A DNA stretch of 64,000 nt from Erwinia persicina (GTDB lineage: Bacteria; Pseudomonadota; Gammaproteobacteria; Enterobacterales; Enterobacteriaceae), in NCBI RefSeq assembly GCF_014838825.1, contig NZ_JACYMO010000001.1, positions 456,566 to 520,565 on the forward strand. The letters run 5' to 3'. Below, piece after piece: positions 1-64,000 of the stretch. The translations under genes and the position numbers were made by a program. Numbering within the stretch: the first letter of the stretch is position 1; every line of letters begins with the position of its first letter. Under the pieces are notes generated by a model. That model was not told the DNA's origin. It saw nothing but the letters and a program-made list of their open reading frames with translations, and made no database searches.

Positions 1-272
1 CGGTCAGTGAAGACCTGATCACCGCGCCACACCATCCCTATACCCAGGCGCTGATCCGCGCCATGCCAGACTTTGGCCGCTCGCTGCCGCATAAAAGCCG
101 CCTGAATACGCTGCCGGGCGCGATCCCGTCGCTGGAGCATTTACCGATTGGCTGCCGCCTGGGACCGCGCTGCCCCTACGCGCAGAAAACCTGTATTGAA
201 ACTCCGCGCCTCTCAGGGTCGAAAAGTCATCTGTTTGCCTGCCACTTCCCGCTGAATATGGAGAGTCAGTAA
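1..272 (+). CDS. sapD: Peptide transport ATP-binding protein SapD (3' end only)
   Basis: Only the last 89 codons are in the window; the frame enters at base 3 and stops at 270-272. The visible C-terminus is the oligopeptide/dipeptide transporter ATPase tail: a HPYTQAL motif, then a cysteine-rich stretch with [12 protein letters not shown] and a later CHFP, which in this family binds an iron-sulfur cluster or zinc. SapD is one of two ATPases of the SapABCDF importer, linked in enterobacteria to antimicrobial-peptide resistance and potassium uptake through TrkH. The stop codon overlaps the start of sapF (TAATG), the usual sap operon arrangement. The nucleotide-binding motifs lie upstream of the window, so the identification rests on the tail plus the sapF neighbour. 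Confidence 0.9.
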
Positions 273-1078
273 TGGTTGAAACGCTACTGGAAGTGCGCAA
301 CCTCAGTAAAACGTTTCGCTACCGTACCGGTCTGTTCCGGCGGCAGCACGTTGAGGCGGTGAAAGAGGTCAGTTTTACCCTGAAGGAGCGTCAGACGCTG
401 GCGATCATCGGGGAAAACGGCTCCGGTAAATCAACGCTGGCCCGCATGCTGAGCGGTATGATCGCCCCCTCCTCCGGTGATATTGTGATTGATGACCATC
501 CGCTGGAGTACGGCGATTATGGCTACCGCAGCCAGCGTATCCGTATGATTTTTCAGGACCCGTCTACCTCGCTTAATCCGCGCCAGCGCATCAGCCAGAT
601 CCTCGATTTTCCGCTGAGGCTGAATACCGAACTCAATAGCGAGGAGCGGGAAAAACGGATTATTGCCACGCTGCGCCAGGTCGGCCTGCTGCGGGATCAC
701 GCCTCCTATTATCCGCACATGCTTGCCCCCGGCCAGAAGCAGCGCATTGGCCTGGCGCGCGCCCTGATATTACAGCCGAAGGTGATTGTTGCTGATGAGG
801 CGCTGGCCGCGCTGGATATGTCAATGCGTTCGCAGCTGATTAATCTGATGCTGGAACTGCAGGCGAAACACGGCATTTCCTATATTTACGTGACACAGCA
901 TTTGGGCATGATGAAACATATCAGCGATAAAGTGCTGGTGATGCACCAGGGCGAAGTGGTGGAGCGTGGCAGCACGGCGGAAGTCCTGGCCTGCCCGCTG
1001 CATGACCTGACCCGCCGTCTGATCGCCAGCCATTTTGGTGAAGCCCTGACCGCCGATGCCTGGCGTAAAGACCGTTAA
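272..1078 (+). CDS. sapF: Peptide transport ATP-binding protein SapF
   Basis: A 268-residue ABC ATPase, full length for SapF, and the second cytoplasmic ATPase of the Sap importer. Walker A is GENGSGKST (residues 47-55). The signature loop is the degenerate APGQKQR (about 152-158) instead of LSGGQ, as is typical for SapF. Walker B has VADEALAALD around 173-182, followed by a TQH switch histidine. Translation is coupled to sapD through the TAATG overlap. A hairpin at 1090-1112 ends the operon. fabI and ycjD, which follow sapF in E. coli, are missing here; the next gene is yciW. Confidence 0.96.
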   Translation: MVETLLEVRNLSKTFRYRTGLFRRQHVEAVKEVSFTLKERQTLAIIGENGSGKSTLARMLSGMIAPSSGDIVIDDHPLEYGDYGYRSQRIRMIFQDPSTSLNPRQRISQILDFPLRLNTELNSEEREKRIIATLRQVGLLRDHASYYPHMLAPGQKQRIGLARALILQPKVIVADEALAALDMSMRSQLINLMLELQAKHGISYIYVTQHLGMMKHISDKVLVMHQGEVVERGSTAEVLACPLHDLTRRLIASHFGEALTADAWRKDR

Positions 1079-1089
1079 ACCTGCCGCCG

Positions 1090-1112
1090 GGCGGCCCTGA
1101 TATCGGGCCGCC
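1090..1112 (+). terminator. Terminator of the sap operon
   Basis: An 8-bp stem, GGCGGCCC / GGGCCGCC, with a 7-nt loop, followed by TTTCCTTTT. It lies 12 bases after the sapF stop. Confidence 0.75.
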
Positions 1113-1222
1113 TTTCCTTTTCGCCCCTTATGCTTTCCAGCTATTTGATAGTACAGATCATTATTTCTTTCGCGCTGCGGGTTACGCCAGGATAACCGTG
1201 CCGTAATTGAAAAGGAATGATC

Positions 1223-2380
1223 ATGGAACAGCGCCGCTTTACCGGCAATAACCACTGGTATCATGAAACCCAGTCCAGCCTGCCCGCCCAGCGTGCACCG
1301 CTGATGCCTGAAGCTGCCACCGTTGAAGACCGTTTTTTACTGGGTCTGGCGCAACAGACGGAAGGAGAACTGAGCACTGTTTTACAGCAAAGGCAGCCCG
1401 CCCTGCTGGCCTCCCGCGATGTTTACTCGCTGCTTTTCCCGGCGGCACTCAGCACCACACTGACCCACACGCTGACGCTTTACGATCGCCTGTGTATTGC
1501 CCTGACGGTAGCCCAGGTCACTGGCGTGCAGCGCTTATGCAACCACTATGCCGCGCGCCTAAACCCGCTGCCGGGGCCGGATTCGTCGCGGGAGAGTAAC
1601 CATCGCCTGACGCAAATCACCGAATACGCTCGCCAGCTCGCCAGCCAGCCCACCCTGATTGACGCGGTGTCCGTGCAGCGGCTGGACGAGGTTGGACTAA
1701 CCGCCCCTGATATTATCAGCCTTGGCCAGATTGTCGGCTTTGTCAGTTATCAGGCCCGCGTCGTGGCGGGCGTCCACGCCATGCTGGCGCTGCCGGTGCG
1801 CTGGATGCCCGGCGTCACCATCCCCCCCGACGCCTGTCGTGAGACGCTGCTGGCAGACAGTGTGTGGCGGCCGTCGCTGCCTCCGCTGGAGTTGCGCTAT
1901 GCCGCGCCCGACCAGCTTGAGGCGTTAACCTTCTGCCAGCCGCTGGCGGAGCTGGAAGCCGGTGCCTGGCTGTTTGCCCACGACGGTAAAGTGCTGTACG
2001 GCTGGGGACGTCTGCTGGAGAGCCTGAAAACAGCGCGCAGCAGCAGCGCCTCGCGGCTGGCCGCCGCCGTCACCTCGCGTATCAACGGCAGTGCCTGCTG
2101 TTTCGGCCGCTATGCCGATGACAGCAACCTTTTCGCTGCGTTACACGAAGGGGTGGAACCGGCGCTGAACGCGGCAGACAGACAGCAGCAGGCACTGATT
2201 GCCCTTGCCGCCCAACTGACCCGATCGCCGGAGCGGGTCAATGCCGCGCATCTTCAGCCGCTGAAAGAGGGCGGTCTGAGCAGCGGCCAGATCTTTGATG
2301 TGATCTTAAGCGTTGCCGCCGCCAGTTGGGGTAACCGGCTGATGCAGGGGCTGGGCATCAGTTCATCAGCCAGCGCCTGA
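1223..2380 (+). CDS. yciW: YciW-type CMD-domain protein (peroxidase-like)
   Basis: A 385-residue protein whose N-terminus (MEQRRFTGNNHWYHETQSS) is characteristic of enterobacterial YciW. The family carries two carboxymuconolactone-decarboxylase/AhpD-like regions, and E. coli yciW is a CysB-regulated gene connected with cysteine metabolism. The usual AhpD CxxC redox motif is not visible in the helical segment around LTVAQVTGV, so peroxidase activity is uncertain. Two in-frame ATGs exist at 1217 and 1223; AAGGA at 1212-1216 is spaced correctly for the second, which I chose. The 3' end overlaps the end of the converging LysR gene by 23 bp. In E. coli the gene also lies between sapF/fabI and rnb. 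Confidence 0.85.
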   Translation: MEQRRFTGNNHWYHETQSSLPAQRAPLMPEAATVEDRFLLGLAQQTEGELSTVLQQRQPALLASRDVYSLLFPAALSTTLTHTLTLYDRLCIALTVAQVTGVQRLCNHYAARLNPLPGPDSSRESNHRLTQITEYARQLASQPTLIDAVSVQRLDEVGLTAPDIISLGQIVGFVSYQARVVAGVHAMLALPVRWMPGVTIPPDACRETLLADSVWRPSLPPLELRYAAPDQLEALTFCQPLAELEAGAWLFAHDGKVLYGWGRLLESLKTARSSSASRLAAAVTSRINGSACCFGRYADDSNLFAALHEGVEPALNAADRQQQALIALAAQLTRSPERVNAAHLQPLKEGGLSSGQIFDVILSVAAASWGNRLMQGLGISSSASA

Positions 2381-3254
2381 CTTCATCAAAAAAGTGCTGC
2401 GCCAGCGGCGTGGCGCGACCCGGCTCTGCAATTACCACGGCTCCCTGGCGGGACATGGGCGGCAGCGCCATTTTTCGTCGTTGCAGTCCGCTGGTCATGC
2501 CGTCGATCAGGTGTCCTACCGGTGACACCATGCAGCCTAACCCGACCTGAACGCCCTGCAACAGCTGAAATACTGAGGTGGTTTCCAGAACAACGCGCAT
2601 CGACAGCCCGGCCTCCCGGAAGTGGCCGTCAACGTAACGACGAAAATAGCGCGTCTGTTCCGCCAGGCACAGCGGCAGTGCCGCCACCTCGTGCAGCGAC
2701 AGCTGAGTGTCGCCTTCCAGTTGAGGAAAGTGCTGCGGATGATAAAGTAGCTCTACGCCATTATCCGCCAGTGTCTCCGCCTGGAAATGTAACTCACGCA
2801 GCGTCGCCAGCTCGAAGAAGCCTATGCCAACATCCACCGTATGACTGTTCAGTGCCTCCAGCAGCTGGTCGGCACTCAGCACCGCGACCCGATAGTCGAG
2901 CTGGGGATAGCGGTCGCTGATGGCTTTCAGCATCACGGCCAGTGACATACTGCACTGGGGCACCACGCCGAGACGCAACGTACCGGTCACGCCGTGTTTA
3001 AGAGACTCGACTTCCAGCTTTAATCCTTGATAGACCGAGACAATTTCCCGCGCCCAGGAGAGTACGCGCTCGCCTTCCGGCGTAAAACCATCAAAGTTAT
3101 TACTGCGGTTGATCAGCGACAGCCCCAGCTCACGCTCCAGATTTTTCAGACGCATGGAAAGCGTGGGCTGACTGACAAAGCTGGCCTCAGCAGCGCGGCC
3201 AAAGTGGCGCTCTCGCTCCAGGTTACATAAATAGATGAGCTGTTTAATGTCCAT
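2358..3254 (-). CDS. LysR-type transcriptional regulator, target unknown
   Basis: A 298-residue protein with LysR architecture. The N-terminal winged helix-turn-helix (about residues 1-60; FGRAAEASFVSQPTLSMRLKNL contains the recognition helix, shown only as FGRAAEAS and SQPTLSMRL) is followed by a periplasmic-binding-like effector domain from about residue 92. The length is normal for the family. It converges on yciW and its start lies 55 bp from the lipoprotein gene at 3309-4052, which runs in the same direction upstream of it. LysR regulators often control neighbouring genes, so the lipoproteins, the EIICB or the YdeP-type oxidoreductase further along are candidates, but no operator was identified. 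It is not recognisable as OxyR, CysB or another named E. coli regulator. Confidence 0.85.
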   Translation of the reverse strand: MDIKQLIYLCNLERERHFGRAAEASFVSQPTLSMRLKNLERELGLSLINRSNNFDGFTPEGERVLSWAREIVSVYQGLKLEVESLKHGVTGTLRLGVVPQCSMSLAVMLKAISDRYPQLDYRVAVLSADQLLEALNSHTVDVGIGFFELATLRELHFQAETLADNGVELLYHPQHFPQLEGDTQLSLHEVAALPLCLAEQTRYFRRYVDGHFREAGLSMRVVLETTSVFQLLQGVQVGLGCMVSPVGHLIDGMTSGLQRRKMALPPMSRQGAVVIAEPGRATPLAQHFFDEVRRWLMN

Positions 3255-3308
3255 TATGATGATGTCTTCGTTAGTGTGCGAACGCGTGTGCCGACGGCCG
3301 GGCTGCTG

Positions 3309-4052
3309 CTAATAAAATTCACTGACCAGCGTCGACTGGCGTTCAATGACGTTATCACCGGGCGAGGTTTTAATTTTATAGTGGCAGGAAGTGGGAACGC
3401 CCTGCTGATACTCACAGCGCGTGGTGATTTCTCTCGTCGAGGCCGGGTAGGTAGTGAGCATCACCCCATCCAGCCGTTTATCCGCCTCTGTCGTAGCAAA
3501 TGTCTGCTTGTCATCGCTGATCAGACGAGCCCCTTCCCTTATGTTCTGCCTGACCATTCGCCCTTGCTCGTCATAGGTTATGTCAATGCGCAGAGGATCC
3601 TGGATGGAAGAGTAAGCTGAAATCAGCCCACGGTCGTTGTAACTGATATTCAGCGTAGAATTGCCGCGGGTTTTTGATACGACGTTGCACTTGCCGTCCA
3701 GTTTCATCAATACCGGTTTACCGTTCTCCTCACCGACCAGCGTATCTTTGTCCCGCCGCAGGCTGGTGTTCGAGTGGATTTTGCGGTCGTTAATTACGTA
3801 GAGGCTGGTCACGATAACATCGGTGAGACAGCCCTGCTGATCGAAGCGGACCGTGGCTTCGTGCTGTTTCTCACCGCTGGCATCGAACAACGTCTGATGG
3901 GTGCTTTTGAGCTTTCCGGGGATGGGTTCGAAGCGAAAAAGCGTCGACATATTTTTGACCGTTGTCGATACCCCTTGTGGTTCTTCATTCTTACAGCCTG
4001 TCAGCAGCAGCGCGGGCAACAGCAGCGCCAGCGTTGTCTTCATCATATCCAT
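3309..4052 (-). CDS. ynfC: YnfC-family lipoprotein, copy A
   Basis: A 247-residue predicted lipoprotein. Its signal peptide ends in the lipobox LLTGC (Cys20) and is followed by a soluble domain typical of the UPF0257/YnfC family, with the landmarks IPGKLKSTHQT, GEENGKP, TYDEQGR and the C-terminal TRCEYQQG...SEFY. E. coli YnfC is an uncharacterised envelope lipoprotein. A second copy lies directly upstream at 4152-4874; the two share all landmarks but have diverged, and the duplicated block extends about 50 bp past the stop codon. The conservation rules out a decayed copy. Confidence 0.82.
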   Translation of the reverse strand: MDMMKTTLALLLPALLLTGCKNEEPQGVSTTVKNMSTLFRFEPIPGKLKSTHQTLFDASGEKQHEATVRFDQQGCLTDVIVTSLYVINDRKIHSNTSLRRDKDTLVGEENGKPVLMKLDGKCNVVSKTRGNSTLNISYNDRGLISAYSSIQDPLRIDITYDEQGRMVRQNIREGARLISDDKQTFATTEADKRLDGVMLTTYPASTREITTRCEYQQGVPTSCHYKIKTSPGDNVIERQSTLVSEFY

Positions 4053-4151
4053 GCAGTGTGAGTCCTGTCAGTTTAGTAAGATTTGTTCATAATGAGGCGT
4101 GATGCTGTCTTCATTAGTGTGTGAACGCGTATCCCGATGGGCGGGCTGCTG

Positions 4152-4874
4152 CTAATAAAACTCACTGGTGAGCTTTGCATGGCGTTCAGTCACCGTGTCG
4201 CTTGTGGAGGTTTTCACCGTGAACACGCAGCTGACAGGCACAGCCTGCTGATATTCACAGCGGGTGGTGGTCTCCCGGGTACCCTCTGGCGTTGTGCTTT
4301 TCGTGACGGCATCGGAGGGTTTATCGCCGGCGTCTGACGCGTAGTTTTGTACGCCTTCTGAAATCTGATGATCGCCACTGAACGCTTTCTGTCCAATCGG
4401 GCGGCCCTGTGCATCATAGGTCAGCGCGACGCGAAAATCGGACTGGTGGGAGGAAAGTCCGGAAATCAGTCCCTGCTTGTTGTAGGCGATATCAATGGTA
4501 AAATTACCGCTGGTTTTGGACAGCACATTACACTCGCTGTCCAGTTTAAGGACCAGGGGTTTACCATTTTCCTCTCCGATGAGCTGGTCTTTCTCCCGCC
4601 GCGCGCTGATGCTGCCGATATCAAGATTAGTCACTTCAAAATCCGTCACGCAGCCGTTTTTATCGAAATTAAACACCCCGTCATAACGCTTGTCACCGTT
4701 ATCCTCGAAAATCGTCTGATGGGTGCTCTTCAGTTTTCCAGGAATAGCCTCAAACTGATATAGATAAGACAGGTTTCTGATTTTCTTGGTAATACCTTCA
4801 TCTTCCTGTTGCTTACAGCCTGCAAGCAACAGCAGCGGCAAGAGCAGTACCACCGTCGTTTTAATCTTGTCCAT
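4152..4874 (-). CDS. ynfC: YnfC-family lipoprotein, copy B
   Basis: A 240-residue paralogue of the gene at 3309-4052, in the same orientation and 99 bp upstream of it. It has a lipobox LLAGC (Cys20) and the same family landmarks (IPGKLKSTHQT, GEENGKP, TYDAQGR, TRCEYQQA, C-terminal SEFY). It is slightly shorter because of a gap in the region after the FDKNGC segment. Function is unknown; lipidation and export to the envelope follow from the signal sequence. Two intact diverged copies suggest an older tandem duplication kept by selection rather than a recent error. Confidence 0.82.
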   Translation of the reverse strand: MDKIKTTVVLLLPLLLLAGCKQQEDEGITKKIRNLSYLYQFEAIPGKLKSTHQTIFEDNGDKRYDGVFNFDKNGCVTDFEVTNLDIGSISARREKDQLIGEENGKPLVLKLDSECNVLSKTSGNFTIDIAYNKQGLISGLSSHQSDFRVALTYDAQGRPIGQKAFSGDHQISEGVQNYASDAGDKPSDAVTKSTTPEGTRETTTRCEYQQAVPVSCVFTVKTSTSDTVTERHAKLTSEFY

Positions 4875-4962
4875 GTCACCTGGGTCCTGTCCGCGTAATC
4901 AGATTTACGCAATATTATCGGCAGGTTAGCGCCATTCTTTAGTGGTCATCATACCGGGCCAC

Positions 4963-6549
4963 TCAGGACATCCCCAACGCACTTTTCACGTCATTCGCGA
5001 TTTTTTCTACCTGTGGCCCATAAATCACCTGCACGTCGTGGTCGCTGACGCGATTAACGCCGTTAGCACCGGTGGTCATCAGGGTCTGGTCGACGACTTC
5101 ATTCATCTGTTTTACCTTGACCCGCAGGCGGGTAAAGCAGCAGTCAACGTCGTCGATATTGCCCTCGCCGCCCAGTCCGCTGATGATCACCCGGGTGCGT
5201 TCATCCGCCGTAACGCTAACCTGTGGGGCCTCATCCGACTCCCGACCCGGCGTTTCCACCCGCATACGCATAATGATAAAGCGAAAACTATAGTAGTAAA
5301 CCGGGGCATAGATCAGGCCCAGCGCAACGCTCCACCACCACGCCGTTTTACTGCCGCCGAGGATGCCGAACACCACAAGGTCAATCGCTCCCCCCTGTAC
5401 ATTGCCAATCATCAGGTGCATCAGCGACATCAGCATAAACGACAGCCCGCTCAGCAGCGCGTGAAGGAGATAGAGCACCGGTGACACGAAGATAAAGCAG
5501 AACTCCAGCGGCTCGGTAATGCCGGTGGTAAAGGAGGTCAGCGCCCCGGCCAGCATCAGCGCTTTGACCCGCTGCTTATGCTCTGGGCGGGCGCAGTGGT
5601 ACATCGCCAGCGCCGCCGCCGGCAGGCCAAACATCATTACCGGGATTTTTCCCTGCGCCAGGAAACGCGTTGCCTCCTGTACCGTCGCATCCGGCACTGA
5701 ACCGGGGTGGGTCAGTGAGGTATTAAAGATATTCAGCGCCCCGACAAGGGTCTGCCCGTCCACCGTGGCGATCCCGCCGATGGGGGTAAAGCGCACCGTT
5801 TCATTCAGAATATGGTGCAGGCCGGTCGGGATCAGCAGCCGTTCGCTGGTGCCATAGAGAAAGGCCCCGTACTGGCCACTTTTGCCGATCAGCTCTCCCA
5901 CCCACGCGATGCCAGCCCCAATCGTAGGCCAGATCAGAGCCAGCAACACGCCAGTCAGCGGCAGGACCAACACGGTAACAATCGGTACAAAGCGCCGCCC
6001 GCCGAAGAAGGCAATCGCCGCCGGCAGCTGGACCGTATAGCAGCGGTTATGGATCATAACCGTCACCAGGCCAGCGATCACCCCGCCCAGCACGCTCATG
6101 TTGTAGGTAAATATCCCCAGCATCTGAATATATTCCGCCGAGGTCATCATTGCGGCGGTCTGATCCATCCCCTGCTGTTGCAGCGCTGCAGCGGTAGTGG
6201 TCGCCGCTGTCAGCCCCCGGGCAGCCAGCGTGGCGCTGATGCCGACGTGCATGGCAATAAACCCAATCACCGAGGCAAACGCTGCCGTGGGCTTTTCCGC
6301 CTTCGCCAGACCAATGGCGCTGGCGACGGCAAAGAACAGCGGCAGGTTAGCAAACAGCGCTCCGGCCACCTTGCGGATAAACCCAATCACCAGCTGGGGT
6401 ACCTGCATACTGGCAAACGCCTCTCCGGTGATCACCGGGTTCTGCAGCGCCGCTGCCACGCCCAGAAAAATACCGGCGGCAGCAATCACGGAAATCGGCA
6501 TCATCAGGGCTTTGCCGAAGGCATGGATCTTACTGGCAAACTCTTTCAT
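4963..6549 (-). CDS. PTS EIICB sugar permease, glucose/alpha-glucoside type
   Basis: A 528-residue membrane permease of the PTS glucose-glucoside family. An N-terminal EIIC membrane domain (about residues 1-430, multiple hydrophobic segments and the PTGLHHILNETVRF family motif) is joined to a C-terminal EIIB domain with the phosphorylation motif DCCFTRLRV; Cys471 is the expected phosphocysteine, corresponding to the CITRL motif of EIIB-Glc. There is no EIIA domain, so phosphate must come from an EIIA elsewhere, probably Crr. The sequence resembles alpha-glucoside/maltose EIICB proteins (AglA, GlvC, MalX) but no glycosidase or regulator is attached, so the sugar is not assigned. The start is supported by GGGAGAG just upstream. 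Confidence 0.85.
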   Translation of the reverse strand: MKEFASKIHAFGKALMMPISVIAAAGIFLGVAAALQNPVITGEAFASMQVPQLVIGFIRKVAGALFANLPLFFAVASAIGLAKAEKPTAAFASVIGFIAMHVGISATLAARGLTAATTTAAALQQQGMDQTAAMMTSAEYIQMLGIFTYNMSVLGGVIAGLVTVMIHNRCYTVQLPAAIAFFGGRRFVPIVTVLVLPLTGVLLALIWPTIGAGIAWVGELIGKSGQYGAFLYGTSERLLIPTGLHHILNETVRFTPIGGIATVDGQTLVGALNIFNTSLTHPGSVPDATVQEATRFLAQGKIPVMMFGLPAAALAMYHCARPEHKQRVKALMLAGALTSFTTGITEPLEFCFIFVSPVLYLLHALLSGLSFMLMSLMHLMIGNVQGGAIDLVVFGILGGSKTAWWWSVALGLIYAPVYYYSFRFIIMRMRVETPGRESDEAPQVSVTADERTRVIISGLGGEGNIDDVDCCFTRLRVKVKQMNEVVDQTLMTTGANGVNRVSDHDVQVIYGPQVEKIANDVKSALGMS

Positions 6550-6792
6550 CAGGACTCTCCCGCAGAAATGGCAACCGGCTAAGTATGCGTCGCATGAACG
6601 GCGATGACCGCGCCAGGGGGGAATTTAAGAGAATATTTTTTGACCAGCTTCACACTTCCGCACATTTCGCGATAAATGCCACCTATCGCACCATCTCTGC
6701 AATCAATTAGACAATGAGGCGGGCGAATAGCAAAATCGCCAAAAAGAAGTCATAACTTCTTAACAACTCATAAACATAAGCCTGCGAAAAAA

Positions 6793-9099
6793 ATGAAATT
6801 TAAAGAAGCCATCAAGCCATACGACGCTGCCGCTGGCGGCTGGGGTTCACTGGAAGCCACCACCCGTTTCGTCCTCGACAGCAAACAGGTGTTAAAAAAC
6901 ATGCGCAATCTGATGCGCATGAATAAGGCGAAAGGCTTTGACTGCCCGGGGTGTGCCTGGGGTGATGATAATAAAAGTACCTTCAGCTTTTGTGAAAATG
7001 GCGCGAAAGCCGTCACGTGGGAAGCCACCCGCCGCCATATCGGGGCAGAATTCTTCGCTCAGTACAGCGTCTCCGCCCTGCGACAGCAGAGTGACTATTT
7101 CCTTGAATATCAGGGCAGGCTGACCGAACCACTGCGCTATAACCGCGCCACCGATCGCTACGAGCCCATCAGCTGGGACGATGCCTTCGCACTGATAGCC
7201 CGCCATATTAAGGCGATGGATAATCCGAACCGCATGGAGCTGTACACCTCCGGGCGTGCCAGTAATGAAGCCTCATGGCTGTATCAGCTCTTTGGCCGCA
7301 TGAACGGCAGTAACAACTTCCCCGACTGCTCGAATATGTGCCATGAAGCCAGCGGTACCGGCCTGAAGCGCAGTATTGGGGTAGGAAAAGGCACCATTCG
7401 TCTGGACGACTTTGACCACGCGGATGCGATCTTTGTCTTCGGCCAGAACCCGGGCACTAACCACCCGCGCATGCTGCACAGCCTGCGCCATGCTGCCGAT
7501 AACGGCGCGAAAATTGTCACGTTTAACACGCTGCGCGAGCGGGGACTGGAGCGCTTTGCCGATCCGCAAAAACCGCTGGAAGTCGTCACCAGCATGGCAG
7601 GAAAAATCAGCTCGACTTATTACCAGCCTAATCTCGGCGGTGATATGGCGGCGGTTCGCGGTATGGTGAAAGTACTGGCCGAAAACCACCGCGCACGGGT
7701 GGCGGCCGGTGAGAAAGGCTTGTTTGATGAGATATTTATCAATGCCAGAACCGAGGGGCTGGAGGCGTACCTGGCCGCCGTTGATGCCACTGAATGGTCA
7801 CATATTGTCAGCCAGTCGGGCCTGAGCGAACAGCAGATCCGTGAAGCGGCGGCGATTTACCAGAGTTCAGAACGGGTGATCTGCACGTGGGCAATGGGCA
7901 TCACCCAACATAAGCACTCGGTGGATACCGTGCGTGAAATCGTCAATATGCAGCTGCTTTTTGGCCAGCTGGGCAAAAAAGGCGCGGGTCTGTGCCCGGT
8001 GCGCGGACACAGCAACGTGCAGGGTAACCGCACGATGGGGATTGATGAAAAACCCTCTCAGGCGTTTCTCGACAGCCTCGGCCAGCATTTTGACTTTGAG
8101 CCCCCTCGTGAGAGCGGTCACAACACCGTTGAAGCACTGGAAGCGATGTTGCGTGATGAGATCAAAGTGCTGATCGCGTTAGGGGGCAATCTGGCGGCGG
8201 CTGCACCGGACAGCCCGCGCACCGAAGAGGCCCTGAAACGCTGCGATCTGACGGTGCAGATCAGCACCAAGCTTAACCGCAGCCATCTGTGCCCGGGTGC
8301 AGTTGACGCCCTGATCCTGCCCACACTTGGCCGCACGGAGCAGGATATTCAGGCGAGCGGACCACAGTTTATTACCGTGGAAGACTCCTTCAGCATGGTG
8401 CATGCCTCCGAAGGCGTTGGCAAACCCATTGCAGCCACTCAGCGCTCTGAAACCTGGATCGTCGCCGGGATCGCCCATGCCGTGCTCGGCAGTGAAAAAG
8501 TAGACTGGCTGTCGCTGGCCGGTGATTATAATAAAATCCGCGACCATATTGCCGCGACTTTGCCGGGCTTCAGCGATTTCAATGACAAATGCGACCTGAA
8601 AGGCGGGTTCTATTTGGGCAATGCCGCTGCCGAGCTGCGCTTCAATACGCTGCACAATAAAGCCCAGTTCAGCGCTGCTGCCCTGCCCGCTTCTCTGTTC
8701 CCGCAGCTGGATGTTGAGGTGCCTTTTACGCTGCAAACGCTGCGCTCACACGACCAGTACAACACCACGATTTACGGCCTCGATGACCGCTATCGTGGCG
8801 TTTACGGTCAGCGTGAAGTGTTGTTTATCAACCAGGATGATATGGAAAAAATGGGCTTTGCCGCCGGTGACCATGTGGATATTGAAACCCTGTGGAATGA
8901 CGGTATCACCCGCAAAGTCAGCGGCTTTAAGCTGGTGCCTTATGCCATTCCACGCGGCAATCTCGCCGCGTATTATCCCGAAACCAATCCGCTGGTTCCG
9001 CTCTCCAGTTTTGGTGACGGCAGCGGCACGCCGACGTCGAAGTCAGTACCGGTGAAAATCAGCCTGTCACCGGCGACAACCGGCTTACGCATCGCCTGA
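6793..9099 (+). CDS. ydeP: FdhF/YdeP-type molybdopterin oxidoreductase
   Basis: A 768-residue protein of the formate-dehydrogenase-H-like molybdopterin family, YdeP subgroup. The N-terminal GFDCPGCAW motif (Cys51, Cys54) is the YdeP hallmark and replaces the four-cysteine [4Fe-4S] motif of true formate dehydrogenases. Molybdopterin-binding segments are visible in IFVFGQNPGTNHPRML and the C-terminal domain. No in-frame TGA selenocysteine occurs. E. coli YdeP contributes to acid resistance but its reaction is not known; formate oxidation should not be assumed. The gene stands alone between the divergent EIICB gene and rnb. The start has only a weak ribosome-binding site (AT-rich GCGAAAAAA). Confidence 0.85.
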   Translation: MKFKEAIKPYDAAAGGWGSLEATTRFVLDSKQVLKNMRNLMRMNKAKGFDCPGCAWGDDNKSTFSFCENGAKAVTWEATRRHIGAEFFAQYSVSALRQQSDYFLEYQGRLTEPLRYNRATDRYEPISWDDAFALIARHIKAMDNPNRMELYTSGRASNEASWLYQLFGRMNGSNNFPDCSNMCHEASGTGLKRSIGVGKGTIRLDDFDHADAIFVFGQNPGTNHPRMLHSLRHAADNGAKIVTFNTLRERGLERFADPQKPLEVVTSMAGKISSTYYQPNLGGDMAAVRGMVKVLAENHRARVAAGEKGLFDEIFINARTEGLEAYLAAVDATEWSHIVSQSGLSEQQIREAAAIYQSSERVICTWAMGITQHKHSVDTVREIVNMQLLFGQLGKKGAGLCPVRGHSNVQGNRTMGIDEKPSQAFLDSLGQHFDFEPPRESGHNTVEALEAMLRDEIKVLIALGGNLAAAAPDSPRTEEALKRCDLTVQISTKLNRSHLCPGAVDALILPTLGRTEQDIQASGPQFITVEDSFSMVHASEGVGKPIAATQRSETWIVAGIAHAVLGSEKVDWLSLAGDYNKIRDHIAATLPGFSDFNDKCDLKGGFYLGNAAAELRFNTLHNKAQFSAAALPASLFPQLDVEVPFTLQTLRSHDQYNTTIYGLDDRYRGVYGQREVLFINQDDMEKMGFAAGDHVDIETLWNDGITRKVSGFKLVPYAIPRGNLAAYYPETNPLVPLSSFGDGSGTPTSKSVPVKISLSPATTGLRIA

Positions 9100-9107
9100 T
9101 GACCTCA

Positions 9108-9133
9108 GGGCGGCCGACACAAAACGGCCGCCC
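9108..9133 (+). terminator. Hairpin after ydeP
   Basis: A perfect 9-bp stem, GGGCGGCCG / CGGCCGCCC, around an 8-nt loop, 8 bases after the stop codon. There is no clean T-run afterwards, so termination may be inefficient. Confidence 0.5.
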
Positions 9134-9227
9134 TGTGTCTGTGGATGTCACGGCTTTTTACTTGCCGTAACGCGGTTAATCGCGTAAAACTGTCTGCCGC
9201 TCTTAGGCCACGAAAACTGTTGAAATT

Positions 9228-11171
9228 ATGTTCCAGGATAACCCGCTGCTCGCGCAGCTTAAAGAGAAACTCCACTCCCAGACGCCGCGTGTTGAGGGTG
9301 TGGTAAAAGGCACTGAAAAAGGTTTCGGCTTCCTGGAAGTCGATGCACAGAAAAGCTACTTTATTCCGCCGCCGTTCATGAAAAAAGTCATGCACGGTGA
9401 CCGTGTGAGTGCGGTTATTCAGACTGATAAAGATCGTGAAGTTGCCGATCCGGAAACGCTGATCGAACCGTTCCTGACCCGCTTTGTCGGCCGCGTGCAG
9501 AAGAAAGACGATCGCCTGTCGATTATTCCTGACCATCCGCTGCTGAGAGACGCCATTCAGTGCCGTCCTGACCGTAATGTGAAGCATGACTTCCAGGCCG
9601 GTGACTGGGCAGTGGCTGAAATGCGCCGTCACCCGCTGAAAGGCGATCGCGGTTTCTACGCTGAACTGACTGAATTTATTACCACGGCGGATGACCATTT
9701 AGCGCCGTGGTGGGTCACCCTGTCACGCCATAATCTGGAGCGTGAAGCGCCGGATGTGGCCACGCCGGAAGAGATGCTGGACGAACAGCTTGAGCGTGAA
9801 GATCTCACTGGCCTCGCCTTCGTGACTATCGACAGTGCCAGCACGGAAGATATGGACGATGCGCTGTACGTAGAAGAAGCCGCCGATGGCGCGCTGAAGC
9901 TGACGATTGCCATTGCCGACCCGACAGCCTATGTACCGGCCGGCAGCCAGCTCGATACCATTGCCGCCGAGCGTTCATTTACCAACTATCTGCCTGGTTT
10001 TAATATTCCGATGCTGCCGCGTCAGCTGTCTGATGACATCTGTTCTCTGCGCCCCAACGTTCGCCGGCCGGTGCTGGCCTGCCGTGTCACGGTGGCAGCC
10101 GACGGTACCCCGGGCGAGGACATTCAGTTCTTCGCCGCGTGGATTGAGTCCCGCGCCAAGCTGGTGTACGACAACGTTTCTGACTGGCTGGAAACCGACG
10201 GCAACAGTGAATGGCAGCCGGAAAGCGGGGAGATTGCTGCGCAGATCCGCCTGCTGCACCGCCTGTGCCTGGCGCGCAGCGAATGGCGTCAGAGCCATGC
10301 GCTGGTGTTCAAAGATCGCCCTGACTTCCGCTTCCTGCTGGGTGAGAAAGGCGAAGTGCTGGATATCATCGCCGAGCACCGCCGCATCGCCAACCGCATC
10401 GTTGAAGAGTCGATGATCCTGGCGAACATCTGCGCTGCCAGCGTGCTGCGCGATAAGCTGGGCTTCGGTATTTATAACGTCCACCTGGGCTTCGATGAGG
10501 TGAACGCCGAGCAGGCTGCTGCTGTTCTGGCGAATCACGGCGTGGTGGCCGATCCGCTGGCGATTGCTACGCTTGAAGGCTTCCGCACGCTGCGCCGTGA
10601 ACTGGATACCCTGCCGACGCAGTTCCTCGACAGCCGTATTCGCCGCTTCCAGTCGTTTGCCGAGGTCAGCACCTCGCCAGGGCCGCACTTTGGTCTTGGC
10701 CTGGAAGCGTATGCCACCTGGACCTCCCCCATCCGTAAGTTTGGCGACATGGTTAACCACCGCCTGCTGAAAGCGATCATCAAAGGGGAAACGGCGAGCC
10801 GTCCTGACGATACGCTGACGGTGAAGATGGCTGAACGTCGCCGTCAGAACCGTATGGCCGAGCGCGATGTGGGTGACTGGCTCTATTCACGCTTCCTGCA
10901 GAAGGCAGTGGGTACCGATCAGCGTTTCAGTGCGGAAGTGATCGACGTTTCCCGCGGTGGCATGCGCGTTCGCCTGCAGGACAACGGTGCGGTGGCCTTT
11001 ATTCCTGCCCCGTTTATTCACGCCGTGCGTGATGAGCTGGTGTGCAGTAATGAAAATGGCACCGTGCAGATCAAAGGTGAAGTCGCCTACCGCGTAACCG
11101 ACCTGATTGAAGTGACCATCGCCGAAGTGCGTATGGAAACCCGCAGCGTCGTTGCCCGTCCGGCCGTCTGA
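9228..11171 (+). CDS. rnb: Exoribonuclease II
   Basis: A 647-residue processive 3'-5' exoribonuclease that degrades single-stranded RNA to short oligonucleotides in the cytoplasm. The N-terminal cold-shock RNA-binding domains ([19 protein letters not shown] around residues 31-49) precede the RNB catalytic domain with the metal-binding motif [10 protein letters not shown]; Asp202, Asp208, Asp210 and Asp211 correspond to the E. coli catalytic aspartates. A C-terminal S1 domain ends in AEVRMETRS. The near-identity to E. coli RNase II along the whole length and the expected size make the call secure. It is followed by its own strong terminator. Confidence 0.98.
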
Positions 11172-11180
11172 TATCGCTCA

Positions 11181-11210
11181 ACGGGACAGCCTGACCGCTG
11201 TCCCGTTTTT
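11181..11210 (+). terminator. Terminator of rnb
   Basis: A 10-bp stem, ACGGGACAGC / GCTGTCCCGT, with a 6-nt loop and a run of five T. Confidence 0.88.
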
Positions 11211-11364
11211 ATTCCCTCCCTCTCCACCTGCATCTGCCGCACTCCGCAAAAAAATAAAAAACTCTCTGCGCCTCACATTTCTCATTCCATTTACTTTCAT
11301 AAACATTCTTTTACATTACGTTTAACTTGTCCCCCCTCTTACGGATCTGACAAGGAGTACTGTG

Positions 11365-13431
11365 ATGAACAACGTCAAAACCGGGCTGGTCTGGTTACTG
11401 GTGGCGTTAGCCGGTGCCTGCGCCTTTGCCATGCTGGCGCTCAACCGCGGCGAACCCGTTAACGCGCTGTGGCTGGTGGTGGCCGCCGTTGCCTGCTACA
11501 GCATCGCTTATCGTTTTTACAGTCTGTTTATTGCCCGCCGGATATTCGAACTCGACGACCGCCGTCTGACCCCCGCAGAGCGCAATAACGACGGACTCGA
11601 CTATGTGCCGACCAATAAGTGGGTCTTGTTTGGCCATCATTTCGCCGCCATCGCCGGTGCCGGTCCCCTTGTCGGGCCGATCCTTGCCGCACAGATGGGC
11701 TTCCTGCCGGGCACGCTGTGGATCCTGATTGGGGTGATGCTGGCCGGTGCCGTGCAGGACTTCCTGATCCTGTTTATTTCCACCCGCCGCGACGGCCGTT
11801 CGCTGGGCGAAATGGCGAAACAGGAGCTGGGGGCTTTCGCCGGCGTGATCACCATGCTCGGGGCACTGGGGGTAATGATCATTATTCTCTCTGCGCTGGC
11901 GCTGGTGGTGGTAAAGGCGCTGACCAACAGTCCGTGGGGACTCTTTACCCTGGCAGCGACCCTGCCGATTGCCCTGTTTATGGGCGTGTACATGCGCTTT
12001 CTGCGCCCGGGTAAAATTGCCGAAGTGTCCCTGATCGGTTTTGTGCTGATGATGGCGGCAATTATTTACGGGGGCGATATTGCCCTGCACCCTTACTGGG
12101 GCCCGTTCTTCACGCTCAAAGGCACCACCCTGACGCTGGTACTGGTGATTTATGGCTTTGTGGCGTCGGTGCTGCCCGTCTGGCTGCTGCTGGCTCCGCG
12201 TGATTACCTGTCGACCTTTCTCAAAATTGGTGTAATTGTCGGCCTTGCCGTTGGCATCGTCTTTGCTATGCCGGAAATGAAAATGCCGGCAGTGACCCGG
12301 TTTATTGATGGCAGCGGTCCGGTATTTTCCGGCGGCCTGTTCCCGTTTCTGTTTATCACTATCGCCTGCGGAGCCATCTCCGGCTTCCATGCACTGGTTT
12401 CCAGCGGCACCACGCCGAAGCTGATTGAACGTGAAAGTCATATCCGCATGATTGGCTACGGTGCAATGCTGATGGAGTCGTTCGTGGCTATTATGGCGCT
12501 GATTTGCGCCTCGGTGATCGACCCCGGTGTTTACTTTGCTATGAATGCGCCAGCGGCCCTGATCGGCACCACGGTGGAAAGCGCCAGCCAGGCGATCAAC
12601 GGCTGGGGATTTGTGGTGACGCCAGAAATGCTAACCGCCATTGCCCGCGACGTGGGTGAAACTTCGGTGCTTTCGCGTGCCGGTGGCGCACCCACCTTTG
12701 CTGTCGGGATGGCACACATTATTACCGAGGTGTTTAACAGCCGGGCGATGATGGCGTTCTGGTATCACTTCGCCATTCTGTTTGAAGCGCTGTTTATCCT
12801 GACCGCCGTCGACGCCGGGACGCGTGCCTGCCGCTTTATGGTGCAGGATCTGGCAGGGACGATGGTACCGGCTCTGGCCAACAACCGTTCATGGCTGGGC
12901 AATATTATCGGCACCGCCGTGGCGGTAGCGGGATGGGGCTTCTTCGTCTATCAGGGGGTAATTGATCCTCTGGGCGGGATTAATACCCTCTGGCCGCTGT
13001 TTGGTATTGGTAACCAGATGCTGGCATCAATGGCGCTGATCCTCGGCACCGTAGTGTTGTTTAAAATGAAAAAACAGCGCTATGCCTGGGTCACGATTAT
13101 CCCGACGGCGTGGCTGTTTATCACCTCGATGACTGCCGGATGGCAGAAAATTTTCCACGAGAAACCTGCGATTGGTTTCCTTGCCCAGGCGAAGAAATTC
13201 AGCAACGGTATTGACCAGGGCATCGTGATCGCACCGGCTAAAACGGTGGCAGATATGCAGACCATTGTTCTCAGCAATCAGATTAATGCCGGACTCTGCG
13301 CCTTCTTTATGCTGGTCGCCGTGACCATGCTGGTCGCCGCATTTTTCGCTATTCGCCGTGCCCTGTTGAGCACGACCCCCACCGTGCGCGAAAGCCCGGT
13401 GGTGCTTCGCGACGAAAAAGTCAACATGTGA
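11365..13431 (+). CDS. cstA: CstA-family carbon-starvation/peptide-pyruvate transporter
   Basis: A 688-residue polytopic inner-membrane protein of the CstA family, whose E. coli members CstA and BtsT import pyruvate, with peptide uptake also reported for CstA. Family signatures include VPTNKWVLFGHHFAAIAGAG, GPLVGPILAAQMG, PVWLLLAPRDYLSTFLKIG, SGFHALVSSGTTPK and DPLGGINTLWPLFGIGNQML (each abbreviated here). Similarity is visibly closer to CstA than to BtsT. A GTG at 11362 and an ATG at 11365 are both in frame; AAGGAG at 11352-11357 suits the ATG better. E. coli cstA is followed by ybdD (DUF466); no such gene is present, but a 31-codon ORF overlaps the stop. This gene is not at this locus in E. 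coli. Confidence 0.92.
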   Translation: MNNVKTGLVWLLVALAGACAFAMLALNRGEPVNALWLVVAAVACYSIAYRFYSLFIARRIFELDDRRLTPAERNNDGLDYVPTNKWVLFGHHFAAIAGAGPLVGPILAAQMGFLPGTLWILIGVMLAGAVQDFLILFISTRRDGRSLGEMAKQELGAFAGVITMLGALGVMIIILSALALVVVKALTNSPWGLFTLAATLPIALFMGVYMRFLRPGKIAEVSLIGFVLMMAAIIYGGDIALHPYWGPFFTLKGTTLTLVLVIYGFVASVLPVWLLLAPRDYLSTFLKIGVIVGLAVGIVFAMPEMKMPAVTRFIDGSGPVFSGGLFPFLFITIACGAISGFHALVSSGTTPKLIERESHIRMIGYGAMLMESFVAIMALICASVIDPGVYFAMNAPAALIGTTVESASQAINGWGFVVTPEMLTAIARDVGETSVLSRAGGAPTFAVGMAHIITEVFNSRAMMAFWYHFAILFEALFILTAVDAGTRACRFMVQDLAGTMVPALANNRSWLGNIIGTAVAVAGWGFFVYQGVIDPLGGINTLWPLFGIGNQMLASMALILGTVVLFKMKKQRYAWVTIIPTAWLFITSMTAGWQKIFHEKPAIGFLAQAKKFSNGIDQGIVIAPAKTVADMQTIVLSNQINAGLCAFFMLVAVTMLVAAFFAIRRALLSTTPTVRESPVVLRDEKVNM

Positions 13432-13526
13432 TGATTTTTGCGACAATTGTGAAGAACTTAAAATACATCGTGCGCAAGGCAAACCAGGCCGATAAAGTGA
13501 TCAACTTAGTCAAATTATCCTGCTAA
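13431..13526 (+). CDS. Possible 31-residue ORF coupled to cstA
   Basis: An ATG overlaps the cstA stop (TGATG) and opens a 31-codon frame that ends eight bases before a strong terminator, so it would be the last cistron of the cstA transcript. The peptide starts MIFATIVKNLKYIVRKANQ and is basic with an amphipathic look; it ends in LSC. It does not resemble YbdD, which usually follows cstA. Coupling by overlap and the placement before the terminator are the only support; no homologue is known to me, and chance is possible at this length. Confidence 0.3.
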   Translation: MIFATIVKNLKYIVRKANQADKVINLVKLSC

Positions 13527-13533
13527 TATGCTA

Positions 13534-13559
13534 CCCCGATCGCCCGATCGGGGTTTTTT
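13534..13559 (+). terminator. Terminator of the cstA transcript
   Basis: An inverted repeat CCCCGATCG / CGATCGGGG separated by CC, directly followed by six T. Confidence 0.9.
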
Positions 13560-13683
13560 ATGCTACCCGGAAATTTTCAGCAAAAAAATATATTGTCCTG
13601 GTCACTTGTGATCCTGCGGGTTGCCGAATACTGTTGCTAAAATAAGAAGATACCATCTGCTAAGTAGCATCGAGGGAAAAAAA

Positions 13684-15675
13684 ATGACCGATGAACAAGG
13701 GCAATCGCTTCTGTATGCGTATTTTGGCACCAGCAGCCCTCATTGGCGTTTATCTTCCGACAGCGATGCCCTGCATTTCGCTGAAGATGAAGGCGGTATC
13801 ACCAATATCGCCGTTCCCCTGACGGCCTCCCAGGCCGGTATGCTGCGCAATATGACCGTCATCACCTCCAGTGTGAATCTCACCATTACGCTTCATGGCA
13901 CGGAGCTTTCCATGCACCTTGTCGGCAGAAAAGTGTCGCAGATCGCCTGGGCCGGCACCGCCTCCGCCTGGGGTGACACTTCCTCTGTTGCCCGTGACCT
14001 GGTGCTGGGCCTGTCGTTTGCAGAACAGGTCGTTTCGGAAGCGAATTCGGTGATCGTCATCGTCGATCAGCAAGGCAATATTCAGCGCTTTAATCGCCTG
14101 TCGGAAGAGTATACCGGGCTGAAAGAACAGGAAGTCATTGGTCGCAATGTCTTCCAGCTGTTTATGTCTCGTCAGGAAGCGGCAGCCTCACGACGAAATA
14201 TCAGTACCTTTTTTCGTGAAGGCAGCTCGTATGAAGTGGAACGCTGGATCAAGACCCGGAAAGGTCAGCGTCTCTTCCTGTTCCGCAATAAATTTGTACA
14301 CAGCGGTAGCGGGAAAAATGAAATTTATTTGATCTGTTCGGGCATGGATATCACTGAAGAACGCCGCGCACAGGAGCGCCTGCGGGTGCTGGCCAATACC
14401 GACACCATTACCGGGTTGCCAAACCGTAACGCCATTAATCAGGAAATCACCGAAGCCCTGGAAAAGCGTACCGTTCAGCAGACTGGCGTGGTCTACCTTG
14501 ACCTGGATAATTTTAAAAAAGTGAACGATGCCTACGGGCATATGTTTGGCGATCAGCTTCTGCAGGCGGTTTCTCTGGCCATCCTGAGCTGCCTGGATAA
14601 GGATCAGACCCTGGCACGTCTGGGTGGTGATGAGTTTATTGTGCTGGCAGAGGATACCAGCCAGGCCGCGCTGGAGGCGATGTCTTCCCGTATCCTTGTG
14701 CGCCTTAAACAGCCGTTCCGTATTGGCCTGATCGAAGTGTATTCCGGCTGTTCGATCGGCATCGCCCTCGCCCCGCAGCATGGCGAAGATCGTGAGAGTC
14801 TGATCCGTAATGCCGATACGGCCATGTACACGGCGAAAGAGAACGGGCGCGGAAAATTCTGTATTTTTTCTGCTGAGATGAATCAGCGCGTCTTCGAATA
14901 TCTCTGGCTAGACACCAACCTTCGTAAAGCGCTCGACCAGCATCAGCTGGTGCTGCACTATCAGCCGAAGCTGAATGCCGATGGTTCGGTGACCAGCGTG
15001 GAAGCACTGGTGCGCTGGATGTCGCCCGAACGCGGGCTGATCCCCCCGGACAGTTTCATCTCCTATGCCGAAGAGTCAGGGCTGATAATACCGCTGGGAC
15101 GCTGGGTTATGCTGGCCGTGCTGGAACAAATCCTGCTCTGGAGGAAAGAGGGGATATTTCTGCGCGTCGCGGTCAATGTTTCGCCACGTCAGCTGATCGA
15201 CCAGAACATTTATACCGACCTGAAACTGGCGCTGGACCAGGCGGGGCTGACTGACTGCCCCATCGATATTGAGCTGACAGAAAGCTGCCTGATTGAAAAT
15301 GAGCAGCAGGCGCAGACGCTGATGGAACAGTTCCAGACGTTGGGTGCGGCGGTGCATCTTGATGATTTTGGCACTGGGTACTCCTCCCTGTCACAGCTGG
15401 CTCGCGTGCCAATTAATGCCATTAAACTGGATCAGAGCTTTATCCGCGGCGTTAATCATCATGAGGTGTCTCAGTCGCTGGTCAGGGCGATTGTAGCGGT
15501 CGCTAAAGCCCTTAATTTAGAGGTGATCGCAGAAGGCATTGAAACAGAGGAGGAAGCAGCGTTTGTCATGGCGAACGGCGTGGATATCCGTCAGGGGTTT
15601 CTCTACGCGAAGCCAATGCCCGTGGAGGAGCTGGGACACTGGCTTGCGCGGCATCATGCCATCACGGCTCCCTGA
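13684..15675 (+). CDS. rpfR: PAS-GGDEF-EAL c-di-GMP receptor RpfR (PdeR/Gmr counterpart)
   Basis: A 662-residue cytoplasmic signalling protein. It has an N-terminal domain of about 100 residues, a PAS domain (about 110-225), a GGDEF domain with intact GGDEF at 314-318 and an EAL domain with EALVRW at 440-445 and DDFGTGYSS at 560-568. In E. coli the same locus next to rnb carries pdeR (gmr, yciR). In Cronobacter and Burkholderia the homologue RpfR binds the fatty-acid signal BDSF through PAS and RpfF through its N-terminal domain, and switches c-di-GMP turnover. The convergent rpfF nine bases away supports the RpfR name. An upstream in-frame ATG at 13621 lacks a ribosome-binding site; GAGGGA precedes the chosen start. 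Both catalytic motifs look intact, so activity could be bifunctional. Confidence 0.88.
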   Translation: MTDEQGQSLLYAYFGTSSPHWRLSSDSDALHFAEDEGGITNIAVPLTASQAGMLRNMTVITSSVNLTITLHGTELSMHLVGRKVSQIAWAGTASAWGDTSSVARDLVLGLSFAEQVVSEANSVIVIVDQQGNIQRFNRLSEEYTGLKEQEVIGRNVFQLFMSRQEAAASRRNISTFFREGSSYEVERWIKTRKGQRLFLFRNKFVHSGSGKNEIYLICSGMDITEERRAQERLRVLANTDTITGLPNRNAINQEITEALEKRTVQQTGVVYLDLDNFKKVNDAYGHMFGDQLLQAVSLAILSCLDKDQTLARLGGDEFIVLAEDTSQAALEAMSSRILVRLKQPFRIGLIEVYSGCSIGIALAPQHGEDRESLIRNADTAMYTAKENGRGKFCIFSAEMNQRVFEYLWLDTNLRKALDQHQLVLHYQPKLNADGSVTSVEALVRWMSPERGLIPPDSFISYAEESGLIIPLGRWVMLAVLEQILLWRKEGIFLRVAVNVSPRQLIDQNIYTDLKLALDQAGLTDCPIDIELTESCLIENEQQAQTLMEQFQTLGAAVHLDDFGTGYSSLSQLARVPINAIKLDQSFIRGVNHHEVSQSLVRAIVAVAKALNLEVIAEGIETEEEAAFVMANGVDIRQGFLYAKPMPVEELGHWLARHHAITAP

Positions 15676-15684
15676 AGGTGAGAT

Positions 15685-16554
15685 TTATCCCGCTTTGAGC
15701 AGGGTCTGCGCGCTGTGCCGGTTTTGCAACTGCACCAGGCGTTCCATATAAGCAATGTCTTTCGGCTCCATGGTAAAGGCGAAGTCCACCCAGTCCTCGG
15801 TGATGTCCATCAGTTCCGCCCGGGAGAGTTGCAGCACGCGCTGACGCGCTTTCAGCATTGCCCTCACCCCGTTAAGTTTCGGTCTGAGCGTATCGATAAA
15901 GGTGCGGGTACAGCGGTAGCCGTCCCCCGGCTGGAACAGACGATCGACCAGGCCCCGGGTTTCAAACCACTCCGCCGTATGCGACTCCCCTTCACAGATC
16001 AGTTCCTCTGCCAGCTTCATTCCAGAACGACGCGCCACCAGAGAGTACCCGCCCATTCCCGGGAAGAGATTAAACGCAATCTCCGGGAACCCCATCCTGG
16101 CCGTATTTTGCGCCAGGATAAAGTGGTGCGCCAGTGCGGCCTCAAAGCCTCCGCCCAGCGCACTGCCTTCCACCATCGCAATGCTGACGGCTCCGGTATC
16201 AAAGCCGCGTGCAGCGGCATGGATGCAGTCAACGCAGGCGCGGGCATAGGCCCGCAGCGCCTCCCGCCGCCCGTTCTTGATAGACTCGACAAAAAAACGC
16301 AGATCGCCCCCCGCATTAAACATGGTGGGAACCAGTGAACCCGTTACCCAGAAGTCTATCTGTAATCCTGAGCGCTGTGCGGCATAGCTGAGGTTCATGA
16401 TCTCTTCGATCAGTTGATGGTTAAAACTCGGACGCGGCTGCGCTCGCAGCATCATCCACATCGTGCGGCGCTCTTCCTCGTAATAAGCGGACAGCTGGGT
16501 CATTTGTCCCGCTTCGTTAAACAGCCTGCAGGTAGTCTGATTTACAACGGTCAT
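15685..16554 (-). CDS. rpfF: DSF-family fatty-acid signal synthase RpfF (crotonase fold)
   Basis: A 289-residue crotonase-superfamily protein, the same length as Xanthomonas RpfF. The RpfF landmarks are present: FNAGGDLRFF (79-88), GSALGGGFEAAL with Glu138 and MGFPEIAFNLFPGMGGYS with Glu158. These two glutamates correspond to the catalytic Glu141 and Glu161 of Xanthomonas RpfF, with the same spacing. RpfF enzymes dehydrate 3-hydroxyacyl-ACP and release the cis-2-unsaturated fatty acid by thioesterase action. The product chain length cannot be read from sequence; BDSF (C12) is typical for enterobacteria and Burkholderia. The gene converges on rpfR, a gene arrangement shared with known RpfF/RpfR systems. 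AGAGGA precedes the start. A generic enoyl-CoA hydratase is the alternative but lacks the LFPGMGGYS motif. Confidence 0.88.
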   Translation of the reverse strand: MTVVNQTTCRLFNEAGQMTQLSAYYEEERRTMWMMLRAQPRPSFNHQLIEEIMNLSYAAQRSGLQIDFWVTGSLVPTMFNAGGDLRFFVESIKNGRREALRAYARACVDCIHAAARGFDTGAVSIAMVEGSALGGGFEAALAHHFILAQNTARMGFPEIAFNLFPGMGGYSLVARRSGMKLAEELICEGESHTAEWFETRGLVDRLFQPGDGYRCTRTFIDTLRPKLNGVRAMLKARQRVLQLSRAELMDITEDWVDFAFTMEPKDIAYMERLVQLQNRHSAQTLLKAG

Positions 16555-16824
16555 AGAATTATCCTCTGTTTAGTTATGCGTTATACGCAGCCCCAGCCTA
16601 ATCCAGAGTCTGTCCGTGCTAAATGGGTGTTTGATTTTTAAGAAAAATAACAGATAAAGCCGCCGGGAATATGCGCGATAGCGCCTGCAGGCTGGCGGGA
16701 GGAAAAAGGAGAAAAGACTGGTGAAGGAGGGAAGTGGGCGCAGGCCGCCACGCTGACGACCTGCCGCTGAGTATTGCGTCATGCTGACAACCGCATGGAT
16801 GGCGGTTAGCCGCGGATATACCAG

Positions 16825-17523
16825 CTATTTCTGTCCGTAATAGGCATTTTTACCGTGCTTGCGCAGATAGTGTTTATCCAGCAAGACCTGCTGCACCGCC
16901 GGTAGCTGCGGGGTCAGTTGTTGACTGAAAATGCCCATATAGGCCACCTCTTCCAGCACCACCGCGCTGTGTACGGCGTCTTCGGCGCTGCGCCCCCAGG
17001 CAAAAGGTCCGTGTGAGTTAACCAGCACGGCGGGGATTGCTAACGGATCGATACCGCGCTGTTGCAGTGTTTCAACGATCACCTGCCCGGTTTGCCACTC
17101 ATAGCGCTCAGTAATCTCATTGTCGCGCATCTGCCGGGTACAGGGTATGGCACCGTAAAAGTCATCAGCATGGGTGGTCCCCCAGGCGGGCAGATCCTTC
17201 CCTGCCTGGGCCCAGATGGTGGCATGGCGGGAATGCGTATGGACAATCCCCCCAATTTCGGGCCAGGCGAGATAGAGCGCACGATGAGTATCGGTGTCGG
17301 ATGAAGGCCGTTTATCACCTTCAATCACCTCTCCTGATGCCAGTGCCACCACCACCATATCGTCCCGCTTCATATCGTCATAGCTGACGCCGGAGGGCTT
17401 GATGACGATCACTCCCTGTTCACGATCAATGGCGCTGACGTTGCCCCAGGTAAAGGTCACCAGTCCGTAGCGCGGTAGCGCGAGATTCGCGTCCAGTACC
17501 TGTTGCTTAAGTTGTTCCAGCAT
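16825..17523 (-). CDS. araD: L-ribulose-5-phosphate 4-epimerase
   Basis: A 232-residue class II aldolase-family epimerase that interconverts L-ribulose 5-phosphate and D-xylulose 5-phosphate. The zinc-binding [14 protein letters not shown] segment (His95, His97), the SHGPFAWG histidine motif and the C-terminal [14 protein letters not shown] with its catalytic tyrosine all match AraD closely; UlaF and SgbE are less similar. araA, araB and araC are not in the window, so the substrate must come from genes elsewhere. A 400-bp gap separates it from the divergent osmB. A gene at this position is not part of the E. coli region. Confidence 0.9.
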
Positions 17524-17822
17524 GTCGTTCTCTCCACTGTGGCCAGGGAGTTATTGTCTGCGCGAGAGGTACAGGCGGGTATGGAGACATTGGCTGTATC
17601 AGAGGCAGGATCCGGCTGAAGGCACTATTTTGCGGGGCGGTACGGAAAAAATAGGCGCGGAAATTAAGATTTTTTACCTGTAAAGACGTCCAGCAATATT
17701 TCAAAATAAGTCATTGCCTTTACCCCAGTGATAGTTAGAGATCTCACTATCCGGTTAAGGTGAGGGAGTCCTGGCCCGGCGGATTCACACACAGACGATT
17801 ATTTACGCGAATTTTACGCGTT

Positions 17823-17890
17823 AGGTGACATAAATCACCAGAAAACAAGCCGGTGCAGGATCGATAACGCAGAGCATCTTCTATACTTAA
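17823..17890 (+). promoter_or_regulatory. osmB upstream region: CRP-like site and sigma-S-like -10 element
   Basis: Within the 404-bp gap between araD and osmB, GTGA-CATAAA-TCAC (17825-17838) matches the CRP half-site spacing. Further on, CTATACTTAA (17881-17890) matches the sigma-S -10 consensus CTATACT and lies about 40 bp before the osmB start, as in E. coli osmB. The CRP-like palindrome could serve araD or osmB; it is about 300 bp from the araD start. The rest of the gap shows no gene. Confidence 0.6.
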
Positions 17891-17927
17891 TGAGTATCTC
17901 TGTTGCTGCAATTAAGGAGTAGTAAAT

Positions 17928-18146
17928 ATGTCAATCACTGCAAAACGCATTACCGCTGGCTTGCTGGCCGCTACATTAGTTCTCTCCCTGAGCGCATGCT
18001 CAAACTGGTCTAAACGCGATCGTAATACAGCAATCGGCGCAGGTGCTGGCGCTATTGGTGGTTCTGTTCTGACAAACGGAAGTGGACTGGGTACCCTGGG
18101 GGGTGCCGCAGTAGGTGGGATCATCGGACATCAAATCGACAAATAA
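17928..18146 (+). CDS. osmB: Osmotically inducible lipoprotein OsmB
   Basis: A 72-residue lipoprotein with signal peptide and lipobox LSAC (Cys24), followed by SNWSKRDRNTAIGAGAGAIG and a glycine-rich hydrophobic glycine-zipper segment ending GGIIGHQIDK. Length and sequence agree with enterobacterial OsmB, an outer-membrane lipoprotein induced by osmotic stress and in stationary phase. AAGGAG precedes the start at a good distance, and a sigma-S-type promoter element lies upstream. Confidence 0.95.
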   Translation: MSITAKRITAGLLAATLVLSLSACSNWSKRDRNTAIGAGAGAIGGSVLTNGSGLGTLGGAAVGGIIGHQIDK

Positions 18147-18162
18147 TAAAGCAGCGTATCGC

Positions 18163-18183
18163 GGGCCGAACTTCGTTCGGCCC
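18163..18183 (+). terminator. Terminator of osmB (possibly bidirectional)
   Basis: An 8-bp stem, GGGCCGAA / TTCGGCCC, with a CTTCG loop, between the ends of osmB and yciH. The T-run is weak. Confidence 0.6.
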
Positions 18184-18198
18184 TGTTAAGGGGAAAAC

Positions 18199-18525
18199 TC
18201 ACCCGCCGGCCAGTTTGACCTTCATACCTTTGGCTTCGAGCAGCGTTTTTAACAGGTCGCGTTTATCGCCCTGAATCTCGATCACCCCCTCTTTCAGCGC
18301 ACCACCGCAGCCACACTTCTTTTTTAGTTCAGCCGTCAGCTTTGCCAGCTCCGCATCATCAAGATCAATACCGCTAATCAGGCATACGCCTTTTCCTTTG
18401 CGGCCGCTGGTCTGACGCTGTATGCGGACAATGCCATCCCCTTTCGGACGCGGCACTGTCGCTTCAGGTTCGTTGATGCGTCCGCTTTCCGTGGAGTAAA
18501 CCAGCCGGCTGTTGTCATCTGCCAT
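18199..18525 (-). CDS. yciH: SUI1/eIF1-family protein YciH
   Basis: A 108-residue protein of the SUI1 family, homologous to eukaryotic initiation factor eIF1; in E. coli YciH can influence initiator selection in translation initiation and is reported to act as a stress-related translation inhibitor. The diagnostic KGKGVCLISGIDLDD, the KKKCGCGGALK core and the IEIQGDKRDLL segment are all present. Its ATG overlaps the pyrF stop codon (TAATG), so the two are translationally coupled, as in E. coli. Confidence 0.95.
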   Translation of the reverse strand: MADDNSRLVYSTESGRINEPEATVPRPKGDGIVRIQRQTSGRKGKGVCLISGIDLDDAELAKLTAELKKKCGCGGALKEGVIEIQGDKRDLLKTLLEAKGMKVKLAGG

Positions 18526-19241
18526 TATGCCCCCTGTAACTCGTTAGCGATGCTACGCAGCGTGGCGGCAGGATCGCTGGACTGGGTAATCGGTCGCCCG
18601 ATCACCATATAGTCGACCCCTGCCTGCTGCGCCTGCTGCGGGGTCATAATCCGCCGCTGATCGCCCGCATCGCTGCCTACCGGACGAATGCCCGGAGTGA
18701 CCAGCCGGAACGTCTGGCCGAGGATCTGTTTAAAATGCCGGGCTTCCTGAGCAGAACAGACCACGCCGTCCAGTCCGCACTGATGGGTGAGCCGCGCCAG
18801 GCGTTCGGCCTGTTCCGCTGGAGAAAGTTCAATGCCCAGGCCACGCAGATCTTCCGTATCCATGCTGGTCAGCACGGTGACCGCAATCAGCAGCGGCGCA
18901 TCTTTGCCAAAGGGTAACAGGGCCTCTCGTGCCGCCGTCATCATCCGTGCCCCACCGCTGGCGTGGACATTAACCATCCATACGCCGAGATCAGCTGCGG
19001 CCGCAACGGCATGGGCTGTCGTGTTGGGAATATCATGAAATTTCAGATCGAGGAAAACCTCAAAACCGCGCTGTTGCAGATCGTCTACCCACTGTGGCCC
19101 GAAACGGGTAAACATCTCTTTGCCCACCTTGAGGCGGCAGCTGCCGGGTTCAATGTGGTCGATAAAGGCCAGGGCACTATTGCGATCGGCATAATCTAAC
19201 GCCACCACAATCGGTGAGCCGGTTACCTGAGGTGAAAGCAT
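18525..19241 (-). CDS. pyrF: Orotidine-5'-phosphate decarboxylase
   Basis: A 238-residue TIM-barrel enzyme that catalyses the last step of UMP synthesis, decarboxylation of OMP. The catalytic DLKFHD motif sits at residues 65-70 with the Lys and Asp charge network, and the phosphate-binding TPGIRPVG and VIGRPIT segments are present. It is the first gene of a two-gene unit with yciH. The 205-bp gap to lapB upstream contains no recognisable gene. Confidence 0.97.
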
Positions 19242-19445
19242 GGAATACCCTCTTCAAATGGAGCAGCGCATGGCGCAAACGATAAACGGGATGCATTCTA
19301 CCTGTGACAAAGGCAAATGCACAGAGAATCGACCCTCTTCCTGTCTGACCCTTACCGACGCTGTGGCTGCTGGCATCTTTATGTTTACTACTGCTTAGTA
19401 TGTTGTAACTAAAGCGGGTCATTCCCCGCCACAGGCGGGTCATTT

Positions 19446-20615
19446 TTACTGTCCGTCCAGACCTCTGATCGGTTTCACCGATGACCAGGCGCGGCATGAC
19501 GGACAGTGCCAGTAAAGTGCGTGGGCGGTGAAGCCACATTTATGGCAGCGGTAACGCGGTTTGGTGCGGATCTGTTCCCCGACCATATCACGCAGCACCA
19601 TCAGACTGTCTTTGGCACGGCCCTCTTCGGCTTCCTGCAGGTTAAAATCCATCAGCCGATGGAAAACACGCATGGTCGGATGCCGCTGAAGCTGGCGCGT
19701 GATATAGGTTTGGGCCACTTCAGCCCCCTCTTCCCGATCGAGAATACCGGCGAGGTAAAGCTCTGCTGCCGCCCCGGTGTTCTCTTCCACGCAGCGTTTG
19801 AGATAGTCTGCCCATGCGCCAGGCTGGCAGAGGTGCTGATAGCAGCCTTCCAGCATCTCCAGCGTTTCACTGACCAGCTCTTTATCCTGCTCAATCACCC
19901 GCTGCAGGTGACCCACCGCTTTGGCATATTCGCCCTTCGCCATGTGGATACGCCCCATCATGATGGAAACGCGGGCGCTGTCGCGATCGGCCGACTCCCC
20001 TTTTTTCAGCAACCCCATGGCACGGTCAAGATCGTCGCTGCTGATGGCCTGCAGGGCCAGTTCACAGTAGAAATGGGCAATTTCCATCTTCAAACGGTCT
20101 TTACCCAGCTTAACCAGCCGTTCTGCCACTTCAATTGCATTTGGCCAGTCACTGGTCGCCTGGTGAATAATCAGTAACTGCTGCAGAGCGCTGATGCGGA
20201 AGTCGGTTTCATCCACCAGCTGGCCAAACATCTGTTCAGCACGGTCGTAAAAGCCAGCGGCCATATAGTCACGGCCCAATTGCTGGATGGCCAGCAGTCG
20301 CTGGTCGTAGGTCAGAGAGGCACTTTCCATTAAGGCCTGGTGAATGCGGATGGCGCGGTCAACCTCACCGCGTGAACGGAACAGGTTACCCAGGGTAAGG
20401 TGCGCTTCGACCGTTCCACTGTCCTCTTTCAACATGTCCAGGAACAGGTCAACGGCTTTATCCTGCTGGTTAGAAAGCAGGAAGTTAACCCCGGTCACAT
20501 AGTCGCGTGACAGGCGGCTGGCTTCCTGTTGCTTATCCTGTTGCGCACTTCTGCGCCCCATATACCAGCCATAGGCGGCGGCGACGGGGAGTAACAGAAA
20601 CAGCAGTTCTAACAT
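19446..20615 (-). CDS. lapB: Lipopolysaccharide assembly protein LapB (YciM)
   Basis: A 389-residue protein, exact E. coli length. It has an N-terminal membrane anchor (LLFLLLPVAAAYGWYMGRRSA), a long run of TPR helices, and a C-terminal rubredoxin-like metal site with CHKC (357-360) and CPSC (371-374). LapB, with FtsH, controls degradation of LpxC and so balances lipopolysaccharide and phospholipid synthesis. It is preceded by lapA with a 6-bp gap, the conserved lapAB operon. Confidence 0.97.
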   Translation of the reverse strand: MLELLFLLLPVAAAYGWYMGRRSAQQDKQQEASRLSRDYVTGVNFLLSNQQDKAVDLFLDMLKEDSGTVEAHLTLGNLFRSRGEVDRAIRIHQALMESASLTYDQRLLAIQQLGRDYMAAGFYDRAEQMFGQLVDETDFRISALQQLLIIHQATSDWPNAIEVAERLVKLGKDRLKMEIAHFYCELALQAISSDDLDRAMGLLKKGESADRDSARVSIMMGRIHMAKGEYAKAVGHLQRVIEQDKELVSETLEMLEGCYQHLCQPGAWADYLKRCVEENTGAAAELYLAGILDREEGAEVAQTYITRQLQRHPTMRVFHRLMDFNLQEAEEGRAKDSLMVLRDMVGEQIRTKPRYRCHKCGFTAHALYWHCPSCRAWSSVKPIRGLDGQ

Positions 20616-20621
20616 AGGTGT

Positions 20622-20942
20622 TTATTCCTTGACGACAGTAACCTGTGACGTTGTCACAGTTTCGTCTGTCTGCCCCAGTTGCTGCTGAAGACGTTTAATT
20701 TTACGCTGAGCGTGCGCCAGTGAAACACGAACACGTAGCCAGAACAGCCCACAGATTGCCCACCCCAGCAGGAAACCAGCCGCAAACAGCGTTGCCAGCA
20801 GCGTTGACACGCGGAACTGACCCTGGGCGAGCAGATAGTTAAACGTAACGACCTGATCGTTATGCGCGCCCAGCGTGACAGAAATGACGAAAATCGCCAG
20901 CACCACTAAAAAAATCAGCAAATATTTCACAGTCCATCCCAT
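20622..20942 (-). CDS. lapA: Lipopolysaccharide assembly protein LapA (YciS)
   Basis: A 106-residue inner-membrane protein with two hydrophobic segments (about residues 5-22 and 45-68) and a basic, coiled-coil-prone cytoplasmic tail (LAHAQRKIKRLQQQLGQ). It is cotranscribed with lapB and in E. coli takes part in LPS assembly with LapB. Confidence 0.94.
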   Translation of the reverse strand: MGWTVKYLLIFLVVLAIFVISVTLGAHNDQVVTFNYLLAQGQFRVSTLLATLFAAGFLLGWAICGLFWLRVRVSLAHAQRKIKRLQQQLGQTDETVTTSQVTVVKE

Positions 20943-21093
20943 AACCTGGTGTTAACCAGATGAATTATGCCAAAAAAAACGTTCTGATGCTTGTCCAGAT
21001 GCGAGAGTTATCGTCACATTCCACTGCGGCCACCGCGCTTAAGTCTGCCACCTACGGCAGGTGAACATAAGAGGTGGGGACAGAATAGCGTCT

Positions 21094-21867
21094 TTACAAT
21101 CCGCTGGCGTCATTTTCCCGCCCGGCGATCTCTTCCTGCTCCTGCGGCGGCACGGTTAACGGACCGCAGAATCGCTGTGCCAGCCAGGTCGCCAGGGTGA
21201 TAAACAGCCAGCTGATCAGGGTGGCAACGATTAAATCACGCGGCCAGTGCATGCCCAGAACCAGGCGGCTTCCCATCACCGCCACCGCCCACCCCATCAG
21301 CAAAACAATGGTGACGTAGCGGCGGCGCGGCCACAGCAGGCCAACGCCCAGCAACGCCCAACTGGCAGCAAACATCGTATGCCCGGAGGGGAAGGCGAAT
21401 CCGGTTTCAAAGGCCCAGTGTTTCTTTAACCAGTCGGGCAGTTGCGGGTTATCTGCCACCGCATCACGCACCATCACGCTGCGCTGCCGTCGCTTCTGCT
21501 CATAAAATGCCTGACCGCTGATGCCATAGGTCTTTTCCAGCCAGAGCACATAGGGACGTGGCTCCTGCACCTGTTCTTTGATCAAACTTTTGGTGTACTG
21601 CCCGGTTAACAGCGCGCCAATAATGATGCCCAGCAGAAATACAGCGGGTTTCCAGCGAAAACGCAGGCACCAGAGAAACCAGGCACTGAGGATAGCACTG
21701 GTGAGTATCCCCCAGGGGCTGGTGACCGTTTCGGTAAACCAGAACAGCACCTTATGGCCCCATCCCATCGCGACGGGCTGCCAGTGCCAGCCTGACAGCA
21801 TTACACCGAGCGGCATCAGCAGGAGCAACAGCATGCCGAAGGTGGTTCGTTTAAGGATATCTGCCAT
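21094..21867 (-). CDS. pgpB: Phosphatidylglycerophosphatase B
   Basis: A 257-residue PAP2-family membrane phosphatase. The three acid-phosphatase motifs are present: KEQVQEPRP (KX6RP type), FPSGH, and SRLVLGMHWPRD (SRX5HX3D). PgpB dephosphorylates phosphatidylglycerol phosphate, undecaprenyl pyrophosphate and other lipid phosphates at the periplasmic face. An in-frame ATG 66 bp further upstream (21933) would add a polar stretch unlike the family; the ATG at 21867 is preceded by AAGGA and fits E. coli PgpB, so it was chosen. Confidence 0.95.
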   Translation of the reverse strand: MADILKRTTFGMLLLLLMPLGVMLSGWHWQPVAMGWGHKVLFWFTETVTSPWGILTSAILSAWFLWCLRFRWKPAVFLLGIIIGALLTGQYTKSLIKEQVQEPRPYVLWLEKTYGISGQAFYEQKRRQRSVMVRDAVADNPQLPDWLKKHWAFETGFAFPSGHTMFAASWALLGVGLLWPRRRYVTIVLLMGWAVAVMGSRLVLGMHWPRDLIVATLISWLFITLATWLAQRFCGPLTVPPQEQEEIAGRENDASGL

Positions 21868-22095
21868 GTGTTTTTCCTTAGCGCCGTTGATATCACAACC
21901 TTGATATAAGATTAGCTTTAAAAATAATAACATAAGGATTGTGATAGCGATAATTGTGCGCTATTAAATCAATCGCTCTAACGTGTTAACCGCCGCGCGT
22001 CGTGTTGTGGCAAAATAGCCTCAATTGTTTGCGTCAGGTCACTGACACTGCGTTATCAGATAATAGCGCAACACCTGAAGTTTCTGGAGAGTCAC

Positions 22096-22686
22096 ATGCA
22101 GCTTAAACGGGTAGCAGAAGCAAATCTGCCCACGCCATGGGGAGATTTCCTTATGGTAGGTTTTGAAGAACTGGCAACCGGGCATGACCATGTTGCGCTG
22201 GTTTACGGCGATATTTCTGACGGCAAGCCAGTGCTTTCGCGCGTCCATTCGGAGTGTCTGACCGGCGATGCCCTGTTCAGCCTGCGCTGCGACTGTGGCT
22301 TCCAGCTGGAGGCCGCACTGACGCAGATCGCCGAGCAGGGACGTGGGATCCTGCTTTATCATCGCCAGGAGGGCCGTAATATCGGCCTGTTAAATAAAAT
22401 CCGCGCCTATGCGCTGCAGGATAAAGGCTACGACACGGTCGAGGCGAACAATCAGTTAGGTTTCGCTGCCGACGAGCGTGACTTTACCCTTTGTGCAGAC
22501 ATGTTCAAGCTGCTGGGCGTGCATGAAGTCCGCCTGCTGACCAACAATCCGCGTAAGGTGGAGATCCTGACGGAAGCCGGCATTAACATTACCGAGCGCG
22601 TCCCGCTGATCGTCGGACGAAATCCTAACAACGCGCACTATCTGGATACTAAAGCCGCGAAGATGGGCCACCTGCTGTCGAAGTAA
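22096..22686 (+). CDS. ribA: GTP cyclohydrolase II
   Basis: A 196-residue enzyme that opens GTP to the first pyrimidine intermediate of riboflavin synthesis. The zinc ligands Cys54, Cys65 and Cys67 lie in [17 protein letters not shown], and the catalytic [11 protein letters not shown] and NNPRKVE motifs are present. It has the stand-alone form, not a RibBA fusion. It is divergent from pgpB and convergent with acnA. Confidence 0.97.
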
Positions 22687-22712
22687 TTCCGCGAGTCCCT
22701 CTCACGCATAAA

Positions 22713-22740
22713 AAAACCCCGGCCTGACAGCCGGGGTTTT
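22713..22740. terminator. Bidirectional terminator between ribA and acnA
   Basis: CCCCGGC / GCCGGGG with a 6-nt loop, flanked by an A-run on the left and a T-run on the right, so it can end transcription from both convergent genes. Confidence 0.9.
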
Positions 22741-22767
22741 TTATGCGATGTCGGGCTACCCGCCCGC

Positions 22768-25449
22768 TTACTGCAGCATGTTGCGGATCACATAGTGCAG
22801 AATGCCGTCGTTCTGATAATAGGTCAGCTCATTACCCGTATCGATACGACAACGCGCATCCAGCACGTTCTGACTTCCGTCAGCCCGCGTCAGCAACACT
22901 TTCACCACGCAGCCCGGCGTCAGCTGCTGAAGATCCTGGACATTTATCAGCTCATCTCCGGTCAGCCCCAGCGTTTTTCGCGTCACGCCGGTGGGGAATT
23001 CCAGCGGTAAAATACCCATACCGATCAGGTTAGAACGGTGAATACGCTCGAACGACTCGGCGATCACCACCCTTACACCCTGCAGGCGTGGACCTTTTGC
23101 TGCCCAGTCTCGGCTGGAACCGGAGCCATACTCTTTACCGGCAATCACGGCCAGCGGAATGCCTGCCTGCTGATAACGCATGGCTGCATCATAGATCGCC
23201 ATCGGTTCATCACCGGGAATATAGCGGGTCATCCCCCCTTCCACCCCCGGTACCATTTCGTTGCGGATACGGATATTGGCAAAAGTACCGCGCATCATTA
23301 CTTCGTGATTCCCGCGACGGGAACCGTAAGAGTTAAAGTCCTCACGCGCCACACCGTGCTCCAGCAGGTAGCGTCCTGCCGGGCTATCGGCCTTGATACT
23401 GCCGGCCGGAGAGATATGGTCGGTGGTGACGGAATCCCCGAGCATCGCCAGGATGCGTGCGCCGCGGATATCGGTAACGGGTTTCGGTTCCTTTTCCATA
23501 TCATCAAAGAAAGGGGACAGGCGGATATAGGTCGACCCCTCGTCCCAGTCGTATGTGGCCGCCTCACTGACCTTGATCGCCTGCCACTCGGGCGTGCCTT
23601 CAAACACTTCGGCGTACTCTTTATGGAACATATCGGTAGAAACCATCTGGACGGCTTCGGCAATCTCCTCCGGAGAGGGCCAGATGTCTTTGAGATAAAC
23701 AGGTTTGCCGGTAGTGTCTTCCCCCAGAGGGTCAGTTTGCAGGTTGAGCGTCATATTGCCGGCCAGTGCGTAAGCCACGACCAGCGGCGGCGAAGCCAGC
23801 CAGTTGGTTTTGACGTAAGGATGGATGCGACCTTCAAAATTACGGTTCCCTGACAGTACGGCACCCACGGTCAGGTCCCCTTCTTTGATGGCGTTTTCGA
23901 CCTCATCAGGCAGCGGACCGGAGTTACCAATACAGGTGGTACAGCCGTAGCCCACCAGGTTAAAGCCCAGCTTATCCAGATAGGGAGTCAGGCGCGCGGC
24001 GGCAAGATAGTCAGACACCACTTTTGAACCAGGTGCCAGCGATGCCTTAACCCAGGGTTTAGGATGCAGCCCCAGGGTAACGGCTTTTTTTGCCAGCAGA
24101 CCGGCGGCCATCAGCACGCTGGGATTGGAAGTATTGGTGCAGGAGGTAATGGCAGCGATAACTACCGCGCCGTCCTCCAGTGAGTGCTGCTGACGGGTTC
24201 TGCTGTCCTGGTAGGTGACGGTTTTATGGGTTTTCAGTGCGCGATTCACTTCCAGCTCATTGCTGGCGCGAAACGCTGCTGGCACATCGCCCAGGGCGAC
24301 CCGATCCTGTGGACGTTTAGGTCCGGCCAGGCTCGATTCCACCTGCCCCATGTCCAGCGCCAGCGCACTGGTAAAGACCGGCTCGTCACCGGTTTCACGC
24401 CACAATCCCTGCGCCTTGCTGTAGGCTTCGACCAGCGCCACCTGCTCGGTGCTGCGTCCGGTCAGCTTCATATAACCCAGCGTCACGGCATCAACCGGGA
24501 AAAAGCCACAGGTCGCCCCATACTCGGGGGCCATATTCGCAATGGTGGCTCGGTCAGCCAGCGGAAGATCGTCCAGACCATCACCGTAAAATTCGACAAA
24601 TTTACCCACCACGCCGTGCTGACGCAGCATTTGCGTGACGGTCAGCACCAGGTCAGTGGCGGTGATCCCGGGTTTAAGCTTGCCGGTCAGCTTGAAACCG
24701 ACCACATCCGGGATCAGCATCGACACCGGCTGTCCCAGCATGGCGGCTTCGGCCTCAATGCCTCCCACGCCCCAGCCCAGCACGCCAAGGGCATTTATCA
24801 TCGTGGTGTGCGAGTCGGTGCCAACCAGGGTATCGGGGTAAGCCACTTCCTGCCCACCCTGATCTTCGTGCCAGACGGCCTGCCCGAGGTATTCCAGATT
24901 AACCTGATGACAGATCCCGGTGCCCGGCGGCACCACGCTGAAGCGGTTAAAAGCTTTTTGCCCCCAGCGCAGGAAAACATAACGCTCGTGGTTACGTTCC
25001 ATCTCCAGACGAACGTTTTCTTCGAAGGCGTCATCATCGCCGAAGTGGTCAACCGTCACTGAATGGTCAATCACCAGGTCAACGGGAGAGAGCGGATTCA
25101 CTTTGGCCACATCGCCGCCGAGGCGGTTTACGGCTTCACGCATCGCCGCCAGGTCCACCACCGCCGGCACGCCGGTAAAGTCCTGCATCAGCACGCGCGC
25201 GGGCCGGTAGGCGATTTCGCGTTCAGCATGAGCGTCTTTCAGCCAGCCGGCCAGCGCCTGTATGTCCTCTGCGGTAACCGAGTCGCCATCCTGCCAGCGC
25301 AGCAGGTTTTCCAGCAGTACCTTCATGGATTTTGGCAAACGTGAAATATCGCCCAGTTCAGTCGCGGCTTTTGCCAGGCTGTAATAGTGATACTGGCGAT
25401 CGTGGACAGACAGGGTGTCCTGAGTGAGTTGGCGTAGGGTTGTCGACAT
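22768..25449 (-). CDS. acnA: Aconitate hydratase A
   Basis: An 893-residue [4Fe-4S] aconitase/IRP-type enzyme converting citrate to isocitrate. The cluster cysteines occur in SCTNTSNPS and [11 protein letters not shown], and the C-terminal swivel domain contains [15 protein letters not shown]. AcnA is the stress- and stationary-phase aconitase in E. coli, and its apo-form binds mRNA. The start has a strong GGAGGAG. About 140 bp lie upstream before the small-gene terminator. In E. coli the gene is also next to cysB and ribA. Confidence 0.97.
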
Positions 25450-25640
25450 TGCTCCTCCATTGCGTGTTCTTTTGACAGTAAACCCAAATCATCGCAGAGG
25501 CAGCAAACCCACAAATGCAGATGCCGGGTAAAACCTTATTAATAACAAGGTCTGTTTAAAGATAGCACAATCGAATCGCAACGTTTTGATAACAACACTA
25601 ATTGACAACAGCTGAAACAAACTGAAAATAAAATACAAAA

Positions 25641-25669
25641 GCGCCCCGCTGTACTTGCCAGCGGGGCGC
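25641..25669. terminator. Terminator upstream of acnA, ending the small-gene run
   Basis: An 11-bp stem, GCGCCCCGCTG / CAGCGGGGCGC, with a 7-nt loop. On the minus strand it is followed by TTTTGTATTTT, so it terminates the transcript of the small genes at 25707-26335. Confidence 0.85.
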
Positions 25670-25706
25670 TATTTGTTAGGGCGCGGAAAAGATCACTAAA
25701 TGGGTA

Positions 25707-25799
25707 TTAACGCACCATCAGTGCAATCCATAACGCGCTGGTCCAGAACAGGGCAGAAAATGTCCAGGTGCTGAACCAGGTAATTTGAGTTAAGTTCAC
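25707..25799 (-). CDS. Small hydrophobic membrane protein, 30 residues
   Basis: A GTG start with a good AAGGAG seven bases upstream opens a 30-residue frame, MNLTQITWFSTWTFSALF continuing into a hydrophobic stretch that ends MVR; almost all of it could form one transmembrane helix. It ends just before a strong terminator. E. coli carries the very small genes ymiC and ymiB at the same place between acnA and ymiA; the position matches but I cannot confirm homology from memory. Ribosome-binding site, composition and synteny are the support. Confidence 0.55.
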   Translation of the reverse strand: MNLTQITWFSTWTFSALFWTSALWIALMVR

Positions 25800-26002
25800 T
25801 TTCAGACTCCTTCAGGTCATTCTGACCAAAACGTACATCATGAAACGCTGATCGTAAGCGGTGAGCGTTTTACCGTTAAGTGATGCTGTTAGCATCAAAA
25901 GCGGGCGTCAAAATGCCCTGACCAGTACATCGGCCTGAATGGTAATAAGAGCTATTTTATTTTCAAGTCTCAGAAAAAAGCTAAGTATGGATACTGCCCG
26001 CG

Positions 26003-26173
26003 TTAATTGGCTTTGGTATCTTCAAACAGTGATTCAATAAAATTACGCTGCAGGTCATTCATTTCCCAGGATGCCGGGATCGCCTGCTGAGTGTCATTTT
26101 TTTTAGCTTTACAGAAACGCTCGTTGGTTTTGCGTAACTGCTGTACTTTTTGCTCAGGCTGTCTCAGGTGCAT
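26003..26173 (-). CDS. Small soluble protein downstream of ymiA, 56 residues
   Basis: A 56-codon frame that begins three bases after the ymiA stop codon on the same strand. The peptide is polar, starts MHLRQPEQKVQQLRKTNERF and has a helical C-terminal part with SWEMNDLQRNFIESLFED. The close spacing suggests translation together with ymiA. No clear independent ribosome-binding site was seen, and I recognise no family. The run of charged and glutamine residues looks protein-like rather than random. Confidence 0.5.
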   Translation of the reverse strand: MHLRQPEQKVQQLRKTNERFCKAKKNDTQQAIPASWEMNDLQRNFIESLFEDTKAN

Positions 26174-26176
26174 TGA

Positions 26177-26335
26177 TTACCCCCACATCCGCCAAACGAA
26201 TAAGCCCACCACCACCCAAAACAGTGCTGAAGCAGCGAAAACCGCCAACCAGGCTTTGCGTCTCAGATTGCTGTTACGCTCCACCTTGATGGTCTTGTCC
26301 CCGAAACCGGGTTGTACAGATAATCTCGTCGCCAT
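26177..26335 (-). CDS. ymiA: YmiA-family small membrane protein
   Basis: A 52-residue protein with a polar N-terminus and a C-terminal membrane helix. The segment RRKAWLAVFAASALFWVVV followed by GLFVWRMWG matches E. coli YmiA (RRDPELKRKAWLAVFLGSAL type) in sequence and position between cysB and acnA. Function is unknown. It is the first gene of a likely three-gene run of very small genes ending at the terminator at 25641-25669. Confidence 0.82.
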   Translation of the reverse strand: MATRLSVQPGFGDKTIKVERNSNLRRKAWLAVFAASALFWVVVGLFVWRMWG

Positions 26336-26790
26336 AGTTTTTGATAATCACTCTCATTAGAAACGATTGTTTGAACCAATCAGAAATTAGGATGAATCCT
26401 AAACATTCTCTGTTGCAAAATCCAGTAATTTTTATTGTACAAAACGATTAACAGGTTTAATCAAGCATGAATAAGATTAATTAAAGGTCCTAACTCAACT
26501 GGGCCGTAATAAATAATCCTTAACACAAATTCAACCCGCCGGGTTCCACCGTAGATCCATTTATAACTGGAGTTCCTTTTCGTTATCCTTTACATGCAGG
26601 CACTCTTTAAGAGTTATAACTAGAGTATGAGAATCATCCTAAGGTCACGCAAAGAGGCAGATTGAAAAATGTGTACTGTTTCTCATTTAAGAAATAACAA
26701 TCAATAAACATGTGATACATGTTTCATTTACGGAAAAATAATGAAAGAGCCTTAACGAATGGTGATGGCTGGGCAAATAAAAGTAAAAAA
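26336..26790. other. AT-rich intergenic region upstream of ymiA
   Basis: About 450 bp without a credible gene. It must hold the promoter of the ymiA small-gene run on the minus strand. No tRNA, repeat array or protein-like frame was seen. Confidence 0.5.
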
Positions 26791-26813
26791 AAAGAGCCGC
26801 GCTGCGGCTCTTT
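26791..26813 (-). terminator. Terminator of cysB
   Basis: A 10-bp stem, AAAGAGCCGC / GCGGCTCTTT, with loop GCT. On the minus strand it is followed by a further T-run. Confidence 0.9.
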
Positions 26814-26838
26814 CTCCTCGATGCACGCCCTGTCGTGA

Positions 26839-27816
<978 letters not shown>

Positions 27817-28112
27817 TCATTCCATCCAGGGTTTGAAACAATGCGCCGACAACCCGGTAGCAAACGAGAGCCGGACTCAGGTAACCGGTCTGAAACCGTC
27901 ATCACTGGCGATGCGGCAAAGCGAAAGGGCTCATGCAGCGGCAGCTTCAGGTCCGAAGGTTATAATGCGAATAAATAATAAGAAAGGGATTATCTATAAC
28001 AACTATATCAAAAATGAGGGAGATGTATAGTAGCGGGAGAGCAAAGCCAGAGAGAAGATAAAGCAGGAGCGAACCGCACGGGGCGGCCCGCTCACTGAAG
28101 GAAAGCGCGAGA

Positions 28113-30713
28113 TTACTTCTTCGCGGTGACTTCCCATTTGCCGTCAACGAAGAACGCAGACCAGCCAGTGGCTTTTCCGTCTTTTTCTGTGCTGACATAC
28201 TGCTGCTTCGTTTTACGGCTGAAGCGCACCACGGCTTTATTGCCGTCCGGATCGGTCGCCGGGGCATCCGCCAGATAGCGCAGTTTCTCCGGTAAACGAT
28301 CGCGGAAGCGCTGCAACTCCTCCACCTGCGGCGCGCGAGTTTCACGCGATTTAGGGAAGGTGTTAGCGGCCAGGAACACCCCGGCAGCACCGTCACGCAG
28401 GACAAAGTAGGCGTCTGACTTCTCGCAAGGCAGCTCAGGCAGCGGAACCGGATCTTCCTTCGGAGGAGCCACTTCGCCGCTGCGCAGAATTTTACGCGTA
28501 TTTTTGCACTCATCGTTAGTACAGGACATGTACTTACCGAAGCGCCCCATTTTCAGGTGCATTTCAGAACCACACTTCTCACACTCAACGATCGGGCCGT
28601 CATAGCCTTTGATACGGAACTCGCCCTGCTCGATCTCGTAACCATCACACTCCGGGTTATTACCACAGACGTGCAGCTTACGCTGAGGGTCAATCAGGTA
28701 GCTGTCCATCGCCGTGCCACACTTCTGGCAGCGACGACGGGCGCGCAGCGCGTTGGTTTCCGCATCGTCCCCTTCGAGAATATTCAGCACTTCATTCTCA
28801 GGGATCAAATTAATCGTCTGCTTGCAGCGCTCTTTCGGCGGCAGCGCATAGCCGGAGCAGCCGAGGAATACGCCGGTGCTCGCCGTGCGGATCCCCATCT
28901 GACGGCTACAGGTCGGGCAGTCGATGGAGGTCAGGATCATCTGATTAGGCTGCATGCCGCCTTCTTCCGGATCCTTCTCTGCCTTCGCCAGCTGGTCGCT
29001 GAACTCGGCGAAGAACTGATCCAGCACCGCTTTCCACTGCGCTTCGTTTTTCGCGACTTTATCGAGGTTGTCTTCCATGTGGGCGGTGAAGTCATAATTC
29101 ATCAGATCGCGGAAGCTCTCTTCCAGCCGATCGGTGACGATTTCACCCATTTTTTCCGCATAGAAACGACGACTTTCCACCTTCACATATCCGCGATCCT
29201 GAATGGTCGAGATAATCGAGGCGTAGGTGGAAGGACGGCCGATACCGCGTTTTTCCAGCTCACGGACCAGAGAGGCTTCGCTGAAGCGTGCCGGTGGTTT
29301 GGTGAAGTGCTGGCTCGGAACCAGCTGCTGCAGGCTGAGTTCACTGCCTACCGCCACGTCGGGTAACACGCGATCTTCATCACCCTTACGCAGTGCCGCC
29401 ATGACGCGCGTCCAGCCGTCAAAGCGCAACGTGCGCCCTTTTGCCTTCAGTTTGAAATCGGCTGCTTCCACGGTCAGCGTGGTGGAGTCGTACTGCGCAG
29501 GCATCATCTGACAGGCCACGAACTGACGCCAGATCAGCTGATACAGCTTCTGGGCATCATTTTCCATGTCTTTCAGCTGTTCAGACTGCACTTTGACATC
29601 CGACGGACGGATGGCTTCGTGTGCTTCCTGCGAGTTTTCTTTGCTGCTGTAAACATTCGCCGCTTTCGGCAGGTATTTCGCACCGAATTCATCTTCAATG
29701 TAGCCGCGAACCATGCTGACCGCGTCCTGACTCAGGTTGGTTGAGTCAGTACGCATATAGGTAATATGGCCGGCTTCATACAGACGCTGGGCCATCATCA
29801 TGGTTTTCTTCACGCCAAAGCCAAGACGGGTGCTGGCTGCCTGCTGAAGCGTGGAGGTAATGAACGGGGCTCCAGGCTTACTGCTGGTCGGCTTATCTTC
29901 GCGATCGGCCACCACATAGCGTGCTTTTTCCAGCAGGCTGACGGCAGCATGGGTCTGCTCACGGTTGACCGGGCGGAAAGGCTTGTCGCCCTGATGGGTG
30001 ACCTGCATCGGCAGATCCACCCCTTTCGGCGTGGTCAGTTCAGCATTCAGGTCCCAGTACTCTTCCGGGACAAAGGCTTTAATTTCACGCTCACGCTCGA
30101 CCACCAGCCGCACCGCCACCGACTGGACGCGGCCAGCGGACAGCCCACGCGCCACTTTTTTCCACAGCAGCGGCGAGACCATATACCCCACCACGCGGTC
30201 CATAAAGCGGCGCGCCTGCTGGGCATTAACACGGTCGATATTCAGCTCACCCGGCTTTTCAAAGGCCTGGCGAATCGCATTTTTGGTGATTTCGTTAAAC
30301 ACCACGCGGCTGTACCGCGACTCATCGCCACCGATCACTTCCCGCAGGTGCCACGCAATGGCTTCCCCTTCGCGGTCAAGGTCCGTTGCGAGATAGATAT
30401 GGTCCGCTTTCTCAGCCAGCGCCTTCAGTTCAGCGACCACTTTTTCCTTGCCTGGCAGGATCTGATAATTCGCATCCCAGCCATGATAAGGATCGACGCC
30501 CATACGGTTAACCAGCGCCGTCTTTTCGTCTTTTTTGACCTTTTTGGTTGTTTTACTGGTTGTAGAGTCAGCGCTCTTTTTAACTGTTGATCCACTGGTC
30601 GGCAAATCGCGGATATGGCCCACGCTGGATTTAACCACGTAGTCATTACCGAGATATTTATTGATCGTTTTGGCTTTTGCCGGGGACTCAACTATTACGA
30701 GAGCTTTTCCCAT
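28113..30713 (-). CDS. topA: DNA topoisomerase I
   Basis: An 866-residue type IA topoisomerase that relaxes negative supercoils. The TOPRIM domain ([11 protein letters not shown] and DLDREGE at 111-117) is followed by the active-site region ITYMRTDST with Tyr319, as in E. coli. Three C-terminal zinc-finger units (CPTC, CQKC and CEKC with their partner cysteines) and a Topo C zinc-ribbon-like tail complete it. A long frame in another register within its 3' part (27947-28513) is a shadow. In E. coli yciN lies just upstream; here it is absent and the yeh-type operon follows instead. Confidence 0.98.
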
Positions 30714-31326
30714 AGTTACCTTTACCTGATTAAAACATCCGAGAGTATTTTGTGCCGTTTATGCTCATCACATCGCGCACTAACGTTAAGGTTATCGGGA
30801 TATAAAGATCCAACCCGGCTAACTTTTCATCAATTCGGTCTTAATAATGCACGTTGCAACCAATTGATAAACGGTACTTTTTACCACCTGTTAAGCGAAT
30901 CTCTAACATGGCGTAAAGTCTGTTTTACGCCCGGAACCCGAAACGCCCACACTCTACCTGATAAAATCTGTTACGCAACTTAATTAGCATCAAGCCTCCA
31001 TTTACGCCAGGAATGCCGTCAAAAAGAAAAAAAATTGTTCGCACCTTATCCACCTGATGGATCATTATCCGTAACGATAAAATAACCTGACGGTACGGCT
31101 ATAAAGGAAGAAAAGTCAGATTTTATGTTTCTGCGGCGCAGTATCGCAAGCCGGGGGGGATATCATCTGGATTTTTCCACTTGAACCCCCTTCTGCCGTT
31201 GATTACATTGACCCGTCGGCCTGTTACCGCAGCCGCTAAATAAAGCGGCAGGTGCCCGGAGAATCGCTTCTCCTTGACGGAGTTCGCCGTGCTGGCGCAC
31301 TCCGCGTTAACGAAAATGGAATCCTC
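30714..31326. other. Divergent intergenic region between topA and the yeh-type operon
   Basis: A 613-bp region without a convincing gene; yciN, expected here by comparison with E. coli, is not found. It must contain the topA promoters (minus strand) and the promoter of the operon starting at 31327. Visible structure: an 8-bp inverted repeat GGCGTAAA / TTTACGCC (30910-30931), and two hairpins in the operon leader, GGAGAA-TCGC-TTCTCC (31258-31273) and GGAGT / ACTCC with an inner GCC/GGC (31279-31303). Confidence 0.5.
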
Positions 31327-34300
31327 ATGACCACCTTGATCTATCAGGATGAAAAATCCCACAAATTCTGGACCGTTGTACAGCAACAGCAGGAACTCCA
31401 TCTCAACTGGGGGCGCGTGGGGACTCAGGGACAAAGCCAGATTAAAAGCTTTGACGATGAAGAACAGGCCAGAAAAGCGTGTGAAAAGTTAATAAAAGAA
31501 AAGACGCGCAAAGGGTATCAGCCACCGGATGAGGCGACGCTGGCCAGCGCCAGCCCGGACGCTACCGTCAAGGCATCTTCTCCCGTGAAGAAAACCGCTG
31601 TGCCCGATCCGGCCCCTGACGCCCTGCCTGAAGCGGCTCCGGCTCCGGTTGCACCACCAATCGCCACGGTGGCCAGCGATGCTGCCCCCCTGTGGCTGAC
31701 CGCAGGTCAGGCGATTGCTCTACCGCAAAAGCTGACGGTGCTGGCCCTGAGCCATCGTCACCGGCCGCTCCCACCTGCGGGCAAAGTGGAAGAGCCGTCT
31801 GAGCAGCTGCGGCGCATGAAAATACTGAGTCAGGAGGTCCGTAAGAACGGTCCTCTGCCGCTGGATGCCAGTCGCTGTGACAGCGACTGGCAGCAGGCGA
31901 TAGCCCTGGCGCAGGAGTGCCTGGCGGAGGGCAAAGCCATCCCTCAGCGCTCTCCGATGGCGGGTGCGGCAATGATTAAAATTAACCAGACTTACGCAGG
32001 CAGAAAAGCCACGCTGCTGATTGATGCCATTGTTGCTCACTATGGCCTGATGTATGCCACTGAGATGATGATTGCCAGCCTGCAGATTGGTCTCGACCGC
32101 GACTACCGCACCCGCCAGATTTCATTTTATCCTGCTGATATTGCCCCTGCCGGCTATCAGCAAAACGTTGCCGAGCATGAAATGCGTCTGCGCTGGCACC
32201 TTTCAGCTGCCCCTGAAGCGATGTGGCAGGCGTGTGCCGACCGTCTGATCGCCGCCCTGCCTCATACGCCTGCCTGGCGCAGGCCGCTGGTGGCGCTCCT
32301 GCTGCCGGAAAAACCTGAGCTGGCCGATGAGATCCTCAACCTGACCGGACCCGATGGTGATATCGGGGCGCTTGAGCTGTTAAAGATCACCGCTACCCGT
32401 GACAGCACGCTCCGCGCGCTGGACTCGTTTAAAAGCCTCGACGTTTTCGACAGCTGGTACTACGGTGAATTGCTCACCACCACGGTGCTGCTGGAACAGG
32501 GCGTAAGCGCCCTGCCGCGCTTTGCCCCCTATGCCCACGGCGATCGCTGCGGGGAAGTGCTGATGCATGTCAATCATCCGCTGGCGCTGGAGATGTTAAT
32601 TCGCGCGGCGGGCCAGGGTAAGCGCAGCTATGAGCGTGCGGCCAGGGCCAGCCAGCGTTTTCCTCACGCGGCTTTCACCGCGCTGGTTCGCCTGCTGAAC
32701 GGCAGAGAAGAGGCTCTCTGGCGCACCCAGCTGCATGCTTTACTGCATAATCAGCCGCAGCTGGCGGTTGAGGTCGCGCCGTGGCTGTCGCCGGAAGAGG
32801 CCGACCTGGTGAACCGCAGCCAGCAGAAGCTGAATGTGAAAACCGACTGCGCCAGCGCCGATATGCTGCCTGCTATCCTGGTGTCTCCCCCATGGCTGAA
32901 CAAAAAACAGGCCAGTAGCATTCCGCTGCTGTCGCTGGCGGTACAACCGGTCGCAGCAGTCTTCAACGGCGTGCCGGAAGATATCCTGTCAAGCTGGTCA
33001 AATCACAGTAAGCTGCAGGTCGCCGGTCTGCCGTCCGACCAGGTTCTGGCCCGTCTCGGCTTCACCAGCTGGAATCAGTCGCTGCCTGCCACGGCGGTCC
33101 AGGCCTATGAAGAGGACGATTACCCTCAGCTGCTCGCCGACTGGGCGACCAACCACGCGCATTATGCCAGCGACTGGAACCTTTATATTCTTCCCGCGCT
33201 GCCGCGAGAAAAAGCGCTTGGCCTGTGGAACGTTCTCAGCAGCGAACATCACACCGGCATCGCCCTGGTGATGGCCCACTTTGGTCTGGATGGGTTGCCT
33301 GGTTTTATCAACAGCATCGGACGCCAGCCGCAGGAAGCCCTGACCGTAGCCATCTGCGTCGGCAGTACCGAACTGGCGGTCCCTGTCGCCCGCGCTTTCT
33401 CTAAGTTGAAAACCCTGCGCGAAGAGGCGCGCAGCTGGCTGCTTAAATACCCGGAACATGCCGTAGCGGGACTGCTACCGATCGCGTTCGGCAAAGCGGG
33501 TGAGGCGCAGGATAATGCACGTCTGGCATTGCGCCTGCTGTTGGACAACGGCCACCAGGCGCTGATTGAAGAGGTCGCCGGACGGTATCAGCAGCCGGAG
33601 GTGCTGGCGGCGGTCAGTGCGCTGGTAGAGCTTGACCCGCTCAACGATTTCCCGGCGAAACGCCCGGCCCTGCCGCCTTTCTGGCAGCCGGTACTGTGGA
33701 CACGTCCGCAGTTGCACAACGGCAAGGCGCTGCCTGAAGAGGCGCTGACCCATTTGGGGACTATGCTGCGCTTCCCGACCGAAAATGGCCGCTATCCCGG
33801 CCTGGATCAGGTGAAAGCGGCCTGTACCCCGGCGTCGCTGGCCAACTTTGCCTGGGACCTGTACAACGCCTGGATGGCGGCCTCGGCCCCCCCTAAAGAG
33901 GGCTGGGCCTTCAGCACGCTGGGACTGTTTGGCAATGATGATATCGCCCGGCGGTTAACCCCGTTAATCCGCAGCTGGCCGGGTGAATCGCAGCATAAGC
34001 GGGCGGTTGCCGGCCTGGAGATCCTGGCCGATATTGGTACTGATATCGCGCTGATGCAGCTTAACGGTATTGCGCAGAAGCTGAAATTTAAAGCGTTGCA
34101 GGAGCGGGCACGGGAAAAAATCAGCCAGATCGCCGAAAAGCGTGAGCTGACGGTGGCAGAGCTGGAAGACCGCCTTGCGCCCGATCTGGGGCTGGACGAT
34201 AACGGCTCAATGCTGCTTGATTTTGGCCCACGTCAGTTTACCGTCAGCTTCGATGAGACGCTGAAACCCTTCGTCCGCGACGGCAGCGGCAGCCGCCTGA

Positions 34301-35121
34301 AGGATCTGCCTAAACCGAATAAAAGCGATGATGCCGGGCTGTCTGCCGATGCGGTAAATCGTTTCAAACTGCTGAAGAAAGATGCGCGCACCATCGCCAG
34401 CCAGCAGATCGCCCGTCTGGAAACCGCTATGTGTCAGCGCCGTCGCTGGACGGAGCAACAGTTCAGAGAGTTTCTGGTCGGTCACCCGCTGATTGGCCAC
34501 CTCACCCGCCGCCTGGTCTGGGGCGCGTATGATGCCGATAATCAGCTGATCAGCTGCTTCCGCGTGGCGGAAGACGACAGCTACAGTACCGCCGGAGATG
34601 ATCTCTACGTCCTGTCGCCGGATGCGACGCAGATCGGCATCCCCCACGTTCTTGAGATCCCACTGGCTGAAGCGGCGGCTTTTGGCCAGCTGTTTGCTGA
34701 CTATGAGCTGCTGCCGCCGTTCCGCCAGCTGGATCGCAACCGCTATCAGCTGACCGCAGAGGAAGCGGCATCGGTCGACCTGCAGCGCTGGCAGGGACGG
34801 CTTTGCCCGAGTGGCCGCCTGGCCGGCCTGACGGCCCGAGGCTGGCTGCGCGGCGTGCCGCAGGATGCCGGCTGGATCTGCTGGATGCTGAAACCGCTGG
34901 GCGATCTGACGCTGGTGCTGGAAATGGGAGAAGGACTGGGCGTTGGCATGGCACCGGATGAGTTTAACAAAGAGCAGACGCTGAGCAGCATCTGGCTGTG
35001 GGAGGGGGATGCGCACCAGTATGGCTGGGGAGAACGACACCCGCAGAAACAGCCGTTCTCGTGCCTGCACCCTGTCACCGCCAGCGAAATGCTCAGTGAT
35101 ATTGATTCGCTGTTTGACTAA
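31327..35121 (+). CDS. yehI: WGR and DUF4132 domain protein, YehI/MolR type
   Basis: A 1264-residue protein. The N-terminal WGR domain (residues 4-66, with NWGRVGTQGQSQIKSF) is followed by an Ala/Pro-rich linker (about 80-130), a long helical repeat-like region, and a C-terminal DUF4132 domain (about 920-1130) with DPDTG-free AYDADNQLISCFRVAEDD and IPHVLEIPLAEAAAFGQLF. E. coli YehI (once called MolR) has the same make-up; its role is not settled. WGR domains in PARPs contact nucleic acid or partner proteins. An in-frame ATG at 31252 would add 25 residues over the leader hairpins; the ATG at 31327 begins the conserved IYQDEKSHKFW segment and was chosen, though its ribosome-binding site (GGAA) is weak. 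It is the first gene of a five-gene operon. Confidence 0.85.
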   Translation: MTTLIYQDEKSHKFWTVVQQQQELHLNWGRVGTQGQSQIKSFDDEEQARKACEKLIKEKTRKGYQPPDEATLASASPDATVKASSPVKKTAVPDPAPDALPEAAPAPVAPPIATVASDAAPLWLTAGQAIALPQKLTVLALSHRHRPLPPAGKVEEPSEQLRRMKILSQEVRKNGPLPLDASRCDSDWQQAIALAQECLAEGKAIPQRSPMAGAAMIKINQTYAGRKATLLIDAIVAHYGLMYATEMMIASLQIGLDRDYRTRQISFYPADIAPAGYQQNVAEHEMRLRWHLSAAPEAMWQACADRLIAALPHTPAWRRPLVALLLPEKPELADEILNLTGPDGDIGALELLKITATRDSTLRALDSFKSLDVFDSWYYGELLTTTVLLEQGVSALPRFAPYAHGDRCGEVLMHVNHPLALEMLIRAAGQGKRSYERAARASQRFPHAAFTALVRLLNGREEALWRTQLHALLHNQPQLAVEVAPWLSPEEADLVNRSQQKLNVKTDCASADMLPAILVSPPWLNKKQASSIPLLSLAVQPVAAVFNGVPEDILSSWSNHSKLQVAGLPSDQVLARLGFTSWNQSLPATAVQAYEEDDYPQLLADWATNHAHYASDWNLYILPALPREKALGLWNVLSSEHHTGIALVMAHFGLDGLPGFINSIGRQPQEALTVAICVGSTELAVPVARAFSKLKTLREEARSWLLKYPEHAVAGLLPIAFGKAGEAQDNARLALRLLLDNGHQALIEEVAGRYQQPEVLAAVSALVELDPLNDFPAKRPALPPFWQPVLWTRPQLHNGKALPEEALTHLGTMLRFPTENGRYPGLDQVKAACTPASLANFAWDLYNAWMAASAPPKEGWAFSTLGLFGNDDIARRLTPLIRSWPGESQHKRAVAGLEILADIGTDIALMQLNGIAQKLKFKALQERAREKISQIAEKRELTVAELEDRLAPDLGLDDNGSMLLDFGPRQFTVSFDETLKPFVRDGSGSRLKDLPKPNKSDDAGLSADAVNRFKLLKKDARTIASQQIARLETAMCQRRRWTEQQFREFLVGHPLIGHLTRRLVWGAYDADNQLISCFRVAEDDSYSTAGDDLYVLSPDATQIGIPHVLEIPLAEAAAFGQLFADYELLPPFRQLDRNRYQLTAEEAASVDLQRWQGRLCPSGRLAGLTARGWLRGVPQDAGWICWMLKPLGDLTLVLEMGEGLGVGMAPDEFNKEQTLSSIWLWEGDAHQYGWGERHPQKQPFSCLHPVTASEMLSDIDSLFD

Positions 35122-35143
35122 TGTCCGGAAATAAGGAAAGACC

Positions 35144-36223
35144 ATGTCTGACATGTTACAGCGGCCCCCTGCCGCCGTGCTTTACGCCGCAGAACTGGCG
35201 CAGCTGATGCAGGATGACAGCGGCCCGCGTCCACCGGGCTGGCGTCTGAGCCTGCCCGCGGCTCGCGCCTTTATCCTGGGGGACAGCGGACGCGGCATCA
35301 CCGCCAAAGTGGTCACCCCGGTGGCCAGCGTGGAGCGCATGCTGGTCACGCTGGCCACCGGGCGCGGGCTGATGCTGGTTGGCGAACCGGGTACGGCAAA
35401 GTCACTGCTGTCGGAGCTGCTGGCCACCGCCATCAGCGGCGATGCAGGGCTGACCATCCAGGGGGGAGCCTCGGTCACCGAAGATCAGATAAAATATGCC
35501 TGGAATTATGCCCTGTTGATCAACCAGGGGCCGTCCACCGCCGCCCTGGTTCCGGCACCGCTGTATCAGGGAATGCGCGACGGTAAGATTGTGCGTTTTG
35601 AAGAGATTACCCGTGCCCCGCTGGAGGTGCAGGACTGCCTGCTGGGCATGCTTTCTGACCGGGTGATGGCGGTGCCAGAGCTCAGCGGTGAAGAGAGCCA
35701 GCTCTACGCCCGGGAAGGCTTTAATATCATTGCCACGGCCAACACCCGCGATCGGGGAGTGAATGAAATGAGCGCGGCGCTGAAGCGGCGTTTTGATTTC
35801 GAAACCGTGTTCCCGATCATGAATTTCCAGCAGGAACTGGATTTAGTGTCCACCGCCTCGGCCCGCCTGCTGGCGCACAGCGGTATTCCACACACCGTGC
35901 CGGACGACGTGCTGGAACTGCTGGTTAACACCTTTCGCGATCTGCGCAGCGGCGGGGAGAAAAAGAGCGCGATGGACAGCCTGAACGCGATTATGTCCAC
36001 CGCCGAAGCCGTTAACGTAGCCCATGCGGTTGGGGTGCGCGCCTGGTTCCTTGAGCAGCGCGCCAGCGAACCGGCCGACCTGGTGGACTGTATCGGTGGT
36101 ACCATCGTTAAAGATAATGAGGATGACCGGGCACGCCTGCGTCGCTACTTTGAGCAGCGCGTCGGCAGCCGCACTGGAGCGCACTGGCAGGCCTACTATC
36201 AGGCACGCCACCGCCTGCCATGA
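35144..36223 (+). CDS. yehL: MoxR-family AAA+ ATPase, YehL type
   Basis: A 359-residue AAA+ ATPase of the MoxR group. Walker A is GEPGTAKS (80-87), Walker B is RFEEI (151-155), sensor 1 is IIATANTRD with Asn200, and the arginine-finger region is SAALKRRFDFE. MoxR ATPases usually act with a VWA-domain partner as chaperones or in metal insertion; the partner here would be the VWA protein three genes on. AAGGAA precedes the start, 22 bp after the WGR/DUF4132 gene. Its stop overlaps the next start (ATGATG region), showing coupling. Confidence 0.88.
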   Translation: MSDMLQRPPAAVLYAAELAQLMQDDSGPRPPGWRLSLPAARAFILGDSGRGITAKVVTPVASVERMLVTLATGRGLMLVGEPGTAKSLLSELLATAISGDAGLTIQGGASVTEDQIKYAWNYALLINQGPSTAALVPAPLYQGMRDGKIVRFEEITRAPLEVQDCLLGMLSDRVMAVPELSGEESQLYAREGFNIIATANTRDRGVNEMSAALKRRFDFETVFPIMNFQQELDLVSTASARLLAHSGIPHTVPDDVLELLVNTFRDLRSGGEKKSAMDSLNAIMSTAEAVNVAHAVGVRAWFLEQRASEPADLVDCIGGTIVKDNEDDRARLRRYFEQRVGSRTGAHWQAYYQARHRLP

Positions 36224-38523
36224 TGCTCACGCCCACAGAGCCGCTGATCCTCGGCATTCGCCATCACAGCCCCGCCTGCGCCCGCCTGGTGCAGCGCAGC
36301 ATCAAACAGCTGCGCCCGGCCTGGGTGCTGATCGAAGGGCCGGCTGATTTTACACCCCGCCTCGGCGAGCTGCTGCTGCCGCATACCCTGCCGGTTGCCA
36401 TCTATAGCTATTGTCAGTTTCAGGATCACCAGAGGCCCGGTACAGGGGCCTGGACCCCCTTTGCGGAGTGGTCCCCGGAGTGGCAGGCCCTGCGTGCTGC
36501 AGGAGAAATCGGCGCAGAGACCTGTTTTATTGATTTGCCCGTCTGGGCCCTGTCTGACGATGATGACTGTGAAGACGCAGACGCACACTATCACCGACGC
36601 CAGCAGGCCATGCTCGACGCCTGCGGCATGGAGAACAGTGATGCGCTGTGGGACCACCTGTTCGAGGATGAGGCGCAGCAGGCCAGCCTGCCGGAGGCGC
36701 TGGCACTGTGGTTTCAGCAACTGCGCGCGGACAGCGGCGGCAGCGTGCAGGATCGGCAACGGGAAGCCTACATGGCAAGATGGATCGCCTGGGCGGTTGC
36801 ACAGAACAGCGGCCCGGTGCTGGTCGTCTGCGGGGGCTGGCACGCCCCGGCCCTTGCCCACCTGTGGCGCGGTGCTGACGCAACCGAGCGTCCTCCGTTA
36901 CCGGAACCGGTGGTGCAGGACGCGGTCAGCGGCAGCTATCTGACGCCCTACAGTGAAAAACGACTGGACGTGCTGGCGGGCTATCTGTCCGGGATGCCCG
37001 CCCCGGTCTGGCAGGACTGGTGCTGGCGAGTCGGCCAACGACAGGCCGGACTGTCTCTGCTGGAAGCGGTGCTGGCCGCGCTGCGCCAGCGCCATTTACC
37101 GGCATCAACAGCGGATATGGCCAACGCCCTGAGCCAGGCGCAGGCGCTGGCGGCCCTGCGCGGACATCGTCTCCCTCTGCGTAACGACTGGCTGGATGCG
37201 CTGGCTGGCAGCCTGATCAAAGAAGCCCTCAATACGCCGCTGCCGTGGAGCTATCGCGGTACCCTGCAGTCCGGCACGGACCCCATCCTTATGGTGCTGG
37301 TGGATATACTCGCAGGCCAGCGTTTTGGTGAGCTGGCCACCACTACCCCGCAACCGCCCCTGCCGCAGGATGTGAACGGCGAACTGGCGCGGGTCGGCAT
37401 CACGTTGCCCGCCACGCTGTCGCTTAACCGCTACGACGCGACAGGCCTGCAACAAAGTCAGGTTCTGCACCGTCTTGCCGTACTGGCGATCCCGGGAATA
37501 ACCTGCCTTACGGGTAACACGCTGGCTCTGTCGGGTGACGGCGAAGAGCAGTGGGCGCTGACGCGGCCGTTAACGCAGCATGCCGCCCTGATCGAAGCTG
37601 CTCGCTATGGTGCAACCCTGGAAGAAGCCTCCCGTAACCGGCTGTCATCCGCCATGGCAGAGTCAGAGGGCATTGGTCCCCTGTCGGGCTGGCTGCAGCG
37701 TGCGACGCTCGCCGGTCTGTCGGCGTTCAGCCAGGTACTGCTTACCCGGCTGGAGCAGCAGATTGCGCTTGAAAGTCATTTTGAAGCGATGGGTCCACCG
37801 CTGGAGGTGCTTTACGCCCTGTGGCGTCACGACTCAATCAACGGCATGCGCGACGCGGCAGTTCTGCAAACCACCCTGCGGGCGGCGGTCGACCGTACCC
37901 TGTGGCTGGCGGAGTCGACCGGACTGATTGCCACGCCCCTGGTCAGCGCCCACCTGCACAGCTGGCAGGCGCTGTGCCATATTCTGCGTGATGAACAGAA
38001 CCGTCAGCCCGCAGGCGATCTTGTGCCGCTGCCGCGTGCGCTGGCCGTGCTGACCCGCCGGTTCAGGGCGAAGGAAGCCTGCGCGCTCAGCCGGGGAGCC
38101 GCACTGGGTGCCCTGATCCGACTGGAGCAACCCGACGCCGGTGCGCAGGCGGCGCTGGCGCTACTGGACGATCTTCCGCCAGATTTGCTGGGTGAAGCAC
38201 TGCATGGACTGATTGCCCTTGCCCGCCATCAGCTGGCCTCACACCCCGCGTTTATCGTCGGTTTTAATCAGCGGCTGATGCAGCTTGACGATGATCCGTT
38301 TATTCACGCCCTGCCCGACATGCGGGCGGCGCTCGCCTGGCTGCCACCGCGTGAACGGGCAGCGCTGGCGCGTCAGGTGCTGGCGCATTATCAGCTCACA
38401 CACCTGCCTGAGCATCTGTTACAGACGCCGCAGGCGACATCCTGTACACCCGCCGAACTCTTCCGTCACCAGCAGCAGGATCAACGTGCGGCCGACCAGC
38501 TGCGCGCCTGGGGCATACTGTAA
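36220..38523 (+). CDS. yehM: DUF5682 protein, YehM type
   Basis: A 767-residue protein of unknown function. The N-terminal segment ILGIRHHSPACARLV (10-24), then VLIEGPADF (36-44) and later VCGGWHAPAL (around 205) form the conserved core of DUF5682; the paired GxRHH/GxWH motifs and the EGP acid could be a metal- or active-site pattern like that of ChaN/EreA-type proteins, but this is speculation. The rest is helical. Two start codons, 36220 and 36223, are possible; the first overlaps the yehL stop. E. coli YehM has the same place between the MoxR and VWA genes. Confidence 0.8.
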   Translation: MMLTPTEPLILGIRHHSPACARLVQRSIKQLRPAWVLIEGPADFTPRLGELLLPHTLPVAIYSYCQFQDHQRPGTGAWTPFAEWSPEWQALRAAGEIGAETCFIDLPVWALSDDDDCEDADAHYHRRQQAMLDACGMENSDALWDHLFEDEAQQASLPEALALWFQQLRADSGGSVQDRQREAYMARWIAWAVAQNSGPVLVVCGGWHAPALAHLWRGADATERPPLPEPVVQDAVSGSYLTPYSEKRLDVLAGYLSGMPAPVWQDWCWRVGQRQAGLSLLEAVLAALRQRHLPASTADMANALSQAQALAALRGHRLPLRNDWLDALAGSLIKEALNTPLPWSYRGTLQSGTDPILMVLVDILAGQRFGELATTTPQPPLPQDVNGELARVGITLPATLSLNRYDATGLQQSQVLHRLAVLAIPGITCLTGNTLALSGDGEEQWALTRPLTQHAALIEAARYGATLEEASRNRLSSAMAESEGIGPLSGWLQRATLAGLSAFSQVLLTRLEQQIALESHFEAMGPPLEVLYALWRHDSINGMRDAAVLQTTLRAAVDRTLWLAESTGLIATPLVSAHLHSWQALCHILRDEQNRQPAGDLVPLPRALAVLTRRFRAKEACALSRGAALGALIRLEQPDAGAQAALALLDDLPPDLLGEALHGLIALARHQLASHPAFIVGFNQRLMQLDDDPFIHALPDMRAALAWLPPRERAALARQVLAHYQLTHLPEHLLQTPQATSCTPAELFRHQQQDQRAADQLRAWGIL

Positions 38524-38533
38524 AGGAACGCTG

Positions 38534-39670
38534 ATGCCCGAACTCTCTGATATTTTATCCAGCCGTGAGCTGCAGCGCTGGCGTCTGCTACTGGGTGAGG
38601 CGGCAGAAAACAGCCTCAGCGGGCTGGATGAGCAGGCCCGCGCCGTGGATAACGCCCTGGAGTGGCTGTACGGGCGCGATCCGCAGCGTATCCAGCGTGG
38701 AGAACGTCACGGCGGAATGCAGGGGTCGCAGCTCACCACGCCAGAATGGATCAACGCCATCCACCAGCTGTTTCCGGCTGAGGTGATAGAGCGACTGGAA
38801 AGTGACGCAGTGCTGCGGTTTGGCATCGATGACGTGGTCACCAATCGGGATGTCCTGGAGCGCATTGCGCCCTCGGAGGGACTGCTGCGCGCCGTCCTGC
38901 ATACCAAACACCTGATGAACCCTGAGGTATTACAGGCAGCACGCCGGCTGGTGCGCCAGGTCGTGGAGCAGATTATGGCACGGCTGGCGACTGACGTCCG
39001 CCAGGCCTTTTCTGGCTCCCGCGACCGGCGGCGGCGGTCACCGGTCGCGATCGCTCGCAACTTCGATTTTAAAAGCACGCTGCGTGAAAACCTGCATCGC
39101 TGGGACCCGGAACGCCGTCGTCTGTACATTGAATCCCCGGTGTTTATCAGCCGGGTGAAACGCCACAGTGAAAAATGGCAGCTGGTGCTGCTGGTCGATC
39201 AGAGCGGATCGATGGTGGATTCGGTGATCCACTCAGCGGTAATGGCCGCCTGCCTGTGGCAGCTGCCGGGCATTCGTACCCATCTGGTGGCATTTGATAC
39301 CAGCGTGGTTGACCTGACGGCCGACGTGCAGGACCCGGTCGATTTGCTGATGAAGGTGCAACTGGGTGGCGGCACGGATATCGGCAAAGCCGTGCAGTAC
39401 GGCCGGCAGCTGATCGCGCAGCCGGAAAAAAGTGCCATTGTGCTGGTCAGCGATTTCTTCGAGGGCGGCTCCCCCTCTCTGCTGATAAACCAGGTCAGAC
39501 AGTGCGTGCAGGACGGCACTAAAGTCCTCGGTCTGGCCGCGCTGGACAACAAAGCCGCACCCAGTTACGACCGGGAAATGGCCCAGCGGCTGGTGAATGT
39601 CGGGGCGCAGATCGCCGCGATGACGCCGGGAGAGCTGGCGGCGTGGCTCGCAGAGAATCTACAATCATGA
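38534..39670 (+). CDS. yehP: VWA-domain protein, YehP type
   Basis: A 378-residue protein, the same length as E. coli YehP. The C-terminal half is a von Willebrand factor A domain with a complete MIDAS metal site: DQSGS (222-226), Thr281 in GGGTDIG, and Asp307 in VLVSDFFEGG. The N-terminal half is helical and basic near GSRDRRRRSPVAIARNF. Domains of this type bind a partner through a divalent metal and pair with MoxR ATPases. A longer in-frame opening exists upstream inside yehM, but the ATG at 38534 has AAGGAA in front and fits the family. Its stop overlaps the next start (ATGA). Confidence 0.88.
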   Translation: MPELSDILSSRELQRWRLLLGEAAENSLSGLDEQARAVDNALEWLYGRDPQRIQRGERHGGMQGSQLTTPEWINAIHQLFPAEVIERLESDAVLRFGIDDVVTNRDVLERIAPSEGLLRAVLHTKHLMNPEVLQAARRLVRQVVEQIMARLATDVRQAFSGSRDRRRRSPVAIARNFDFKSTLRENLHRWDPERRRLYIESPVFISRVKRHSEKWQLVLLVDQSGSMVDSVIHSAVMAACLWQLPGIRTHLVAFDTSVVDLTADVQDPVDLLMKVQLGGGTDIGKAVQYGRQLIAQPEKSAIVLVSDFFEGGSPSLLINQVRQCVQDGTKVLGLAALDNKAAPSYDREMAQRLVNVGAQIAAMTPGELAAWLAENLQS

Positions 39671-41679
39671 GTGCTCCCGTACGCAATGAACTGCTCGAAC
39701 TGACGCCCCAGGCGCTGATCGCCCTGAGCAACGCTGGCCTGGTTAAACGCAGCCAGAAGGAGATTGCCGCCGGAAACCTGCCGCTGTTCAGCGATGCAGA
39801 AGGTGTGCTGACGGCCCGGTTCAGCGAGGGCACCGTGACGCGCCTGAACCAGGGCCAGGGGCTGAAAGAGGCAAGCTGCACCTGCAACGCCAGCGGCATG
39901 TGTCGCCATCGGGTGATGCTGGTACTGGGTTACCAGCAGATCCACACCCCGGTGACACCCCCCCCGGAAACCCGCTGGCAGCCAGGGGAATGGCTGGACG
40001 AACTCGCCTCCCTGCCTGCGACCACCCGCAAACGGGCGCAGCAGCTGGCCGGAAAAGGGCTGGTCATTGAACTTCACTGTGCCCCAGGCCAGGTGCCTGC
40101 CGCCAGGCTGCCGATGAGCGACGTGCGGTTTTTCTCGCGCAGCAGTATGCGCTTCGCCCGCTGTGACTGTATTGAGGGCACGCTGTGCGAACATATTATC
40201 CTTGCGGTGCAGGCCTTTGCGGCGGCCGAAGCCCGCCATCCCGGTTTCGATCATCTCAGCTGGCAGACCGGGGCCGGGCTCGCCGGGGAACCCGCGACGC
40301 AGATGCCGCAGGAGGATGGCCTGGCGCAGCTGAATGATCTGAGTTACGCCCTGTGGAGCGGCGGCATCAGCCAGCCTGCCGTAACCTGCTCACCTCTGCT
40401 GGTTCGCGCCGCGCGTCACGCACAGCAGGCGGACTGGCGCTGGGTCACGCTGGCAGTGCAACAGGTATCAGAAGGCATTGATGACTTTCATCAACGCGCA
40501 TCCCACTATCGTGCAGGGGTGTTTCTCAGTCAGTTCGCCGCACTGACGGCCCGCCTGCGCGCCGCCCGGGAGATGGCCGGCATCGCCGCTGAAGATCGGA
40601 CGCCCACGCAGCCCTGGCGCAGTCTGGTCGGTCACGGCGTGCAGGACCAGGTCAGACTGGATCACCTGCGGCTGGTGTCGCTGGGGATGCAGAGCTGGCA
40701 GAACGAGCAGCATTATGGGGTGCGTATCTGGTTTACCGATCCCGATACCGGCAGCGTGCTGCATCTCTCGCGTCAGTGGCCACTGGCGGAACAGGAGAAT
40801 GCCCCGGGCTGGCAGCGGCGGATTGCCGGCTTTCAGGCGGATATGCTGGCGGGCGGCCAGATTATTTCCCAGGCGGCGCAGCGTGATGCCAAGGGTGAAC
40901 TTCACCTCAGCGCCCGCGATCGCCTGAATGCCGTGGCCCCCCTGACGCCCGCCGCCTGGGCCATTCCTGATATTCCACTCTGTCAGCCCGGCGTGGTGGC
41001 GCTGCGCCAGTACCTGCTGCATCGTCCACCTGCCTTTACCCGTCCGCTGAGTGAAAGCGATAACCTGTTTATTCTGCCGCTGGGTGAGTGTTTGAGCCTG
41101 CGCTGGGATGCCGGGCGTCAGACGCTGGAAGCCGAGGCGATCAGCGGCCCCGGCGAAGATAATGTGCTGTGTCTGTCACTCAGCGTCTCCCCCGCCGCGC
41201 CGGGTGCCATTGACGCGCTTATCCGCGTGCTGCAACAGCAGGACGATCCGCCCTGTCAGGTCTCCGGCCTGGTTTCCGTGGCCGGAGGGAAACTGACGCT
41301 GGAACCTCTGGTGGTGATGACCGGTAAACGGGCCTGGGTACTGCAGGCCGGTCCGCCTTCGCCGCAGGCTCTGCCGACGGCTGCCGTTGACCATCCCCTG
41401 CCGCTTTCGCTGCAGCTGCTTCAGCGCTGCCAGCAGATGCTGGTCGACTGGCTGCATAACGGGTTGCATCATCAGGAGCAGCGGGCCTGCCGGGAGGCCG
41501 AAGCCCTGGCAGCCGATCTTCAGCGCTGTGGATTTGCAAAGCTGGCGAAACTGGCGGCTCAGATCCCCACACGACTGCGGGGTGCTGACCCTGAGGAGCT
41601 GGTGAAGACGCTGACCGCCTTTGTGCTGCTGCGCGACCGTCTGGAGCAGGAGTGTCTGCTGATGCCGTCAGCGTTTTAA
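39667..41679 (+). CDS. yehQ: Twin SWIM zinc-finger protein, YehQ type
   Basis: A 670-residue protein with two SWIM-type zinc motifs: C71-T-C73...C79-R-H81 and C166-D-C168...C174-E-H176. SWIM fingers bind DNA or protein. The remainder is helical with no recognised domain. It begins at an ATG overlapping the stop of the VWA gene (ATGA) and is the last gene of the operon; a hairpin follows at 41685-41708. E. coli YehQ is the corresponding member of the yeh cluster. An in-frame ATG at 39643 lies inside the previous gene and was not chosen. Confidence 0.85.
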   Translation: MSAPVRNELLELTPQALIALSNAGLVKRSQKEIAAGNLPLFSDAEGVLTARFSEGTVTRLNQGQGLKEASCTCNASGMCRHRVMLVLGYQQIHTPVTPPPETRWQPGEWLDELASLPATTRKRAQQLAGKGLVIELHCAPGQVPAARLPMSDVRFFSRSSMRFARCDCIEGTLCEHIILAVQAFAAAEARHPGFDHLSWQTGAGLAGEPATQMPQEDGLAQLNDLSYALWSGGISQPAVTCSPLLVRAARHAQQADWRWVTLAVQQVSEGIDDFHQRASHYRAGVFLSQFAALTARLRAAREMAGIAAEDRTPTQPWRSLVGHGVQDQVRLDHLRLVSLGMQSWQNEQHYGVRIWFTDPDTGSVLHLSRQWPLAEQENAPGWQRRIAGFQADMLAGGQIISQAAQRDAKGELHLSARDRLNAVAPLTPAAWAIPDIPLCQPGVVALRQYLLHRPPAFTRPLSESDNLFILPLGECLSLRWDAGRQTLEAEAISGPGEDNVLCLSLSVSPAAPGAIDALIRVLQQQDDPPCQVSGLVSVAGGKLTLEPLVVMTGKRAWVLQAGPPSPQALPTAAVDHPLPLSLQLLQRCQQMLVDWLHNGLHHQEQRACREAEALAADLQRCGFAKLAKLAAQIPTRLRGADPEELVKTLTAFVLLRDRLEQECLLMPSAF

Positions 41680-41684
41680 CAGCA

Positions 41685-41708
41685 TAACGCCCGCAAAAGC
41701 GGGCGTTA
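41685..41708. terminator. Hairpin between the yeh-type operon and sohB
   Basis: TAACGCCCGC-AAAA-GCGGGCGTTA, a perfect 10-bp stem between two convergent stop codons. It lacks a long T-run on either side, but its place suggests shared termination. Confidence 0.65.
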
Positions 41709-41716
41709 GCAGCAGG

Positions 41717-42766
41717 TTACAGCAGCGGTTTATCGCCGCGCTGCCACAGGCGCAGCAGCAGACGCTCGGCGCTGGCAGAGGCACTGTCGGTGAAACGGCT
41801 CATCACACTTTTACGACGTGCATAGCGCACGCCGACCACCTGGTGGTCGTTCATGCGTTCGATGATCAGGTCGTCGCTGGTGCTGATGGCGTCTACCAGA
41901 CCCTTTTCCAGCGCCTGCGTGCCGTACCAGTGCTCACCGGTTGCCACGCTGTCAATATCCAGTGAAGGCCGCATCTGATGCACAAACTGTTTAAACAGCA
42001 CGTGCGTCTCGTTCAGATCTTCGCGAAACTTCTCACGCCCCTCCTCGGTATTTTCACCAAACAGCGTCAGCGTCCGCTTATATTCACCCGCCGTGTGCAG
42101 CTCAACGTCGATTTCATTACGCTTCAGCAGGCGGTTAAAGTTGGGGATCTGTGCCACGACACCGATAGAGCCGATGATCGAGAACGGCGCCGCGACAATC
42201 CGGTCAGCCACACAGGCCATCATATAGCCCCCGCTGGCCGCGACTTTGTCTACGGCCACGGTGAGGGGGATTTTTTTGTCACGCAGCCGCTGCAGCTGGG
42301 ATGCGGCCAGTCCGTAGCCGTGTACCACGCCGCCCGGGCTTTCCAGACGCAGCAGAACTTCATCGCCGGCGGCCGCCACCGCCATCACCGCAGACACCTC
42401 TTCACGCAGCGAAGAGACTTCCCCGGCATCCATGCTGCCCTTAAAATCCAGCACGTAGAGGGTCGGTTTTTCCTGCGGTGGAGTATGCCCCAGCTTCGCC
42501 TGCTGCTTTGCCGCCTTTGTTTCCTGCTTGTCTTTTTTCTTCTGCGCTTTGTGCCACAGTTTTTGCTGCAGCGGCTTCATCTTCGCCAGCCGCATCGTGT
42601 CCTGCATGTCGCGGTAGCGCTCGTCGAGGTGCGTCAGCTTTAGCTGCCCGCCCTGAGCACGTTTACGCATGGCCAGGGTGGCGATAGTGATGGCAATCGC
42701 CACAATCGCCACCACTACGGTGACGGTCTTCGCCAGGAAAAGTCCATAATAAGAGAGTAGGTCCAC
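41717..42766 (-). CDS. sohB: Inner-membrane S49 peptidase SohB
   Basis: A 349-residue member of the signal-peptide-peptidase A (S49) family. It has an N-terminal membrane segment (about 8-28), a charged lysine-rich stretch (KAQKKKDKQETKAAKQQAK), then the protease domain with FKGSMDAGEVSSLREEV, LESPGGVVHGYG and the catalytic serine region DKVAASGGYMMACVAD. It starts with GTG at 42766, preceded by AAGGCGGA. A 107-bp tandem duplication covers its first 15 codons, its ribosome-binding site and upstream DNA, so a second copy of the start lies 107 bp upstream. Confidence 0.94.
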   Translation of the reverse strand: MDLLSYYGLFLAKTVTVVVAIVAIAITIATLAMRKRAQGGQLKLTHLDERYRDMQDTMRLAKMKPLQQKLWHKAQKKKDKQETKAAKQQAKLGHTPPQEKPTLYVLDFKGSMDAGEVSSLREEVSAVMAVAAAGDEVLLRLESPGGVVHGYGLAASQLQRLRDKKIPLTVAVDKVAASGGYMMACVADRIVAAPFSIIGSIGVVAQIPNFNRLLKRNEIDVELHTAGEYKRTLTLFGENTEEGREKFREDLNETHVLFKQFVHQMRPSLDIDSVATGEHWYGTQALEKGLVDAISTSDDLIIERMNDHQVVGVRYARRKSVMSRFTDSASASAERLLLRLWQRGDKPLL

Positions 42767-42934
42767 TCAATCCGCCTTGATTTACATTATGTTAGAGACA
42801 GGCTTAGTGTAGCTGAGTCACGCTCAGTGACGGTCTTCGCCAGGAAAAGTCCATAATAAGAGAGTAGGTCCACTCAATCCGCCTTGATTTACATTATGTT
42901 AGAGACAGGCTTAGTGTAGCTGAGTCACGCTCAG
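42721..42934. repeat. Exact 107-bp tandem duplication at the 5' end of sohB
   Basis: Unit 1 (42721-42827) and unit 2 (42828-42934) read identically, base for base as far as I compared. Each unit contains, on the minus strand, a putative promoter region, the AAGGCGGA ribosome-binding site, the GTG start and the first 15 codons of sohB. 107 is not a multiple of three, so the outer copy is out of frame with the gene. Confidence 0.93.
42787..42873 (-). CDS. 28-residue upstream ORF created by the sohB duplication
   Basis: The outer repeat copy has the same GTG start and ribosome-binding site as sohB. Translation would give the first 16 residues of SohB (MDLLSYYGLFLAKTVT) and then 12 unrelated residues before TAA at 42787-42789, 20 bp ahead of the real sohB start. 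It may be translated because the initiation region is identical to that of sohB; a function is not implied. Confidence 0.45.
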   Translation of the reverse strand: MDLLSYYGLFLAKTVTERDSATLSLSLT

Positions 42935-43096
42935 GAGTCGCCTGCAACCCGTTTCAGTCTCCCAATAACCCTGGCGGGCGATTGAACTCAGCGCCGTTTT
43001 CAGGCATAAAACACTTTATTCAATCCGTGCAAGGGCTTACGTCAGGCGAAAATCGCAGTCTGCCCCTGATATTCCCCATCGCCAGAGGATCTCCCC

Positions 43097-43858
43097 GTGT
43101 ACTATCAACCGAAAAGCGATCTGCTCAATAACCGAATTATTCTTGTGACCGGTGCCAGCGATGGTATAGGTCGTGAAGCCGCCCTCTCTTACGCCCGCTA
43201 CGGCGCGCAGGTGCTGCTGCTGGGCCGGAATGCAGAGAAACTGCAACGCGTCTGTAACGAAATAAACGCGCACGGCCAGGCCACCGCCCTGTGGTTTACT
43301 CTCGATCTGGAAACCGCCACAGCCGAAAGCTGCCGTGTACTGGCAGAGACACTTGCCACTCAGGTGCCGCGCCTTGACGGTGTGCTGCATAACGCCGGGC
43401 TTCTGGGTGATGTGATCCCCATGGATCAGCAGGACCCGGCCACCTGGCAACAGGTGATGCGCGTCAATATTGACGGCACGTTTTTTCTCACCCAGGCACT
43501 GCTCCCCCTGCTGCTCAAATCCGATGCAGCATCACTGGTCTTCACCTCGTCAAGCGTCGGTCGTCAGGGACGCGCGGGCTGGGGAGCTTACTCTGTGTCG
43601 AAGTTTGCCACCGAGGGCATGATGCAGGTGCTGGCCGAAGAGTATGATGCGCGTCAGCTGCGGGTGAACTGCATTAATCCCGGCGGCACCCGGACCAAAA
43701 TGCGCGCCAGCGCTTTTCCGCATGAGGATGCGCGCAAGCTCAAGACGCCAGCCGAAATTATGCCGCTTTATCTCTGGCTGATGGGCGATGACAGCAGGCG
43801 CAAAACCGGGCAGACCTTTGATGCGCAACCCGGACGCAAAGCGGGGGCAGCAGAATAA
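43097..43858 (+). CDS. yciK: SDR-family oxidoreductase YciK
   Basis: A 253-residue short-chain dehydrogenase/reductase. The cofactor motif TGASDGIG (18-25), the NAG segment (99-101), the catalytic Ser152 in TSSSVG, and Tyr165/Lys169 in YSVSK are all present; C-terminal MPLYLWLMGDDSRRKTG is specific for YciK. The physiological substrate is unknown. It begins with GTG, preceded by AGAGGA, and overlaps btuR by one base in TAATG, as in E. coli. Confidence 0.94.
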   Translation: MYYQPKSDLLNNRIILVTGASDGIGREAALSYARYGAQVLLLGRNAEKLQRVCNEINAHGQATALWFTLDLETATAESCRVLAETLATQVPRLDGVLHNAGLLGDVIPMDQQDPATWQQVMRVNIDGTFFLTQALLPLLLKSDAASLVFTSSSVGRQGRAGWGAYSVSKFATEGMMQVLAEEYDARQLRVNCINPGGTRTKMRASAFPHEDARKLKTPAEIMPLYLWLMGDDSRRKTGQTFDAQPGRKAGAAE

Positions 43859-44448
43859 TGGCTACCGACCGCCATCAACAGCGCCAGCAACGTCTGAAAG
43901 AACAGGTCGATGCGCGCATTGCGGCCGCCACCGACGTGCGCGGCATCCTGATGGTCTTTACCGGCAACGGCAAAGGGAAAACCACCGCCGCGTTTGGCAC
44001 CGCCAGCCGCGCCGTAGGCCATCAGAAGCGCGTGGGCGTGATCCAGTTTATCAAGGGGGAGTGGCCGAACGGCGAGCGTAATTTGCTGGAGCCGCACGGT
44101 GTGGAGTTTCAGGTGATGTCCACCGGCTTTACCTGGGATACGCAGAATCGCGAAACCGATACCGCCGCCTGCCTGGCGGTGTGGGAGCACGGCAGGCGGA
44201 TGCTGCAGGACCCGACGCTGGACCTGGTGGTGCTGGATGAGCTGACATATATGGTGAGTTTTGACTATTTACCGCTGGAAGAGGTCCTTGAGGCACTGCG
44301 GCAGCGCCCTGCCCGGCAGAGTGTGATTATTACCGGACGCGGCTGTCACCGGGATATTCTGGCGCTGGCAGATACCGTCAGCGAAATGCGTCCGGTAAAA
44401 CACGCCTTTGACGCCGGGATCCAGGCGCAACAGGGGATTGACTGGTAA
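43858..44448 (+). CDS. btuR: Cob(I)alamin adenosyltransferase
   Basis: A 196-residue CobA/BtuR-type corrinoid adenosyltransferase, which transfers the adenosyl group of ATP to cob(I)alamin. The P-loop GNGKGKTT lies at 36-43; VLDELTYMVSFDYL and the C-terminal GRGCHRDIL are diagnostic. Its start overlaps the yciK stop. A bidirectional terminator follows. Confidence 0.96.
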   Translation: MATDRHQQRQQRLKEQVDARIAAATDVRGILMVFTGNGKGKTTAAFGTASRAVGHQKRVGVIQFIKGEWPNGERNLLEPHGVEFQVMSTGFTWDTQNRETDTAACLAVWEHGRRMLQDPTLDLVVLDELTYMVSFDYLPLEEVLEALRQRPARQSVIITGRGCHRDILALADTVSEMRPVKHAFDAGIQAQQGIDW

Positions 44449-44460
44449 TCTGCCCCCATA

Positions 44461-44487
44461 AAAAAAGGGACCCGGGGGTCCCTTTTT
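44461..44487. terminator. Bidirectional terminator between btuR and rluB
   Basis: AAAAAAGGGACC / GGTCCCTTTTT around a short G-rich loop, between two convergent genes. Confidence 0.88.
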
Positions 44488-44502
44488 ATCACCGAGCGGG
44501 CG

Positions 44503-45396
44503 TCAGCCCTGCTGGCGTTTCGACGAGCGGCGGTTGCTGCCCGGCTTACTGGTTTTGGTCGTGGTGGTGGTATGGCGCTTCACCGCACGGCGGATCTGAT
44601 TCGCCTTGGTACGACGACGATCCTTTTCTACCGGCACTTTGCTGACCGTTTCCGGTGCCAGACCGACCAGCTCACGCAGGTAGTTAGTCGGCTCCAGATC
44701 CAGCTCCGTCCAGCCGCCGCGCGGCAGCCCTTTGGGCAGATCGATATCGCCATAGCGGACGCGAATCAGACGACTGACCTGAACCCCTACGGCTTCCCAC
44801 AGGCGACGCACTTCACGATTACGACCTTCGGTCAGCGTGACGTTATACCACTGGTTGATCCCTTCGCCCCCGGTAAACTTCAGGGTCTTAAAGGCCGCCG
44901 GGCCATCTTCTAACTGCACGCCACGGCTTAACAGTTTGATCTTCTCATCATCCACGGCACCAAAGACGCGTACCGCGTATTCACGCTCGACTTCGCGGCT
45001 TGGGTGCATCAGACGGTTAGCCAGTTCACCATCGGTAGTGAACAGCAGCAGACCGCAGGTATTGACGTCCAGACGCCCGACGGCTACCCAGCGGGCACCG
45101 CGTAGCTTCGGCAGACGGTCAAACACCGTTGGCCGTCCTTCCGGGTCGTTACGGGTACAGAGCTCACCTTCCGGCTTGTAGTACGCCAGAACGCGGCAAA
45201 CTTCGGTAATGGACTCACTGACGGGGACGATATGGCCGTCTACACGAATTTTCATTGATGCGCTGGGTTCAACCCGGTCACCCAGTGTTGCCAGCTTGCC
45301 ATCGACGCTGACGCGTCCGGCAGAGATCAGGGTTTCAATTTCACGACGGGAACCGTGCCCGGCGCGTGCTAAAACTTTTTGTAACTTCTCGCTCAT
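44503..45396 (-). CDS. rluB: 23S rRNA pseudouridine-2605 synthase RluB
   Basis: A 297-residue enzyme of the RsuA family. An N-terminal S4 RNA-binding domain (about 3-60, with [11 protein letters not shown]) is followed by the catalytic domain with Asp110 in [12 protein letters not shown] and the [14 protein letters not shown] motif. The basic, Lys/Arg/Thr-rich tail ([20 protein letters not shown]) is a usual variable RluB extension. Gene order with btuR matches E. coli. Confidence 0.95.
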
Positions 45397-46247
45397 GGAG
45401 CACCCTCTGTGTCGCCTTCCCAGGCGTCATGGTGAAAACATAATTTCTTTTGTTTTCAATAACTTAAGTTGTGTATCACGTGCCATTATACAGCCTTTTT
45501 ACCTTACTGTAACCCTGTTTGTTGCCGCTGCTTAGTGCGGGCGGCCATGGCCGGTAAAAAAAATAGCGCAGGGATCTGCTGCCCTGGTGGCCTGCGGTAA
45601 AGATTGGAATCGCTTAACAGTAAAGAAAAGTGATGAAATGATAATCACTTATCATTCAGCCTTATATTCTCCATTCACGCTGTTTCGAATTAACTGCAAT
45701 AACAGCCACTTGCTATGCCATTATTCCGTATCCCTCTCTTTACCCTCAGCGGCAGCCCGTATGGTCTCCCGGCCTGTTATGCCTGTTGTGCGCCTCACCT
45801 TTAGTCCGTCACCCCAGTTTTTATCGATTTTCTGGTCTCATGCACCGGATGATTTAATTTTTTCGATATTTTATGCTGACTTAAAGACTATCAGGCGTGA
45901 ATAACGGAGTGTAAACATCAAATAATCAGTTCTTTAATATTGCAGGTTGAGTTAATTCTGGATTATCCCAGCTTTTATAGTGATCACCGTCATATTAATT
46001 TGCTCTGCTTATTAGTTTGTGTAGAATTCATTCAGGCAAAACAGCGCCGAATAAATAGATACATAAGTATATATTACAAGTACACGTTAAACGTGACACA
46101 TGACTTTTTGTTTTTCTTTTCGTTGTAAGCAGTAAAAACAGCCGCGAAAGCGTCTAAAAAAACGCTGAGATATCCTCAGCATCGGCATTACACGTCATAA
46201 CTCCTCACCAGGGATTTTACCGACGTGTCCGACAAAGTGTGATCATA
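45397..46247. other. AT-rich intergenic region before the lipoprotein protease
   Basis: 850 bp visibly richer in A and T than its surroundings, without a convincing gene: frames at 45587-45904 and 45940-46128 lack a ribosome-binding site and protein-like composition. It holds the rluB promoter, a perfect palindrome (45637-45656) and the promoter of the gene at 46248. The composition suggests acquired DNA. Confidence 0.55.
45637..45656. promoter_or_regulatory. Perfect palindrome AATGATAA-TCAC-TTATCATT, operator-like
   Basis: An 8-bp perfect inverted repeat with a 4-bp spacer in the AT-rich gap. It resembles a Fur box with one extra central base. There is no adjacent gene nearer than 240 bp (rluB start) and about 590 bp (protease), so the target is unclear. 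Confidence 0.35.
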
Positions 46248-46874
46248 ATGAAAATCAAAAATACCCTGCCAGCATTGGCTTTGCTAATGCTGACCGGCTG
46301 TTCTGTAGGCAAATATGACTACAGCAGCGAAGCTATGAAACGCGTAGACATGAATTTTACCGGTATTCCGACCATTCTTGGTATCGGCGCACTGGGCTCA
46401 AGCATTCCTGTTACCCCTGAATACAGCCTCACCGCAGCGCATGTCGCCAGACTTTCTGTTCAGAAAGTAAAGGCTTATCACCCCTATTGCGACCTCGCCA
46501 TCATCTACCACAAAAATGACCTGAAAACGCTGCCGAAATTCCGCAGCGGCGCGGTCGGCGATCCGATAAAAATGTACGGCTACAGTTTTATTTCCGCCAT
46601 GCCGGTGGAATCAGCAGGCGTTAATCTCGCCCTGACGGGGATCCGCAATGAGTGGAATAAGCGCCCGTGCGTCGCGATGGCATCCAATGCAGGCGTGGTG
46701 AAAGGAATGTCGGGCGGTGCGGTATATAACAGCGACGACACGATTGGCGGCGTCATCGTTGGCTTTACCGATGAAATAAAAAGACCGCGCAAATCGCCAG
46801 TTCCTCTTAAGGATGTTTCTCTGTATATCCCGTATAAGGATTTTAAAGAGTGGCTGGAAAAATCTACATCGTAA
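46248..46874 (+). CDS. Trypsin-like serine protease lipoprotein
   Basis: A 208-residue predicted lipoprotein: a basic N-terminus, hydrophobic core and lipobox LTGC (Cys18). The mature part carries a chymotrypsin-fold catalytic triad: His65 in LTAAHVA, Asp82 in PYCDLAII and Ser155 in GMSGGAVY. The protein is small for the fold and lacks PDZ domains, unlike DegP/DegS. An upstream in-frame GTG at 46239 is possible; the ATG at 46248 puts a short basic end before the hydrophobic segment. No good ribosome-binding site is visible. It lies alone in an AT-rich stretch between rluB and yciO, which are adjacent to the trp genes in E. coli without it. No named homologue is known to me. Confidence 0.78.
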   Translation: MKIKNTLPALALLMLTGCSVGKYDYSSEAMKRVDMNFTGIPTILGIGALGSSIPVTPEYSLTAAHVARLSVQKVKAYHPYCDLAIIYHKNDLKTLPKFRSGAVGDPIKMYGYSFISAMPVESAGVNLALTGIRNEWNKRPCVAMASNAGVVKGMSGGAVYNSDDTIGGVIVGFTDEIKRPRKSPVPLKDVSLYIPYKDFKEWLEKSTS

Positions 46875-46889
46875 TAACAATGAATGAGA

Positions 46890-46927
46890 ATAATTAACAG
46901 GCCCATTCTCAGCGGCCTGTTAATTAT
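46890..46927. terminator. Bidirectional terminator between the protease and yciO
   Basis: A perfect 14-bp stem, ATAATTAACAGGCC / GGCCTGTTAATTAT, with a 10-nt loop, between convergent stop codons. Confidence 0.85.
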
Positions 46928-46930
46928 GAC

Positions 46931-47551
46931 TTACAGGAAGGGTTGAATATCGCCTACCCCTTCGCGGATCACTTCCGGGGTATTTTCCGTTAAATCAATG
47001 ACGGTGGTTGGCTGCTGTCCGAGATAACCGCCGTGAATAATCAAATCGACCAGTTTGCCAATTTCATCCTGAATGGCTTCAGGATCGGACTCGGTAAAGT
47101 CATTGCCCGGCAGCATCAGCGAGGTCGACATCATCGGCTCATTGAGCGCCTCCAACAAGGCCAGTGCTATCGGGTTTGACGGCACGCGCAGCCCAATGGT
47201 TTTACGCTTCTCACTCATCAGACGGCGCGGCACTTCTTTGGTCGCCTTCAGGATAAACGTGTAGTTGCCTGGCGTGTTGTTCTTAATCAGACGAAACGCT
47301 GTGTTGTCGACATGGGCATAGGTTGACAGCTCGGACAGATCCCGGCACATCAGCGTAAAGTTATGGTTGCCGTCCAGCTGGCGGATGCGGCAGATACGCT
47401 CCATCGCATTTTTATCTTCCAGCTTACAGCCCAGGGCATAGCCCGAATCGGTCGGATAAACAATCACACTGCCCTTATTGAGCATTTCCACCGCCTGTTT
47501 GATCAGACGTGGCTGAGGATTGTCCGGGTGAATATAGAAAAATTGACTCAT
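46931..47551 (-). CDS. yciO: YrdC/Sua5-family protein YciO
   Basis: A 206-residue protein of the Sua5/YrdC/YciO family, which includes threonylcarbamoyl-AMP synthases for tRNA t6A. The KXR/SXN-type nucleotide site is represented by IVYPTDSGYALGC, KNNTPGNYTFILKA and RKTIGLRVPSNP. The essential t6A enzyme in enterobacteria is TsaC (YrdC); YciO is its paralogue with weak or uncertain activity. It lies 36 bp after rnm in the same direction, as in E. coli. Confidence 0.93.
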   Translation of the reverse strand: MSQFFYIHPDNPQPRLIKQAVEMLNKGSVIVYPTDSGYALGCKLEDKNAMERICRIRQLDGNHNFTLMCRDLSELSTYAHVDNTAFRLIKNNTPGNYTFILKATKEVPRRLMSEKRKTIGLRVPSNPIALALLEALNEPMMSTSLMLPGNDFTESDPEAIQDEIGKLVDLIIHGGYLGQQPTTVIDLTENTPEVIREGVGDIQPFL

Positions 47552-47587
47552 TACACACCTCTTACTCTGCGCGTCATCGCTACAGAC

Positions 47588-48442
47588 TTATTTAGCAATT
47601 TCAGGAAACCGGTGCCACACCGCTTCTACGCCGCCCGGCAGCCATAATTTTTTCCCCAGTTCAATCCAGGGACAGGCCTGATGGAAGTCAGACCCCTGCG
47701 AGGCCGCCAGCTGATAGTCCTGCGCGTAGCGTGCCAGCTGCTGACGCTCATTGGGTGCCTGCTGGCACTGCGCCACTTCCATTGCCTCGCCGCCCTGCTC
47801 ACTGAAGTGAGCCAGCAGGCGCTTCAGCCATTTGGCCGACAGGCCGTAGCGGCCCGGGTGGGCGACCACGGCCCGGCCACCAGAATGATGAATGGCATCA
47901 ATGGCTTGTTTAATTGTACACCACTGTGGCGGGACATAACCGGTTTTGCCCCGCGCCAGGTAATTTTTGAATACCTGCTGCATGGTATCCGCCTTACCGG
48001 CATTGATCAGAAAACGGGCAAAATGCCCGCGCGTGACGGCACCGCCTTCGGCCAGGGCCAGGGCCCCCGCCAGCGCACCGGGAATATGCGCTTTTTCCAG
48101 CCGCGCAGCCATCAGTTCTGCCCGCGCCATGCGCCGCGCGCTCTGTTCAGCGAGGAAGGCGATCATCGCCGGATGGTCGATGTCTATCCCCAGCCCGACG
48201 ATATGGATCTCATGGTTTTCCCACAGCGTGGAGATCTCCACGCCGTTGATCAGCTGCAGCGGTAGCGCATGACGCGCTATCGCCTCCCGGGCAGGCTTGA
48301 TGCCCTCCGTGGTGTCGTGGTCGGTGATGGCCAGCACACCTACGCGGTGTTCTACCGCCCGCAGTACCAGTTGCTCCGGGCTCAGCAGGCCGTCGGAGGC
48401 ACGGGTGTGGCTGTGCAGGTCATATATCGGGAAAGCACTCAT
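47588..48442 (-). CDS. rnm: RNase AM / 3',5'-nucleotide phosphatase (YciV)
   Basis: A 284-residue PHP-domain phosphoesterase. The metal-binding motifs are DLHSHTRASDG, ITDHDTTEG, NGVEISTLWENHEIHIVG, HPGRYGLS and GSDFH. E. coli YciV (Rnm, TrpH) hydrolyses 3',5'-bisphosphonucleotides and degrades short RNA ends, with a role in 5S rRNA maturation. An in-frame opening reaches 48547, overlapping the trp control region; the ATG at 48442 fits the family N-terminus (YDLHSHT a few residues in), though no Shine-Dalgarno is visible. It is divergent from trp. Confidence 0.92.
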   Translation of the reverse strand: MSAFPIYDLHSHTRASDGLLSPEQLVLRAVEHRVGVLAITDHDTTEGIKPAREAIARHALPLQLINGVEISTLWENHEIHIVGLGIDIDHPAMIAFLAEQSARRMARAELMAARLEKAHIPGALAGALALAEGGAVTRGHFARFLINAGKADTMQQVFKNYLARGKTGYVPPQWCTIKQAIDAIHHSGGRAVVAHPGRYGLSAKWLKRLLAHFSEQGGEAMEVAQCQQAPNERQQLARYAQDYQLAASQGSDFHQACPWIELGKKLWLPGGVEAVWHRFPEIAK

Positions 48443-48531
48443 TGGGGGGGCAACTGCGGTCAAAACGACTCCGGCAAACAAAAAAACATCGCTGCATGAT
48501 ACCGTCATTTGATCCTGAGGGAAAAAGAGTA

Positions 48532-48565
48532 TTGACTTTTTCTCCATGAACCAGTTAACTAGTAC
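48532..48565 (+). promoter_or_regulatory. trp promoter and TrpR operator
   Basis: -35 TTGACT (48532-48537), 17-bp spacer, -10 TTAACT (48555-48560). The TrpR operator GAACCAGTTAACTAGTAC (48548-48565) overlaps the -10 box and differs little from the E. coli operator, so repression by TrpR with tryptophan is expected. Confidence 0.92.
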
Positions 48566-48593
48566 GCAAGTTCACAAGCAAGGTATCTGTATC

Positions 48594-48644
48594 ATGACAT
48601 ATTCATTCTCTCTGATGACTGGTTGGTGGCGTCCTTTCCCCTGA
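48594..48644 (+). CDS. trpL: trp operon leader peptide
   Basis: A 16-residue leader, MTYSFSLMTGWWRPFP, with tandem Trp codons at 48624-48629, placed between the trp promoter and the attenuator. Ribosome stalling at the two Trp codons under tryptophan starvation decides the leader RNA fold. The sequence differs from E. coli TrpL ([14 protein letters not shown]) apart from GWWR. Confidence 0.88.
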   Translation: MTYSFSLMTGWWRPFP

Positions 48645-48691
48645 ACGGGCGAGATGGTCATGCACACTTAAGACAGAGTGCAGATACTCAG

Positions 48692-48716
48692 GCCCGCATG
48701 ACGCGGGCTTTTTTTT
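48692..48716 (+). terminator. trp attenuator
   Basis: GCCCGC-ATGAC-GCGGGC followed by eight T, 48 bases after trpL and 24 bases before trpE: the 3:4 terminator of the trp leader. Confidence 0.93.
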
Positions 48717-48739
48717 GAGCAAAAAACAGAGAACATCAC

Positions 48740-50302
48740 ATGCAAAATGCCAGACCTGGAGTGAAGTTGATTACCGGCAACGCACCTTATCGTGAAGATC
48801 CGGCGGCGGTTTTTCATCAGCTCTGCGCCGCACGTTCTGAAACGCTGCTACTGGAGTCCGCTGACGTTGACAGTAAGCGTAACCTGAAGAGCCTGCTGAT
48901 TGTCGACAGCGCTCTGCGCATCAGCGCACTGGATAACCGCGTTCAGGTGCAGGCACTGTCAGAAAATGGTCGCGCCCTGCTGCCGCTGCTGGATGCCGCG
49001 CTGCCCTCTGTGGTGAACAATATCGTGCGACCAGATGGCCGTGAGCTGGTATTCCCGGTTAATCATGAATTCCTTGATGAAGATGCTAACCTGCGCGCGC
49101 TGTCGGTATTTGATGCACTGCGCCTTATTCCCCAACTGGTCAGTGCCCCCGGCGAAGAGCGTGAAGCCGTTCTGCTCGGCGGCCTGTTTGCCTATGATCT
49201 GGTGGCCGGGTTTGAGGTCCTGCCCGCACTGAAAAACGAGCAGCGCTGCCCGGATTACTGTTTCTATCTGGCCGAGACGCTGCTGGTCATCGACCACCAG
49301 ACGCAGAGCGCCCGACTGCAGGCCAGCCTGTTCACGTCTGCCTCCTCTGAATTTTTACGCCTGCAAAGTCGTATCGAACAGCTGCGCGGTCAGATGTTGC
49401 AGCCAGCCACCGCGCTGCCGGTGCAGACCGTTGAGAAAATGAGTCTGAGCGTCAGCCAGAGTGATGAGGATTACTGCCAGGTGGTGCGCCAGATGCAGGA
49501 GGCGATTCGCATTGGTGAGATCTTCCAGGTAGTACCGTCGCGTCGTTTTTCCCTGCCCTGCCCGTCGCCGCTGGCGGCTTATGACACGCTGAAAAACAGC
49601 AATCCCAGCCCTTATATGTTCTTTATGCAGGATCGCGATTTCAGCCTGTTTGGTGCCTCGCCTGAAAGTTCCTTGAAATATGACGCCATCAGCAATCAGA
49701 TTGAAATCTATCCTATTGCCGGGACACGTCCGCGCGGTCGTCATGCGGACGGCACGCTGGATCGCGACCTGGACAGCCGTATTGAGCTGGAGATGCGTAC
49801 CGACCATAAAGAGATGGCCGAGCACCTGATGCTGGTCGACCTCGCCCGCAACGACCTGGCGCGCATCTGCCAGCCCGGCACGCGCTATGTCGCCGACCTG
49901 ACCAAAGTCGATCGTTACACCTTTGTTATGCATCTGGTTTCCCGCGTAGTCGGTCAGCTGCGTGCCGATATTGACGTCCTGCACGCCTACCGTGCCTGTA
50001 TGAATATGGGCACCCTGAGCGGCGCCCCGAAGGTGCGCGCCATGCAGCTGATTGCAAAAGCTGAAGGGACCCGTCGCGGCAGCTACGGCGGTGCCGTCGG
50101 TTACTTCACCGCCAGCGGCGACCTTGATACCTGCATTGTTATCCGTTCCGCATACGTTGAAGATGGCGTGGCGACGGTTCAGGCCGGAGCCGGTGTGGTT
50201 CTGGATTCTAATCCGCAGGCGGAGGCGGATGAAAGCCGCAATAAGGCCCGTGCGGTTCTGCGCGCGATTGCCACTGCGCACCACAGCAAGGAGATGTTCT
50301 GA
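48740..50302 (+). CDS. trpE: Anthranilate synthase component I
   Basis: A 520-residue chorismate-using enzyme. With TrpG it makes anthranilate. The feedback-site motif [18 protein letters not shown] (near residue 38) and the catalytic [18 protein letters not shown] and [12 protein letters not shown] segments are present. Its stop overlaps the trpG start (TGATG), which keeps the two subunits in balance. It is first in the trp operon behind the attenuator. Confidence 0.98.
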
Positions 50303-50880
50303 TGGCCGATATTCTGCTGCTCGATAACTTCGACTCATTTACCTATAACCTCGTCGACCAGTTACGTACCTTTGGCCACAACGTGGTGATTTACCGTAAT
50401 AACGTTCCGGTGGAGCAGCTGACGGCGCGCCTGCAGCAGATGGAGAACCCGGTGTTGATGCTCTCCCCTGGCCCGGGTGCGCCCTCCGAAGCAGGGTGTA
50501 TGCCTGAGCTGCTGCAAACGTTACGCGGCCAGCTACCAATTATCGGTATCTGCCTGGGTCATCAGGCGATTGTCGAAGCCTATGGCGGGCATGTCGGCCA
50601 GGCGGGCGAGATCCTCCACGGTAAAGCGTCGGCTATCGTGCATGATGACCAGGGCATGTTTGCCGGGTTAAGTAACCCACTGCCGGTGGCGCGTTACCAC
50701 TCCCTGGTCGGCAGCAACATCCCTGCCGGTCTGACGGTGAACGCGACGTATAACGGAATGGTCATGGCGGTCCGTGACGACGCACGCCGCGTCTGCGGCT
50801 TCCAGTTCCACCCGGAATCCATTCTGACCAGTCAGGGCGCACGCCTGCTGGAACAAACCCTTGCCTGGGCGCTGGCGTAA
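50302..50880 (+). CDS. trpG: Anthranilate synthase component II (glutamine amidotransferase)
   Basis: A 192-residue class I amidotransferase with the triad Cys84 (GICLGHQ), His170 and Glu172 (FQFHPES). It supplies ammonia to TrpE. In E. coli and close relatives trpG is fused to trpD; here it ends with its own TAA at 50878-50880 and the phosphoribosyltransferase is a separate gene, as in Serratia and other enterobacteria outside that group. Confidence 0.97.
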
Positions 50881-50894
50881 TCATGGAGATAGCG

Positions 50895-51893
50895 ATGAAC
50901 ACTATTCTGGAAAAATTATACCAGGCCGAGATCCTGACGCAGGCAGAGAGCCACCAGCTATTTTCCGCCATTATTACCGGTCAGCTGGAGCCAACCCAGC
51001 TGGCGGCGGCCCTGATTGCCATGAAAGTGCGCGGTGAGCAGCCCCAGGAGATTGCCGGGGCGGCGACCGCCCTGCTGGAAGATGCCAAACCCTTCCCGCG
51101 TCCTGATTATCCGTTCGCTGACATCGTTGGTACCGGCGGGGATGGCAGTAACAGCATTAATATCTCCACTGCCAGTGCCTTTGTGGCCGCGGCCTGTGGC
51201 CTGAAGGTGGCAAAGCATGGCAACCGCAGCGTATCCAGCAAGTCGGGGTCGTCCGATCTGCTGGCTGCCTTCGGCATCAGCCTGGATTTACCGGCGGAAC
51301 AGGCCCGCCAGGCGCTGGATGAGCTTAACGTCTGCTTCCTGTTCGCCCCGCAGTACCACAGCGGCTTTCGCCATGCGATGCCGGTACGCAAGGCGCTGAA
51401 GACCCGAACCCTATTTAACGTGCTCGGGCCACTAATTAATCCCGCGCGCCCGCCGCTGGCGGTGATTGGCGTATACAGTCCGGAGCTGGTGCTACCGATC
51501 GCCCAGACGCTGAAAGTACTGGGCTATCAGCGCGCGGCCGTGGTTCACGGCGGCGGCATGGATGAAGTGGCGTTGCACAGTGCCACACACGTGGCAGAAC
51601 TGCGTGACGGTGAGATCACCAGCTACCAGCTCACCGCCGAAGATTTTGGCCTGAGCTACCATCCCCAGGAAGCGCTGGCCGGGGGTTCGCCGGAAGAAAA
51701 TCGTGACATTCTGACCCGTTTACTCCAGGGTAATGGCGAGCTGGCACACGAAGAAGCCGTGGCGGCAAACGTCGCCCTGTTGCTGAAAATTTTTGGTCAC
51801 GAAGACTTACGGCACAATGCCCGGCAGGCGCTGAAAACCATTCGCAGCGGCAAAGCCTATGAGCATGTGGCCGCACTGGCAGCAAGAGGATAA
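50895..51893 (+). CDS. trpD: Anthranilate phosphoribosyltransferase
   Basis: A 332-residue enzyme that joins anthranilate to PRPP. The PRPP motif [17 protein letters not shown], then [17 protein letters not shown], and the anthranilate-site [14 protein letters not shown] are present. Start codons at 50883 and 50895 are both in frame; GGAG at 50885-50888 is placed for the second. It is not fused to trpG. Confidence 0.96.
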
Positions 51894-51895
51894 TC

Positions 51896-53257
51896 ATGCA
51901 GGAAACCGTACTCACTAAAATCGTCCAGGATAAAGCGCTGTGGCTGACAGACCGCCAGCAGCAGCAGCCGCTGGCCACCTTCCAGAATGACGTTACCCCC
52001 TCAACGCGTAGCTTCTATGATGCGCTGCGCGGCGCACGTACCGTCTTTATTCTGGAGTGTAAGAAAGCCTCCCCGTCTAAGGGCCTGATCCGCGAGGACT
52101 TCGACCCGGCGGTGATAGCCGGGGTATATAAACATTATGCTTCCGCCATTTCCGTACTGACGGATGAGAAATATTTCCAGGGAAGCTTCGATTTTCTGCC
52201 TGTTGTCAGCGATATCGTCACTCAGCCGGTACTGTGCAAAGATTTTATTATCGATCCCTATCAGATCTATCTGGCACGCTACTATCAGGCCGACGCTATT
52301 CTGCTGATGCTGTCGGTGCTGAACGATGAACAGTACCGCCAGCTGGCCGCCGTTGCCCACAGCCTGAATATGGGCGTGCTGACTGAGGTGATCAGCGATG
52401 AAGAGCTGGAGCGCGCCACCGCGCTGGGGGCCAAAGTAGTTGGGATTAACAACCGCGATCTGCGCGATCTCTCTATCGACCTCGACCGCACCCGTCGCCT
52501 GGCCCCGAAAGTCGCCCACGGTGTGACAGTGATCAGTGAATCCGGGATTAACAGCTACGCCCAGGTTCGGGAACTGAGCCACTTCGCCAATGGCTTCCTG
52601 ATTGGTTCAGCCCTGATGTCCGAAGATGACCTCGCTGCCGCAGTGCGTCGGGTCATTACGGGTGATAATAAGGTCTGCGGTCTGACCCGTGCCGAAGACG
52701 CGCGAAGCGCGCACGAGGCCGGGGCGCTGTATGGCGGTCTGATCTTCGCAGAAGGCTCTCCGCGCCAGATCAGTATCGAGCAGGCGCAGCAGATTATCCC
52801 GGCGGCCGCCCTGAAATATGTCGGTGTCTTCCGCAATAATAAAATGAGTGACATTGTCACTTTAACCCGACAGCTCTCTCTCTCCGCCGTACAGCTGCAC
52901 GGTGATGAAGACCGCGATTTCGTCGCCGCGTTGCGACGCCAGCTGCCGGAAACCGTGCAGATCTGGAAAGCGTTCAGCATCGACGGCAGCCTGCCCGCCC
53001 GCGACTGGGAAGGCGTTGATCGCTACGTGTTCGATCACGGTCAGGGCGGCAGCGGTCAGGCCTTTGACTGGTCTCTCCTGCAGGGTGAAACGCTGGATAA
53101 CGTGCTGCTGGCAGGGGGACTCAGCGCGGATAACTGCGTACAGGCCGCACAGCTCGGCTGCGCAGGTCTTGACTTCAACTCCGGCGTGGAAAGCGCCCCC
53201 GGAGTGAAGGATGCCGGTAAAATTGCTTCAGTGTTTCAGACGCTGAAAGCCTACTGA
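51896..53257 (+). CDS. trpC: Bifunctional indole-3-glycerol-phosphate synthase / PRA isomerase
   Basis: A 453-residue TrpC-TrpF fusion. The N-terminal IGPS half (about 1-255) has [22 protein letters not shown] and ISESGI; the C-terminal PRAI half has [40 protein letters not shown] and LAGGLSADN. It carries out two successive steps from phosphoribosyl-anthranilate to indole glycerol phosphate. The fusion is usual in Enterobacterales. Confidence 0.98.
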
Positions 53258-53271
53258 TAAAGAGAAATAAC

Positions 53272-54462
53272 ATGACCCGATTAAATCCGTATTTTGGTGA
53301 GTTTGGCGGCATGTATGTGCCGCAAATCCTGATGCCCGCGCTTCTTCAACTCGAAGAGGCTTTTATCAGCGCACAGAGTGACCCGGCATTCCAGGCGGAA
53401 TTTACCGACCTGCTGAAAAACTATGCGGGTCGTCCGACGGCCCTGACGCTGTGTAAAAATCTGACGGCAGGCACAAAAACCCGTCTGTATCTTAAGCGTG
53501 AAGATCTGCTTCACGGCGGTGCACACAAAACCAACCAGGTGCTGGGCCAGGCTTTGCTGGCAAAACGCATGGGTAAAAATGAAATTATTGCCGAGACGGG
53601 TGCCGGTCAGCACGGCGTGGCTTCCGCCCTCGCCAGCGCCCTGCTGGGCCTGAAGTGTCGCATTTATATGGGGGCCAAGGATATTGAGCGCCAGTCGCCC
53701 AACGTATTCCGTATGAAACTGATGGGCGCAGAGGTCATCCCGGTACACAGCGGATCTGCCACGCTCAAAGATGCCTGCAATGAGGCCCTGCGCGACTGGT
53801 CTGGCAGCTATGACACTGCCCACTATATGCTGGGCACCGCTGCCGGCCCGCACCCGTTCCCGACTATTGTGCGTGAGTTCCAGCGAATGATCGGCGAAGA
53901 GACAAAAGCACAGATTCTGGAAAAAGAAGGTCGCCTGCCAGATGCGCTGATTGCCTGCGTAGGCGGGGGCTCCAACGCCATTGGTATGTTTGCCGACTTT
54001 ATTGATGAAAGCAGCGTTGGTCTGATCGGCGTTGAACCGGCCGGGCACGGAATTGACAGCGGGGAGCACGGTGCACCGCTAAAACACGGACGCGTGGGCA
54101 TCTATTTCGGTATGAAGTCCCCGATGATGCAAACCGCCGACGGCCAGATTGAAGAGTCCTATTCGATTTCTGCCGGGCTGGACTTCCCGTCCGTGGGGCC
54201 GCAGCACGCCCATCTTAACAGCATCGGACGCGCCGATTACGTCTCCATTACCGACGATGAAGCGATGGACGCGTTTAAGATCCTGTGCCGCAGCGAAGGG
54301 ATTATTCCCGCCCTGGAGTCGTCCCACGCGCTGGCCCATGCGCTGAAAATGATGCGCGAAAACCCGGAGAAAGAGCAACTTCTGGTCGTTAACCTCTCCG
54401 GCCGTGGCGATAAAGACATTTTCACTGTGCATGACATTTTGACTGCGAAGGGAGAGATCTGA
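53272..54462 (+). CDS. trpB: Tryptophan synthase beta subunit
   Basis: A 396-residue PLP enzyme that condenses indole with serine. The PLP lysine is Lys86 in GGAHKTNQ, and the phosphate loop is [20 protein letters not shown] is present. Its stop overlaps the trpA start (TGATG), so the two subunits are coupled. Confidence 0.98.
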
Positions 54463-55268
54463 TGGAACGTTATGACCGCTGTTTTAAACGTCTTGCAGAA
54501 CGTCAGGAAGGCGCGTTTGTGCCTTTCGTCACCCTGGGCGATCCGGGGCCGGAGCTTTCATTAAAGATTATCGATGCGCTGGTCGCCGGCGGCGCGGATG
54601 CGCTGGAAGTAGGCATACCGTTTTCCGATCCGCTGGCGGATGGCCCGACGATTCAGAATGCTAACCTGCGTGCCTTTGCGGCAGGCGTGACGCCGTCACA
54701 GTGCTTTGAGATGCTGGCCACGGTTCGTCAGAAGTACCCTGATCTGCCGATTGGTCTGCTGATGTACGCCAACCTGGTGTTTTCTAATGGCATCGATGAA
54801 TTTTATGCCCGCTGTCAGCAGGCGGGCGTAGATTCGGTACTGATTGCCGATGTTCCCGTTGAGGAGTCCGCCCCCTTCCGCCAGTCGGCCATGCGTCATA
54901 ACGTCGCGCCGATCTTTATCTGCCCGCCAAATGCCAGTGACGATCTGCTGCGCGAAATCGCCTCGCACGGCCGGGGGTACACCTACCTGCTGTCACGCGC
55001 CGGGGTCACGGGTTCAGAAACCCGCGCGAATCTGCCGCTGAAGCATCTGGTGGATAAACTGCGCGAGTATCACGCTGCGCCTGCGCTGCAGGGCTTTGGT
55101 ATCTCTGAAGCCTCACAGGTCAGGGAAGCGATTGATTCCGGCGCTGCAGGTGCGATCTCAGGGTCGGCGATTGTCAAAATCATTGAGCGCAATGTGTCAC
55201 ATCCCGATGTGATGCTGAAAGAACTGACCGACTTTGCCGCCCGCCTGAAAGCCGCCACGCGCCGTTAA
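54462..55268 (+). CDS. trpA: Tryptophan synthase alpha subunit
   Basis: A 268-residue TIM barrel that cleaves indole glycerol phosphate to indole. The catalytic Glu49 ([11 protein letters not shown]) and Asp60 are in their E. coli places; [12 protein letters not shown] and GFGIS support the call. It is the last gene of the trp operon, closed by a terminator 8 bp on. Confidence 0.98.
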
Positions 55269-55276
55269 TCCAGATG

Positions 55277-55302
55277 AATGCCTTATCGCGCGATAAGGCA
55301 TT
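55277..55302 (+). terminator. Terminator of the trp operon
   Basis: A 12-bp stem, AATGCCTTATCG / CGATAAGGCATT, followed by ATTTTCTTT. Confidence 0.85.
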
Positions 55303-55418
55303 ATTTTCTTTCCGTTTCTCACACTTCTCATTTGCTTTCTTTCCTTCTCTGAACAACTATTACTGTGAACCGCAATTATGCTGGTTACGGCCTTTTGATG
55401 ATGACAGGGAGAGATGCA

Positions 55419-55733
55419 ATGAAATTGTTTAAAGTCTTATCAGGTGTTGTTATTGCTGCGGTGGTTGCACTGTCCGTCAGCGCCTGTGCGCCAACGCCAA
55501 CCAAAGAAGGCACCGGTGGATATATTGATGACACCGTGGTGACGACCAAGGTCAAAGCGGAGCTGCTGGGTGATAAATCGCTGAAGTCGACGGAAATTAA
55601 CGTTGAGACCTTTAAAGGCCGCGTACAGCTGAGTGGGTTTGTCAGTTCACCGCAGGCGGCTAACCGTGCCGTACAGGTGACGCGCGGGGTGCCTGGCGTG
55701 AAATCCGTCGTGAACAATATGCAAATTAAGTAA
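55419..55733 (+). CDS. BON-domain lipoprotein
   Basis: A 104-residue protein with a signal peptide ending in the lipobox SVSAC and one BON domain: TTKVKAELLGDKSLKSTEI, VETFKGRVQLSGFV and GVPGVKSVVNNMQ. BON domains bind membranes or phospholipid and occur in OsmY and DolP; this single-domain, lipidated form is probably anchored in the envelope. An opening frame begins at 55365, but the ATG at 55419 has GGGAGA and gives a proper signal sequence. It lies where E. coli has yciGFE between trpA and ompW. Confidence 0.85.
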   Translation: MKLFKVLSGVVIAAVVALSVSACAPTPTKEGTGGYIDDTVVTTKVKAELLGDKSLKSTEINVETFKGRVQLSGFVSSPQAANRAVQVTRGVPGVKSVVNNMQIK

Positions 55734-55748
55734 TATCACGTACCAAAT

Positions 55749-55777
55749 AAGAAAGGCGCGAATATCGCGCCTTTCTT
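55749..55777. terminator. Bidirectional terminator between the BON gene and ompW
   Basis: A 12-bp stem, AAGAAAGGCGCG / CGCGCCTTTCTT, with loop AATAT. Confidence 0.9.
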
Positions 55778-55794
55778 GTTTCTGTGGGAGGGGC

Positions 55795-56430
55795 CTAGAA
55801 ACGGTACCCTGCACCAAAGAAGAAGACGAACGGGTTGATGTGGGTTTCAATACTCTGACGACCCGCCGCCGCAGAATCGAAGCGCACTTTTGTGTTGATA
55901 TCCATGTACCACAGAGAGGCGTTCAGCATCCAGTCCGGCGTTAACTGATAATCCAGACCCAACTGCCCCGCCACGCCCCAGCTATTTTTTACACTCAGGT
56001 TGCTCAGGCCGGCATCACGCCCGGTCTGATTGAAGTCGGTGTTATAGAACATGGTGTAGTTAACACCAATCCCGGCGTAGGGCTGCCATTTACTGGTGTT
56101 CCCCATAAAGTACCACTGCGCCATCAGGGTTGGCGGCAGCTGGTGCACGGTAGCCAGCGTGCCGGTAGCCCGCAGACCAACATGGTGCCTGAACGGCGTT
56201 GCGCCCAGCAGTTCCACACCAATATTGTCGGTTGCCATATAGGTAAACGTGAGGCCAAGCTGGGTATTGTTATCAACATTAAACTCCCCCAGCCCCATGA
56301 CGTTATCCGATCCTCCGGTCGGGCGGACGGTAGCCGACCCGGCACGCATAAAGAAATCGCCCGCTTCATGCGCGGAGGCGACAACCGGTAGTAGGGTGAC
56401 AACGGCCAGTGCCAGTGCTTTCAGTTTCAT
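55795..56430 (-). CDS. ompW: Outer-membrane protein OmpW
   Basis: A 211-residue outer-membrane beta-barrel. The signal peptide ends ASA, followed by HEAGDFFMRAGSATVRP; alternating strands, QLGLTFTYMATDNIGVELL, and the C-terminal GAGYRF ending in Phe are features of OmpW. The E. coli protein forms an eight-stranded barrel with a hydrophobic channel. A consensus FNR site lies 141 bp upstream, in line with oxygen control known in E. coli. Confidence 0.95.
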   Translation of the reverse strand: MKLKALALAVVTLLPVVASAHEAGDFFMRAGSATVRPTGGSDNVMGLGEFNVDNNTQLGLTFTYMATDNIGVELLGATPFRHHVGLRATGTLATVHQLPPTLMAQWYFMGNTSKWQPYAGIGVNYTMFYNTDFNQTGRDAGLSNLSVKNSWGVAGQLGLDYQLTPDWMLNASLWYMDINTKVRFDSAAAGRQSIETHINPFVFFFGAGYRF

Positions 56431-56570
56431 AGACCACTCCTTTTCTTCAAATTATCGTCAGCATGTGACCTGCTTCGAGGCCTTGGTGCATAATCACGAG
56501 ACATATTTACGCTGATTTACGCTAAAAATCATTCAAATCAATCCCAATAAAGTTGATATAAAACAGTGGG

Positions 56571-56584
56571 TTGATTTAGATCAA
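56571..56584. promoter_or_regulatory. FNR site upstream of ompW
   Basis: TTGAT-TTAG-ATCAA is a perfect match to the FNR consensus TTGATNNNNATCAA. It sits in the 374-bp gap between ompW and yciC; E. coli ompW is FNR-activated. The remaining gap shows no gene. Confidence 0.8.
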
Positions 56585-56804
56585 TTTTATCCAGCCAGGC
56601 GTAGCTGGATTCTTATTGATCGGCAGAGGTAAATCGATTTGACGGCCCCCGGCGTGGCGTGGCAAAAAGTGAGGTGAAACACTGAAGGCCAAAAAAGAGC
56701 CTAATCCCTTCTTAAATCGAAAGTTATGTCAATCTGGGTGCCAGCACCCCATCTGAGCATGTACAATCGCCGGATCGCCAACACCGATCTTTCAAGGAGA
56801 GTAC

Positions 56805-57542
56805 ATGTCTATCACGGCGGGTTCGCTATACCGTGACACGGGGAATTTCTTCCGCCATCAGCTGGTTACGATTGTGCTGATGGCTTTACTGACCTCATTT
56901 ATCACTATGCTGATCGGTAAGGCCTTCTCGCCCGATGCCGACCAGATGCAGATCCTCGGCGATGGTGCGGCGGGTTCCGCCAGCAGCCTGATGGAGATGG
57001 TGCAGAACATGTCACCGGAGCAACAGGCCGTGCTGCTGCGGGCCTCTGCGGCAGGCACATTCGCTTCACTGGTCGGTAATGTCCTGTTGCTGGGGGGTAT
57101 GCTATGCCTGATCCCGATGGTCTCTTCCGGCCAGCGTGTCAGCGCCCTGCGCGCCATCGGTGCTTCTGCACCCTACCTGCCGCGCCTGCTACTGCTGACG
57201 TTCCTGATGACGCTGGTGATCCAACTGGGCTTTATGGTGCTGGTTGTGCCGGGCGTACTGCTGGCGGTGACGCTGGCACTGTCGCCGATGATCATGACCA
57301 CAGAAAAGGTGGGTGTCTTTGCCGCCATGCGGTCAAGCGTGCGCCTGGGATGGGGTCAGATGCGCCTGATTGCCCCGGCTGTTATCTTATGGATAGTCGC
57401 CAAACTGATCCTGCTGCTGCTGGCCTCATCCATGCTGCGCCTGCCGCCTGATGTGGCGTCAGTGGTGATTAATGGTCTGAGCAATCTGGTTTCAGCCATA
57501 CTGATTATCTATTTGTCCCGTCTGTATATGCTGTTACGTTAA
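56805..57542 (+). CDS. yciC: UPF0259 inner-membrane protein YciC
   Basis: A 245-residue polytopic membrane protein with about six hydrophobic segments. The start [19 protein letters not shown] and the [20 protein letters not shown] region are typical of YciC. Function is unknown. AAGGAG precedes the ATG. Followed by yciB and yciA in the conserved order. Confidence 0.94.
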
Positions 57543-57550
57543 TTAATCAG

Positions 57551-57572
57551 GAATGCCTCGACAGGGGCATTC
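57551..57572 (+). terminator. Hairpin after yciC
   Basis: GAATGCC / GGCATTC with an 8-nt loop and no strong T-run; perhaps a weak terminator before yciB. Confidence 0.4.
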
Positions 57573-57616
57573 TGCTGGTTAATGATATTTCGGTTTATTT
57601 TTCATCTGGAAGCGCT

Positions 57617-58153
57617 ATGAAGCAGTTACTCGATTTTATCCCCCTCGTGGTGTTTTTTATTTTTTATAAGCTGTATGACATTTTTGTCGCCTCCGGGGCA
57701 CTGATTGTCGCCTCCGCTCTGGCGCTGGTCGTCGGCTGGTTCCTGTATCGCAAGCTGGAGAAGATGTCGCTGATCACCTTCGCGCTGGTTGCGGTGTTCG
57801 GTACCCTGACCATTGCGCTGCACAACCCGGACTTTATCAAATGGAAGGTGAGCATTATTTACGGCCTGTTCACCCTTGCTCTGCTGTTCAGCCAGTTCTT
57901 TATGCAGCAGCCGCTGATTCAAAAAATGCTGGGTAAAGAGATCCAACTGCCTGAGTTTGCCTGGCGTCGTCTCAATATTGCCTGGGCGCTGTTCTTCCTT
58001 GCCTGCGGGCTGGCTAACATCTACGTGGCCTTCTGGCTTTCTCAGGATATCTGGATGAACTTTAAGGTGTTTGGCTTAAGCGCCTTAACCCTGGTCTTTA
58101 CGCTGTTAAGCGGCGTGTATATTTATCGCCTGATGCCACAAGAAGAAAAATAA
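57617..58153 (+). CDS. yciB: Inner-membrane septation protein YciB (IspZ/IspA)
   Basis: A 178-residue protein of five predicted membrane helices. [21 protein letters not shown] is diagnostic (shown in part: [11 protein letters not shown]), as is [20 protein letters not shown]. In E. coli YciB contributes to envelope integrity and interacts with cell-division and elongation proteins. It ends at the same position as family members. Confidence 0.95.
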
Positions 58154-58161
58154 CCCGCGCT

Positions 58162-58183
58162 ACCCGGCAGAAGCCTGCCGGGT
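58162..58183. other. Hairpin between yciB and yciA
   Basis: A perfect 9-bp stem, ACCCGGCAG-AAGC-CTGCCGGGT, without a T-run. It may be a weak terminator or an mRNA-stabilising structure. Confidence 0.4.
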
Positions 58184-58225
58184 GCAAGCGGATTGACGCG
58201 GTCAGCAATGTCGGGGAATACCACC

Positions 58226-58651
58226 ATGAGTGAAGAACAAAGAACACCGCAGGGTGAAATGGTGCTGCGCACCCTGGCCATGCCCGCCGACACCAACGCC
58301 AATGGCGATATTTTCGGTGGCTGGCTGATGTCGCAGATGGATATGGGCGGGGCGATACTGGCTAAAGAGATTGCTGAAGGTCGTGTAGTGACAGTGCGCG
58401 CCGACGGCATGACGTTCCTGAAGCCGGTTGCCGTGGGGGATGTTGTCACATGTCATGCCCGCTGTATCCGCACGGGTACCAGTTCAATTACCATTAATAT
58501 CGAAGTGTGGATTAAAAAAGTGTCGTCTGAACCTATCGGGCAACGCTACTGCACGACCGAAGCGGTGTTTATCTACGTGGCTGTCGATCCGGAGGGGAAA
58601 CCGCGTCCGCTGCCGGATGATAAAAGTCATTTCACCTTAGAAACAGACTGA
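58226..58651 (+). CDS. yciA: Acyl-CoA thioesterase YciA
   Basis: A 141-residue hotdog-fold thioesterase. The family motif ANGDIFGGWLMSQMDMGGAI includes the catalytic Asp, and VVTVRADGMTFLKPVAVGD is present. YciA hydrolyses a broad range of acyl-CoAs. The ATG at 58226, with GGGGA upstream, was chosen over an earlier in-frame start. Confidence 0.95.
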   Translation: MSEEQRTPQGEMVLRTLAMPADTNANGDIFGGWLMSQMDMGGAILAKEIAEGRVVTVRADGMTFLKPVAVGDVVTCHARCIRTGTSSITINIEVWIKKVSSEPIGQRYCTTEAVFIYVAVDPEGKPRPLPDDKSHFTLETD

Positions 58652-58698
58652 CGCCTTTTTTTTGTCGGCCTGACTCAGAGTCAGTGCCCGCATCCGTC

Positions 58699-58725
58699 CC
58701 GGGCGCTTACGCCAGTAAGGCCCGG
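58699..58725. terminator. Hairpin between yciA and tonB
   Basis: CCGGGC / GCCCGG with an inner CTTAC / GTAAG stem and loop GCCA; lies between converging genes. T-runs are weak. Confidence 0.45.
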
Positions 58726-58744
58726 AATATCCGCAAGGGCGGTG

Positions 58745-59470
58745 TTATTCGATGCTGCTGCCCCCGTTAATCTTAAAGACGATATTCATCGTCACATCCT
58801 TGCCCGGTTTCCCGGCTTCATAACGCCACTTGCGAGCGGCCTGCTTCACTTCACGCTCAAACATATTGCGCGGCTCTGCCGACAGAATACGCAGGTTCTC
58901 GACCTGGCCGGCACTGTTAACATCAAACTGGACGCGTACACGCCCCTCCACACGCAGTGCAAAGGCACGCGCCGGATAACCAGGCTTGCCGATCGTCAGC
59001 GCGCGCGGGCCAGTTGATACGGCCGTTGACGGGGTCTGCGAGGTTTTCGGTGCCGTAGAGGGCCGGGTCTGCTCTGTCGGCCGGGTCTCTGCCGGAGCTG
59101 CGGGACGTGGCTTCACTTCCTGCTTCGGTTTGACCACCTCTTTCTTCACCGGCTTAGGCCGGGGTTTAGGTTTTGGCTTAGGCTCCGGTTTAGGGATGGG
59201 GACGGGTTCCGGCTTCGGGGGCTCCGGCACAGGTTCCGGCTCAGGTTCCGGTTCTGGTTCGGGCTCAACCACCGGCGGTGCAGGCTGAGGTTCAGGCTGC
59301 ACTTCGGGTGCCACCAGCGACACGCTGATAGGTTCAGACGCTTTAGGCATTTCGACCGCCTGATGAAAGGAGGCATACAGCAGCGCCCCGATCACCGATC
59401 CATGCAGTAAGACCGAAATCAGCAGGGGCAGAGGTGAGCGGCGAGGTAGATCGGTTATTAGCGTCGTCAT
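58745..59470 (-). CDS. tonB: Energy transducer TonB
   Basis: A 241-residue protein that couples the proton gradient through ExbB-ExbD to outer-membrane receptors. An N-terminal membrane anchor ([20 protein letters not shown]) with the conserved His, a long Pro-rich spacer of EP repeats then KP repeats (about residues 65-120), and the C-terminal domain ([20 protein letters not shown]) are present. An in-frame ATG upstream at 59512 lacks support. The ribosome-binding site is weak. A Fur box expected upstream was not clearly found. Confidence 0.95.
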
Positions 59471-59672
59471 AATCTTTCTGGTCAAAATGTGAGGGAGTGA
59501 TTTTAAATGCAAATAGCAATCAATTTCAATAAGCTCTCACAAGGAATCGCTAATTTGCGCTATAAAGCGCGACAGCCTGACCTTTATCAAGCACAAATTA
59601 TCTTTCGTTTGCACAAATGTTAACGATCACTTAACGTGATGCCGAATCTCATCCCCGACAGGAGTTCAGAAG

Positions 59673-59969
59673 GTGCTCTACGTAATTTACGCTGAAGATA
59701 ATAGTGACTCACTGGAAAAACGCACCGCCGTGCGCCCTGCTCACCTTGCGCGCCTGCAGTTACTGCGTGATGAAGGTCGTCTGATTATCGCCGGCCCGAT
59801 GCCTGCGGTGGACAGCAATGAACCCGGTGTGGCGGGCTTTAGCGGGTCAACAATCATTGCCGAGTTCCCGTCACTGGAATCAGCACAGTCCTGGGCGCAG
59901 GATGACCCTTATATCGCCGCAGGCGTTTATAAACACGTCGACATTAAACCCTTCAAACGGGCCTTTTAA
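59673..59969 (+). CDS. yciI: YciI family protein
   Basis: A 98-residue ferredoxin-like dimeric protein. It begins at GTG ([17 protein letters not shown]), with [11 protein letters not shown] containing a conserved His24 and GPMPAVDSN following. Members resemble chlorite-dismutase/muconolactone-isomerase folds; the E. coli protein has no established reaction. It is next to tonB as in E. coli. Confidence 0.93.
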
Positions 59970-59974
59970 CGCAT

Positions 59975-59999
59975 TCCGGCGGTTCGCTGAACCGCCGGA
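59975..59999. terminator. Terminator between yciI and yciY
   Basis: An 11-bp stem, TCCGGCGGTTC / GAACCGCCGGA, with loop GCT, between convergent genes. Confidence 0.7.
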
Positions 60000-60012
60000 C
60001 GTGCCTCTGGCA

Positions 60013-60186
60013 TCAGTGATGCTGGGTGATAAACAGAATAGAACGGCGCTGCTGCTGGCTAACCATATGCCGGAAGGAGTGCATACGACCATAACGACGC
60101 GACTGCCCTTCTAACCAGCGCGCCCGGCGACGCTGAACCTGACGACTCATCCGCCAGCGTGCTACTTCATTTCTGCTTCGTCTCAT
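60013..60186 (-). CDS. yciY: Small basic protein YciY
   Basis: A 57-residue, very basic protein that begins MRRSRNEVARWRMSRQ and contains RWLEGQSRRYGRMHS, matching E. coli YciY in length and sequence. Function is unknown. GAGGG precedes the ATG at 60186; an earlier in-frame start at 60204 was not used. It lies between yciI and clsA as in E. coli. Confidence 0.88.
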   Translation of the reverse strand: MRRSRNEVARWRMSRQVQRRRARWLEGQSRRYGRMHSFRHMVSQQQRRSILFITQHH

Positions 60187-60357
60187 CACACCCTCAGTCT
60201 TCACATCTGTGTACGTTAAAACTCGCGGCGCAGTATAAACCTTTCTTAATCCGTACCAGGTCCGATGTCTTTCAAACGATTATGGTTTAAAGGTTCCCAG
60301 CGTAGTCATCTGCACGTAAACTCCTAAGACTTACGCGTGAACAGGATTTTTCACTTA

Positions 60358-62189
<1,832 letters not shown>

Positions 62190-62226
62190 GCATTACTCCC
62201 CTCTGCGGGCCCGCCGGGTGCGGGCC

Positions 62227-63072
62227 TTATTCCTGTTTCTCTTCCAGCACACCCCCGCAGCTTTTGCAGTAATGGGCGTCAGCATCGTGTCCGGTTTGCC
62301 TGCAGGTGCTGCAGTGACGCCGGTGACGGTTGCGCTGCATCACCTCGGTCATATACGAGCTCATCACCCCGGTGGGGATAGCAATCAGTGAATACCCCAG
62401 CAGGATAAGCACTGAGGAGACCATCCGTCCCAGCGGCGTGTGCGGCGTGATATCACCATAGCCCACCGTAGTCATGGTGACGACCGCCCAGTAGACCGCT
62501 ACCGGCAGGCTGGTAAAGCCGTGTTCCGGCCCTTCTATCACATACATCAGCCCGCCAAATATGCACAGCAGTATCATCACCCCGCCGAAGAACAGCAGCA
62601 GTTTTTTTCGCGCACTGACCAGACTCTCCCACAGCACGCTGGCCGACCCCATGTAGCGAAGTAGCTTCATCAGCCGAAGCAGGCGCAACACGCGCAGCAA
62701 CCTTATCGCCATCATGTAACGTAGGGCGATATCCGGCCAGAGCCAGAAGATATACAACGGCAAAGTGGTGATCAGATCGACAATGCCAAAAAAACTGAAT
62801 ATATACCGCATGGGACGTTCCGTGGTCAGTATCCGCAGCACATATTCCAGACTGAAAAGCAGGGTAAAAGCATACTCAAGCAGGAGAAACACCGAGGCTT
62901 CTTTCAACTGCAGAGTTATTTTGTGTGGTTCCGCAGACTCAATAAACAGTGTAATCACACTGACCAGCGTCGTAATAACCCAGAAAATTTCAAACCGGCG
63001 ACCCGCCGGGCTGCTCACATCAAACAAAAAAATATAGAGGCGCTGACGCCAGTTCCGTTCCTGTTTAGCCAT
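62227..63072 (-). CDS. Voltage-gated potassium channel with C-terminal zinc ribbon
   Basis: A 281-residue six-helix cation channel. S4 carries regularly spaced arginines (about 124-139, RLLRVLRLLRLMKLLR), and the pore has the potassium filter TTVGYGD (201-207). After S6 a short cytoplasmic tail contains C254-xx-C257 and C269-xx-C272, a zinc-ribbon pattern. E. coli kch at a nearby position is longer and ends in an RCK/TrkA domain, which is absent here; the gene also lies on the other side of clsA-yciU, next to oppF, so kch is not used as its name. Two start codons (63078, 63072) exist; GGAGG is better spaced for 63072. Confidence 0.85.
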   Translation of the reverse strand: MAKQERNWRQRLYIFLFDVSSPAGRRFEIFWVITTLVSVITLFIESAEPHKITLQLKEASVFLLLEYAFTLLFSLEYVLRILTTERPMRYIFSFFGIVDLITTLPLYIFWLWPDIALRYMMAIRLLRVLRLLRLMKLLRYMGSASVLWESLVSARKKLLLFFGGVMILLCIFGGLMYVIEGPEHGFTSLPVAVYWAVVTMTTVGYGDITPHTPLGRMVSSVLILLGYSLIAIPTGVMSSYMTEVMQRNRHRRHCSTCRQTGHDADAHYCKSCGGVLEEKQE

Positions 63073-63152
63073 CTGCATGCCCTCCGGCCATCCTTTGCGA
63101 ATCTGTATTACTAGAAGGGGCCAGACAGAAGATCAAGCACTAAGCGGAGGAA

Positions 63153-63185
63153 GAAAAAAAACCCGCATTGAATGCTCAATGCGGG
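63153..63185 (-). terminator. Terminator of the opp operon
   Basis: On the minus strand CCCGCATTGA / TCAATGCGGG (63162-63185) with a 4-nt loop is followed by eight T (63153-63160). Confidence 0.92.
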
Positions 63186-63212
63186 AAGATAACGAGAACA
63201 AAGAAAAAGCGA

Positions 63213-64000
63213 TTAGAGCGGGTCGACTTTCAGACAGGAGACGGCATGACGGAAGCTGCCCTCCAGCAGAGGCCGGGTTTTGGCGCACTCGGGCCCGGCA
63301 ATCGGGCAGCGGGTACGGAACACGCAGCCGGACGGCGGGTTAATCGGTGAAGGAAGTTCCCCTTCAAGCAGTTGAATCACTTTCTGCTTTTCCAGGTCAG
63401 GGTCAGGGATCGGCACCGCCGACATCAGCGCCCGGGTGTAAGGATGCTGCGGATTCTGATACACCTCTTTATAGGTGCCCAGCTCCACGGCATGCCCCAG
63501 ATACATTACCAGCACACGGTCAGAGATATGTTTCACCACCGCCAGGTCATGGGCGATAAAGATCAGCGACAGGCCCATCTCGCGCTGTAACTTTTGTAAC
63601 AGGTTGACCACCTGTGCCTGGATCGACACGTCCAGTGCTGACACGGGTTCATCGCAGATAATCAGCTTGGGTTCGAGGATCAGCGCCCGCGCAATACCGA
63701 TACGCTGGCACTGACCGCCGGAAAACTCGTGAGGATAGCGGTTGATCAGGTTAGGCAACAGGCCCACCTTCATCATCATCTCCTTCACGCGGTCTTTTAC
63801 TTCCTGACGCGGCATCTGCGGGTGATAAGTGCGCAACGGCTCTGCAATGATCTCACCGATATTCATACGCGGGTTCAGTGAGGCAAGCGGGTCCTGGAAT
63901 ATCATCTGGATGTCGCTGCGTGCGGCGCGCCACTCTTCGGCACTCTGTCCCAGCAGGTCACGCCCCAGCCAGGCCACCCGTCCTTCCGTGGCTTTCACCA
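63213..64000 (-). CDS. oppF: Oligopeptide transport ATP-binding protein OppF (3' part)
   Basis: The C-terminal 262 or so residues of the OppF ATPase; the N-terminus with Walker A is outside the window. Visible: [16 protein letters not shown] (Q-loop), the signature [15 protein letters not shown], Walker [13 protein letters not shown] and the HDL switch, then the oligopeptide-transporter C-terminal cysteine motif [15 protein letters not shown]. OppF, with OppD, powers OppABC uptake of oligopeptides. The GTG near the window edge is internal. Confidence 0.96.

What the first reader, a model, noticed from the sequence alone, without database searches (positions are those of the whole stretch)
31327..41679. 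Five-gene WGR-MoxR-DUF5682-VWA-SWIM operon inserted between topA and sohB
The genes are tightly packed (22 bp, 4-bp ATGA-type overlap, 10 bp, 4-bp overlap) and encode a WGR/DUF4132 protein, a MoxR AAA+ ATPase, a DUF5682 protein, a MIDAS-intact VWA protein and a twin-SWIM protein. The order equals E. coli yehI-yehL-yehM-yehP-yehQ, which is elsewhere on that chromosome. MoxR-VWA pairs are known chaperone-like units and related ternary sets have been proposed as conflict or stress systems; the job of this set is not established. All key motifs are intact, so the machine is probably active. A substrate-recognition role for the WGR and SWIM proteins and an effector role for DUF5682 is inference.
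Basis: partly seen in the sequence, partly recalled or inferred. Interest (0 to 1): 0.72.

Follow-up and report, generated by a model that had tools for sequence, protein, structure and literature searches.

The report
MoxR-VWA machine with TIKI-like enzyme
A five-gene bacterial operon, known from E. coli but still without an established job, looks like an ATP-driven protein machine tied to a predicted protein- or ester-cutting enzyme, which makes its function testable.

Summary
In detail: five intact, tightly packed genes at 31327-41679 in an Erwinia-like chromosome. The operon takes the place of a yciN-like gene between topA and sohB in 4 of 37 genus genomes and has higher GC. It is the counterpart of E. 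coli yehF/H-L-M-P-Q; its first gene matches the split yehF-yehH better than yehI. The unit is real: in 398 Pseudomonadota genomes all 15 full DUF5682 loci lie beside a YehL-type MoxR, and 15 of 16 such MoxR genes lie beside DUF5682. Two actinobacterial loci fuse DUF5682 to VWA. New here: the N-terminal domain of DUF5682 is confidently modelled and best resembles the TIKI/TraB/ChaN/Ere fold, with His15/16, Glu39 and His208 invariant; I had written this down from motifs before the fold search. Best reading: a MoxR-VWA remodeller coupled to a TIKI-type hydrolase, with DUF4132 and SWIM proteins as target binders. WGR is optional (12 of 40). In four relatives with the operon beside metG, a LexA-box-like site precedes the first gene; the Erwinia copies lack one upstream. 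I saw no defence-island signal and no relative in viral contigs. Activity and substrate are untested.

The parts
31327..35121 (+). WGR-DUF4132 protein, 1264 aa (WGR about 7-69; DUF4132 988-1173)
   Evidence: Pfam; closest to the split yehF-yehH of MG1655
35144..36223 (+). MoxR AAA+ ATPase of the YehL subfamily, 359 aa, Walker A/B and ALKRRF motifs intact
36220..38523 (+). DUF5682 protein, 767 aa: N-terminal TIKI/TraB/ChaN/Ere-like domain (about 1-262) and C-terminal alpha-solenoid (about 411-765)
   Evidence: models; fold matches
36253..36267 (+). first motif G-I-R-H-H (residues 12-16) of the predicted TIKI-like site
   Evidence: R14 H15 H16 in 63/63 (biased by the search pattern) and in 24/24 sequences found by profile, window included
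36832..36843 (+). second motif G-G-W-H (residues 205-208) of the predicted TIKI-like site
   Evidence: G205 and H208 in 63/63 and 24/24
38534..39670 (+). VWA_CoxE protein (YehP), 378 aa, MIDAS intact
39667..41679 (+). SWIM protein (YehQ), 670 aa, two CxC..CxH motifs
31014..31326 (+). upstream region that begins where homology to operon-less relatives ends (31013 in five of six comparisons, 31027 in one)
   Evidence: BLASTN; alignment
31181..31209 (+). promoter-like TTGAAC-17-TACATT, much alike in the four carrier genomes (inference; below the scan threshold)
   Evidence: not listed
41686..41707. perfect hairpin AACGCCCGC-AAAA-GCGGGCGTT between the convergent SWIM and sohB genes; possible two-way terminator (inference; not listed)
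   Evidence: sequence

Best explanation
The operon encodes one ATP-driven protein-remodelling machine whose working part is DUF5682, a predicted hydrolase (most likely a protease or esterase-like enzyme) of the TIKI/TraB/ChaN/Ere type. Proposed cycle: (1) the SWIM zinc-finger protein and the DUF4132 solenoid (with WGR here) recognise a target, possibly on nucleic acid; (2) the VWA protein, through its MIDAS, docks DUF5682 and/or the target on the MoxR hexamer; (3) ATP hydrolysis by MoxR twists or pulls the VWA-bound part, as reported for NorQ-NorD; (4) this opens or feeds the His15/16-Glu39-His208 site of DUF5682, which cuts the target. Shown here: the genes, their near-obligate linkage, intact ATPase and MIDAS motifs, DUF5682-VWA fusion, the predicted fold and the invariant residues. 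Inferred: hydrolase activity, a protein substrate, the order of steps and the roles of DUF4132 and SWIM. The trigger is unknown in Erwinia; in relatives with the operon beside metG, LexA-box-like sites point to DNA damage.
For: Linkage in both directions in 398 Pseudomonadota genomes: 15/15 full DUF5682 loci have a YehL-type MoxR next door and 15/16 YehL-type MoxR genes (E<=1e-40) have DUF5682 next door (one further DUF5682 match of 19 bits, under the cut-off, not counted). Of 69 DUF5682 loci with enough flank, 69 have MoxR and 64 have VWA on the same strand within 9 kb; reading, the other five are Lentzea loci with a VWA frame on the opposite strand about 9 kb away. DUF5682-VWA single reading frames in L015 (Streptomyces plasmid) and L046 (Kitasatospora). 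Fold: domain model with mean pLDDT 91.9; VIA-align 2 ranks 1-12 are a Tetrahymena complex IV chain in three entries (Z 9.7-10.0), ChaN 2g5g (Z 8.8, rmsd 5.1, 166 aligned), HopBA1 5t09 (Z 8.3, 3.6, 148), and 6a8j, 6a7h, EreC 6xcs/6xcq and 2qgm/3b55/2rad (Z 6.6-6.9); the first unrelated chain has Z 6.1. ChaN, HopBA1, Bcr135 (3b55) and RRSP are given as TIKI superfamily in PMC6254334 (passages), and PMC10060162 reports a TraB-family subunit in that complex IV (figure legend). The reading was written down from the motifs before any fold search. R14-H15-H16, E39, E87, E149, R169, R181-E182, G205 and H208 are invariant in 24/24 sequences found by profile rather than by motif, window included. In 29 TraB-family sequences of the same order GxxH, Glu 26 residues on, Arg, and GxxH 26 residues on are invariant; DUF5682 has the same order with spacings 24 and 27.
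Against: Foldseek alone gives no match below E 0.001; the ChaN match has rmsd 5.1; the Ere group at Z 6.6-6.9 is within 1 of unrelated chains (6.1), which the tool calls tied, and it warns that Z under 8 may mean only a common arrangement. Profile comparison with TraB is weak (E 0.018, probability 2.6%, only around the second motif). The second Glu of the 2His/2Glu motif is not placed, and no residue superposition was possible. Position 12 is Pro, not Gly, in 17 of 63. TIKI-fold proteins need not be proteases (ChaN binds haem by its PDB title; PMT lacks the motif). L064 (Planctomycetaceae MAG, below my flank limit) holds DUF5682 with no MoxR or VWA found in 18 kb, and G341 has a YehL-type MoxR without DUF5682. 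The Erwinia copies have no LexA-box-like site upstream.
Confidence: 0.5

Rival explanations
1. Maturation chaperone: MoxR and VWA insert a metal or cofactor into, or fold, DUF5682 (or another client), as CoxD/CoxE and NorQ/NorD do for their enzymes. DUF5682 is then the client, not a partner that acts on others.
For: NorQ-NorD is a MoxR-VWA pair that enables metal insertion into its target (abstract of PMC13036017); CoxD is a MoxR needed for the metal cluster of CO dehydrogenase (passage of PMC3893208). That such pairs lie beside their client's genes is recalled. The VWA belongs to VWA_CoxE. DUF5682-VWA fusion fits a client as well as a partner.
Against: It leaves DUF4132 or DUF5691 and SWIM unexplained, although they are usual companions; no known metalloenzyme lies in the operon.
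Confidence: 0.25
2. Anti-phage or plasmid-conflict system of the MoxR-vWA 'ternary' type, in which the complex senses an invader and releases the DUF5682 effector.
For: Patchy spread (4 of 37 in the genus over the cut-off; 19 of 392 in the family; 14 of 398 in the phylum), site replacement with higher GC, tandem DUF4132 frames (25 of 88 loci with two or more, split frames included), a plasmid copy beside a type I restriction system, and the general scheme of PMC7159879 (passages).
Against: No defence-island signal: 5 model matches, at most 5 ORFs, among 137 flanking ORFs (no matched control). The operon proteins match no PADLOC model apart from WGR_XIII at E 0.003. None of 16 pattern matches in viral contigs is a relative. 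At least 80% of yehL-Q is in 5162 of 5426 E. coli genomes. No variable effector on the vWA.
Confidence: 0.17
3. Stress or DNA-damage remodelling unit without enzymatic cutting: MoxR-VWA remodels nucleoprotein targets found through DUF4132/WGR and SWIM, and DUF5682 is a scaffold whose TIKI-like domain binds a ligand.
For: LexA-box-like sites before the first gene in 4 of 4 metG-located operons with that region covered; molR listed as LexA-regulated (passage); a DUF4132 gene, drA0166, rises on DdrO depletion in Deinococcus radiodurans (passage).
Against: WGR is in 12 of 40 DUF4132 proteins; LexA-box-like sites are absent upstream of the Erwinia copies and boxes of other phyla are not placed before the operon; invariance of the His/Glu set suggests chemistry.
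Confidence: 0.08

Closest known systems
E. coli yehF/yehH-yehI-yehK-yehL-yehM-yehP-yehQ (YehL subfamily of MoxR ATPases)
   Same: Same gene families, order and strand; 56-84% protein identity for L, M, P, Q
   Different: E. coli site is metG-btsSR, the first gene is split (yehF/yehH), a tandem DUF4132 copy (yehI) and yehK are added, and a LexA-box-like site precedes yehF; the window has none of these
Class II loci: SWIM-DUF5691-MoxR-DUF5682-VWA (Rhizobium, Deinococcus, Methylosinus and others)
   Same: Same MoxR-DUF5682-VWA core plus a SWIM protein
   Different: SWIM leads, and DUF5691 takes the place of DUF4132; DUF5682 is 25-28% identical in the three plasmid loci aligned
TIKI/TraB/ChaN/Ere superfamily
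   Same: Predicted fold and the order GxxH, Glu, Arg, GxxH
   Different: Carries a long alpha-solenoid and is tied to a MoxR-VWA pair; sequence similarity is below clear detection
NorQ-NorD and CoxD-CoxE chaperone pairs
   Same: MoxR AAA+ with a VWA partner; Pfam VWA_CoxE
   Different: Those serve nitric oxide reductase or CO dehydrogenase; here the usual companions are DUF5682, SWIM and DUF4132 or DUF5691
MoxR-vWA ternary conflict systems (VMAP, iSTAND, FtsH, beta-propeller)
   Same: MoxR-vWA pair plus a third constant protein (passages of PMC7159879)
   Different: Third protein is DUF5682; the bpMoxR model scores 16.7 against a cut-off of 27; no variable effector on the VWA; the terms YehL, SWIM, DUF4132, WGR and TraB do not occur in that paper's main text

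Membership tests
YehL-type MoxR operon | MoxR of the YehL subfamily with Walker A and B | tested here: met
   84% identity to YehL; motifs
YehL-type MoxR operon | MoxR-DUF5682-VWA adjacent in that order | tested here: met
   general rule
YehL-type MoxR operon | SWIM protein plus DUF4132 (class I) or DUF5691 (class II) | tested here: met
   class I here; 49 class I, 15 class II (DUF5691 found by my seed profile in 10), 5 other of 69
[quoted passage not shown]
   model pLDDT 91.9; ChaN Z 8.8, HopBA1 Z 8.3, Ere group 6.6-6.8 among the top 12. Caution: predicted model, Ere rows tied with unrelated rows, Foldseek itself no E<0.001
TIKI/TraB/ChaN/Ere superfamily (DUF5682 N-domain) | two His and first Glu of the 2His/2Glu set | tested here: met
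   H15/H16, E39, H208 invariant 63/63 and 24/24, by order along the chain only; motif set named in PMC6254334 (passages)
TIKI/TraB/ChaN/Ere superfamily (DUF5682 N-domain) | second Glu of the 2His/2Glu set in the site | tested here: inconclusive
   E87, E149 and E182 are invariant candidates, no residue superposition was available
TIKI/TraB/ChaN/Ere superfamily (DUF5682 N-domain) | sequence-profile similarity to TraB (PF01963) | tested here: inconclusive
   hhalign E 0.014-0.018 in the right register, five unrelated operon profiles 0.28-0.56
TIKI/TraB/ChaN/Ere superfamily (DUF5682 N-domain) | hydrolase activity | not testable with these tools
   needs purified protein
MoxR-vWA ternary conflict systems | MoxR-vWA pair | tested here: met
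MoxR-vWA ternary conflict systems | third component VMAP, iSTAND, FtsH or beta-propeller | tested here: inconclusive
   Pfam shows none of these in the five proteins and bpMoxR lies under its cut-off; VMAP and iSTAND were not searched with models of their own
MoxR-vWA ternary conflict systems | variable effector domain fused to the vWA | tested here: not met
   378-aa VWA with VWA_CoxE only; the two VWA fusions that the script flagged among 93 loci join it to DUF5682; it looked for no other fusion
Known anti-phage systems (PADLOC 2.0.0) | match to a system's protein models | tested here: not met
   one WGR_XIII match at E 0.003, nothing else up to 0.1
Defence-island member | defence genes enriched next door | tested here: not met
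   5 model matches at E<=1e-10, at most 5 ORFs, among 137 of 217 nearest flanking ORFs; no matched control set was run

The most novel reading that the evidence does not exclude
The operon is an unrecognised class of AAA+ protease: a MoxR hexamer with a VWA adaptor gates a TIKI-type peptidase (DUF5682), aimed by SWIM and DUF4132 proteins, and in Escherichia it belongs to the SOS response as a device that removes particular proteins from damaged DNA or from invading nucleoprotein.
Probability: 0.2. Interest if true: 0.9.

Novelty: new variant of a known kind. Interest (0 to 1): 0.6.

Why it matters
YehL is one of seven named MoxR subfamilies (PMC3893208, passage), and its job is unknown as far as the papers I saw show. 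At least 80% of yehL-Q is present in 5162 of 5426 complete E. coli genomes, yet a reduced-genome strain lacks it (PMC10652928, passage). If DUF5682 is a TIKI-type hydrolase, MoxR-VWA machines gain an enzymatic arm and the subfamily gets a direct assay: named residues to change, a named complex to purify and a named stress to apply in E. coli K-12.

Tried and rejected
Defence island: flank census with PADLOC and Pfam gave no recurrent neighbour (no family in more than 2 of 137 ORFs). Phage carriage: 16 pattern matches in viral contigs, none a relative (one short pattern, so distant relatives could be missed); one unannotated phage-collection record, MT835988.1, has a 26% match, not followed. 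Plasmids: 34 of 72,556 records match, some of chromosome size.

SOS control in general: rejected. Boxes typical of Actinobacteria and Alphaproteobacteria (recalled motifs) are rare and not placed just before the operon (read by eye). In the window the only candidate near the start lies inside the first gene (31366-31385, shared with G131 only), so I do not count it. In relatives with the operon beside metG it stands: E. coli 13/20, G042 12/20, G056 16/20 and, as a test after those three, G757 14/20. A first look at G757 found none because its three tandem DUF4132 genes begin further upstream; G815 runs off its contig and could not be tested. Chance is about 0.9% per 130 bp, taken from all scanned loci, these boxes included. 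The four are related (G757 metG is 98.7% identical to the E. coli protein, so it may be Escherichia too) and are not independent events.

Sequence search of solved structures with the DUF5682 profile found only helical proteins without a link to the N-domain, and with the TraB profile mostly designed helical proteins, so the Tetrahymena chain could not be tied to the TraB family by sequence. Rfam gave nothing at gathering score for 28000-44000. No tRNA in the window. The whole-protein fold search was dominated by alpha-solenoids, so I folded the domain alone. An apparent long DUF5682 frame in G354 and G368 is overlap with the MoxR frame, not fusion.

Rows dropped: L001, L006 and L008 (duplicates or weak) from the census; 24 of 93 loci for short flanks, among them L064, which lacks MoxR and VWA. 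The five 'other' loci are L015, L028, L061, L063 and L073. The motif counts come from loci found with a pattern that holds RHH, so RHH is biased there; one search repeats the count on sequences found by profile. Of the 80 loci, 75 passed the length and stop filter and 62 of those, with the window, went into the first fold alignment, 59 with the window into the second.


Full report
Observation. The window lies in a 4.8-Mb genome. A contig of genome G137 of the same genus has the same length (955,574) as an Erwinia rhapontici H1 contig that carries the nearest named relative, so I infer the genus Erwinia.

How it got there. The topA-sohB gap in 37 genus genomes is 453-764 bp in 32, about 11.0 kb in 4 (the carriers G000, G131, G137, G138) and 32 kb in one, G153. 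All four carriers hold the same operon at this site; a fifth genome, G125, has only a weak DUF5682 match under the cut-off. Against six relatives without it, homology stops at window 31013 on the left (31027 in one) and at 41687-41718 on the right. In 26 genomes a small gene of Pfam DUF2498 (yciN by recall) lies there by coordinates, a fragment remains in G153, and the gene has no match in the four carriers nor in six others, whose gaps are 453-537 bp. The operon is 62.8% GC against 55.4% for the rest of the window. It is therefore most simply a replacement in one part of the genus. In E. coli, G042, G056 and G757 (genera g43, g57 and g366; g366 may be Escherichia) the operon sits between metG and btsSR, and elsewhere also on plasmids. 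One genome per genus, 6 of 119 genera of the family hold DUF5682 over the cut-off, and 19 of 392 genomes in a larger draw.

Is it one unit? Yes. In 398 Pseudomonadota genomes (one sample, two searches) there are 15 full DUF5682 loci in 14 genomes and 16 YehL-type MoxR genes in 15 genomes; 15 pairs lie side by side, and the one exception is a MoxR in G341. Of 80 named loci from many phyla plus the others at hand, 93 were scored and 69 have enough flank: MoxR in 69, VWA on the same strand in 64 and, by reading, on the other strand about 9 kb away in 5; class I (DUF4132 and SWIM) 49, class II (SWIM2, with DUF5691 found in 10) 15, other 5. The list is the best 80 of at least 577 relatives. L064, with too little flank to count, shows DUF5682 with neither partner. 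DUF5682 and VWA are one reading frame in L015 and L046. DUF4132 genes are often tandem: 14 loci with two and 11 with three frames of 88 (split frames inflate this). WGR is present in 12 of 40 DUF4132 proteins and DUF4132 in 40 of 40, so WGR is an option, not a core part. MoxR and VWA change least: against G131 MoxR 97, VWA 96, WGR-DUF4132 90, DUF5682 88 and SWIM 87%.

What DUF5682 is. From the alignment I wrote down that residues 1-230 look like the TraB/TIKI/ChaN/Ere type: a GxxH-like motif after the first strand, a Glu about 24 residues later, an Arg-Glu pair and a second GxxH. AlphaFold2 gives the whole protein at pLDDT 90.9 and the domain alone at 91.9. VIA-align 2 on the domain lists a Tetrahymena complex IV chain (Z about 10; that complex contains a TraB-family subunit, PMC10060162, figure legend; I could not match chain to subunit), then ChaN, HopBA1, 6a8j/6a7h, EreC and the Bcr135 group, before the first unrelated fold at Z 6.1. 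PMC6254334 (passages) gives ChaN, HopBA1, Bcr135 and RRSP as TIKI superfamily and describes the 2His/2Glu site. The counterparts H15/H16, E39 and H208 are invariant. Foldseek E-values are weak, the lower VIA rows are tied with unrelated ones and the profile comparison is marginal, so the fold claim rests on the structure alignment plus motifs. The C-terminal part resembles alpha-solenoids. The first position of motif 1 is Gly in 46 and Pro in 17 of 63.

How it probably works. MoxR and VWA proteins typically act together; in NorQ-NorD a finger of the VWA domain enters the ATPase pore and ATPase activity is proposed to twist and stretch a linker (abstract, PMC13036017). With DUF5682 fused to VWA in two loci, I place DUF5682 on the VWA, opened or fed by MoxR, with SWIM and DUF4132 or DUF5691 choosing the target. 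The main rival makes DUF5682 the client of a metal-insertion chaperone. The data do not decide between them.

Trigger. E. coli molR (yehF/yehH by recall) is listed as LexA-regulated (passage, PMC11039860), and yehF RNA values reach 1.14 in the table of an SOS time course (passage, PMC11002266; taken as log2, the unit was not in the passage). I find LexA-box-like sites within 130 bp before the first gene in E. coli, G042, G056 and G757, all beside metG. No such site precedes the Erwinia operons. A Deinococcus radiodurans operon with a DUF4132 gene is strongly upregulated when the damage regulator DdrO is depleted (passage, PMC8533742). This points to DNA damage in some lineages only.

Known or new. 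The operon and the YehL subfamily are known (PMC3893208, passage). In the open-licence library no paper holds DUF5682 or DUF5691 and three hold DUF4132. I saw none on the function of this set in listings that were mostly capped: yeh names 30 of 693 shown, nearly all unrelated words, domain terms 10 of 10 and 15 of 54, MoxR subfamilies 15 of 193, SOS with molR or yehF 15 of 1,653, and MoxR with TraB, ChaN-like, Ere or TIKI terms 12 of 47. Most subscription papers are not in that library, so prior notice of the fold cannot be excluded. Strain DGF-298 lacks yehI to yehQ (passage, PMC10652928), so the set is dispensable there.

Noticed in passing
L009:11475-15267 (E. coli MG1655 yehF-yehH): yehF and pseudogene yehH together align end to end with the window's intact 1264-aa WGR-DUF4132 protein, so K-12 carries a split copy of gene 1 beside the tandem copy yehI.
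   Followed up: partly
G153:C1:2336341-2368663 (within L154 and L155): In one genus genome topA and sohB lie 32 kb apart, with a short remnant of the yciN-like gene near sohB; something else may have been inserted at or near the same site.
   Followed up: no
G341:C21:108752-109810 (L188:9241-10428): YehL-type MoxR without DUF5682; a 756-aa frame lies just upstream on the same strand and matches none of my profiles.
   Followed up: partly
L064:5604-8177: DUF5682 gene in a Planctomycetaceae MAG with no MoxR, VWA or SWIM found by my profiles in 18 kb; a possible stand-alone member.
   Followed up: no
L010 (Iodobacter fluviatilis plasmid pl1): The five-gene set (SWIM in two frames) plus an extra DUF4132 gene on a 77-kb mobilizable plasmid, with insertion sequences upstream and a type I restriction system downstream.
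   Followed up: partly
E. coli metG/DUF4132/yeh region: PMC9334617 (passages) reports a resistance transposon inserted in this DUF4132 region in an ST131 branch; the set may be affected there.
   Followed up: no
G815:C43:12777-14864 (in L194): DUF5682 with one in-frame TAG in an Enterobacteriaceae genome, possibly a decaying copy.
   Followed up: no
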